From a candidate division WOR-3 bacterium (GTDB lineage Bacteria; Hydrothermota; Tepidihabitantia; Tepidihabitantales; Tepidihabitantaceae), in assembly GCA_039801365.1 (NCBI GenBank), contig JBDRUN010000013.1:1-37985 (forward strand): a stretch of 37,985 bases of DNA, read 5' to 3'. The notes under the pieces were generated by a model, which worked only from the letters and a program-made list of their open reading frames with translations, was not told where the DNA came from and did no database searches. Position numbers and translations under genes: made by a program. Of the stretch, positions 1 to 37,985 are shown one piece after another (the stretch's first letter is position 1; every line of letters starts with the position of its first letter).

Positions 1-2
1 CC

Positions 3-851
3 GAGTTCTACCGGTATAACCCAGTAGCTGGAAGATGGGACACCCTGCCAGAGGTGCCGTATGGTGGGAACGCCAAGAAGTACGACAAAGGCTCGTTCCT
101 AGTGTATGACGGTGTGAACTATATCTATGCGCACCAGTCAAAGTACTACGACAAGACCCAGGAGAACCCGCACCACTACATGTTCAAATATGACGTGGCA
201 GCCGACTCCTGGTACAAGACTGCACTACCGGGCATGCCGGTGTATGGGCTTGAAGGTGGCAGGATAAAGAAGAAGAAGTCAGCGGATGGCGCTGCCGGCG
301 TGTGGTACGGAGGTAATCTGTATGCGCTCAAAGGCGGCAACACGCAAGGCTTCTTCAAGTACTTCCCTGGAGCTGACACCTGGCATCAGCTTGACACCGT
401 GCCTGGGAACGGGTCATTTGGTAAGAAGAAGCGGGTGAAGTCAGGTGGTGACCTAGTAGCCTATGGTGGCGGAGCATTCTTTGCCCTGAAGGGCAACAAG
501 TGCTACGAACTGTGGCGGTACTTTGAGCCGGCAGGAACCTGTGGCTCTCCGCTTGCGGCTAACCGCTCTGGAGTTCAGACCGGATTCAAAGCCGAGCGGT
601 CAGGGTTCAGGGTCTCACCGAACCCACTTGCGAACGGTTGGGCCGTGCTGCGCTACAGCCTGCCCAAGCCTGGGCCGGTTGTTGTCACGGTGTTTGATGT
701 TGCTGGCCGGGCAGTCCAGCAGCAGATGCTGGCCGCAAACCGTGCTGGTGCGGTTGCGCTAGACCTACGCAAGCTAGCGTCTGGCGTGTACCTTGTCCGG
801 CTTGATGCCAGTGACCTGACCCAGACCCAGAAGCTCGTAGTACAGAAGTAG
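3..851 (+). CDS. Kelch-repeat surface protein with C-terminal Por-secretion (T9SS-type) tail; 5' end outside the window
   Basis: The frame is open from base 3, so the gene runs off the left edge; the GTG at 54 is internal. At least three kelch-like blades are visible, each with a 'Y-x-Y/F-x-P/V...W...LP' pattern ('YRYNPVAGRWDTLPEVP', 'FKYDVAADSW', 'FKYFPGADTW'), which indicates a beta-propeller. Two lysine runs (KKKK, KKKR) lie in loops between blades. The last ~85 residues are a secretion tail: 'RVSPNP', a beta-rich block with 'VFDVAGRAV', then 'LASGVYLVRLD' and 'QKLVVQK' at the end. Family knowledge: such tails send proteins through the type IX system to the cell surface. The ligand or role of the propeller is unknown. 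Codon use matches the neighbours. The coding sequence just before the tail is built from 7-bp repeats (separate entry). Confidence 0.85.
   Translation, partial: EFYRYNPVAGRWDTLPEVPYGGNAKKYDKGSFLVYDGVNYIYAHQSKYYDKTQENPHHYMFKYDVAADSWYKTALPGMPVYGLEGGRIKKKKSADGAAGVWYGGNLYALKGGNTQGFFKYFPGADTWHQLDTVPGNGSFGKKKRVKSGGDLVAYGGGAFFALKGNKCYELWRYFEPAGTCGSPLAANRSGVQTGFKAERSGFRVSPNPLANGWAVLRYSLPKPGPVVVTVFDVAGRAVQQQMLAANRAGAVALDLRKLASGVYLVRLDASDLTQTQKLVVQK
571..619 (+). repeat. Imperfect 7-bp tandem repeat in the linker before the secretion tail
   Basis: Seven heptamer registers fit this stretch. The clearest neighbours are GTCAGGG (599-605) and TTCAGGG (606-612), with GAGTTCA at 571 and TTCAAAG at 585. It lies inside the coding sequence, exactly between the propeller and the 'SPNP' tail. 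The same period recurs at 14638-14679, 23240-23267, 23402-23436 and 36144-36185. The register was assigned by eye. Confidence 0.5.
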
Positions 852-859
852 ACTGATCG

Positions 860-914
860 GTCGGATCAGACAGATCCGACTCTCAACGCCGGGGCGGCCC
901 AAGACCGCCCCGGC
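860..914 (+). terminator. Two consecutive hairpins after the kelch protein gene
   Basis: A perfect 8-bp stem (860-867 with 873-880, 5-nt loop) begins 9 bases after the stop codon. It is followed by a perfect 10-bp GC-rich stem (888-897 with 905-914, 7-nt loop). No long T-run follows, so this would be a weak intrinsic terminator or a 3'-end stabilising structure. The position directly after the stop supports a role at the transcript end. Confidence 0.6.
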
Positions 915-917
915 TAG

Positions 918-1469
918 CTATCTATTGCATCGGCGCATCATTGCTCCTAACGTTGCTTGTGCGTCCGGCTTGCGGTAACGCGAGAACCAAAGATGGCACC
1001 GAGCGCACAACCCCTGGCTAGTCATGCGGTTGTAAGGGTGGGAAATGATGCTGGTGTTCGGGTATTCGGCCGGTAGGTAGTGTGTAAGGCGACCTGGGGG
1101 ACTGTCCCGGGGACAGTCCCCCAGGTAGATCCAGATGCAGCCCCGGGGTCAAACCCGGAGTCCATTCAAGAGCTTGTGGCTCAAGTTGTTAGCCAGGCGA
1201 GTCGGGGGTAAGTCCGGCGACTTGTGGCAGTAGTTGTTCAGGTAATTGTCCTTGGGGTTGATAGGGTATTGAGCCCTGAGTTTGAGTCCTGGCTAGTCCG
1301 ATGGCCTACCTACCGGCAAGTCTGCAGGTTTAGCCGATACATCGCCTCGGTACTTGTCCGACAGTTTGCTTACCGAGTTGGACGTTGAGTAGCTGTCGAG
1401 ACGGACAAGTAGCTGAGTAATCTTAGGGACCGACTCACGCTCCGCAAGTCCTGCGAAGCCAAGTTCAAT
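918..1469 (-). pseudogene. Decayed or interrupted reading frame with HNH-like C-terminal Cys/His pattern
   Basis: One frame on the minus strand is open from 1469 down to a TAG at 918-920, apart from two in-frame stops: TAG at 1293-1295 and TGA at 1149-1151. That is about 183 codons with two stops, where roughly six would be expected by chance at this GC content. The segments read like protein (for example 'QYPINPKDNYLNNYCHKSPD' and 'LPPTRLANNLSHKLLNGLRV') and use mostly G or C in third positions. The last segment holds 'SHPYN...QGLCARCHLWF', which resembles the N-x(n)-LCxxCH part of HNH nucleases. No good start codon is seen. The palindrome at 1092-1126 lies inside the last segment without breaking the frame. 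The family is not recognised; a chance open frame cannot be excluded. Confidence 0.35.
1092..1126. repeat. Perfect 35-bp palindrome (17-bp arms, 1-nt centre)
   Basis: Bases 1092-1108 are the exact reverse complement of 1110-1126, centred on 1109. The arm contains GGGGGACTGTCCC. It does not follow a gene end and has no T-run, so it is not a normal terminator. Dispersed palindromes of the 'GGGGACTGTCCCC' type have the look of REP-like elements. Copy number elsewhere in this genome cannot be judged from one window. Confidence 0.8.
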
Positions 1470-1786
1470 TCAGCATGCGACTCGATTACGATATTGAGTC
1501 TCCCAGTGGACCTGACGCGCCTGGTCGTAGTGGAGTTCTGGGCGTGCTCCGTTTGATGTTTCGGTGGCCCGCAAGCGTCTTCATATGGGAATTCTCCTGT
1601 GACGCTGCGCTCTGGATTGATTACCAAAGAGTCTTTGGAACCCAACAACGCTGCCTTTCCCCTGCCAGGGAGTTGTCGTTTGTAGATGCATGCCGGGCGG
1701 TTGCATCGGACGATGATGCAGCAGGCACTGTTTTGCTTTTCGCCTTGTCTGTTGCATGTTAGTGTCGAGCAGAGCCATCGAAGTGC
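1470..1786. other. Gene-free stretch upstream of the ribosomal-protein promoter
   Basis: No supported gene is seen here. A 95-codon open frame at 1475-1762 (+) has no ribosome binding site, overlaps antisense frames of similar length and resembles nothing known, so it was not called. The stretch holds three related hexamers: GATGCA (1685-1690), TGCATC (1702-1707) and GATGCA (1715-1720). The middle one can pair with either flank but not both. A T-rich run (1731-1740) follows. Confidence 0.4.
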
Positions 1787-1814
1787 TTGACATGTGGCCG
1801 GATTCGGTTATAAA
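1787..1814 (+). promoter_or_regulatory. Sigma70-type promoter of the rpsM operon
   Basis: The -35 box is TTGACA (1787-1792), the spacer is 16 bp and the -10 box is TATAAA (1809-1814). Transcription should start near 1821, giving a leader of about 52 nt that ends in AGGAGG (1863-1868), 5 nt before the TTG start of rpsM. It is the only strong promoter in the 1-kb upstream region. Confidence 0.85.
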
Positions 1815-1872
1815 TAAACACACTGCAGTAACAAAAGGCATCGGTAGGCAATTGCTACTAACAGGAGGATAA

Positions 1873-2253
1873 TTGGCTCGTATTTCGGGTATTGACTTGC
1901 CCGATAACAAGAAGATTCTCTACGCTCTGCCGCATATCTACGGCATCGGGCTCCACTCGGCACGCCGGATACTTGAGGCGGCCGGGGTAAACGGCGACCG
2001 CCGGGTAAAGGAATTAAGCGAGGAAGAGGTGGCACGCATCCGTAAGGAGATTGACTCCGGCTACAAGGTCGAGGGAGAGCTGCGTGCCGAAGTCGCATCC
2101 AATATCAAGCGTTACATCGAGATTGGCAGCTACCGCGGTTCCCGACACCGCAGTCACCTGCCAGTACGCGGTCAACGGACGCGCACCAATGCGCGCACCC
2201 GCAAAGGACCGCGTAAGACTTCGGGCGTAATCCGGCGCACGGCGGAGGAGTAA
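1873..2253 (+). CDS. rpsM: 30S ribosomal protein S13
   Basis: S13 sits in the head of the 30S subunit and contacts the P-site tRNA and the 50S subunit. The 126-residue product has the full family pattern: '[10 protein letters not shown]' at the N-terminus, the helix-hairpin-helix segment '[14 protein letters not shown]', and the basic tail with '[18 protein letters not shown]' and 'TRKGPRKT'. Length is normal. The start is TTG, supported by a strong AGGAGG 5 nt upstream and by the conserved N-terminus; there is no in-frame ATG nearby. It is the first gene of the operon. The usual upstream partners infA and rpmJ are not in this window. Confidence 0.97.
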
Positions 2254-2628
2254 ATGGCGCGGCGAACTACGAAACGACGGATTGCAGCCCAGTGCGTTGC
2301 GCACATCACCACCACCTTCAATAATACGATGGTGACCATCGCTGACCCGGAGGGTGCGGTCGTCTGCTGGTCTTCGGCCGGTCGGGTAGGTTTCAAGGGG
2401 TCGAAGAAGGGAACGCCCTACGCGGCCGGTGTGTGTGCCGAAGCGGCGGCACGCGAGGCCGCGAACTTGGGCGTAAGGAAGGTCGAGGTGCGACTGTCCG
2501 GTCCGGGTCCGGGCCGCGAAGCAGCGATCAGGTCGCTGCAGAATGCCGGTCTTGATATCGTTTCTATCAAGGATATTACCCCAATTCCGCACAACGGGTG
2601 CCGGCCGCCAAAGCAACGCCGGGTATAG
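2254..2628 (+). CDS. rpsK: 30S ribosomal protein S11
   Basis: S11 forms part of the platform of the 30S subunit next to the mRNA exit. The 124-residue product contains '[19 protein letters not shown]', '[19 protein letters not shown]', '[15 protein letters not shown]' and the C-terminal '[18 protein letters not shown]', all family hallmarks. The ATG follows the rpsM stop codon directly (TAA then ATG), and a GGAGG lies inside the rpsM 3' end, so translation is probably coupled. Length is normal. Confidence 0.97.
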
Positions 2629-2677
2629 CCGAAGCTGTTGACTTGGTGACACAACCTTCTATAATCCGAGGCTAAGC

Positions 2678-3295
2678 ATGGCAAGATACACCGGTCCGGT
2701 CTGTAAGAAGTGCCGCAAGGCGGCCGAGAAATTCTACCTGCGCGGCAACAAGTGTCTCTCCGACAAGTGCGTTCTGATGAAACGGGGCGAGGATACAGTT
2801 TTGAAGGGCCGTCGACGCAGAGTGTCGGCGTACTCAATTCAGCTCCGGGAGAAGCAGAAGCTCCGTCTGATGTATGGCGTGCTGGAGCGGCAGTTCCACA
2901 ACTATTACCAGAAGGCAGTCAAGTACGCCAATACGGCTGCTGCACTGGTTATGCTGCTCGAGCGGAGACTGGACAACGTCGTCTATAAGCTGGGTTTTGC
3001 CGACTCAAGAGGCCAGGCCCGACAGCTCGTCCGTCACGGCCACATCACGGTAAACGGCCGGCGGGTGAATATTCCGTCCTACTCGGTGCGGGCCGGACAG
3101 ACGATCGGTGTCTCCGGTGAGGAGGGACTTGCAATCGTCAAGCCGATTCTGGCCAACAAGGAGTCCGCGTCGGCCGCGTGGCTTTCGGTTGACCCGGTCG
3201 CGGTCACTGGCCGGGTCGAGCGCGAGCCGACGCCGGAGGATGTCAAGGACGTTCCGTGTAACACCCAACTGATTGTGGAGCTGTACTCGAAATGA
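2678..3295 (+). CDS. rpsD: 30S ribosomal protein S4, zinc-binding form
   Basis: S4 is a primary 16S rRNA-binding protein that nucleates 30S assembly. The 205-residue product has an N-terminal Zn ribbon (Cys9, Cys12, Cys26, Cys31), so it is the 'C+' type of S4. The S4 RNA-binding domain follows with 'RRLDNVVYKLGFA' and 'ARQLVRHGHITVNGRRVNIPSY'. In many bacteria S4 represses its own alpha operon by binding mRNA; no such structure was identified here. A 49-nt gap separates it from rpsK, and its end overlaps rpoA by 4 bases (ATGA). Confidence 0.97.
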   Translation: MARYTGPVCKKCRKAAEKFYLRGNKCLSDKCVLMKRGEDTVLKGRRRRVSAYSIQLREKQKLRLMYGVLERQFHNYYQKAVKYANTAAALVMLLERRLDNVVYKLGFADSRGQARQLVRHGHITVNGRRVNIPSYSVRAGQTIGVSGEEGLAIVKPILANKESASAAWLSVDPVAVTGRVEREPTPEDVKDVPCNTQLIVELYSK

Positions 3296-4299
3296 AGCTT
3301 AAGCGTTTTGTCCTGCCGGAGAAACTGGAGTTTGAGACCGAGACGGCTACTGAATCATACACCAAGTTTATCGTAGCACCGCTCGAAAAAGGCTGGGGCG
3401 TGACAATAGGAAACTGTTTGCGCCGAGCACTGTTGTCCGCTGTCCAGGGTGCAGCCGTCACCCAAGTACGAATTGATGGCGTCCCCCACGAGTTTTCGAC
3501 GATTGACGACGTAGTCGAGGATGTGCCGGAGATAATTCTCAACATCAAGAAGCTCAGAATGCGACTCTGGTCTGAGACGCCGAGGACTTGTACGCTTTCG
3601 GCCAAGGGTAAGCGTGAGTTTACGGCGAAGGACCTGACGCTGCCACCAGAAATCGTTATCGCTAACCCCGATCAGAAAATCCTGACGATATCGGACAAGA
3701 ATCGAACCGTGCATATCGAAATGCTTGTCGAGAACGGCCGGGGCTATGTCACCGCCGACCGACTGAAGAAGAACCAGCCGGCACCGGAAGGGACAATCTT
3801 TCTCGACGCCTTCTTTTCGCCAGTGAAGAAGGTGAACTACTGGGTCGAGAGTATGCGCGTTCTGGACCGGACCGATTTCGAGAAGGTACTGCTTGAAGTC
3901 TGGACCGACGGCTCGGTGCGACCGGATGAGGCATTGATTCAATCCGCAACGATTCTCAAAAACCACATGGGTGCACTTGTGCCGTCAGAAAAGGAACCTG
4001 AGTTCATCGAAGAGGAGAAGTTGTACCGTGACCGCGACCGGCTGATTGAGGTGCTGGGCATGGACATTGAGGAACTGGAACTATCGAATCGGGCACTCAA
4101 CTGCCTGAAGAAAGGCCGTTCGAAGCGGACCGGAGAACGGATTTCAATCCAGACAGTCGGCGACCTGGTGCAGCGAACCGAGAAGGATATGCTTGACATC
4201 GAGAACTTCGGCCGGAAGTCGCTTGAGGAACTCAAGAAGGTGCTTGAGGATATGGGACTGACCTTCGGCATGGATACCACCGGTTTCGAGAAGGAGTAG
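3292..4299 (+). CDS. rpoA: DNA-directed RNA polymerase subunit alpha
   Basis: Alpha dimerises to start RNA polymerase assembly, and its C-terminal domain contacts UP elements and activators. The 335-residue product shows the N-terminal domain ('FIVAPLEKGWGVTIGNCLRR', 'ALLSAVQGAAVTQVRIDGV', 'HEFSTIDDVVEDVPEIILN') to about residue 235. After a linker comes the helix-hairpin-helix C-terminal domain ('LELSNRALNCLKK', 'TVGDLVQRTEKDMLDIENFG', 'RKSLEELKKVLEDMGLTFGM'). Length is normal. Its ATG overlaps the rpsD stop (ATGA), so the two are translationally coupled. Confidence 0.98.
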   Translation: MKLKRFVLPEKLEFETETATESYTKFIVAPLEKGWGVTIGNCLRRALLSAVQGAAVTQVRIDGVPHEFSTIDDVVEDVPEIILNIKKLRMRLWSETPRTCTLSAKGKREFTAKDLTLPPEIVIANPDQKILTISDKNRTVHIEMLVENGRGYVTADRLKKNQPAPEGTIFLDAFFSPVKKVNYWVESMRVLDRTDFEKVLLEVWTDGSVRPDEALIQSATILKNHMGALVPSEKEPEFIEEEKLYRDRDRLIEVLGMDIEELELSNRALNCLKKGRSKRTGERISIQTVGDLVQRTEKDMLDIENFGRKSLEELKKVLEDMGLTFGMDTTGFEKE

Positions 4300-4302
4300 G
4301 CG

Positions 4303-4782
4303 GTGCGGCACGGTTTCACGAAAAAGCTTGGCCGCACGAAGAGCCATCGCACAGCGTTGCTGAAGAATCTGGTCCGGCAGCTTTTCATGCATGAAAGAAT
4401 TCAGACAACGCATGCCAAAGCCAAGCTCGCCCAGAGACTTGCCGAGCGGCTAATCCGGTTTGCCAAGAAGAATACGGTTTCGGCCCGCCGGCAGGTTGCT
4501 CGGACAATACCAGACAGGACATTACTCAGGAAGCTTTTCGACGTTATCGGACCAAGGTTTGCTGACCGGACTGGCGGGTGTACCCGCATCCTGCGACTTG
4601 GCCCGCGCGAGGGCGACGGTGCCGAGGTTGCTCTCCTCGAACTCGTTGTCCGCGAAGAGACGCATAAGGAGAAGCAGGTTAGGGCTGAGACCAAGAAGGG
4701 GCCGGCCCGTAAGAAGGAGAAAAAACCGGTCAAGGAAGCCAGGCCTGAGAAAAGGGGTAAGGCCGACTCCGGCAAGACCTAG
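4303..4782 (+). CDS. rplQ: 50S ribosomal protein L17 with a lysine-rich C-terminal extension
   Basis: L17 lies near the peptide exit tunnel of the 50S subunit. The N-terminal ~115 residues match the family: 'MRHGFTKKLGRTKSHRTALL', 'RNLVRQLFMHERI' with Lys for the first Arg, and 'TRILRLGPREGDGAEVALLEL'. The last ~45 residues are an additional tail dominated by Lys, Arg, Glu and Pro; such tails are common but variable and probably disordered. The start is GTG at 4303, three bases after the rpoA stop. Total length of 159 is longer than the 115-130 typical of the core. Confidence 0.96.
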   Translation: MRHGFTKKLGRTKSHRTALLKNLVRQLFMHERIQTTHAKAKLAQRLAERLIRFAKKNTVSARRQVARTIPDRTLLRKLFDVIGPRFADRTGGCTRILRLGPREGDGAEVALLELVVREETHKEKQVRAETKKGPARKKEKKPVKEARPEKRGKADSGKT

Positions 4783-4788
4783 TCCGCG

Positions 4789-5217
4789 GTGGCGCGTTTC
4801 CGGATTCTCGCTAAGTCCAAGATTCAGCGCCTAGTCGTCACCGATAAGAATCTCAGATACGAAGGGAGTCTGGAACTGGACCGTGACCTGCTGAAGGCGG
4901 CGGACATCCTCCCCGGCGAGATTGTCCAGGTCGTAAATCTGAACAACGGCAATCGGTTTGAGACCTACGTCATCCCGGCGCCGGCCGGCTCGGGCGCCTG
5001 CGTCTTGAACGGTGGCGCGGCCCGGCTGGGTGAGGCCGGTGATGAGCTGATTGTAATGTCAAGCACCATGGTTGATGAGACCGAGGCCAGCATGCATCAG
5101 ATGAGAAGGGTGGTTGTCAACGAACACAATCATATTATAGACTTGCCTTCAACCGCAGATTATCCTGACTCGGTCCGGAATGGAAAGCAGCTGACAAAGC
5201 GTAAGGGACGTTCTTGA
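4789..5217 (+). CDS. panD: Aspartate 1-decarboxylase (pyruvoyl-dependent)
   Basis: PanD converts L-aspartate to beta-alanine for pantothenate and CoA. It is made as a proenzyme that cuts itself before a serine to make the pyruvoyl group. Here the cleavage site is Gly26-Ser27 in 'RYEGSLELD'; Lys9 ('LAKSKIQR') and 'NGNRFETYVI' supply the known substrate-binding positions, and 'VLNGGAARL' matches the family's 'xINGAAA' motif. At 142 residues it is slightly longer than usual because of a basic tail. The start is GTG at 4789, 6 nt after rplQ. Its stop overlaps the TTG of the next gene (TTGA). No other pantothenate gene is present. Confidence 0.9.
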   Translation: MARFRILAKSKIQRLVVTDKNLRYEGSLELDRDLLKAADILPGEIVQVVNLNNGNRFETYVIPAPAGSGACVLNGGAARLGEAGDELIVMSSTMVDETEASMHQMRRVVVNEHNHIIDLPSTADYPDSVRNGKQLTKRKGRS

Positions 5218-5951
5218 CCGCTCTCATCCTGGCAGCAGGCAGAAGCCGGCGCATGGGCCGGGACGTCCCCAAGGTCCTGCTGCCGGTCTGCGGCCGGCCG
5301 CTCTTGGCCTACGTAGTTGATGCCGCACGGGGCGCTGGAGCAGAGCGGATTATTGTTGTTGTCGGCGATGGCCGGGACCTGGTGCAGCAGAAGTTTGGAA
5401 CGGGTGGGCTTGAGTTCGCGGTCCAGACCGAACAGCGTGGAACCGCACACGCGGTCCTTGCTTGTCGCAACCGGCTGGCGGACGATGAAGAGGTCGTGGT
5501 CCTCTGTGGCGATGCACCGCTGATAACGAGCCGAACCGTCCGACGACTCGCTGCGGCTAGGGTCGAGACCGGAGCCGACATCGCACTGTTCACCGCCCGG
5601 CTGTCCGACCCCGCTGATTATGGCCGGGTCATCAGGGCCAGCAATGACGAAGTCGAGCGAATCGTCGAGAGGCGAGATGCGACCGAGCACGAGCTTCAGG
5701 TGAAAGAAGTGAACTCCGGCCTGTATTCATTTCAGTGGGGCAGGGTTCTGCCAGCACTTGAGCGTGTCAGGCCGAGTCCGACAACGGGTGAATACTACTT
5801 GACCGACCTGGTCCGGGAAATCAGGGCTGGGGGGGGTAGAGTAGTTGCCGTGCTAGCCGACGACCCGAGTGAAATGCTTGGTGCGAACACGCCAGTGGAG
5901 CTTGCCCGCATTGAAGCTGAGCTCGGGCGACGTGTGTACGCTCGCGGGTGA
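5214..5951 (+). CDS. Stand-alone GlmU-type nucleotidyltransferase (UDP-GlcNAc pyrophosphorylase domain)
   Basis: The product likely joins UTP to N-acetylglucosamine-1-phosphate or a similar sugar phosphate. The 245-residue protein has 'LILAAGRSRRMGRDVPKVLL', 'VQTEQRGTAHAVLA', 'VVLCGDAPLIT', 'VKEVNSGLYSF' and 'TGEYYLTDLVREI', which follow the uridylyltransferase domain of GlmU closely. It lacks the left-handed beta-helix acetyltransferase half, so it is monofunctional. The start is TTG overlapping the panD stop (TTGA). It overlaps the next gene by 4 bases (GTGA). If another enzyme supplies GlcNAc-1-P, this may be the UDP-GlcNAc source for the envelope. Exact sugar is inferred. Confidence 0.8.
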   Translation: MTALILAAGRSRRMGRDVPKVLLPVCGRPLLAYVVDAARGAGAERIIVVVGDGRDLVQQKFGTGGLEFAVQTEQRGTAHAVLACRNRLADDEEVVVLCGDAPLITSRTVRRLAAARVETGADIALFTARLSDPADYGRVIRASNDEVERIVERRDATEHELQVKEVNSGLYSFQWGRVLPALERVRPSPTTGEYYLTDLVREIRAGGGRVVAVLADDPSEMLGANTPVELARIEAELGRRVYARG

Positions 5952-6400
5952 AAACGGCTCTGGCCTGGACGGTTCTGGTTCTCGTCTTCCTCGCAGCCGG
6001 CGCCTCGGTAACATGGCGGATGCTGCCGAAGGAGGAACCTTTGGAACTGAACCCAGGCGATGTCAGACTCGAAGTCGTGAACGGTTGTGGCGTGCCAAGG
6101 CTTGCAAATGCAGTGCGGGGTGAACTTGAGGCCAGAGGATTTGCCGCCATGAGTGTACGGAACAGTGACTCGGTCTGTGCGAAAACAGCCGTCGTAGACC
6201 TACTTGACCCCGGTTGCGGGTGTGCCGGAAAGGTCGCCCGGGCACTTTCAAGGCGTCAGCGACGGCTTGGCCTTCCGGTCGGGCCGCGGTTCGTCCCCAA
6301 GGTATCAGCCCAGATTGACTCCACAAAGTTCCTTGACGTAATTGTGGTAGTCGGGCAAGACTACAGGCAGTTCTTTCCGAACCTGGTGGTATTGTACTGA
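5948..6400 (+). CDS. Membrane-anchored LytR_C-domain protein
   Basis: The 150-residue protein begins with one hydrophobic segment (about residues 4-22, 'ALAWTVLVLVFLAAGASV') that should anchor it in the inner membrane with the rest outside. The remainder fits the LytR cell-envelope C-terminal domain: 'VRLEVVNGCGVPRLANAVRG', then 'LEARGFAAMSVRNSD', 'TAVVDL' and the closing 'DVIVVVGQDYRQFF'. Function of this domain alone is not well known; it is linked to envelope assembly. Four cysteines (Cys in 'NGCG', 'SVCAK', 'GCGC') could form disulphides outside the cytoplasm. It directly precedes rsfS (TGATG overlap), a pairing I consider typical for this kind of genome. Confidence 0.75.
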   Translation: MKTALAWTVLVLVFLAAGASVTWRMLPKEEPLELNPGDVRLEVVNGCGVPRLANAVRGELEARGFAAMSVRNSDSVCAKTAVVDLLDPGCGCAGKVARALSRRQRRLGLPVGPRFVPKVSAQIDSTKFLDVIVVVGQDYRQFFPNLVVLY

Positions 6401-6792
6401 TGGAAGCCCGAACCCTTGCCATTCGTTGCGCCGAACTCATTCAAGCTAAGCTCGGCCACGATATCGTCCTACTCGACCTGCGAGGGTTGTCACCAATCGC
6501 TGACTACTTCGTTGTCGCCACTGCCGGCTCGACGGTACACGCCCAAGCACTGGCCCGGGAAGTGGAAGAAAAGTTGAAACAGGAGGGCGAGCGGCCGCAT
6601 CACGTGGAAGGTCTGGACCATGCGCACTGGATTCTGCTTGACTTTGTGGACGTTGTCGTGCATATTTTCCTAGGCGATGTTCGGCTGTTCTACGGCTTGG
6701 AAAGACTCTGGGGTGACGTACCACAAATCCGTTTCACCGAGAAGATTGGCGGTCAGCGAAGACAAACGATGACCAGAGGAGGTGCTGATTGA
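6400..6792 (+). CDS. rsfS: Ribosomal silencing factor RsfS
   Basis: RsfS binds L14 on the 50S subunit and blocks joining of the subunits under starvation. The 130-residue product shows the family core: 'DIVLLDLRGLSPIADYFVVA', 'STVHAQALAREVEEKLKQEG', 'HHVEGLDHAHWILLDFVDVV' and 'VHIFLGDVRLFYGLERLW' (family consensus 'VHIFxxExRxFYxLExLW'). Length is normal. The ATG overlaps the preceding stop by one base (TGATG), and its own stop overlaps the next gene by 4 bases, so it is embedded in the same operon as the ribosomal proteins. Confidence 0.95.
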   Translation: MEARTLAIRCAELIQAKLGHDIVLLDLRGLSPIADYFVVATAGSTVHAQALAREVEEKLKQEGERPHHVEGLDHAHWILLDFVDVVVHIFLGDVRLFYGLERLWGDVPQIRFTEKIGGQRRQTMTRGGAD

Positions 6793-7247
6793 ACCTATCG
6801 TCGTTGTTGAGGCCTGAACGGATATGTCTCGAGCTCAAGGCGAAGAAGAAAGTGGACGTGCTGCGTGAACTCGTGGCAATGGTCAAGCAGGACGAGAACG
6901 CAGAATCGTTGCTGCAGACACTGCTAAAGCGTGAGGAACTGGGTTCGACCGGTATCGGCAAAGGTATCGCAATTCCTCACGGCCGGTCGCTTCTCATTGA
7001 CAAACTGGAACTTGCAGTTGGCCGTTCGACCAAGGGGATCGAATTCGACTCGATTGACAAGAAGCCAGCCCACTTATTCTTTCTAGTTATCGCGCCACCC
7101 CAGGACCGAGGCAATCAGTATCTCATCACGCTGGGCCGAGTGGCGATGGTCTGTCAGGAACTGGCTAAGAAGAAGCGGATGTTCGACCCGCAGACGCCAG
7201 AGGAATTTATTGAACTAGTGAGTACTCTGGAAGGCGGCATCAGGTGA
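6789..7247 (+). CDS. PTS EIIA domain protein, fructose/nitrogen (PtsN) type
   Basis: The 152-residue protein is a complete single-domain EIIA of the fructose/mannitol/Ntr family. The phosphorylated histidine is His64 in 'GSTGIGKGIAIPHGR', and 'HLFFLVIAPPQDRGNQYLITLGRV' fits the second conserved block. It would accept phosphate from HPr~P, which is encoded with enzyme I at 15750-17778 on the other strand. No EIIB or EIIC lies in the window, so a regulatory (nitrogen-PTS-like) role is more likely than sugar uptake. It overlaps rsfS and the next gene by 4 bases each. Confidence 0.85.
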   Translation: MNLSSLLRPERICLELKAKKKVDVLRELVAMVKQDENAESLLQTLLKREELGSTGIGKGIAIPHGRSLLIDKLELAVGRSTKGIEFDSIDKKPAHLFFLVIAPPQDRGNQYLITLGRVAMVCQELAKKKRMFDPQTPEEFIELVSTLEGGIR

Positions 7248-7594
7248 ATCAGAAGATCGAGACGCTTCGTTCGCTTGAGGAATTCGATCACATCCTGCGC
7301 GACATTGAGAGCGAGCACTACCAGGCGGTTGGATTCAAGGACATCCAGCCATCCGATGAATTTATCAAGACTGCGGAGAAAGAACGGGCCAAACTCACAA
7401 AGAAGATTGACCCAAAACTTCTCGCGCAGTACGAGCGGATCATGAAGCGATACGGTGGCAGGGTGGTGGTGCAGGTCATTCGCGAGTTCTGTGGCGGATG
7501 TTACGTCAAACTGCCTTCTGAGCTGGCGGTTCGCTGTCGAACCGAGCTTGTTTCCTGCCCGAACTGCGGTCGGTTTCTGTTCTACGTGAAATAG
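7244..7594 (+). CDS. Short C4 zinc-ribbon protein (zf-RING_7/CdsZ-like C-terminus)
   Basis: The 116-residue protein ends in a four-cysteine zinc ribbon: 'CGGC' then 'CPNC', with 'YVKLPSELAVRCRT' between, followed by 'GRFLFYVK'. This matches the end of the C4-type zinc-ribbon family often found next to RNase H- or PTS-linked genes. The usual ~150-residue N-terminal coiled coil is missing. Instead there are ~75 residues with a short helical part ('SDEFIKTAEKERAKLTKKID'). The start is GTG at 7244, overlapping the EIIA stop. It is the last gene of the tightly overlapping series. Biochemical role unknown. Confidence 0.7.
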   Translation: MNQKIETLRSLEEFDHILRDIESEHYQAVGFKDIQPSDEFIKTAEKERAKLTKKIDPKLLAQYERIMKRYGGRVVVQVIREFCGGCYVKLPSELAVRCRTELVSCPNCGRFLFYVK

Positions 7595-7613
7595 GTCAGT
7601 ATCTTGTTCGGTT

Positions 7614-7629
7614 CCTGCCGTGAGGCAGG
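7614..7629 (+). other. Small GNRA-type hairpin between the zinc-ribbon gene and the barrel gene
   Basis: A perfect 6-bp stem (7614-7619 with 7624-7629) closes a GTGA tetraloop, which is a GNRA loop in RNA. It lies 20 nt after the zinc-ribbon stop and 18 nt before the ATG at 7648. It may protect or attenuate the mRNA at the edge of the ribosomal operon. No T-run follows. Confidence 0.35.
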
Positions 7630-7647
7630 GGAAAGTGACGGACCGCA

Positions 7648-8424
7648 ATGGCTGGGTTGTTCTGGGCGATGCTCTTAGCCTCGTTTGAGTTCGCACCAGC
7701 GACGGGCCGCGTCGGTTCAATGCTCGCCGGTGCGGCGGTTACCGAATGGCAGAGCTCGTTCTGCCTGAACCCAGCACTTGCCGGCCACGCGGAGCAGTAC
7801 TTCGCGGGCGCGACCTACTGCCGGCCGTACGGGCTTGCCGGGCTTGACTGGTTCCACGCCGGTATCGGCACAAACCAGGGACGATGGAGCGGCGGCGTCA
7901 GCATTGGTAGCCTGTCCCTTGACCGGTACCGTGAAACCGAGATAAGACTAGAGGTGGCGGCCGTGCCAGTAGCCTCACTGGCCCTAGGTGCTGCCGCACG
8001 CACACTTATCAATGACGCTGAGCGCCGCGGGACCGATGTCGTGGGCGCCTTTGACATCGGTGCCTGCTGGCACCAGGGGACGTTCGGCTTTGGCGGGGTC
8101 GCGTCGGCAGTCAATGAGCCGGTATTCGACTCGGGCGACAAAAAGCCGCTGCAGCTAGTACTCGGTGCAGCGCTGCGGCCGGTCGAGCAGCTTCTGCTCG
8201 CCCTTGATGTCCGGCGGACTGGGCCGGATGAGGGTGCGGCGTTTGGGATTGAGTTCAACCTTGTGCCGCCGTTGGACCTGAGGGTTGGCATCGGGTACGA
8301 ACCGTTGGTCTATGCCACCGGCGTCGGTTTGCACGTCAGCCCAGTGTCGGTTGACTATGCCTACCGGTTTCATCCTCAGCTCAAGGAAACGCACGTTGTC
8401 GGATTGGCCCTTCAGTGGCGCTAG
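7648..8424 (+). CDS. Outer-membrane beta-barrel protein, PorV/PorQ-like
   Basis: A 258-residue exported protein. The N-terminus is a short hydrophobic stretch ('LFWAMLLASFEFAPATG'). Next comes a segment, 'SSFCLNPALAGHAEQYFAGA', that resembles the 'xxNPA' hallmark at the start of PorV/PorQ and UPF0164 barrels. The rest alternates polar and hydrophobic residues in strand-length blocks and ends in aromatic-rich 'VVGLALQWR', as in outer-membrane barrels. PorV-like proteins act with type IX secretion in Bacteroidota; the window has three proteins with type IX tails. The link to secretion is inferred. The end overlaps the next gene by 10 bases. Confidence 0.6.
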   Translation: MAGLFWAMLLASFEFAPATGRVGSMLAGAAVTEWQSSFCLNPALAGHAEQYFAGATYCRPYGLAGLDWFHAGIGTNQGRWSGGVSIGSLSLDRYRETEIRLEVAAVPVASLALGAAARTLINDAERRGTDVVGAFDIGACWHQGTFGFGGVASAVNEPVFDSGDKKPLQLVLGAALRPVEQLLLALDVRRTGPDEGAAFGIEFNLVPPLDLRVGIGYEPLVYATGVGLHVSPVSVDYAYRFHPQLKETHVVGLALQWR

Positions 8425-10169
8425 TCTGGTTACTGTTCGGTATCGTTCTTCCTATCTCGTCATCCGAACTGCCTGAGAATGAGGATGACAACGCACTCCG
8501 GGATGAAGTTGAATACCTGCTTGCAAACCCGATAGACCTGAACCGGGCAACGGTGGAGGACCTTCTGGCCGTGCCCTGGCTGAATCCGTTACTTGCCTAC
8601 CGGGTTGTTGCGGCTCGGGATTCGGCTGGCGGTTTTGCTGCTGTCCGCGAGCTCTTGGACGTGCCGGGCATGACTAAGGAGCAATATGAACTGCTCCGGT
8701 CGGTCGTGACGGTCGCAAGAAAGCCGTCACCGAACTGGGCTGGCAGTGCGCTCGCGCGGGTAGTCACTGATTCAGTGCCGCCAAGGATGCGGTCGTGGGC
8801 CTCGTTGAAGAGGCTAAATGTCACGCAAGGTTCTTGGCGGGGCAGCGCGGTGGTTGAGAAAGATCGTGGTGAGATTGGCTGGGCCGACTGGTTGGGTATC
8901 GGCATTCAGCACACAGGGACTAGGCTCCGCGTCACCGCGGGTGACTACAGCACAGGCCTGGGTCTCGGCCTAGTATTCTCCGGCCCGTACCAGCGTGGTT
9001 CGACCACCTGGCTTGCCAGCAGCGGTGCACCTTCGATGATGCGACTCGTCGGCACTGCACTGGAAAACCGCAACCTGCGGGGCCTGGGTGTGGAATTGAA
9101 TTCGGGGAGTTGGCGATTCGGTGGATTCGGCTCCTTGGCGGCACGCGACGCACGGCTCAACCCGGACGGCACGGTTGAACGGCTGATGCTTTCAGGCACG
9201 CACGATTCGGCGTCTTCGGTCTGGCGCCGCCGTATCCAGGAGGCATCGGTTGGAGTGCTTGCTGACAGGTTCTGGCAGCGCGTGCGGGTTCAGGTCGGTG
9301 GGTGCGGAGTACGGTACAGCCGAGCATTCGTTCCCCAAGATTCGGTGCACTCCTTCTGTGGCAACGCACTTGCGGTCGGTGGCGTCGGACTTGAGGCCTG
9401 CGCCGGCGCATACCTGGTCCGGGCTGAAGCAGCAGGGTCAAGTGACGGTGGGTACGCAGCAGCAATGATGCTGGACGGCAACTGGCCGAGCTGGACCGCA
9501 GATTTAGCTGTGACCGGATACACCGCACGCTTTTTCGCACCGCTCGGCCGGTGGCGAGCGCTGACTGACCGCAGGAGCCGGCTCGAAGGTCGAGTCGGGC
9601 TTGGATTTCGGCATGCCGGATTTCGTGCCAAGCTCAGTGGCAACACCTACCGGGACTTCGTGCTGGATTCGCTCCCGGCGAAGTTGGAGCTGGACCTCGG
9701 GTACAACCCGGGACGATTCGAGGCCAAGCTCAAACTGGGTCGAAGCTCGCGACTTGAGCAGGGGCGGTCAAGAACCGCGCAGCTTGAACTAGACTGCGAC
9801 CTTACGCGGACCGGGCTTAGACTGGTCTTAGCAGACGAATATCCGGAACTCGTTTCCGGCAGAGGACGAATGGCCGGCCTGGTTGCAAAGGTCAAGCTGG
9901 ACCGCTTCTGGCTCGTGCTGACCGCGGCGCGGTTTGACATTGTCGGCAAAGGGGTCAGAATGTACTTTACTGAATACGGTCCGATGCGTGTCGGTTTCGG
10001 GTTCAGCACATCAAGTTCAGCCTGGCGAGGCACGCTAGGGTTCGGCTACAGAGTCAACCGGAGAACCGGTATTGGCATCCGGCTCGGCTACACGGCAAGG
10101 CAGACTATCAGCTTGGAATCCGGGGTACAGCTTGAGGTAGGGTTTCCGGAAGGAATCTCCAAAGACTGA
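8415..10169 (+). CDS. Helix-hairpin-helix protein fused to a predicted outer-membrane barrel
   Basis: The start is GTG at 8415, inside the end of the previous gene. Residues 1-18 look like a signal peptide ('LVWLLFGIVLPISSS'). Residues ~35-95 carry two ComEA-like helix-hairpin-helix units ('NPIDLNRATVEDLLAVPWLN' and 'FAAVRELLDVPGMTKEQYEL'). The remaining ~480 residues are rich in Gly, Arg and aromatic residues in alternating strands ('GDYSTGLGLGLVFSGPYQRG', 'GIGIRLGYTARQTISLE'), as in large outer-membrane barrels. Similar fusions are known in Bacteroidota and WOR-3-like genomes, but the role is unknown. A ComEA-like domain on the periplasmic side could bind DNA, which would suggest uptake; this is inference. 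Confidence 0.65.
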   Translation: MALVWLLFGIVLPISSSELPENEDDNALRDEVEYLLANPIDLNRATVEDLLAVPWLNPLLAYRVVAARDSAGGFAAVRELLDVPGMTKEQYELLRSVVTVARKPSPNWAGSALARVVTDSVPPRMRSWASLKRLNVTQGSWRGSAVVEKDRGEIGWADWLGIGIQHTGTRLRVTAGDYSTGLGLGLVFSGPYQRGSTTWLASSGAPSMMRLVGTALENRNLRGLGVELNSGSWRFGGFGSLAARDARLNPDGTVERLMLSGTHDSASSVWRRRIQEASVGVLADRFWQRVRVQVGGCGVRYSRAFVPQDSVHSFCGNALAVGGVGLEACAGAYLVRAEAAGSSDGGYAAAMMLDGNWPSWTADLAVTGYTARFFAPLGRWRALTDRRSRLEGRVGLGFRHAGFRAKLSGNTYRDFVLDSLPAKLELDLGYNPGRFEAKLKLGRSSRLEQGRSRTAQLELDCDLTRTGLRLVLADEYPELVSGRGRMAGLVAKVKLDRFWLVLTAARFDIVGKGVRMYFTEYGPMRVGFGFSTSSSAWRGTLGFGYRVNRRTGIGIRLGYTARQTISLESGVQLEVGFPEGISKD

Positions 10170-10270
10170 GGACGCGCTGCCCTGTCCTTGGCGGTACGCG
10201 TATTGCTAGAGGCAAGAATCACCAACTCAGATACAGGCGCAAGAGCCCGAAGCGACGTATTTCTTGTCTG

Positions 10271-11101
10271 ATGGTTGATTACCACGTTCACCCGAACTTC
10301 TCTCATGATGCCCGAGGCAGTATTGAAAACTACTGCCAGCGGGCAGTTGAAATCGGATTGAAGGAAATCTGTTTCACCACCCACTACGAGCCTGACCCGG
10401 TCCGAGGTGCCATCGAGTTCGTCATGGTCAATGGGAAAAGACTTTCGCCGCACTCAGAATGGGCCGATGCTTACTTCGCAGCGATAGAAAAGGCAAGGTT
10501 GCGATTTCCGAATCTCGCTGTTCTGGCCGGGGTAGAAATCGGATATGAGATGGGAATCGAGGGTTTGGTGAGTGATTTCCTTGCGAAGTACCGGTTTGAC
10601 TACGTACTTGGCGCGGTGCATTGCCTGGACCACGTATGCTTGACCTCGGCCGGCGAACTCGAGGCATTCCGAGCAGCCTTTGGTAAGCAATCGCCCTCAT
10701 CCATCGTCGAACAGTACTTCAAATACATCAGGGCAGCGGCTGGGGCCGGGCTATTCGACTGCCTGGCACACCTGGATATCTACCGTAAGTACATCATGTC
10801 ACTCTACGGCCCGGAGTTCAATGAATGCGTCCGACAGGGAATGAGAGAGTTGCTTCGCGATCTGGTGCAGACCGGAATCGGGCTTGAGGTGAATACTTCG
10901 GCCATGCGGCGAGCCGACCCAGAACCATATCCGGCAAAAGAGATATTGCGTCAGGCCAAAGATGCCGGCATCAAGGTATTCACCATCGGATCGGATGCGC
11001 ACAAGCCTGAACACCTCGGGTCCGGCTTGGAACCGACGACCAGATTGTTGTCCGGCCTTGGCATTACGCCGGCCCGCTTCCGGCTCCGACAGACGCTCTA
11101 G
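10271..11101 (+). CDS. PHP-family phosphatase (histidinol-phosphatase HisK-like)
   Basis: The 276-residue product starts with 'DYHVHPNFSHDA' (His5, His7, His12), the first metal-binding motif of PHP phosphoesterases. Other ligands follow: 'ICFTTHYEPDP', 'AGVEIGYE', 'GAVHCLD', 'DCLAHLDIYRK' and 'FTIGSDAHKPEHLG' near the end. This order fits HisK-type histidinol-phosphatases, which make histidinol; no other his gene is near, so the substrate is uncertain. There is no clear ribosome binding site before the ATG at 10271 and about 100 bases separate it from the barrel gene. It converges with the gene at 11148. Confidence 0.8.
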   Translation: MVDYHVHPNFSHDARGSIENYCQRAVEIGLKEICFTTHYEPDPVRGAIEFVMVNGKRLSPHSEWADAYFAAIEKARLRFPNLAVLAGVEIGYEMGIEGLVSDFLAKYRFDYVLGAVHCLDHVCLTSAGELEAFRAAFGKQSPSSIVEQYFKYIRAAAGAGLFDCLAHLDIYRKYIMSLYGPEFNECVRQGMRELLRDLVQTGIGLEVNTSAMRRADPEPYPAKEILRQAKDAGIKVFTIGSDAHKPEHLGSGLEPTTRLLSGLGITPARFRLRQTL

Positions 11102-11147
11102 CGCGGCTGTCCGCTATTTCAACAGCAGCTGCTACTCTAGCCGGACC

Positions 11148-12284
11148 CTAAGGCGTTACCGTCGCAACGTATCTCTGGCCCTGGCCAGTATACTCCAGCA
11201 CCGCGGCACTCTTTATCGGATTCCCCGACTCGTCAAAGCTTATCCTCCCGGACACGCACGGGAAATCCTTGATTGCCGCTAGGGCGTCGCGGATTTCCTT
11301 CGGCGAGAGCTTCGGTGCTTTCTTCAACGCCTCAATCAGCAGGAGCGCGGCATCGTACCCGAGCGTCGCCAGAGCATCGGGTCGCTGGCCGTATTTGGCC
11401 TGGTACTTGCCAACCCATTCTTGGACCTCTGGCCGCGGGTCGTCCGGCGAGTAGTGGTTGGTGAAGTACCCGCCGTGGATCGCACTACCGGCAATCTTCA
11501 GCATTTGCGGCGAGTCCCAGCCGTCTCCGCCCAACAGGCGTGCAGTCACACCGAGCTGCCGTGCCTGCTTCGCAATCAGACCGACCTTGTTATAGTAGTC
11601 TGGAATAAACAGGACGTCTGGGTTCTGTTGCTTTAGTTTTGTAAGAATCGCCGAGAAGTCAACGTCATCTTTGGCATAGGACTCGAAAGCAGTCACCGTG
11701 CCTCCGCGCTCCTCAAAAGCTGCGCGGAAGAAATCGGCGAGCCCCTTCGAGTAGTCGTTGCCGACGTCAAATATGACCGCTGCGGTCCGGGCCTTAAGGC
11801 TGTCACGGGCAAACTTCGCCGCGACTTTGCCCTGGAAGGGGTCGATGAAACACGCCCGGAACACGTAGTCCTTCCTCTTGCCGTCGTCTGTGACGGTGAC
11901 CTTTGGGTTAGTCGAGGTCGGCGTGATCATTGGTATCTTGGACGCCTGGCACTTGTCGGAAAGTGGTACTGAGCATTTCGATGACACCGAGCCAATTATC
12001 GCAACCACACCATCCATGTCGATGAGCTTGCTACCGGCGTTTGCAGTTTCGGTCGGATCATTTTTGTCGTCACTGGTAATCACCTGGACCTTTTTCCCGG
12101 CCAGGCCGCCAGCCTCGTTTACTTCCTCAAACGCCAGCATTGCGCCGTTCATCGTGGACTCGCCGAAGGTCTTGACATCACCCGTGAGTGGCACGATCAG
12201 ACCGACCTTGATAGTATCGGCTCGCTCACACACGGCTGCGGCCAATGCAATTGCACTGACCAGTACTGCTCTTACGATACGCAT
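11148..12284 (-). CDS. Periplasmic branched-chain amino-acid-type binding protein (LivJ/K family)
   Basis: The 378-residue product begins with a signal sequence ('MRIVRAVLVSAIALAAAVC'). The type I periplasmic-binding fold follows: 'IKVGLIVPLTGDVKTFGEST', 'GAMLAFEEVNEAGGLAGKKV', 'VVAIIGSVSSKCSVPLSD', 'PMITPTSTNP' and 'FRACFIDPFQGKVAAKFA'. The family binds Leu/Ile/Val, related amino acids or amides for an ABC importer. No permease or ATPase gene (livHMGF) is in the window, so it is an orphan here. A strong AGGAGG sits 5 nt before the ATG. It is the last gene of the ptsH operon. The lipobox is poor, so a soluble periplasmic protein is more likely. Confidence 0.88.
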   Translation of the reverse strand: MRIVRAVLVSAIALAAAVCERADTIKVGLIVPLTGDVKTFGESTMNGAMLAFEEVNEAGGLAGKKVQVITSDDKNDPTETANAGSKLIDMDGVVAIIGSVSSKCSVPLSDKCQASKIPMITPTSTNPKVTVTDDGKRKDYVFRACFIDPFQGKVAAKFARDSLKARTAAVIFDVGNDYSKGLADFFRAAFEERGGTVTAFESYAKDDVDFSAILTKLKQQNPDVLFIPDYYNKVGLIAKQARQLGVTARLLGGDGWDSPQMLKIAGSAIHGGYFTNHYSPDDPRPEVQEWVGKYQAKYGQRPDALATLGYDAALLLIEALKKAPKLSPKEIRDALAAIKDFPCVSGRISFDESGNPIKSAAVLEYTGQGQRYVATVTP

Positions 12285-12296
12285 TCGATCCTCCTT

Positions 12297-12368
12297 TCAC
12301 TGTTTCTTGCACTTACGATACCAGCCAACACACATTGGGACGCCGGCTTGAAAAAGCCAGTCGTGCAT
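12297..12368 (-). CDS. Candidate 23-residue small protein between tgt and the binding-protein gene
   Basis: A small frame runs from an ATG at 12368 to a TGA at 12297-12299, leaving room only for the AGGAGG of the next gene. The peptide starts 'MHDWLFQAGVPMCVGW' and ends with a Cys-Lys-rich 'YRKCKKQ'. Two cysteines and three aromatic residues in 23 positions are unusual for random sequence. No ribosome binding site is clear; the start lies in a region of CCGATG-like repeats. It could be a real small protein, a leader peptide or chance. A hairpin with a 4-nt loop (12345-12358) lies inside it. Confidence 0.25.
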   Translation of the reverse strand: MHDWLFQAGVPMCVGWYRKCKKQ

Positions 12369-12381
12369 CGGACATCGGTCG

Positions 12382-13566
<1,185 letters not shown>

Positions 13567-13588
13567 TCAGGTCTTTGCGCCTTGTCCT

Positions 13589-14686
13589 CTAGATAACTTC
13601 AAGTTCTGAGAACCCTCCAAGGTTCAGACGCCGCGGAGTTCCCCTGACGGTTGACTCCTCACCAAGAATTGATCGTTCAAGTAATGCCCACTCGACTTGA
13701 GCATTGCGGTTAACAATCGAGTCGCGGATAATCGAGTCGTGGATCTCTGCATCCGAGCCAACTGACACGTTCGGTCCGATGACCGAGTTTCTGATGCTGG
13801 CGTCGTCGTGCACCCAAACCGGAGGCACGAAAACCACCCCCTCACGTTGGCGGTAGTGACCCTGTCTTGCCAGCAGATATCGGTTCGTTGCCAAGAGAGC
13901 ATCTGGAGTTCCGCAGTCAAGCCAGCGGTCGATCCGTTTCGCCCTCATTACCGTACCCGCCTTGAGCATTAGACGCAGCGCATCCGTGAGCTGGAATTCG
14001 TCCCGGGTTCGCTGTCCGGTCTGGATGAGCTCTCGCAGCGAATCAAACAGCACGCAGGCGTCGGTGAAGTAGTACAGCCCGACAATCGCCAAGTTGCTAG
14101 TGGGGTGCTTCGGCTTCTCTACTGCCTGCTTCACAGTATCACCGTCCAGCTCCACGATACCAAACCGCCTCGGGTCCTCCACTTCCTTGACGCCGATAAG
14201 ATTCTCGTGCCCAACCATCTCGGTCATGTTGAGGTCCACAATTGTATCCCCGAGCACGATAAGAATCGGTTCGTGGCCAAAGTAGTCCCGACCTCGATAA
14301 ACGGCATCTCCCAGGCCCTTCGGATCGTCCTGTTCCACAAAGCGGAACCGTGTCCGGTAGCTGGTCTCAAGATAGGACTTTATTTTCCCACCCTGGACGC
14401 CGACTACGACGACGACCTCTTCTGGTCGGGCCGGCAAAAGGCGGTCCATGATGTGGCCGATTATCGGCTTGCCGGCAACCTCAAGCAGGACCTTAGGCGT
14501 GGCGTGCGTATGCGGCCGCAGCCGGCGTCCTTCACCCGCGGCCGGTATCAGGGCTTTGAACCGAATCGCTCCGGCAGACTTCCCTGCCGCGAACTTGGCC
14601 TTGGTCCTGGCTGGCAATTTCCTAGTACACAATGTTTGACTTCTGCGCCCTGAACTCCGACTTCCGACCTCGGACTTCCTCCTCAA
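13589..14686 (-). CDS. Sugar-1-phosphate nucleotidyltransferase with C-terminal beta-helix
   Basis: The enzyme probably makes an NDP-sugar from hexose-1-phosphate. The catalytic core starts near residue 43: 'FKALIPAAGEGRRLRPHTHA', then 'PKVLLEVAGKPIIGHIMDRL', 'LIVLGDTIVDLNM' and 'DEFQLTDALRLML'. After 'DRWLDCGTPDALLATNRYLL' comes a left-handed beta-helix with hexapeptide repeats ('SIRNSVIGPNVSVGSDAEIH'), as in RmlA-long/GlmU-like enzymes. The start is TTG, overlapping the previous stop (TTGA) and backed by GGGAGG 5 nt upstream. The first ~42 residues are a basic, low-complexity extension encoded partly by 7-bp repeats. Its neighbour makes hexose phosphates, which fits a sugar-nucleotide route. 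Sugar identity is not known. Confidence 0.82.
   Translation of the reverse strand: MRRKSEVGSRSSGRRSQTLCTRKLPARTKAKFAAGKSAGAIRFKALIPAAGEGRRLRPHTHATPKVLLEVAGKPIIGHIMDRLLPARPEEVVVVVGVQGGKIKSYLETSYRTRFRFVEQDDPKGLGDAVYRGRDYFGHEPILIVLGDTIVDLNMTEMVGHENLIGVKEVEDPRRFGIVELDGDTVKQAVEKPKHPTSNLAIVGLYYFTDACVLFDSLRELIQTGQRTRDEFQLTDALRLMLKAGTVMRAKRIDRWLDCGTPDALLATNRYLLARQGHYRQREGVVFVPPVWVHDDASIRNSVIGPNVSVGSDAEIHDSIIRDSIVNRNAQVEWALLERSILGEESTVRGTPRRLNLGGFSELEVI
14638..14679 (-). repeat. Six 7-bp tandem repeats at the start of the nucleotidyltransferase gene
   Basis: Read on the minus strand, six adjacent heptamers fill this stretch exactly: two identical GGAAGTC units (14673-14679 and 14659-14665), and CGAGGTC, GGAGTTC, AGGGCGC and AGAAGTC. 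The repeat begins 4 bases after the TTG start codon and encodes part of the non-conserved N-terminal extension. This is the cleanest copy of the heptamer family in the window. Confidence 0.75.
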
Positions 14687-15753
14687 CGTTTCCTCCCTGC
14701 CCAGTCCATTCTGCGTTTCAGTTCGTCTATCCTCGCAACCGGCATAGGATTCACGTGTCGTCGCCGGGCCAGTTCTACGCTTACCATATCACCAAGCATC
14801 AGTAGGGAGAATATCCGGGCGAGCTCGGACCGGCCCTGCGACTCAAGCTGCACTGCCCGATAGTATCCGGTCCGGGTCATTTCCAGTAAGTGCTTCAGGC
14901 GCAGTCTAGTCCGGGTGTGGGTGGCCGCGTCGAGCAGGGCGATGAGTACAGTCCGTTGCGCCAGAAACCGAGGCGCTCCGATGCCGACAAGCTCGTTATG
15001 GTTCTGTTCTGGCAGCGCGTTTACGTGGCACATGACCTTGGCATTCTCGTTGAGCTGGCACTGCCACCGCTCGGCAACTGCGTCCAGCAGCCGGCTGGTG
15101 GAGTACACGACCGGCAGCCGGCTGTCAAGAACCCGTGCCAGCACCCTGGCTCGGTTCAACCACAGACGACGGTTTTTCCTAATCAACCCCACCGCTTCGA
15201 CCAAGTCCTGCCGGTAACTGCGGCATATCCGCAACTGTTCGAGCCCGACCAGTAACGGCACGAAGAGATAACCCAGTGCAGCCCGCGGCGGTAGTCCGGC
15301 CGACAACAGGACAACCGGCACTCCAGCCCGTTGAGCAAGCTCAGCCAGTCGGCCGCCGCTTGTCACCGCGATCACCCGGCACCGTATCCTCCTCGCCTGT
15401 TCGAATGCCGACAGCGTCTCTTCGGTATTGCCTGAATAGCTAACTGCGAAGAAGAGACTTCGGCGTGTCACAATCGCAGGAACTACATAGTCACGACAAA
15501 CGATGATTGGTAGCGTGAGTTCGGAGCCCAGCAGACCGCGCAGAACACTCCCGCCGATTGCCGAGCCACCCATTCCAGCCACAACCACATTGTCGAACCG
15601 TCTGACAGAGCCGTAATCAACCCGGTCTGCGATCGCACGGGCTTGTTCGATCTGCTCTGGCAGGCCAAGCACCAGCGTGAGCATCTGCCGGTAACCGTCC
15701 AGCGCCGCACGAACTTTCGACCCTTGAATTCCGGCATTAGCATCAAGTCTCAT
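14683..15753 (-). CDS. Bifunctional phosphoglucose/phosphomannose isomerase
   Basis: The enzyme interconverts fructose-6-P with glucose-6-P and mannose-6-P. The 356-residue product has the SIS-domain signature of this family: 'NVVVAGMGGSAIGGSVLRGL', 'PIIVCRDYVVPAIV', 'FFAVSYSGNTEETLSAFEQA', 'RVIAVTSGGRLAELA' and 'PPRAALGYLFVPLL'. The C-terminal half carries 'AERWQCQLNENAKVMCHVNA' followed by 'LPEQNHNELVG', which hold the catalytic Glu/His of the archaeal-type enzyme. The ATG overlaps the ptsI stop (ATGA). Placement between PTS proteins and an NDP-sugar synthase suggests it feeds sugar-nucleotide synthesis. Confidence 0.9.
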   Translation of the reverse strand: MRLDANAGIQGSKVRAALDGYRQMLTLVLGLPEQIEQARAIADRVDYGSVRRFDNVVVAGMGGSAIGGSVLRGLLGSELTLPIIVCRDYVVPAIVTRRSLFFAVSYSGNTEETLSAFEQARRIRCRVIAVTSGGRLAELAQRAGVPVVLLSAGLPPRAALGYLFVPLLVGLEQLRICRSYRQDLVEAVGLIRKNRRLWLNRARVLARVLDSRLPVVYSTSRLLDAVAERWQCQLNENAKVMCHVNALPEQNHNELVGIGAPRFLAQRTVLIALLDAATHTRTRLRLKHLLEMTRTGYYRAVQLESQGRSELARIFSLLMLGDMVSVELARRRHVNPMPVARIDELKRRMDWAGRKR

Positions 15754-17531
15754 TCCGCATTCCCCTCGCTGAGTTCGAATACAAATTCCGCGAGCCTGGG
15801 AAACCTTCGGTACAGTTCACGCCGAAGCAACCGCTTGACCTCAAGTGCGGTTCCCAGTTTCATCGCTCTTGCCACGATCTCCTGAGCCGAGCTGACATCA
15901 ACTGATCGGATGATCTTCTTCGTTTCCGGAATCAGCGCCGGAGTAACTGAAAGCTCGTCAATACCTAGACCGAGAAGTACAAGTATGCCCAGTGGGTCTG
16001 ACGCAAATTCACCACACAAGCCGACCCAGATGCCCTGTCGGTGGGCCGCGACAATTGTCTGACGGATAAGTTCGAGAACCGCGGGATGAAGGTTATCGTA
16101 CAAAGCGGTCACCCTTTCGTTTCCGCGGTCCACCGCCAATGTGTACTGAGTCAGGTCGTTGGACCCGATTGAAAGGAACGAGCACTCTCGGGCAAACTGC
16201 TCGGCCAGAATTGCGGCCGATGGCGTCTCGACCATAACTCCCACCTCAAGCTGTTCGTCGAACTCCTTGCCTTCGTGCCGTAGCTCCCGCTTTGCGGTCT
16301 CAAGAATGAGCTTGGCACGCCGCAGTTCGTCGAGCGTGGACACCATCGGGAACATCACCTTGACCGTCCCGTGGGCTGATGCACGCAGCATTGCACGCAG
16401 CTGGTGCTTGAATAGTTCGACGTTGTCCAGACACAGCCGTAGCCCACGCCAGCCGAGAAATGGGTTTGATTCGACGTACCCGGGCACAACCTTGTCCCCA
16501 CCGAGGTCAAATGTCCGGATGATAACCGGCCACGGCTTCATGCTTCGGGCAACCTCGGCATATACCTCAAACTGTTCTTCCTCGGTTGCCGGCTGTAGCC
16601 GGGCAAGGTAGATGTACTCAGTACGGAACAACCCGATGCCTCGCGCCCCACACCGACGCGCGGCTCTAGCTTCGGCCAGAAACTCAATATTGGCCGACAA
16701 ATCAATCATCTTGCCGTCCGCCGTGACCGCCTCCTGCTCGGCGAGTGAAGCAAGTGACCGCCGGTGCCGGCGGTACATCTCCATATCCTTGCGATACCCG
16801 CCCAACCGCTTACGGGTAGGCGATAGAATCGCGAGTCCACGATAACCGTCAACCAACACAAGTTCGCCTGCCTGTGCCGTTCGCATCGCCCCATCAGCCG
16901 CAACAACCGCGGGTATCTCCTTAGCCTTGGCCATGATCGCGGTGTGGGATGTCTTGCCGCCCGCCTCGAGTACTACGCCCTTCACCTTCGCTGGGTCGAG
17001 CAGGGCCGCCTCGGACGGTGGCAGGTCGTGAGCAACAACCACCGCGCCCGACGTTGCGGCCAAGAGCGAATGTGAGTCGGTACCGACCATGTGCCGGAGC
17101 ACACGCGTGCCAACGTCCAGGACGTCCAGTGTCCGTTCCTTGAAAGCAGGTACGGGCGAACCCGTCATCGGCCGGACGATACGCCGCAGGGTCTCGGCGT
17201 ACGCGAACTCCGCATTCCGGTGCTGGTCACGCACGAAATCCTCGGTAGCGTTAAGTACCTCCCGGTCCAGGAGCAGCGCAAGCTGGACCTCGATGAAGTC
17301 GGCAAAATCCCGCCCCATTTCACGTTGGACACGGTCACGCAACTCCCGCAGCTCCCGTTCGGCAGCCTGGATAGCAGTGCGGAAGCGACGGAGTTCAGTG
17401 GCGACAGCAGTGGGTTTGATAATCTGTTCCTTGAACTCTGGTAGATATGGCCGGTACAGGAATGCCTTGCCCTGCGCGAATCCGCGCGAGACCGGTACAC
17501 CCCGTAAAATACGTTCCCTGCTACGTTTCAC
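15750..17531 (-). CDS. ptsI: PTS enzyme I (phosphoenolpyruvate-protein phosphotransferase)
   Basis: Enzyme I takes phosphate from PEP and passes it to HPr. The 593-residue protein is complete. The phosphorylated His196 is in 'EAGGKTSHTAIMAKAKEIPA'; the PEP-binding domain has 'GIGLFRTEYIYL' (Arg303), 'VIIRTFDLGGDK', 'FMFP'-type 'KVMFPMVSTLDELRRAK', 'FLSIGSNDLTQYTLAVDRGN' and the catalytic Cys506 in 'GLCGEFASDP'. A tail of ~20 residues after the usual end is slightly long. The start is GTG, overlapping the end of ptsH by 11 bases. Partners in the window are HPr (17521) and an EIIA (6789). Confidence 0.96.
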   Translation of the reverse strand: MKRSRERILRGVPVSRGFAQGKAFLYRPYLPEFKEQIIKPTAVATELRRFRTAIQAAERELRELRDRVQREMGRDFADFIEVQLALLLDREVLNATEDFVRDQHRNAEFAYAETLRRIVRPMTGSPVPAFKERTLDVLDVGTRVLRHMVGTDSHSLLAATSGAVVVAHDLPPSEAALLDPAKVKGVVLEAGGKTSHTAIMAKAKEIPAVVAADGAMRTAQAGELVLVDGYRGLAILSPTRKRLGGYRKDMEMYRRHRRSLASLAEQEAVTADGKMIDLSANIEFLAEARAARRCGARGIGLFRTEYIYLARLQPATEEEQFEVYAEVARSMKPWPVIIRTFDLGGDKVVPGYVESNPFLGWRGLRLCLDNVELFKHQLRAMLRASAHGTVKVMFPMVSTLDELRRAKLILETAKRELRHEGKEFDEQLEVGVMVETPSAAILAEQFARECSFLSIGSNDLTQYTLAVDRGNERVTALYDNLHPAVLELIRQTIVAAHRQGIWVGLCGEFASDPLGILVLLGLGIDELSVTPALIPETKKIIRSVDVSSAQEIVARAMKLGTALEVKRLLRRELYRRFPRLAEFVFELSEGNAE

Positions 17532-17778
17532 GTTCTAGCATCGTCTTCAGCGCCCGAAACGCCTCTTTTTCGTCTTCGCCGCTAACTTCGAGTATCACCG
17601 TGCTTCCGCTTTCGGCGGCAAGCGTGAGAATCGAGAGAATACTTCGTGCATTCACCCAGACACCATCTTTGGCAAGTCGCACTCTGGCTTTGAACTTCTC
17701 CGCGGTTCGGACAAAGTCCGCTGCCGGCCGGGCGTGGAGCCCGACCGGACCTCGGATCACAATCTCAGCCCTGAGCAC
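17521..17778 (-). CDS. ptsH: PTS phosphocarrier protein HPr
   Basis: HPr carries phosphate from enzyme I to EIIA proteins. The 85-residue product has His15 in 'GPVGLHARPAADFV' and a serine at position 46 in 'VNARSILSILTLAA', the site that HPr kinase modifies in many bacteria; this suggests dual control but no hprK is in the window. Length is normal. The start is GTG (17776-17778) with GGAG 8 nt upstream. The start codon lies in a perfect 6-bp inverted repeat (17773-17778 with 17783-17788), which may limit translation. It is the first gene of its operon, with a promoter at 17836-17863. Confidence 0.95.
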   Translation of the reverse strand: MLRAEIVIRGPVGLHARPAADFVRTAEKFKARVRLAKDGVWVNARSILSILTLAAESGSTVILEVSGEDEKEAFRALKTMLERET

Positions 17779-17835
17779 CGGAGTGCTCCAGATGGAACCG
17801 GACCTGCGAAAACAACACCGAACTCAAGATGGGTA

Positions 17836-17863
17836 AATATAGCCCAATCGCCCAGAGCGTCAA
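17836..17863 (-). promoter_or_regulatory. Sigma70-type promoter of the ptsH operon
   Basis: On the minus strand the -35 box is TTGACG (17858-17863), the spacer is 16 bp and the -10 box is TATATT (17836-17841). Transcription should begin near 17829, giving a leader of about 50 nt before the ptsH GTG. Same spacing as the rpsM and pgsB promoters. Confidence 0.8.
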
Positions 17864-17950
17864 CCAGTGCAGAAGACTGGCAATACATGCTGAAACAGCT
17901 CCGGTAGCTGTGGCTTGGTGTGGTAGCAATACCCTTGGCAGCTCGCACTG

Positions 17951-18127
17951 TTGTCATTGGCAAACCCCCTCGTTGCCTTAGCACACGACACGGTAGGCAG
18001 GTCAAGCAAGCACTACGACATTGATTCACCGCTGCACGACCTGCTGGCTATACTTGAACTGGCCGGAAGTTACCGAAAGAGGTTGGCGCGGCTGTCGGAT
18101 ACACCCGATGGCTTGCGGGTTACTTGA
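17951..18127 (+). CDS. Candidate small ORF (58 residues) divergent from ptsH
   Basis: In the 420-base region between ptsH and miaA a plus-strand frame runs from TTG at 17951 to TGA at 18125-18127. The peptide starts with a hydrophobic part ('LSLANPLVALAHDTVG') and continues with 'DSPLHDLLAILELAGSYRKR' and 'LARLSDTPDG', which reads like an amphipathic helix with coding-like codon choice. There is no ribosome binding site and no recognisable promoter, and a +1 or -1 shift would extend it with 'DDLRRAGRRPDPAYRQ'. It may be a fragment of a dead gene. The rest of the region (17864-17950 and 18128-18198) holds nothing I can identify. Confidence 0.2.
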   Translation: MSLANPLVALAHDTVGRSSKHYDIDSPLHDLLAILELAGSYRKRLARLSDTPDGLRVT

Positions 18128-18198
18128 CGATCTGAGGCGAGCTGGGCGCCGACCTGATCCTGCGTACAGACAGGTATGCTCTTAGTGTCCTGAGCCCA

Positions 18199-19101
18199 CT
18201 AGTCGCATGAGCCGAGCATGGAAATCACCCGATCCACGGTCGCACTGACCGAGGTGTGTTCAATCCAAACTGCCCCGGGCAGCGAGCGACACCAGGTGAG
18301 CTGACGCCGGGCGTATGCCCGGGTCTTGGCCTTGGCCTGATTGACAGCCTCGGCAATAGTCAACTCTCCATCAAGATGTGCAAGCAGCTCAGCATAGCCG
18401 TACGCATTGGCCACGTAAGTATCGCGACCAAAACCGGCCTCCCTGAGCCGACGCACCTCATCCAAGAACCCGGCCTTCATCATTGCTTCAAACCGTTCAT
18501 CAAGCCTCTTGTAGAGGAGTGACCGCTCAATCGTAAGTACAACGTAGGACGGTTTGAATTCGCTTTGGCGGCTCGCGGTCCGGGCCAATTCGGTCATCGT
18601 TCGACCGGTAAGCTCGATGACTTCAACCGCACGCATGATGCGCTGCCGGTCATTCGGATGCAGTTGGGCCGCGCGCGCTGGGTCCTGTGCCTGGAGCCGT
18701 CGGTACAAATCTGAGGTCGGGCATGCATCCAGCCGGCGCCGAAGACTCTCATTCGGTCTGGGAACGTCAAAGAACGGCTCAAACAGCGCACGGATGTACA
18801 GACCCGCCCCACCCACAACCATGAATTTCTTCCTTTCGCGCACCAGCCGGCGCATGACGGCAGTGGCGTCTCGGGCGTAGTCCGCAGCCGAGTAAACGCG
18901 ATTCGGCTCGACCAGATCCACCATATGGAACTTGACGCCGGAACGCAACTCAGGCCCGGGCTTAGCCGTACCGATATCAAGCCAAGCGTACACCTGCCTT
19001 GAGTCCGCGGATATGAGCTCCAGCCCGAGCCGGCGGGCCAGTTCGATTGCGACCTCGGTCTTGCCTACTCCAGTCGGCCCGGTCAGTACCAGAACCTTCA
19101 C
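18199..19101 (-). CDS. miaA: tRNA dimethylallyltransferase
   Basis: MiaA adds a dimethylallyl group to A37 of tRNAs that read codons starting with U. The 300-residue product has the P-loop 'VLTGPTGVGKTEVAIELARR', then 'ISADSRQVYAWLDIGTAKPG', 'FHMVDLVEPNRVYSAADYAR', 'FMVVGGAGLYIRALFEPFFD' and 'YARRQLTWCR' near the end, all standard. Length is normal. The ATG at 19101 has no good ribosome binding site. A 117-base gap separates it from mutL, larger than other gaps on this strand, so it may have its own weak promoter, though none is convincing. The mutL-miaA order is common in bacteria. Confidence 0.96.
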   Translation of the reverse strand: MKVLVLTGPTGVGKTEVAIELARRLGLELISADSRQVYAWLDIGTAKPGPELRSGVKFHMVDLVEPNRVYSAADYARDATAVMRRLVRERKKFMVVGGAGLYIRALFEPFFDVPRPNESLRRRLDACPTSDLYRRLQAQDPARAAQLHPNDRQRIMRAVEVIELTGRTMTELARTASRQSEFKPSYVVLTIERSLLYKRLDERFEAMMKAGFLDEVRRLREAGFGRDTYVANAYGYAELLAHLDGELTIAEAVNQAKAKTRAYARRQLTWCRSLPGAVWIEHTSVSATVDRVISMLGSCD

Positions 19102-19218
19102 GTAGTAAGAAATCTAAGACAAGGGCTGCTGGACAAACCAAGTGGAGGGTGTGAAGAGGCGGCCAGACTGTCTTGCCCTTTCTCTCTTATCCCCCTCACC
19201 GTCATCAAACCGCTAACG

Positions 19219-20844
19219 CTACGTTCGTCCAAATCTCCGAGCAAGTTCATCGAGCGAGACCTTTATGACTGCTGGTCGGCCGTGCGGGCAAAAACGCGGC
19301 TCAGAGCAGGCAAACAGCCGATTGCACAAGGACTCCATTTCTGTCTGGGACAGTCGTTGGCCGGCCCTAATTGCAGCCTTGCAGGCTACCAACTTCGCCA
19401 GTTCGAGCTCGGTCACGACCTGGTTTGCAGTCGTCTCAGCAAGCTCGGCGAAGAACTCTTCAACCTCCTTCTTGCCCATGAATGAACCGGCCGGCACCGA
19501 CTCAACCACTACAGTCCGACCGCTGAACACCTTGGTCTGAAGCCCGAGTTCAGCGACACGCTCGCTGAACGCCTCATAGGCGGCGAACTGCTCGGCTGAC
19601 AGTTCGATGTTGATCGGAAACAAAAGTCCCTGCCGTGACACATGTTGACGTTGCCGGGTCAGCTCCTCAAACAGTATGCGTTCATGCGCCGCATGCTGGT
19701 CCACTATGACGTAGCCCGTGGTAATTTGGGCTAGAATGTAACTGTTGTGGAGCTGCCAGAAATCTGCGACTTGGGCATCTTCGACAGATGCGAAGCTACG
19801 CTGGTACAGGAACTCATCCGCGCCACCTCCAACAGAACGCCTGGTTCCCAATGCCTTACTCACCGCTTCAGACACGAAGTCGAACAAGAACCGTTCGTCA
19901 GCAAACCGCACTTCCTGCTTGGTGGGATGGATATTCACGTCTAGCCGTGTCGGGTCGGTATCGAGAAACAGTATGAAGTTGGGGTTAGCGTCACCCAACG
20001 CCGGGCCGCAGGCATCATGCACCGCCCGTGCGACCGCACGGTTGCGTACCGGCCGGCCATTGAAGAATATCGTTTGCACCTCGTAGTACCGTCGTGCCTG
20101 GTCTGGCCGGGTCACCCAGCCAGCCAGAGAAAGCATAGGATTGTCAACCCTCAGTTCTACCAAACTCTCGACCGTCTGTCTGTCATACAGGTCCCGAAGT
20201 CGCACGCGCACATCCTCCGCGGCCGGCAGTTGAAGCAAGGTCTTTCCGTCAGCAATGAGTACGAAACTGACTCTGGGGTATGCAACTGCATAAGTCTTGA
20301 CGACCTCGACTACAAGCTTCAGTTCGTAGGTTCCGGACTTGAGAAAACTCCTGCGCGCCGGTAGGTTGTAGAAAAGGGTTCGCGCCGTGACGGTCGTACC
20401 AACTGGGTGCACCACTTCGGCGACCTCACGGATTTCTCCTGCCTCGACCTCGAGCCTAGTCCCAGGCGCGAACTCGTCGGTATTGGTCTCGACCGTCATC
20501 CGCGAGACCGCAGCGATTGAGCCAAGTGCCTCTCCCCTGAATCCGAAGCTTGTAAGCCGCGCCAAGTCGTCAATACTTGAAAGCTTGCTCGTGGCGTGAC
20601 GACCCACCGCAAGACGAACATCGTCGCGAGTCATGCCGAATCCGTTGTCCGTAACCCGGATCAAATTGCAGCCGCCATCAGTAACTTCAACCCTAATATC
20701 AGTTGCAGCCGCGTCCAACGAATTCTCAATGAGTTCCTTGACTGCACCTGCAGGACGTGTAATAACCTCCCCTGCGGCGATCCGGCGCACAGTTTCTTCG
20801 GCGAGTACCTTTACCGGCCGGCGGATCGGACGCTCATCCATCAT
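19219..20844 (-). CDS. mutL: DNA mismatch repair protein MutL
   Basis: MutL couples mismatch recognition by MutS to strand incision. The N-terminal GHKL ATPase has 'VIAAGEV'-type 'RRIAAGEVITRPAGAVKELI', 'ENSLDAAATDIRVEVTDGG', 'VTDNGFGM', 'TSFGFRGEALGSIAAVS' and 'GTTVTARTLFYNLPARRSFL'. The C-terminal domain has the endonuclease metal motif 'DQHAAHERILFEEL', 'ACKAAIRAG' and 'CPHGRP', so it is predicted to nick DNA as in bacteria lacking MutH. The start chosen is ATG at 20844, sharing a base with the preceding stop (TGATG); an upstream GTG at 20880 adds 12 unconserved residues. Length is then 541. No mutS is in the window. Confidence 0.96.
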   Translation of the reverse strand: MMDERPIRRPVKVLAEETVRRIAAGEVITRPAGAVKELIENSLDAAATDIRVEVTDGGCNLIRVTDNGFGMTRDDVRLAVGRHATSKLSSIDDLARLTSFGFRGEALGSIAAVSRMTVETNTDEFAPGTRLEVEAGEIREVAEVVHPVGTTVTARTLFYNLPARRSFLKSGTYELKLVVEVVKTYAVAYPRVSFVLIADGKTLLQLPAAEDVRVRLRDLYDRQTVESLVELRVDNPMLSLAGWVTRPDQARRYYEVQTIFFNGRPVRNRAVARAVHDACGPALGDANPNFILFLDTDPTRLDVNIHPTKQEVRFADERFLFDFVSEAVSKALGTRRSVGGGADEFLYQRSFASVEDAQVADFWQLHNSYILAQITTGYVIVDQHAAHERILFEELTRQRQHVSRQGLLFPINIELSAEQFAAYEAFSERVAELGLQTKVFSGRTVVVESVPAGSFMGKKEVEEFFAELAETTANQVVTELELAKLVACKAAIRAGQRLSQTEMESLCNRLFACSEPRFCPHGRPAVIKVSLDELARRFGRT

Positions 20845-21716
20845 CAAGTGTTGCCACTTCCCAGCTCCGGGCCAGTGCACTCTGGAACTACTGCCCCGGC
20901 GATCTCGGACTGTCCGACCTCGCCAGTTCTGTCCGAGTACTGAACCAAATCAATCTTGCGGCCGTCCGAAGCGGCGACCACCGTTACGCCGGACTGCTCA
21001 CTCATTTCCCGCGCCACATGCCACGGTCGGCCCCTTATCATCGTCATGCCGAAATGGGTGATTATGGCTAGTTTCGGCCTCATCTGCCGTATCAGTTCGA
21101 GCGCTTCGGGTGCGTGCAGGTGGTCAAGCTTTGACGGCTTTAGCCGCACGACATTCATTATTACGATATCCGCCCGGTACGCATCAACCAGTGCCGGGAA
21201 ATATGCCGTGTCCGCAATATACGACACGACTAGACCGGGCGCACGGAACCGGAACCCGTACGTCTCTCCCCGGTGCCGGTGTCTGATTGGGCAGGTAAAC
21301 CTGATACTCCCCAAGACGTACTCCCCCCCCTCCTGGACTGTCACCACCCCGTCGAGAAAAGTCCGCAGGTAGCGTAAGACTACCGGGTCATCGCCCTCAA
21401 GAGCATCGGCCGGAGCGAACAACGTACCGTGTGGTCTAGTACCGCCCACGGTCATCGCCTCAATCATGTTGTTCACATCACCCGCGTGGTCAAGATGCCG
21501 GTGGGAGAGCAGGATGCCAGCGAGCCTTACCGGGTCCAGCCGATGCTGGCTTCCGGTCATACGCACTAACGCGCCCGGGCCAGGGTCAACAAGGAACTCG
21601 GTTCCAGCAAGGGAAAACCAAATCCCGCCCGAGGCTCGCACCTGCTTTGCAACCACAACCCTGGCCCCACCCGAGCCAAGAAAAACTACGCAGTCGCCTG
21701 ATGGCCCTGTTGCCAT
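20844..21716 (-). CDS. MBL-fold metal-dependent hydrolase
   Basis: A metallo-beta-lactamase-fold protein of about 290 residues. The metal motif HxHxDH is 'SHRHLDHAGD' (residues 72-77), with further ligands in 'CPIRHRHRG', 'SYIADTAYF' and 'AIITHFGMTM'. The layout resembles RNase Z-like and ComEC-unlike cytosolic MBL hydrolases, but the substrate cannot be named. The longest frame begins at 21917 inside the preceding gene; I place the start at ATG 21716 because the conserved 'VVFLGSGGARVV' begins 9 residues later and a promoter lies just upstream (-10 at 21725-21730). ATG at 21737 is the alternative. It shares a base with the mutL start. Confidence 0.8.
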   Translation of the reverse strand: MATGPSGDCVVFLGSGGARVVVAKQVRASGGIWFSLAGTEFLVDPGPGALVRMTGSQHRLDPVRLAGILLSHRHLDHAGDVNNMIEAMTVGGTRPHGTLFAPADALEGDDPVVLRYLRTFLDGVVTVQEGGEYVLGSIRFTCPIRHRHRGETYGFRFRAPGLVVSYIADTAYFPALVDAYRADIVIMNVVRLKPSKLDHLHAPEALELIRQMRPKLAIITHFGMTMIRGRPWHVAREMSEQSGVTVVAASDGRKIDLVQYSDRTGEVGQSEIAGAVVPECTGPELGSGNT

Positions 21717-21724
21717 GACGTACG

Positions 21725-21752
21725 AAGATACCGGCATTCTGAAGAGTGTCAA
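21725..21752 (-). promoter_or_regulatory. Promoter of the MBL hydrolase-mutL unit; transcript possibly leaderless
   Basis: On the minus strand: -35 TTGACA (21747-21752), 16-bp spacer, -10 TATCTT (21725-21730). The expected start site is near 21718, only about two bases before the ATG at 21714-21716, and no ribosome binding site is present. The unit would therefore start with an almost leaderless mRNA. Confidence 0.6.
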
Positions 21753-21789
21753 CGGCTTTCGCAGCCAGGCGTGCTGTTGGACGAGCCGG

Positions 21790-23094
21790 CTATCGATTTC
21801 CGGCCAAAAGCACGAAGCCGGTCGTACTGCTGCCGGCACGTGTGTCAATCCGCACAAGATAGGTGCCGCCGGGCAGCGCGCTGCAGTCGAGTGTAGTATC
21901 CGAACCGTAATCCACAATAGCCAGTCCTCGAGTCAGCACGCAACGGCCGAGTGCGTCGAAGACGCGCAGCCTGGCGTCTTGCATTCCAGAGCCCGGAACC
22001 CTGCGGACCTTCAGACTGACAGCACCGGCTTGTGTTACACTCGGCTCAACTTGGAGCTGCGCCAGCCTGGAACCGGCAATGCAAGACCTGAAATCTGGAT
22101 TCTCTCCAACCCCGCCCAGTCCTCTAACCCAGGTCCTGCCGCCATCCGTGGTGAACAGCACCACGGAATTGCCCGCAGCCATGCCACGCAGGGTATCGGC
22201 AAACTCGATGTCGAAGAGTGTGGTATCAACTGCCGTCGACTGTAGTACCCAGCTCGTACCACGGTCTGAGGTATGGATAATCGTACCGTTTCGGCCGCAC
22301 GCCCAGCCATGGTCGCCGACGAACGTCACCGAACGCAGAAATCTTGTGCCACCCGGCAAGCTTTGCTCCAACCACGTCGTACCTCCGTCCGAGGTGTGAA
22401 GTACAACGCCAGCCATTGTCCGGTCATTACCGCCCACGACCCAGGCGGTCTGTTCATCGCTTGCAGCCACGTCATAGAAATCATACACTGTGTCGACCCG
22501 TTGCAAGGTCCACGTAGCGCACCCATCTGTTGTCTTGGTAATGTATCCCTGACCAAAGGCAAATGTGTCCCCTCCTTCAGGAAAACGGCCAGCAACAAGC
22601 CAGCCGGTCTCGCGGGTGACGAAGCGGACGCCTTGGAAGTCAACTGTGTCCGACGGATACGGCGGCCTGGGGAAAAATGTCATGTCCCATTCCTCGCCAC
22701 CGTTGGTAGTGTGGAGCAAGATTGCTTCGCCGCCCGAAGACCAGCCGTACTGCATGTCTAGGAATCTAATTCTGGTTGCGAACTTAGGTCCACCCAGGTT
22801 CTGCCGCGCCCAGTTCTCGCCGCCGTCGGACGTGTGCCAGATGTCACCGACCCGGCCGCAGGTCCAGCCATTGAGTTCATCCAGAAAGCAAACATCGAAG
22901 AAGTCTCGGAACGTGCCGATCGTCTGGGGTTGCCAGTTTGCGCCGAAGTCAGTGGTGTGATAGACCGCGGTAGTTTCGATTGTCACAACCCAGGCATTCA
23001 TTCCGTCGGGTGCGACCGCAACACCATGGTAGATTTCACCTTCGATGCCGTAGGCCGCAACCAGTACACCACATAACAGCAAGGCTGTTTTCAT
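21790..23094 (-). CDS. YCF48-like beta-propeller surface protein with Por-secretion tail
   Basis: A 434-residue secreted protein. It starts with a signal peptide ('MKTALLLCGVLVAAYG'). Six or more repeats of 'xGWxxGxxGxIxHTSDGGxxW' follow, for example 'LNGWTCGRVGDIWHTSDGG' and 'HGWACGRNGTIIHTSDRGTS', the pattern of YCF48/BNR-type propellers. The last ~75 residues are a type IX tail ('LRVFDALGRCVLTRG', 'SALPGGTYLVRIDTR'). YCF48 in cyanobacteria helps assemble photosystem II, but such repeats in secreted proteins are general interaction propellers. Start: ATG at 23094 with AGGAG 5 nt upstream; the TTG at 23109 was not used. It is the last gene of the pgs-led series. Confidence 0.85.
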   Translation of the reverse strand: MKTALLLCGVLVAAYGIEGEIYHGVAVAPDGMNAWVVTIETTAVYHTTDFGANWQPQTIGTFRDFFDVCFLDELNGWTCGRVGDIWHTSDGGENWARQNLGGPKFATRIRFLDMQYGWSSGGEAILLHTTNGGEEWDMTFFPRPPYPSDTVDFQGVRFVTRETGWLVAGRFPEGGDTFAFGQGYITKTTDGCATWTLQRVDTVYDFYDVAASDEQTAWVVGGNDRTMAGVVLHTSDGGTTWLEQSLPGGTRFLRSVTFVGDHGWACGRNGTIIHTSDRGTSWVLQSTAVDTTLFDIEFADTLRGMAAGNSVVLFTTDGGRTWVRGLGGVGENPDFRSCIAGSRLAQLQVEPSVTQAGAVSLKVRRVPGSGMQDARLRVFDALGRCVLTRGLAIVDYGSDTTLDCSALPGGTYLVRIDTRAGSSTTGFVLLAGNR

Positions 23095-23124
23095 TACCAC
23101 TCCTTTCAAGTGCTTCCGCTTCTC

Positions 23125-26100
23125 CTATCTGTGCCCTGAAAGGACAAGCAGTTTATCGTGCAGCATTCTCTGTTTGGCGACCGAAAGTTGGACAAGGTAT
23201 ACACCGCTCGGCAGGCTCTGGCAGTCGAGCGGAATGGCCAATGACCAATCACTGCTGACCAGTGACCGATTGAGAACGCACCGCCCCGCCGCGTTGTAGA
23301 TAAAGACGCTGAGTTCTGGAACACTTAGGCCCTGGAACCCATGAAGCCTGAGCGAAGCAAATCCGCCTGCAATCGGATTTGGGCTCAGCCGCATTCCAAA
23401 GTCCTGCCCTCTGACCCCTGTTTCCTTGTCCCTGACACCAATGAACGTGTCCGGCGGGTTGGTGGTGAACCGTATCGCTCTACCGGATAGAACCTCGGCT
23501 GCTGCTGCCGGATACGCGCCGGCAAACGTGTACTCAATGCCGTCCGAATGATCGGGATTCATGATTCCGACTGTAGCGAAGTTGTGGCTGTTCTGCCAAA
23601 GGCTGTCGTCGTTCTGGACCGTGCGATACTGGCAGAGTATCGGTCCGTCTCCGGTCTTGGTCTGGTGAAACGCCGGGTCGAGCAAGAAAACTTGAAAACT
23701 CTGCTGTTCGGCCCGTATCGGTGGCCTGAATCCGTGCACGTGTACGCACCGGCTCCACTCGACGATGAACCGGTGTCCAGTCAAGTCATAGTACCCGAAA
23801 ACGCCGCCAACCGGAAGCGAATCTGCTCGGAAATCATCCCAGAACACAGCAATCAGGCCATCCGGGCCTGAGGCCGAAGGAATGTGCCAGTTGTATATCT
23901 CTCCCTGGGGATTGGCGTCGAACGCCAGATATCCGTTGTCACACACGCCAACCCGGGCATAGTCGCGGCCATAGAACCTGAAGTTGAACGGCAGGTCAAC
24001 CTGCCTGACCTGATCGTTGCCCAGTTCAATAGCAGTGCCCGGCCCGCCCAGGCCCGGGTCAATCTCAAACCAATCGTACAACGGCCGCTCCCCATACCCG
24101 ACATCGGTATCGTCGTACGCGTAGTAGCCGTGTCGGTCCGGACCCAGCGGCGCATCTGACCTCGGTTCGCCAACCACTACCGTGAAGTCACGTACCTGCC
24201 TCACTCCGCCTTGGGCCGATACAACAAGCCTGAGGGTAAACTTGCGACCCACACCGACATCCGGTTCAGCTCTAACTAGGAACCGGTCGGTGATGTTGGA
24301 CGCGGACTCAGCCGGTGCAATCGTTCCGAAAGTGCCTAGTGAATCCAGTACCTTTACCCCCCCAGGGTTGAGCGAAACGAGCAGACCGGTAGCACTGTCG
24401 GCCGGAGCGGCTCCGTGGTTCCGAACCGTGGTAGAGAAGCTAACTGTTTCGCCTGGGTCGAGGAATCCATTGGCGTCGTGCACAGTATAGCTGGTCACCA
24501 CAAGTGTTGGGCCTGTTACTGTTACCTCAAACGCCGAGTTCCATGCGCTGTCCGTACTTGTGACGGCAAGTTCGAAGCCAAGTGTCTGCCCGCTGGTGCA
24601 TGCTGCCGCGACCGTCACCTCGAACGCGGGTGCGGTGTAACTCGCGCCAGGCGCCAGGTCACCGAAACTACGTACCGAGTCGGTTACAAGCGCAAAGCTG
24701 TCTTGAGCACGTAGCCGTGCGACGACGCTGTGCGCGGTCAAGCTACTGCCGTAGTTCTTCAAGGTCACGGCAATGTTCGCGGGACCGCCCGGCTGGACTG
24801 AGGATGGCATATGCGACTCGTACCCGACGAATACACCTGCCGGAACACCAACCGAATGGCCAAGGTACGGTGCAAGGTTAGGACCGGTGACAGTCACAAG
24901 CATCGTGTCCGTGGTCTGAGTGAAGATGGCAAACCGGGCGCGACCCGAGACGTCGGTACGTCCGGTCTTGCTACCCTCCGCAGTTCTGAGACACACAACC
25001 GCGTCTCGAACTGGAAAACCTGAGGCATCGGTCACCGTTACGTCAAAAACACTGCTCCCCTTGAAGAAACTGGCCGGATGGGATACATTCAGGCAACGCG
25101 GAACGCTAGTCCACATCTGCAGCGAAGGGTCACCAAGTAGATTGTACACCTGAAAATATGCTCTCAGGTCAAATGAGTCCTCAGCCAATGGAAAATTCTC
25201 AAGTTGCTCAATTTTGCCCAAGTACATCGCCGGCCCACACGTCAGAACATTCCAGTCCAGGATGGCACGGTAGATGCCATAGTCCATGCAGTTGTTCCAC
25301 CGCGTCGAGGTCCCGGTCCAGCTCGCGCCCCAGAATGCGACCCCGCCCTTCGGGTTCGTCGGAGTACCTGCCCGAAGCCACACCTCGCCAAAGCAAGGGT
25401 TGCGAGCATAGTTGCCAGTCCCACAGTAGATACTGGTCACGACCGGCAGCTTCCAGCCATTAGCGAGCGCGGCGACGTCGTTGCTCAAAAACTCAGGATA
25501 CCCCCAGCCATCGTAGTTGCCCCATCCCCGACCGTTGATGAAAGCCACTCCCTGATTGACCGATGAATCTACCGGTCCTCGACCGTAACGGGTCGGTGGG
25601 TAGAACACCGTATCAACACTAGAGAATCCACGTGTCAGCAGCCGTTCCCGTATCACCCGTTTGGTCACAATCGCGGTCACGGCCGGCGTACCGCCTTCCT
25701 GATAACTGGTGCCCACCGCAAGCGCCCGGCGGTACCAGGTCGTATCGGCAAGGTACGGATTCGCCTCGTAGCCCAGTATTTTGGCCACGATGACGTCCAG
25801 CTCAGAAGCATTGGCCGCCGGCAACCGGCCCACAAACAGGTCGGCGAGGAAGTCGTCACCATCAACACAGGAATATGGATGGTCAGACACGTGCTGGGGA
25901 ATTGAGTAATGAAACGCCGGTATCTTGTTGATGGCGCCGACGAGCATGACATAACTCGGCTTCGGAGTCCATGTCTGATAGGCAGTCCTGATATAGGCCT
26001 GTATCTGTTCTCTTGTGGTGCCGGTTTCTGATGTTTTCTTCACCCAAACGCAGTAACCCTTGCGCTCCTTCCACCGAGCCAGGGGCAGGACGTTCGAATA

Positions 26101-26613
26101 GAAGTCGTCCGGCACGATAACAAGACAGCCCGGCTGGTCGTTGGAGAACTCCGGCACGCCACCAAGCACAAGCGAGCGCACAAGTTCCGACATTAGGTTA
26201 CCATCACCAGGGGACTCGTAACCGACGGAATAGGTAAGCTCGATACTCATCCGGCGACACCGGACAATCTGACCTGGTTTTGCGCCTGTCCTGATGCGTG
26301 CAACATGCAGTGGCACGACATCCACGCCCGCTGCGGTCATCACTTGTCCGAACCCGACCAAGTCATCTGGTGGGCAAAACTCTGCAAGCCTGGCATCAGT
26401 GACCGTTACTGTGTCCAAATCTAGAATTCTGACCTCAGGAACCAAACCTCCAGGCGCCGGCACCAGCCGGGCATACGCCGGCTCAGTTGATTCTGCGTCC
26501 GGCATTGTAACATCGAGCCGGATGCACATCGGAGTTACTGCCCTGATGCTCCACTCCGGCCGCTCCAATCCACCTTCAACAGCAAGAACTAAGAAGCACA
26601 AGAAAAACATCAC
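23125..26613 (-). CDS. Gingipain-family (peptidase C25) surface protein with Por-secretion tail
   Basis: A 1162-residue secreted protein. A short signal is followed by a ~130-residue propeptide-like region. Residues ~160-500 form the C25 domain: 'PGCLVIVPDDFYSNVLPLAR', 'SYVMLVGAINKIPAFHY', 'DFLADLFVGRLPAANA', 'VVTSIYCGTGNYARNPCFGE' with candidate nucleophile Cys397, 'GVAFWGASWTGTSTRWNN' and 'YNLLGDPSLQMW'. The histidine of the GHG motif is replaced: residues 361-363 read GRG. After this come Ig/CARDB-like modules, a 'YYAYDDTD' adhesion-type domain and a type IX tail ('MRLSPNPIAGG', 'LPSGVYLVQLSV'). Start: GTG at 26613 (or the ATG that follows), 9 nt after AGGAG in the end of the upstream gene. 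Confidence 0.88.
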   Translation of the reverse strand: MMFFLCFLVLAVEGGLERPEWSIRAVTPMCIRLDVTMPDAESTEPAYARLVPAPGGLVPEVRILDLDTVTVTDARLAEFCPPDDLVGFGQVMTAAGVDVVPLHVARIRTGAKPGQIVRCRRMSIELTYSVGYESPGDGNLMSELVRSLVLGGVPEFSNDQPGCLVIVPDDFYSNVLPLARWKERKGYCVWVKKTSETGTTREQIQAYIRTAYQTWTPKPSYVMLVGAINKIPAFHYSIPQHVSDHPYSCVDGDDFLADLFVGRLPAANASELDVIVAKILGYEANPYLADTTWYRRALAVGTSYQEGGTPAVTAIVTKRVIRERLLTRGFSSVDTVFYPPTRYGRGPVDSSVNQGVAFINGRGWGNYDGWGYPEFLSNDVAALANGWKLPVVTSIYCGTGNYARNPCFGEVWLRAGTPTNPKGGVAFWGASWTGTSTRWNNCMDYGIYRAILDWNVLTCGPAMYLGKIEQLENFPLAEDSFDLRAYFQVYNLLGDPSLQMWTSVPRCLNVSHPASFFKGSSVFDVTVTDASGFPVRDAVVCLRTAEGSKTGRTDVSGRARFAIFTQTTDTMLVTVTGPNLAPYLGHSVGVPAGVFVGYESHMPSSVQPGGPANIAVTLKNYGSSLTAHSVVARLRAQDSFALVTDSVRSFGDLAPGASYTAPAFEVTVAAACTSGQTLGFELAVTSTDSAWNSAFEVTVTGPTLVVTSYTVHDANGFLDPGETVSFSTTVRNHGAAPADSATGLLVSLNPGGVKVLDSLGTFGTIAPAESASNITDRFLVRAEPDVGVGRKFTLRLVVSAQGGVRQVRDFTVVVGEPRSDAPLGPDRHGYYAYDDTDVGYGERPLYDWFEIDPGLGGPGTAIELGNDQVRQVDLPFNFRFYGRDYARVGVCDNGYLAFDANPQGEIYNWHIPSASGPDGLIAVFWDDFRADSLPVGGVFGYYDLTGHRFIVEWSRCVHVHGFRPPIRAEQQSFQVFLLDPAFHQTKTGDGPILCQYRTVQNDDSLWQNSHNFATVGIMNPDHSDGIEYTFAGAYPAAAAEVLSGRAIRFTTNPPDTFIGVRDKETGVRGQDFGMRLSPNPIAGGFASLRLHGFQGLSVPELSVFIYNAAGRCVLNRSLVSSDWSLAIPLDCQSLPSGVYLVQLSVAKQRMLHDKLLVLSGHR
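23240..23267 (-). repeat. Four 7-bp tandem repeats inside the secretion tail of the C25 protein
   Basis: On the minus strand the units are GGTCACT, GGTCAGC, AGTGATT and GGTCATT, adjacent and in register. They encode 'RSLVSSDWS' within the tail domain. The unit resembles the heptamers of cyanobacterial short tandem repeats. Confidence 0.6.
23402..23436 (-). repeat. Five 7-bp tandem repeats in the linker before the secretion tail of the C25 protein
   Basis: On the minus strand the units read GTCAGGG, ACAAGGA, AACAGGG, GTCAGAG and GGCAGGA. They encode the hydrophilic 'VRDKETGVRGQDFG' linker placed directly before 'RLSPNP'. The position matches the repeat at 571-619 in the kelch protein. Confidence 0.6.
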
Positions 26614-26619
26614 AGAAAT

Positions 26620-27843
26620 CTACTCCTCTTTTCTGATTACTACTAGTCCGGAATCACGGTCGCAACAGAAGACGAAACCCTGATATTCCTCAGCTCCCCG
26701 TGTGTAGTTCGTGCTGACCTGAGCTGCAAGTACGGGTGCGGTCGGGTCTTTCACATTAACAACCGCCAGTCCGGCGTCCGAACAGCCGACATAGACCAGG
26801 GAATCCGCGACCGAAATCCGATTCGCATAACCAGCCAATGACAGCGAGGCGACAATCCGCGGTTCTGGGGGGTGCGTCACATCTGCAACGATCAGCCCAT
26901 TACGGCCATCGGCGACATAGAGGTGGTTGTTTTGAACAGCAACCCCGCGGGCATTTGACGGCGTGTCAAAACTACCCACCTGGGTCGGCGGTATTGCGCT
27001 GATATCCCAGACGGCAACTCCAAGCTGTTCCAGAGCCAGATAGCAGTAGTTTCCTGACAGACAGATACCTCGAAGCCCACGCGGATACCGGCTCTGAAAT
27101 ACTAGGTTCGGGTATCTGGGGTCTCGAACATTCACGACCAGAAACTGAGCGTCGGCCGCAATGTATACCATCGAGTCCTGGCACGCGATGTCGTAACCGA
27201 ACCCGGGCTGAGGATACTCAAGCTCACCAACCTTCTTCAGGCTCTCTGGCCTGGAAACGTTGACCGTCATCAGCTCTTTGTATCCGTACGCAAGGTGCGC
27301 ATAGTCACCATTGACCATCACACCCCATGCCTCGTTCAGGGAGTCCATTATCGAACCGAGCAATCGCGGCTGTTCTGGACTCGTCACGTCAAACACCGAA
27401 AGCCCAGCCTGACCATCTGCAACATACACACGGCCATCAGCAACCCAGATATCCTGCGCGTAACCCTGAGTCTTGTGGCTGGCTATAATCCTGAACCGCA
27501 CAAGGCTTACATCCCAGACCTCTGACCAGCCACCCCACGCACCCCTTGCGTCCCGCGCCCGAACACGCCACCAGTATTTCCCGTCGGTTACGAGGCTGAC
27601 GGCAACTTCGGTCTGCTCGGTCGTGTCATCGGCAATCACGCGCTCAAAGTCATCGTCTGCCGCAACCTGCAGGTTATAGCACGCGGCCTCGGCCAGCTCC
27701 CGCCACGAGAACGATACTTCGGAACGGGTCAGATTCGAACCTCCGGCCGGTGCCGACAGCTGTACCGGCCCTAGCCCGGACAGCGGGTGGTTACACGCGC
27801 ATAATACGAACAAGGCACAGGCAAGCACGGCACAAACTCTCAT
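26620..27843 (-). CDS. LVIVD-repeat lipoprotein with an Fn3-like domain
   Basis: The 407-residue product has a lipoprotein-type leader ('AVLACALFVLCAC', likely lipidated at Cys17). Residues ~25-115 form an Fn3/Ig-like domain ('YWWRVRARDARGAWGGWSEV'). From ~120 on there are LVIVD-type repeats, about 40 residues each: 'IWVADGRVYVADGQAGLSVF', 'VYIAADAQFLVVNVRDP', 'CYLALEQLGVAVWDIS', 'LYVADGRNGLIVADVTHP' and 'VYVGCSDAGLAVVNVKDP'. These fold as a beta-propeller on the cell surface; the ligand is unknown. The ATG follows the barrel gene stop by two bases, with AGGGGG upstream. Its stop lies inside the ribosome binding site of the C25 gene, so the two are coupled. Confidence 0.85.
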   Translation of the reverse strand: MRVCAVLACALFVLCACNHPLSGLGPVQLSAPAGGSNLTRSEVSFSWRELAEAACYNLQVAADDDFERVIADDTTEQTEVAVSLVTDGKYWWRVRARDARGAWGGWSEVWDVSLVRFRIIASHKTQGYAQDIWVADGRVYVADGQAGLSVFDVTSPEQPRLLGSIMDSLNEAWGVMVNGDYAHLAYGYKELMTVNVSRPESLKKVGELEYPQPGFGYDIACQDSMVYIAADAQFLVVNVRDPRYPNLVFQSRYPRGLRGICLSGNYCYLALEQLGVAVWDISAIPPTQVGSFDTPSNARGVAVQNNHLYVADGRNGLIVADVTHPPEPRIVASLSLAGYANRISVADSLVYVGCSDAGLAVVNVKDPTAPVLAAQVSTNYTRGAEEYQGFVFCCDRDSGLVVIRKEE

Positions 27844-27845
27844 CG

Positions 27846-28883
27846 TCAGCCCCCTGAAAACAGGTCTGTGGGATTCATTCTCACCCCAAGTGTCAAACGA
27901 TTCTGCCGGTACTGCTTGACATCCTCGATTTTCTCACTGTAAGGCGACCACACGTCGCGCCATTCGAGCTCATACCTGAAGCTGAGCCTTGTCCGGCCTA
28001 GCCGGTACCCGGCCCCGACCGCAACATTCTCAATGTCATCCTCACGACCTGCATGTGCCGGGTCAGCTGGACCTGCAGTGTAAGTTCGAAGCTCGACATT
28101 GTAGCTGGCTTCGAAATCGAACCGAGTCCGCTCCGGCCGCACCGCAAGAACAAGACCGAGCTCGTGCTGATTGTAGGAAATGTCCGGTTTCGAGCCTCTT
28201 GCCCGAGCCAGCTTGCGCTCGTACTCAGCCTGGAACCTGAACTGGTGAGAAGGTTGAAACGCCGCACTGCCACCAAAACGGTGCGCCCGCGTGTCATAGC
28301 AGTCAAAAGCCGGTAGATAGTCATCCCACTCATGCCGATAGCTGGGAACGACCTCGAAACAGCCCAGCTTCAACTCAACTTTGGCGTTAGCAAGATACTC
28401 GGTGTACCGACAAGCGACATAATCCCCGACCCCTGAGGCCGGATTACGGTAGTACCGTACCAGATACCCGGGCATCCAAAGGAACGACGCCCTCGCTGTT
28501 GCCAGTCTAGTGATACGCTGTCCAACACCGACTTCAAGCAGCCCGTAGCTTTTCTCCCAGTTTGACACGTACTGGTGCATTCTTGTTCGCAGCGTTGCCA
28601 AGCCGCGGCGGCCGGCGGTGCCGAACCGATAGGTACAACCGACTCCGATCACGACGTCTAAGTCATCGCTTGTTCTTATCGGGAACCTTTTCGGCTCGGA
28701 TCCGAGCCGGAACGCCTCAAGGTCTGCAGCCGAGTAGCGAAACAGATTGTCATCGTACGTGAACGCGACGTCAAAGTAGCCGGTGAGAACCGGCGGACTT
28801 ACGACCGGCCCAGCCGCGGCGATGGAGAGCAGCGCGGCCAGTAGACTACTCGTACTTTTCGATGGCAATCGTCTCAACAACAA
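27846..28883 (-). CDS. Predicted outer-membrane barrel protein in the gamma-polyglutamate operon
   Basis: A ~345-residue exported protein of no recognised family. After a signal peptide ('SSLLAALLSIAAAGPVVS') comes 'GYFDVAFTYDDNLFRYS', a phrase typical of barrel proteins with an 'xDDNLFRY' first strand. Then come alternating amphipathic strands with many Tyr/Arg ('QFRFQAEYERKLARA', 'RTRFDFEASYNVELRTY', 'RTRLSFRYELEWRDV', 'QNRLTLGVRMNP'). I count roughly 14-16 strands. It could be a porin-like channel. The start is uncertain: TTG at 28883 has GGAG 8 nt upstream, with TTG at 28868 or 28901 as alternatives. All overlap the end of the previous gene. Confidence 0.65.
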   Translation of the reverse strand: MLLRRLPSKSTSSLLAALLSIAAAGPVVSPPVLTGYFDVAFTYDDNLFRYSAADLEAFRLGSEPKRFPIRTSDDLDVVIGVGCTYRFGTAGRRGLATLRTRMHQYVSNWEKSYGLLEVGVGQRITRLATARASFLWMPGYLVRYYRNPASGVGDYVACRYTEYLANAKVELKLGCFEVVPSYRHEWDDYLPAFDCYDTRAHRFGGSAAFQPSHQFRFQAEYERKLARARGSKPDISYNQHELGLVLAVRPERTRFDFEASYNVELRTYTAGPADPAHAGREDDIENVAVGAGYRLGRTRLSFRYELEWRDVWSPYSEKIEDVKQYRQNRLTLGVRMNPTDLFSGG

Positions 28884-29763
28884 TCCCTGCACTCCTGGCA
28901 AACGTACCGCTCAGTGTGATTACCAGCGGGTGTACACCTTCGCCAAGTGCGAAGCGAACAGTGGCTTCGCTGGACGGCACAACATCTGTAAGGTTCTCGT
29001 AACTGGCCACCGTGGACCTCACCACCCGCAAGTTCTTCCGATCAATCGCGCTATCCTGCTCCTGAACTGCAAGGACAAAGTTCTGCGCCCCTTGCATCTC
29101 AGCAGTGTAGTTGAGTCTTGTCCTAATTCTCACCCGGCACGGACCAGCAATTTCGACCCGCGCCGACTCGCCCGGTCGGAGTTCATACAGCCGCTCCTTG
29201 TTGCCGGCCTGCACGAGAAAAAGCTCTCTGCCGTGCAGCTCCACTGCTTTCCAAGCCGCAGGCTTCCTGAACGAGAATCTCACGCCGACTGCGCTGGCCG
29301 GCGCATCATTCAGCACCAGCCGGTACCGGTTCTCTCCAGCCGGAACCTCGATGTAGAAAGACCGCCACCGGCCGACCGGCTGACCAGCCGGTCCATAACT
29401 TGACCCTGAACGCCGGGTGCGAAACTCAAGCGGTCGCTCAACGTCGTCTTGCCAGAGCGACAGCCGATACACATACTCTGAGTCACCGGACACTGGCAGC
29501 CACAGCCGGGTAAACACCCGCAACCATTCCGGGCCTGTGACCGAGAACTCCAGCGGCTTTTCCCTGGTCACAAGATAGTAGTCAAGCTCCACCCGGCGTA
29601 CCACGCTGACTCTGGCGGTCCCGGCCGAACCGGTCACCTTCACGCCTGCCGCGGACGCAACGCCTACTACCGCCAACAGCGCGACAAACGCTCTTATCAA
29701 CAATGCCCCACTTGCTCGGTGTCTGGAAACCGCAGCCTGAAAACTGTCGGCTTTCCCTGTCAT
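28846..29763 (-). CDS. Exported protein of unknown function in the gamma-polyglutamate operon
   Basis: A 305-residue protein with a signal peptide ('LLIRAFVALLAVVGVASAAG'). The mature part is all-beta by appearance: 'VSVVRRVELDYYLVTREKPL', 'VYRLSLWQDDVERPLEFRTR', 'FYIEVPAGENRYRLVLNDAP' and 'EGVHPLVITLSGTFARSAGI'. It looks like two or three Ig/jelly-roll units and has no cysteine-rich or catalytic motif that I can see, apart from a single Cys. No family is recognised. The ATG overlaps the pgsW stop (ATGA) and its end overlaps the barrel gene, so it is translated together with both. A periplasmic adaptor or carbohydrate/polymer-binding role would fit but is not shown. Confidence 0.7.
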   Translation of the reverse strand: MTGKADSFQAAVSRHRASGALLIRAFVALLAVVGVASAAGVKVTGSAGTARVSVVRRVELDYYLVTREKPLEFSVTGPEWLRVFTRLWLPVSGDSEYVYRLSLWQDDVERPLEFRTRRSGSSYGPAGQPVGRWRSFYIEVPAGENRYRLVLNDAPASAVGVRFSFRKPAAWKAVELHGRELFLVQAGNKERLYELRPGESARVEIAGPCRVRIRTRLNYTAEMQGAQNFVLAVQEQDSAIDRKNLRVVRSTVASYENLTDVVPSSEATVRFALGEGVHPLVITLSGTFARSAGIVVETIAIEKYE

Positions 29764-30851
29764 ACCGCCTCCTCTTCAGGTGCGGGATTTCTGCTGATGT
29801 ATGACTCGATGTCGTAGCGGACAGTGAACCAGAGCATCAGGGCCAGGGCGATGACAAAAATAGCGGCCAGGCCGACTGAATACTGGCGCTGAAAGAACAG
29901 CCTGCCTTTCCCAACCTCGGGGATAGGCACCGGCGCAACTGGCAGTCCGTAAGCCAGAGCGACCCGGGTTGGATTACCGAGGTACGCAACCGGCTTTCTC
30001 TGTTTGAGCAGTGAAGCGATAGTGCCTTGGCTCCCCATTTTCGCAGTCGGCTTTCGCAGCACTCGGGAAGGTACCTGAGCCAGTGGGTCACCAATATCGG
30101 CAACTACTCTCCCAACCGATACGATAGCACGTGCGTTTCTGAATGCCTCCAGCCGGCGCTGAACGGTTAACTCTGGGTCGGCCGGTACGACCAGTTCGAC
30201 CTGTGCTGACTCAGCCGCAGCGGCAAGCATCGCCCGGCCTTCGGGTGAGAGTCCACGTCCGTCGTCCGCTTCGCCGCCCAATGTCGCGAACTCGGTCCGG
30301 TAATCAAACAGCCCTGCCTCATTCAGAACCCGCTCAATGTCGAGCCAGGTCATACCCGGCCAATTCGCGCCCCACATTCCCGCGCTTTGGCTCGTCACTA
30401 TTACCGGTTTGAGTTCCATGCATCGACACACTGCCAGCAACTCGATGTTCAGTGCCGGGTAGGTACCGTCCCAACTGATTCCGACCTGGTCGCCCCTCCG
30501 TACGCCAGTCTGGACCAGAAGTTCAAGAACCGCAGCCGCGAAATTCGGATTCAGAGTCGTGAGCGCGTCCGAAAGGTCAGAACGCCCGTAAGTAAGCTCC
30601 GAGTACTGCGCGCCAACAAGCCCAGTCTTGTTCGGGTCGTTGACCGTATCTATCGGTATTCCAAGCCGCTCCCTCATTCTGAACACCGCCTTGAACGCCG
30701 CCTTACTCAGACGTGCCGCAGCAAGCTTCTCCTCGTAGAACCGGGTCCGACGGTATCGGGCCGAACTGTGCTCAAACGTGAATAGTACAAGTGCCAACAC
30801 TGCCAGACCGACCAGCACCCAACGATTTACCTTGCCGTGCCGCCGCCGCAC
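29760..30851 (-). CDS. Poly-gamma-glutamate system protein PgsW-like
   Basis: The 363-residue protein has a transmembrane helix near each end ('WVLVGLAVLALVLFTFEHSS' and 'AAIFVIALALMLWFTV') with a large domain between. The domain has 'GLVGAQYSELTYGRSDL', 'GDQVGISWDGTYPALNIELL', 'PVIVTSQSAGMWGANWPGMT' and 'VSVGRVVADIGDP'. These agree with my memory of the protein family found next to PgsB and PgsC in Gram-negative bacteria such as Leptospira (TIGR04332). It may help polymerisation or translocation at the inner membrane; its biochemistry is not established. GTG start overlaps the pgsC stop (TAGTG). No pgsA homologue is present. Confidence 0.8.
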   Translation of the reverse strand: MRRRHGKVNRWVLVGLAVLALVLFTFEHSSARYRRTRFYEEKLAAARLSKAAFKAVFRMRERLGIPIDTVNDPNKTGLVGAQYSELTYGRSDLSDALTTLNPNFAAAVLELLVQTGVRRGDQVGISWDGTYPALNIELLAVCRCMELKPVIVTSQSAGMWGANWPGMTWLDIERVLNEAGLFDYRTEFATLGGEADDGRGLSPEGRAMLAAAAESAQVELVVPADPELTVQRRLEAFRNARAIVSVGRVVADIGDPLAQVPSRVLRKPTAKMGSQGTIASLLKQRKPVAYLGNPTRVALAYGLPVAPVPIPEVGKGRLFFQRQYSVGLAAIFVIALALMLWFTVRYDIESYISRNPAPEEEAV

Positions 30852-31294
30852 TAGAAAACCCCTCCAGATATGAGTGTCACAACCAGCCGTGTGAACACCG
30901 CTGCCACGAACATCGTCGCCACAGTCTCAACCACGCCCTGACGGACCATCCAGTAGGCCACCAGTCCGGGTATTACGTACCCAATAACGCCGATATTGAG
31001 TGCGGTCTGTCCCATATGCCACTCCGGCGCGATTCTGGTAAGATAGCCGAGCAGATAAGCGATGAGCACGGCAAGCACCAGCATCCTTCGGCCATATACG
31101 AGCATGAACCGATCCAGAACCCGCAACACAACGAAGGTTGCGAGTGCCACCACAACCGTGGCGCCGACCCGGACCGGGTCGTGCAACAGAAGCGCAATAT
31201 ATCCGGGCACAACGATACCACCAGCCGCCAGCCCGACCGTCTCGGTCATGAGGAACGATGCCAGCATTCCGAGTCCGATGGTCTCAACCAGCAT
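30851..31294 (-). CDS. pgsC: Poly-gamma-glutamate synthesis protein PgsC/CapC
   Basis: A 147-residue membrane protein with about four to five hydrophobic helices ('LGMLASFLMTETVGLAAGGI', 'VGATVVVALATFVVLRVL', 'MLVLAVLIAYLLGYL' and 'IGVIGYVIPGLVAYWMV'). It has the family's 'GxxVPGYIALxLxDPVRVxxT' segment. PgsC works with the ligase PgsB in making gamma-polyglutamate at the membrane. Length is normal for the family. It overlaps the end of pgsB by 11 bases and shares bases with pgsW. Confidence 0.9.
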   Translation of the reverse strand: MLVETIGLGMLASFLMTETVGLAAGGIVVPGYIALLLHDPVRVGATVVVALATFVVLRVLDRFMLVYGRRMLVLAVLIAYLLGYLTRIAPEWHMGQTALNIGVIGYVIPGLVAYWMVRQGVVETVATMFVAAVFTRLVVTLISGGVF

Positions 31295-32492
31295 GCGGTC
31301 CCCTCCTATCTCCGCTCGATGCTTCGGGCACTGCTATCTGTGTCTGCCCGGCCTGCACAAAATATCGAGTCAACTCTTCGCCATACCCTACGGTATTCCC
31401 GCACGCAAACACAAGACAAGCGTCTTCAATCAGCCCGGCAAGGAACTCAAACACCTCCCTCGGCGGTATCTCGTCTCCAAGGTCCACAATCCGGTCCGGT
31501 GGGATGCCAAGTTCGCGGCATCGGGCAATGAATATCCGGGTCAGACCGCCGGTCGCAACATAAACGCGGCATTCAAACCCGCGCACCAGCTCAGCCATCT
31601 GTCTTGACCGGTCCTGCCGGTCGCGGCGGCAGTTGACAAGCACGATCCGGTCCTGCGAACGGTTCTTCACCATGTTCCAGAGCATGCCGATTGAGTCCGG
31701 GTCATTTGCCGCCAGCGCGTTCACAAACTCAAACCGGCTGCCCTTGACTGCAAGCTGGTGAATACGCAGTACGCCCGAGTCCGGTAGGCTGCGTTTCATC
31801 CCAGCCAGGGCCGCCTGCCGGTCAACTCCGACCGAGGCACACACCGCCAGAGCCAAGGCGACATTCTCCTTGTGCTCGACGTACTCAAATCCGTACATCT
31901 CTCGGTCGGACACCGTTTCTGGGTCAGCTAGGACGACCTCACGGTTGCCGCGTCCGGTCCTGCGTAGCTCAGCAAGATATGTCCGCTCCGCGGTGAAAAG
32001 CACCCCATGGGCAGGTAGAGCGCGCCGAAAAGAACGGGCAACATCCTTTACGGTCGGGCCCATAACGTCAAGATGGTCGGCACGAACATTGGTGACTACC
32101 GAGTGAGTCGGCCTGACAAGCCGCTGGTTCTCAATCCGCTGATACTGCGGGTCCAGTGACATGTTCTCAATAACGAGCGCTTCAGCCGCCATCGAACGAG
32201 CTAGCCTGACCATCCGCAACTGCTCGGCGATGCCGGCCTTCCCAATCCGGCGCACCGGCTTTTCCAAGTGGTCGCCGAGTATGAACCGTGGTCTTGTACC
32301 GGTGACCTTTGCAACTGTCCGGATGCCGCCGGCGCGCAGCCCGGCAGCTATCAGCCTTGTGACCGAAGACTTGCCCCTGGTGCCGTTGACAAGAATCCGG
32401 ATCGGAATCCGATTGAGGTTTCGTCGGTGCAGCCCATATTCGGCCGCGCCATAGCCTACGAAGAGCAACAGCAGAACAAGCAGGAACAGCAT
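31284..32492 (-). CDS. pgsB: Poly-gamma-glutamate synthase PgsB/CapB
   Basis: PgsB is an ATP-dependent amide ligase related to Mur ligases; it adds glutamate through the gamma-carboxyl. The 402-residue product has an N-terminal hydrophobic helix ('LFLLVLLLLFVGYGAAEYGL'), the ATP loop 'ILVNGTRGKSSVTRLIAAGL', then 'VTGTRPRFIL', 'VIENMSLDPQYQRIENQRLV', 'SVVTNVRADHLDVMGPTVKD' and 'GFECRVYVATGGLTRIFI'. Length is normal. The ATG at 32492 has no strong ribosome binding site. The leader is only ~21 nt from the predicted start of transcription. First gene of an apparent 8-gene series that runs to 21790. Confidence 0.92.
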   Translation of the reverse strand: MLFLLVLLLLFVGYGAAEYGLHRRNLNRIPIRILVNGTRGKSSVTRLIAAGLRAGGIRTVAKVTGTRPRFILGDHLEKPVRRIGKAGIAEQLRMVRLARSMAAEALVIENMSLDPQYQRIENQRLVRPTHSVVTNVRADHLDVMGPTVKDVARSFRRALPAHGVLFTAERTYLAELRRTGRGNREVVLADPETVSDREMYGFEYVEHKENVALALAVCASVGVDRQAALAGMKRSLPDSGVLRIHQLAVKGSRFEFVNALAANDPDSIGMLWNMVKNRSQDRIVLVNCRRDRQDRSRQMAELVRGFECRVYVATGGLTRIFIARCRELGIPPDRIVDLGDEIPPREVFEFLAGLIEDACLVFACGNTVGYGEELTRYFVQAGQTQIAVPEASSGDRRGPHAG

Positions 32493-32520
32493 CTGCTTTC
32501 AGCAACCCTGGGGCCGTTCG

Positions 32521-32548
32521 ATTATACGCTGGCAGCTCCTTCTGTCAA
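32521..32548 (-). promoter_or_regulatory. Perfect-consensus sigma70 promoter of the pgsBCW operon
   Basis: On the minus strand both hexamers match the consensus exactly: TTGACA (32543-32548) and TATAAT (32521-32526), with a 16-bp spacer. The start site should be near 32514, about 22 bases before the pgsB ATG. Such a promoter predicts strong, constitutive expression unless a repressor acts; no operator-like inverted repeat overlaps it. Bases 32549-32633 toward the YgiQ gene hold only a small hairpin (GGGCA-TC-TGCCC). Confidence 0.85.
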
Positions 32549-32633
32549 AACTGCGTCTGACAAGAGACCGCACTCACCTCTGTAGCCGGAGGGCAGATGC
32601 CCATGTTGACAGGTAATACAGAAACATCTGGAC

Positions 32634-34484
32634 TTAACCGGTGAGCTCGCCCGACAAGCTGGGACGGACCTTTGCAGTTCCTGCAGACCGCAACCGGGAC
32701 TTGAGCCGGCGGATACGAGCAAGGAGGTCCCTGCGGCCAAGCCTTGTCAGTTCCCGCTCCACATACGCAACGTTCTTCGGCTCAAAAAGCTGGAGCAGAG
32801 CCCGCTGCAGGCGCTTCTCGCCTGCCGTCCTAGCCACATGCAGTGGTTTGCCGGTCAGAGGGTCCTTTCCGGTGTGATACGCGACTCCGGCCGCGGTCAT
32901 CGGCAGGGGGGTGAACTGCTGCACCTGACGTATGAAGAACCGTTCGACTTTCACTAGGTGTTCGGCCAGCTCAACTGCGTCCTCAAGATTCGCGCCCGGG
33001 TGTCCGGAGATGAAGTACGGAACGAGGAAAAGCCGGCTCTGCGACATGCAGCAGCTTCGAACCGCAGCAAGGAACCGCCGGCGAAATGCGAGATAGACTT
33101 CCGGTGGACTTTTGTGCATCGCGGCAAGAACGCGCGGTGCGACGTGCTCCGGTGCTACCCGCATCTGACCCGAGATATAATGACAGCATAACTCTCGCAG
33201 GTATCTTTCACCCTGCCTGCCGTCTAGAAGGTCAAACCTGATACCGGTTCCGATTGAAACCCTTCTCACGCCCTTGACCTTGCTCACAGCTTCAAGGACT
33301 ATGAGATGGCGCTCGTATGCGAGCTTCAGACTAGGACATCGCTCGGGGAAAAGGCATTCCCGCTTCATGCACACTCGACCGGCTGCCATCTGCACACAGG
33401 TCGCTCCGTACATGTTCGCGGTCGGGCCGCCGACGTCAGTGATGTGTCCCCGGAACTCGGGTAGACGTGTGATCGCCTCCGCTTCACGGACAATTGACCC
33501 AAGACTGCGGCTCTGGACAATCCGGCCCTGGTGCGCCCGAAGCGAACAGAACGTACAGGAACCTAGACAGCCACGGTGCGATGTTATCGAAAACCGGACT
33601 GTTTCTAGGGCCGGAATCCTTTCCCGGTATGACGGGTGTGCTTGGCGGGTGTAGGGGAGGTTATATACCCGGTCGAGCTCAGATGTACTCAGCGGTTGAG
33701 GAGCCGGGTACTGGACCACGTACCGGTCACCGTGCTTCTGCACGACTACCTTGCCAAGCGGGTTGTCGGCCTGGCCGTACCACAGCCGAAACGCCAGATT
33801 GAACGCATCCCTGTCCCTCCTGACAGTCTCAAGTGCTGGCAGTTCAACGCATTTTTCAGGTTTCTTGTGCGTGGTAACGCACGTACCCGGAATCCCGGAA
33901 AGGTCTGTTCTGAGATTCTCGGTCAACCGAGCCGCAATCTCCTTGACCTGCCTCTCACCCATTCCGTACACCAAGATGTCGGCCTTGGCGTCAATCAGGA
34001 TCGAGCCGCGGACTGTGTCTTCCCAGTAGTCATAGTGCGCGAGCCGACGCAGGCTGGCTTCGATCCCTCCAAGCACAAGCGGCACGCCCCTGAAAAGCTG
34101 CCGGAGCCGGTTTGCGTAAACGATGCATGCCCGGTTGGGCCGCTGACCTGATCTGCCACCAGCAGAATAGTCGTCGTGCTTCCGGGGCACGAGATTGGGA
34201 CTGTAGTTCGCAACCATCGAATCAACGTTGCCGGCGGTGATACCGAAAAAAAGCCTGGGTCGGCCAAGCGCGAGAAAATCGGCTTCTGTTCTCCAGTCCG
34301 GCTGGGCAATGACCCCGACTCGAAACCCGGCGTCAATCAGCACCCGGCAGATGACAGCCGGGCCAAAACTAGGATGGTCAACATAGGCGTCACCAGAGAC
34401 GATGATGCAATCGCACTGGTCCCAGCCGAGCCGCTCCATCTCGGCACGAGACATCGGTGGAAAACTCACTCCGGCGTTCCGCAA
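32634..34484 (-). CDS. YgiQ-family radical SAM protein
   Basis: The 616-residue protein matches the YgiQ family throughout: 'PMSRAEMERLGWD', 'IIVSGDAYVDHPSFGPAVIC', 'FRVGVIAQPDW', 'FFGITAGNVDSMVANYSPN', 'PLVLGGIEASLRRLAHYDYW' and 'ADILVYGMGERQV'. The [4Fe-4S] cluster cysteines are Cys306, Cys310 and Cys313 in 'SHRGCLGSCTFCSLRAHQGR'. The family is widespread but its reaction is unknown. Start: TTG at 34484 keeps a short N-terminus ahead of 'PPMSR', as in E. coli; ATG at 34454 is the alternative and has no ribosome binding site at a normal distance. It follows the HerA-like gene by 24 bases. Confidence 0.93.
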   Translation of the reverse strand: MRNAGVSFPPMSRAEMERLGWDQCDCIIVSGDAYVDHPSFGPAVICRVLIDAGFRVGVIAQPDWRTEADFLALGRPRLFFGITAGNVDSMVANYSPNLVPRKHDDYSAGGRSGQRPNRACIVYANRLRQLFRGVPLVLGGIEASLRRLAHYDYWEDTVRGSILIDAKADILVYGMGERQVKEIAARLTENLRTDLSGIPGTCVTTHKKPEKCVELPALETVRRDRDAFNLAFRLWYGQADNPLGKVVVQKHGDRYVVQYPAPQPLSTSELDRVYNLPYTRQAHPSYRERIPALETVRFSITSHRGCLGSCTFCSLRAHQGRIVQSRSLGSIVREAEAITRLPEFRGHITDVGGPTANMYGATCVQMAAGRVCMKRECLFPERCPSLKLAYERHLIVLEAVSKVKGVRRVSIGTGIRFDLLDGRQGERYLRELCCHYISGQMRVAPEHVAPRVLAAMHKSPPEVYLAFRRRFLAAVRSCCMSQSRLFLVPYFISGHPGANLEDAVELAEHLVKVERFFIRQVQQFTPLPMTAAGVAYHTGKDPLTGKPLHVARTAGEKRLQRALLQLFEPKNVAYVERELTRLGRRDLLARIRRLKSRLRSAGTAKVRPSLSGELTG

Positions 34485-34508
34485 TCTGAGTACTGACTTC
34501 TTCCGGTG

Positions 34509-36125
34509 CTACAGGCTCCGGCTGCGCGCACGCCAACGTTTGACCACCCGATCAATATCCATATCTCTGATGCCTTTTGACCACCAGCGGCTGAACTCGA
34601 CGTCCGAACTCTGCGGCTTCGGGTTAGGACAGTCAATGAGTGCGCGTGTCGGAATCGGTACCGAATCGCCAAGGATCAAAGCCTCGCCCGTACGCAGGGC
34701 CGGCAGCATTGACATCAAGCCGGCAAGCGCATCCGGCACAAGCCGGCGCACGTATTGCTGGTCGTCCGGGTTAGTGAGCCGCATTGCGACAAAAGTGTTG
34801 CACTGGGACAGAACCGTCTCGGAAAGCTCGGTCGGCCGCTGACTCACCAGCACGGCACCAACCCCGTATTTCCTGCCTTCCTTGGCGATTCGCTCGACCG
34901 CAGTCTTGGCCGGAGTCGTGTGGACGCTCGAATTCCGCGGCACGTAGTTGTGCGCTTCCTCATAGACCATGAGAATTGGAAACCGGTCTCTATCCGGATT
35001 CCACATGTTGAACTCAAAAGCCAACCTGGACACGACCGCCGCCACGACCCCGACCGCCTCAGACGGTACGCCCGAAAGGTCAATGACTGCCATCCTGTGG
35101 CCCGAATCAATTGAAAGAAATTCGGCCAAGAGCTGGGTCAGACTCTTGTTGTCCTTGAATCGGGTTGGCGCAAACATGAAGCCGAAACGGGGGTCTGACG
35201 TCTTAGATTCGAACCTGATAAGGAACCGGTCAAAGACGCCGTACAGCGGCCCCGGCACCATTTTGCCGTCACTGCTCAGAACAAGCTGGATGTTCCAGTT
35301 CCGGATTTGATTCACCAAGTCGTCGAGCTTATAGTACACTGGCGAATCCACGGTCAGCGACTTTGCAATCGCTGCTGTCTCCTTGGTCGTCATACCCTGC
35401 CGGGCACGGTTCAGAGCGTCGTGTAGCACCGTCAACTGGTTCTTGGCTGTGGCCTCGGCCGGGTCAACAGTCAGTTCAGCAAACTCCTCAAAGTTCAGCA
35501 CCCAGTACGGCAGTTCGAGCGTTTCCGGCGTGATGAGCAGCACATCCTTCTCATTGAATGCTGCTGCGTACTCACCGTGCAGGTCAAGGACGATGATGTG
35601 AGTGTCTGGATACTTGGCAATTGCCGCCTGCAACATGCTGCACACGGTGCAGGACTTACCGCACCCAGTCGTACCGAGGACCGCAATGTGCTGCCCGAAG
35701 AACCGGTCAGCCTGAACATATACCCTTTGCTCCGGTGCCAGGGCCGGACGCGCAAAAGAGTAGGCAAACTCGGCAAAACCGGCGAAAATGCTGGCAAGGT
35801 CCTGAGCCGTGACCATGTTTACCTTCTGCCCAACTGTGGGGTAGACGGCAATGCCCCGGGTAAACCGGCCGCGCGCATCCAGAGTTCCGACCAGCACGCA
35901 CTCGGCGACGTTGCGTGGTGGCTGGACCGCAGGGTCCATCCGCACGCTCGTCACGATGCCGATAACCCGTCGCTCCCGCAGCGCGATTTCCACATGGGAA
36001 CCGGGCTGGCCCGGATAGTACTCGCCTGCCATGGCCTCGGTAGTGCAAGCGGTCAGCTCAACCAAAGCCCGTTCACCGTTGACCTCGATCACATAGCCGA
36101 TTTCGCCTTCGCTACACTTGTTCAT
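34509..36125 (-). CDS. HerA-like ATPase (HAS-barrel/DUF87)
   Basis: The 538-residue protein starts with a HAS-barrel-like domain (~residues 5-100, 'GYVIEVNGERALVEL', 'GTLDARGRFTRGIAVYPTVG'). The RecA-like domain follows with Walker A 'GTTGCGKSCT' (151-160), 'IIVLDLHGEYAAAF', Walker B 'FPILMVYEEAHNYV' (382-395) and 'GVGAVLVSQRPTEL' (421-434). HerA proteins form hexamers that pump DNA and in archaea work with the nuclease NurA. No NurA is present; instead the gene follows xseA and xseB. Start: ATG at 36125 with AAGGAG 7 nt upstream. Other HerA relatives act in defence, but no Sir2 or toxin-like partner is near. Confidence 0.88.
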   Translation of the reverse strand: MNKCSEGEIGYVIEVNGERALVELTACTTEAMAGEYYPGQPGSHVEIALRERRVIGIVTSVRMDPAVQPPRNVAECVLVGTLDARGRFTRGIAVYPTVGQKVNMVTAQDLASIFAGFAEFAYSFARPALAPEQRVYVQADRFFGQHIAVLGTTGCGKSCTVCSMLQAAIAKYPDTHIIVLDLHGEYAAAFNEKDVLLITPETLELPYWVLNFEEFAELTVDPAEATAKNQLTVLHDALNRARQGMTTKETAAIAKSLTVDSPVYYKLDDLVNQIRNWNIQLVLSSDGKMVPGPLYGVFDRFLIRFESKTSDPRFGFMFAPTRFKDNKSLTQLLAEFLSIDSGHRMAVIDLSGVPSEAVGVVAAVVSRLAFEFNMWNPDRDRFPILMVYEEAHNYVPRNSSVHTTPAKTAVERIAKEGRKYGVGAVLVSQRPTELSETVLSQCNTFVAMRLTNPDDQQYVRRLVPDALAGLMSMLPALRTGEALILGDSVPIPTRALIDCPNPKPQSSDVEFSRWWSKGIRDMDIDRVVKRWRARSRSL

Positions 36126-36143
36126 CGCATGTCTCCTTCAATA

Positions 36144-36185
36144 CTTCGACCTTCGTGCCCCAACATCCGGACATCAGTCCCCATC
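36144..36185 (-). repeat. Six 7-bp tandem repeats between xseB and the HerA-like gene
   Basis: On the minus strand the units are GATGGGG, ACTGATG, TCCGGAT, GTTGGGG, CACGAAG and GTCGAAG, adjacent and in register; the last two share five of seven bases. They fill almost the whole 67-base gap, ending just before the AAGGAG of the downstream gene. Confidence 0.5.
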
Positions 36186-36192
36186 AGGAGTC

Positions 36193-36525
36193 TCACCTTT
36201 CTTCTTCGGGTTCCTCCTCAAACGGCACCTCAGACATTATTCCTTCCTTCTCTTTGACCAGTTGCGATACTCGGAGCTGGGCCGCGTCGAGCCGGGCCTT
36301 GCACTGACGGGCGAGCTGCACCCCGCGCTCAAACAGTTCAAGCGACCGCTCAAGCGTCAGATTACCCTGTTCAAGCTGGGTCACGATTCCCTCAAGCTCC
36401 TTTAGCGCCTTCTCGAAATCAATCTGCTCATCAGGAACGTCTGCCCCATGATTCTGGAGACCTTGCCGGCCTGACCTCTGGCAAGCTTCGCGTCCCTTAT
36501 GGCTGACCTGCTCGTCCTTCTTCAT
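36193..36525 (-). CDS. xseB: Exodeoxyribonuclease VII small subunit, with N-terminal extension
   Basis: XseB binds along the XseA stalk of exonuclease VII. Residues ~35-95 match the family: 'IDFEKALKELEGIVTQLEQG', 'NLTLERSLELFERGVQLARQ' and 'CKARLDAAQLRVSQL'. The first ~34 residues ('GREACQRSGRQGLQNHG' and flanks) are not conserved and look like low-complexity DNA translated by chance; an acidic tail closes the protein. The ATG follows the xseA stop directly, with GGAGG 7 nt upstream, so the extension is likely translated. Total of 110 residues versus ~80 for E. coli. Confidence 0.9.
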   Translation of the reverse strand: MKKDEQVSHKGREACQRSGRQGLQNHGADVPDEQIDFEKALKELEGIVTQLEQGNLTLERSLELFERGVQLARQCKARLDAAQLRVSQLVKEKEGIMSEVPFEEEPEEER

Positions 36526-37842
36526 CTAGACACCTCCGGTTTCCAAGTCGGCTCCCATTACTTCGCACCCGATGCTGCCGTCCGAAACCCGGACATTCAC
36601 CCAGTCCCCGGTACTCACCTGACGGACGCTTCTTACCAGAACGCCGTCCAGCCGGTGGCATATCGAATATCCTCGCGCCAAGCTGCCCAGCGGACTGAGC
36701 ACGTCCAGCTGGCCTGATAACTGTGCGAGTCTAGTACCGGTCCTGGCCAAATCCATTTCCACCGTTGATCGCAGCCGTGCCATCAGCTCGCCAAGCACGA
36801 CTTGGCTGCGGGCCAGGACCGCAGTCGGATGCAGACTTGCGAGCCGTTCGCTTGCACGAGCGAGACTTTCCCGGCCCCTGCCTAACCGCGCATTCAATGC
36901 CGCCTCGGATCGAAGCAGCACCCAGCCCAGACTGTGCTCAGCATCGGCCATCCGGCTGCGCACGACCTCAAAAGCCCGATGTCGCACAAGTTCGGCGAGC
37001 CGCTGTTCCCGGTCAAGAAGCACCTGCTCGATGTTCTCCAGGAGCGTTCGGCCTGCGTCTCTGAGCCGGTCTTCGGCCTCGCTCCAGCCGTGCGCCACAA
37101 GCTGAGCCGCTGCCGTCGGCGTTGCGGCTCTGACATCGGCTACGAAGTCTGCAATCGTGAAGTCAGTCTCATGCCCGACCCCTGACACGACCGGTACACG
37201 TGAAGCAGCAATCGCCCGGGCCACAACTTCCTCATTGAACGGCCAGAGGTCCTCCAACGACCCGCCACCCCTCCCAACGATGATAACGTCAACGCCAGGA
37301 TGCTCGCTCAAAGACCTAATACCCTCGGCAATCTGCGCAGCAGCACCTTCACCCTGCACCTGAGCGGGGTACAGCAGCACCTTCATCCTCGCCCGATGTA
37401 TTCTGAGCGTCTTGAGCATATCACGGATCGCGGCCCCGACCGGGGAAGTAACAATGCCGAGCACCCGGGGAAACTCAGGCAGCGACCGCTTCCGCTCTGG
37501 TGCGAACAGTCCCTCCTTGCGCAGCTTCTCCTTGAGCTGGTCGAACGCCTGCTGCAGTGCACCCAGTCCCTTGGGCTCAAGACGGTCAAGAACAAGCTGA
37601 TACTTTCCGCGGGGAACGTACACCTCAACCCTACCGTGAGCCACGACCTCAAGCCCGTCCTCCAGCCTGAACTTGAGCAACTCTGCCGATGACCGGAAAC
37701 AGACCGCGTCAATCTGAGAGTCCTTGTCCTTGAGTACAAAATACAAGTGTCCAGAGGGATAGGCGCGCAAATTGGAAACCTCACCCGCAACCCAGATGTC
37801 CGAGAAATACTCGGCGAGCATTCCAGCCACCAGCCGGTTCAC
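36526..37842 (-). CDS. xseA: Exodeoxyribonuclease VII large subunit
   Basis: XseA degrades single-stranded DNA from both ends. From the GTG at 37842 the product has 438 residues: OB-fold 'DIWVAGEVSNLRAYPSGHLY' and 'FVLKDKDSQIDAVCFRSS', 'PRGKYQLVLDRLEP', and the catalytic domain 'RVLGIVTSPVGAAIRDMLKT', 'VDVIIVGRGGGSLEDLWPFN' and 'VVSGVGHETDFTIADFVADV'. A long coiled-coil stalk and the C-terminal 'GYSICHRLDG' follow. Conserved family residues extend upstream of the GTG: the same frame reads 'RRVYTISQ' just before it, but there is no ATG, GTG or TTG before a stop at 37891-37893. The true start is thus unresolved (see findings). Confidence 0.93.
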   Translation of the reverse strand: MNRLVAGMLAEYFSDIWVAGEVSNLRAYPSGHLYFVLKDKDSQIDAVCFRSSAELLKFRLEDGLEVVAHGRVEVYVPRGKYQLVLDRLEPKGLGALQQAFDQLKEKLRKEGLFAPERKRSLPEFPRVLGIVTSPVGAAIRDMLKTLRIHRARMKVLLYPAQVQGEGAAAQIAEGIRSLSEHPGVDVIIVGRGGGSLEDLWPFNEEVVARAIAASRVPVVSGVGHETDFTIADFVADVRAATPTAAAQLVAHGWSEAEDRLRDAGRTLLENIEQVLLDREQRLAELVRHRAFEVVRSRMADAEHSLGWVLLRSEAALNARLGRGRESLARASERLASLHPTAVLARSQVVLGELMARLRSTVEMDLARTGTRLAQLSGQLDVLSPLGSLARGYSICHRLDGVLVRSVRQVSTGDWVNVRVSDGSIGCEVMGADLETGGV

Positions 37843-37889
37843 CTGGCTGATGGTGTAAACTCTTCGCCCAGAGACCGATTCGATACCGG

Positions 37890-37918
37890 ATTATATCCTG
37901 TGTGCACTCACATGGCAA
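37890..37918 (-). promoter_or_regulatory. Promoter of the xseA-xseB-HerA-YgiQ operon
   Basis: On the minus strand: -35 TTGCCA (37913-37918), 17-bp spacer, -10 TATAAT (37890-37895). The start site should be near 37883, within the upstream part of the xseA frame. A single DnaA-box-like 9-mer (37949-37957) lies just beyond it; one site alone means little. Confidence 0.75.
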
Positions 37919-37985
37919 CACCCGACGCTGGGAGATACTATCGAAAGCTGTGGAAAAAAGATGAAGCGGTGTCTACAATTCTATG

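What the first reader, a model, noticed from the sequence alone, without database searches (positions are those of the whole stretch)
21790..32548. Gamma-polyglutamate module coupled to an unknown periplasmic protein and an outer-membrane barrel: a possible Gram-negative polymer export/surface system
pgsB, pgsC and pgsW are followed without a break by an exported all-beta protein (28846-29763), a barrel protein (27846-28883), an LVIVD lipoprotein, a C25-type surface protein and a YCF48-like propeller. Junctions overlap (TAGTG, ATGA, 11-base and ~38-base overlaps) or are only 2-31 bases. Known polyglutamate systems use PgsA or CapA/CapE plus a hydrolase such as CapD or PgdS; none is present. 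In a diderm cell the polymer must cross the outer membrane, and no channel is established for this. The barrel plus the exported protein are natural candidates. The C25-like protein could act as the missing hydrolase or anchor. Pathway assignment is from family knowledge; the export role is inference.
Basis: partly seen in the sequence, partly recalled or inferred. Interest (0 to 1): 0.78.

Follow-up and report, generated by a model that had tools for sequence, protein, structure and literature searches.

The report
Outer-membrane exporter for bacterial polyglutamate
Many uncultured double-membrane bacteria keep their polyglutamate-making genes in one fixed operon with a two-domain periplasmic protein and a 14-stranded outer-membrane barrel, which together are a strong candidate for how this capsule-like polymer crosses an outer membrane.

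Summary
pgsB, pgsC and pgsW (TIGR04012, TIGR04011, TIGR04332, all over cut-off) head an eight-gene operon with a perfect sigma-70-type promoter. The order pgsB-C-W-exp-barrel(-LVIVD-C25-YCF48) recurs through candidate division WOR-3 and in Eisenbacteria, Neomarinimicrobiota, Cloacimonadota and Gemmatimonadota. Bacteroidota keep pgsB-C-W-exp but usually follow it with another likely outer-membrane barrel. In 61 genomes exp and the barrel are single-copy and track pgsB/pgsW almost exactly. AlphaFold predicts a confident 14-stranded barrel (pLDDT 92.6); exp is two copies of one beta-sandwich domain. In seven loci a copy of that domain is fused to the barrel's N-terminus, so the two very probably work together. 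Best reading: a dedicated route moving the PgsBCW product across periplasm and outer membrane. Export itself is inferred, not shown. The C25 protein is unlikely to be the missing hydrolase: all 58 operon copies lack the catalytic histidine. PgsA/CapA-like genes exist elsewhere in the genome but are unlinked and absent from several nearly complete relatives. Open-access papers note polyglutamate genes in Cloacimonadota; I found none describing an outer-membrane component.

The parts
32521..32548 (-). sigma-70-type promoter match TTGACA-16-TATAAT (12 of 12), upstream of pgsB
   Evidence: consensus match only, shuffles mean 0.1
31284..32492 (-). pgsB, poly-gamma-glutamate synthase ligase subunit
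   Evidence: TIGR04012 380.9 bits vs cut-off 222.7; P-loop GTRGKSS in sequence
30851..31294 (-). pgsC, membrane subunit
   Evidence: TIGR04011 112.8 bits vs 96.45; PF14102 105.3 vs 27
29760..30851 (-). pgsW, 'poly-gamma-glutamate system protein', one hydrophobic stretch near each end, middle domain probably periplasmic
   Evidence: TIGR04332 219.6 bits vs 100; topology is inference from the sequence
28846..29763 (-). exp: exported protein made of two copies of one beta-sandwich domain (residues about 46-170 and 176-303)
   Evidence: no convincing Pfam/NCBIfam/PDB sequence relative; AlphaFold pLDDT 91.7; internal repeat hhalign 99.6%, E 6e-25
27846..28883 (-). 14-stranded outer-membrane beta-barrel protein with an N-terminal signal-like helix
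   Evidence: AlphaFold pLDDT 92.6, pTM 0.85; Foldseek best CymA and OmpG
26620..27843 (-). lipoprotein (lipobox-like LCAC) with Ig-like domain and LVIVD propeller
   Evidence: PF08309 118.5 bits; LVIVD gene follows in 38 of 54 loci with room
23125..26613 (-). C25 (gingipain-like) protein with type IX sorting tail, catalytic His replaced
   Evidence: PF01364 212.7 bits; TIGR04183 24.8 vs 23; NYTGHG of gingipain R aligns with INGRGWG
21790..23109 (-). YCF48-like beta-propeller with weak type IX sorting tail
   Evidence: PF14870 95.6 bits; TIGR04183 18.7, under the cut-off of 23

Best explanation
An envelope-spanning polymer system of double-membrane bacteria. PgsB and PgsC (assigned by family) make a gamma-linked glutamate polymer at the inner membrane, with PgsW in place of PgsA (inferred). 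The polymer passes through the periplasm guided by exp, two tandem beta-sandwich domains resembling carbohydrate-binding modules, which dock on the periplasmic end of the barrel (docking inferred from the exp-domain/barrel fusion), and leaves the cell through the 14-stranded outer-membrane barrel (inferred). The barrel's strongly conserved residues sit at its extracellular end, where they could gate the channel or hold the chain (inferred). The LVIVD lipoprotein, the altered C25 protein and the YCF48 propeller are accessory surface parts, the C25 protein probably sent out by the type IX system, that anchor or organise the polymer at the surface (inferred).
For: Order and adjacency kept: exp follows pgsW in 63 of 68 loci with room, a homologous barrel in 46 of 63, and another barrel-like protein in 12 more. 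Single-copy, near all-or-none occurrence with pgsB/pgsW in 61 genomes, with flanking genes not kept. Fusion of an exp-type domain to the barrel N-terminus in 7 of 7 long barrels, E 1e-26 to 7e-6. Confident 14-strand barrel with CymA and OmpG as nearest folds. Lumen net positive in 42 of 45 members. Bacteroidota put a weakly DUF2490-like barrel, or a remote homologue of the barrel, in the same place, so a barrel is kept even when its family changes. The genome encodes Omp85 proteins and SprA, so the cell has an outer membrane.
Against: No experiment shows polymer or export in a carrier of this operon. The window's own barrel has an estimated lumen net charge of only +1, from strand alternation and not from coordinates. 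A 14-strand barrel is narrower than the 16-18-strand exporters of alginate and PNAG (general knowledge). G028 has pgsBCW alone and G014 lacks exp, so the module is not indispensable everywhere. Foldseek TM-scores are moderate (about 0.45-0.54 for the barrel, 0.2-0.3 for exp).
Confidence: 0.62

Rival explanations
1. The barrel is not the channel but a surface anchor or capsule-assembly protein (Wzi-like); the polymer leaves by another route.
For: All 26 positions conserved at 80% or more lie at the extracellular end if the usual topology holds, as a binding site would; surface-type partners follow.
Against: No OPX or other outer-membrane exporter is among the operon proteins in Pfam; the exp domain is fused at the barrel's N-terminus, the periplasmic side, where an anchor for outside polymer would not need it.
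Confidence: 0.18
2. The barrel is an outer-membrane enzyme that cuts, releases or attaches the polymer, with an active site at its extracellular mouth, taking the part of CapD or PgdS.
For: Invariant or strongly conserved N46, D73, D74, K111, R143, C158, D197, D234, R266, D274, H277, R280, R309, K323 lie on the outer side; no gamma-glutamyltranspeptidase in the genome, and the C25 site is altered.
Against: Nearest folds are diffusion porins, not barrel enzymes. Three-dimensional clustering of the residues was not measured.
Confidence: 0.12
3. The product is a different gamma-glutamyl or amide-linked envelope molecule, not a free polyglutamate capsule.
For: Only families were tested, no chemistry; a review doubts that the capBCA locus of Francisella makes its capsule (PMC4688374).
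Against: pgsB, pgsC and pgsW all exceed curated cut-offs. Polyglutamate clumps by DAPI staining are described for a Cloacimonadota enrichment (PMC13082233), though the operon of the phylum member described there was called capBCA.
Confidence: 0.1
4. A conserved neighbourhood without shared function: exp, barrel and surface proteins are ordinary envelope genes that happen to sit beside pgs genes.
For: C25 and YCF48 relatives also occur at other places in the fetched loci.
Against: exp and barrel occur once per genome and essentially only with pgsB/pgsW, across several phyla with changing flanks and with a domain fusion.
Confidence: 0.03

Closest known systems
PgsBCA / CapBCADE gamma-polyglutamate systems (Bacillus; Fusobacterium nucleatum among Gram-negatives)
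   Same: PgsB and PgsC synthase core
   Different: PgsW and no adjacent PgsA/CapA; no CapD-type enzyme in the genome; a periplasmic protein and an outer-membrane barrel are added. CapsuleFinder's polyglutamate model is built on CapA-E and PgsS (PMC5542703), although that paper says diderms need a further protein to cross the outer membrane.
Synthase-dependent exopolysaccharide exporters (AlgK/AlgE, PgaA, BcsC, PelB)
   Same: Would work like them: inner-membrane synthase, periplasmic adaptor, outer-membrane barrel, adaptor domain fused to the barrel in some members (comparison from general knowledge)
   Different: Adaptor is a beta-sandwich tandem, not TPR; 14 strands, not 16-18; no sequence relation found apart from one of 45 members with a weak PelB-barrel hit
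EpsL (TIGR03014)
   Same: Weak C-terminal resemblance of the barrel, 25.4 bits
   Different: Far under the cut-off of 275 bits
OmpG and CymA 14-stranded porins
   Same: Strand number and closest folds
   Different: 10% identity; those are diffusion channels
CBM22 tandem modules
   Same: Among the best Foldseek neighbours of exp
   Different: 12% identity, low whole-protein TM; no catalytic partner here

Membership tests
PgsBCA/CapBCADE gamma-polyglutamate system | PgsB over equivalog cut-off | tested here: met
   380.9 vs 222.7 bits
PgsBCA/CapBCADE gamma-polyglutamate system | PgsC over equivalog cut-off | tested here: met
   112.8 vs 96.45 bits
PgsBCA/CapBCADE gamma-polyglutamate system | PgsA/CapA (PF09587) linked to pgsBC | tested here: not met
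   none in the operon; copies on other contigs; absent in G022, G023, G025, G028, G041, which have pgsW
PgsBCA/CapBCADE gamma-polyglutamate system | CapD-type gamma-glutamyltranspeptidase | tested here: not met
   PF01019 not found in the genome, control rings in 8 of 14
PgsBCA/CapBCADE gamma-polyglutamate system | gamma-polyglutamate product | not testable with these tools
   needs chemistry
TIGR04332 (PgsW-type) gamma-polyglutamate system | TIGR04332 protein beside pgsB and pgsC | tested here: met
   219.6 vs 100 bits, directly after pgsC
Outer-membrane beta-barrel | barrel of an even number of strands with long loops on one side and short turns on the other | tested here: met
   14 strands, pLDDT 92.6; closure judged through DSSP and Foldseek only
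Synthase-dependent exporters (AlgE/PgaA/BcsC type) | 16-18-stranded barrel with TPR scaffold | tested here: not met
   14 strands; partner domain is a beta-sandwich
OPX (Wza/KpsD) exporters | Poly_export domain | tested here: not met
   no such hit in any operon protein at E<=1
EpsL (TIGR03014) | score over 275 bits | tested here: not met
   25.4 bits
Peptidase family C25 | C25 profile | tested here: met
   212.7 vs 23 bits; gingipain R2 E 4.6e-27
Peptidase family C25 | catalytic His-Cys pair | tested here: not met
   Cys kept, His lost in all 58 operon copies
Type IX secretion substrate | Por_Secre_tail over cut-off | tested here: met
   met for C25 (24.8 vs 23), not for YCF48 (18.7); SprA present in the genome

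The most novel reading that the evidence does not exclude
A dedicated machine for moving a polyamide (gamma-polyglutamate) polymer across an outer membrane: a 14-stranded barrel with a tandem beta-sandwich periplasmic adaptor, unrelated to known polysaccharide exporters, inherited mainly vertically across WOR-3, Eisenbacteria, Neomarinimicrobiota, Cloacimonadota and Bacteroidota, with the barrel exchanged for another kind in much of Bacteroidota.
Probability: 0.55. Interest if true: 0.86.

Novelty: new variant of a known kind. Interest (0 to 1): 0.75.

Why it matters
Polyglutamate is known from Gram-negative bacteria (Fusobacterium nucleatum was reported as the first Gram-negative producer; cited in PMC3815933), and a capsule survey notes that diderms need an extra protein to cross the outer membrane, yet its polyglutamate model names none (PMC5542703). 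This operon names concrete candidates for two steps, a periplasmic adaptor and an outer-membrane channel, and makes the question directly testable. It would be a solution independent of polysaccharide exporters for pushing a long charged polymer through an outer membrane, and a marker for likely polyglutamate producers among uncultured phyla.

Tried and rejected
C25 as hydrolase: rejected, His lost in all operon copies. An operon running on into the MBL-fold gene, mutL and miaA: not supported, MBL and mutL relatives were found in the window only among the first 41 loci. Sequence relatives of exp, barrel or pgsW in the PDB: none convincing. Pfam for all exp members: only stray weak hits. The first genome search used a wrong accession and told nothing. 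A search of the spirochaete's phylum for PgsW failed because only G handles can be centres, so PgsW outside the phyla sampled was not mapped; the 75 loci also come from one peptide pattern. The DUF2490-like barrels of Bacteroidota are not shown to be homologous to the window barrel (hhalign 12%); the 376-385-residue ones probably are (93.4%). Literature: 'PgsW' gives only unrelated hits; Cloacimonadota papers mention capBC or capBCA and polyglutamate but, in the passages read, no barrel; a WOR-3 overview does not mention glutamate, capsule or outer membrane. Subscription papers and preprints were not searchable. The careful tree did not finish; only the quick tree was used.
Full report
OBSERVATION. 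The minus strand from 32492 to 21790 holds eight tightly packed genes: pgsB, pgsC, pgsW, an exported protein ('exp'), a barrel protein, an LVIVD lipoprotein, a C25-type protein and a YCF48-like propeller. A perfect TTGACA-16-TATAAT match sits at 32548-32521, directly before pgsB. pgsB, pgsC and pgsW exceed the curated cut-offs of TIGR04012, TIGR04011 and TIGR04332. exp and the barrel match no Pfam or NCBIfam family above cut-off. The organism is a member of candidate division WOR-3, judged by the named relatives of PgsW (65% identity to a WOR-3 MAG).

IS THE LINK REAL? In 60 related genomes plus the window's own, pgsW occurs in 41, pgsB over cut-off in 41, exp in 39 and the barrel in 40. exp and barrel are never found twice in a genome and, apart from contig-end fragments in G012 and G059, never without pgsW. 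pgsW without exp: G014, G028 and the contig-end case G050. pgsW without barrel: G028 and the contig-end cases G035 and G050. Maps of 41 loci show the same order while upstream and downstream neighbours differ. The genes flanking the window's unit (YgiQ, HerA-like, MBL, mutL) recur in none of the other 40 loci.

BEYOND THE PHYLUM. A scan of 84,980 species genomes with the PgsW alignment gave 75 loci; some are the same genomes as above. Where the contig leaves room, exp follows pgsW in 63 of 68, a homologous barrel follows in 46 of 63, LVIVD in 38 of 54 and C25 in 32 of 51. Carriers are WOR-3/Stahlbacteria/Hydrothermota, Eisenbacteria, Neomarinimicrobiota, Cloacimonadota, Gemmatimonadota and unnamed MAGs; names follow submitters' titles. 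Fourteen Bacteroidota loci keep pgsB-C-W-exp. Nine of them then have a barrel-like protein of 272-297 residues, weakly DUF2490-like (one member at E 0.004), mostly preceded by a small lipoprotein; three have a 376-385-residue barrel-like protein that hhalign links to the window's barrel at 93.4%. Identity of exp and barrel to the window's copies falls to about 15-35% over this range. A quick PgsW tree recovers Bacteroidota, Eisenbacteria and Neomarinimicrobiota each as one group (SH-aLRT 100, 100, 93), which fits mainly vertical descent.

WHAT THE TWO UNKNOWN PROTEINS ARE. Barrel: AlphaFold with 45 sequences gives pLDDT 92.6, pTM 0.85 and 14 strands. The nearest solved structures are CymA and OmpG, both 14-stranded porins, at 10% identity. 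Several family members match outer-membrane barrel families in Pfam. With the usual topology (termini inside), all 26 positions conserved in at least 80% of members fall at the extracellular end or in outer loops (the topology is assumed). By strand alternation the lumen carries a mean net charge of +6.4 and is positive in 42 of 45 members, but is only +1 in the window's own protein; this is a sequence-based estimate. exp: AlphaFold with 50 sequences gives pLDDT 91.7, all beta. Its two halves are copies of one domain (hhalign 99.6%, E 6e-25). Foldseek places it near tandem CBM22 modules with low whole-protein TM.

FUSION. Seven barrel proteins, in Eisenbacteria (L103, L108, L116, L119), a Gemmatimonadota MAG (L115) and two unnamed MAGs (L100, L130), are about 490-590 residues long. 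In all seven the extra N-terminal part matches the exp-domain profile built without those loci (E 1e-26 to 7e-6). The N-terminus of an outer-membrane barrel is periplasmic (general knowledge), so the exp domain would be held at the periplasmic mouth. These loci also keep a separate exp gene. This is the strongest sign that exp and barrel work as one device.

OTHER GENES. The C25 protein aligns with gingipain R over its catalytic domain, but the NYTGHG motif reads INGRGWG in the window. All 58 operon-linked copies lack the histidine and keep the cysteine, so ordinary proteolysis is unlikely; some of the 58 are the same genome fetched twice. It carries a type IX sorting tail over cut-off, and SprA matches were found in all 21 genomes searched. 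Omp85 proteins are present, so the cell has an outer membrane; the cultured WOR-3 strain sy37 was reported with inner and outer membranes (PMC12285271). PgsA/CapA-domain proteins occur in 50 of 61 genomes, including the window's, but unlinked, also in genomes without pgs genes, and not in G022, G023, G025, G028 and G041, all at least 92% complete, which have pgsW. Bacillus subtilis makes polymer with PgsBC alone (PMC6029982). PgsW replacing PgsA is therefore plausible but inferred.

MECHANISM. Shown by tools: families of PgsB, PgsC, PgsW; conserved order; co-occurrence; predicted folds; fusion. Inferred: that the product is gamma-polyglutamate, that exp guides it, that it passes through the barrel, and that the surface proteins anchor it. 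I put 0.62 on the export reading, with anchor (0.18), barrel enzyme (0.12), different product (0.10) and chance neighbourhood (0.03) as rivals; these overlap and need not sum to one.

NOVELTY. The synthase core is known, and polyglutamate genes have been reported in Cloacimonadota as capBC or capBCA (PMC8542988, PMC13082233). The capsule-survey model for polyglutamate holds no outer-membrane part (PMC5542703). I found no description of exp or the barrel in the open-access library; subscription papers could not be checked. I call it a new variant of a known kind: it would work like synthase-dependent polysaccharide exporters but is not a member of them.

Noticed in passing
L031, L073, L078, L079, L081, L085, L089, L095 and other WOR-3 loci, gene after YCF48: A second C25-like gene follows YCF48 in many WOR-3 relatives; the window has an MBL-fold gene there instead.
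   Followed up: partly
L126, L129, L132-L135, L139, L099, gene after C25: Neomarinimicrobiota carry a secreted protein of at least 700 residues (RQGVHIEWQRTGD near its start, WSDTRTGDRDIYVQK-like motifs) in the YCF48 position.
   Followed up: partly
L096/L051 (G028) and L111/L069 (G058): G028 has pgsBCW alone in a 99% complete genome. In G058 pgsW is cut short and exp plus barrel lie about 46 kb away, a rearrangement or assembly error.
   Followed up: partly
L038 (G014): pgsW is followed directly by the barrel and no exp was found in a 97% complete genome; a natural test of whether exp is dispensable.
   Followed up: no
L105, L106, L107, L109, L122, L123, L136, after exp: Bacteroidota loci carry a conserved lipoprotein of about 240 residues, with carboxypeptidase-regulatory-like domain matches in L105, between exp and the barrel-like protein.
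   Followed up: partly
window 2678-17531: The rest of the window looks like housekeeping genes: ribosomal protein S4, RNA polymerase alpha, ribosomal protein L17, a nucleotidyltransferase, a PTS EIIA protein, TGT and PTS enzyme I-like protein.
   Followed up: partly
L106 11052-11993: exp is split into two ORFs in one Flavobacteriia MAG, perhaps a frameshift or assembly error.
   Followed up: no
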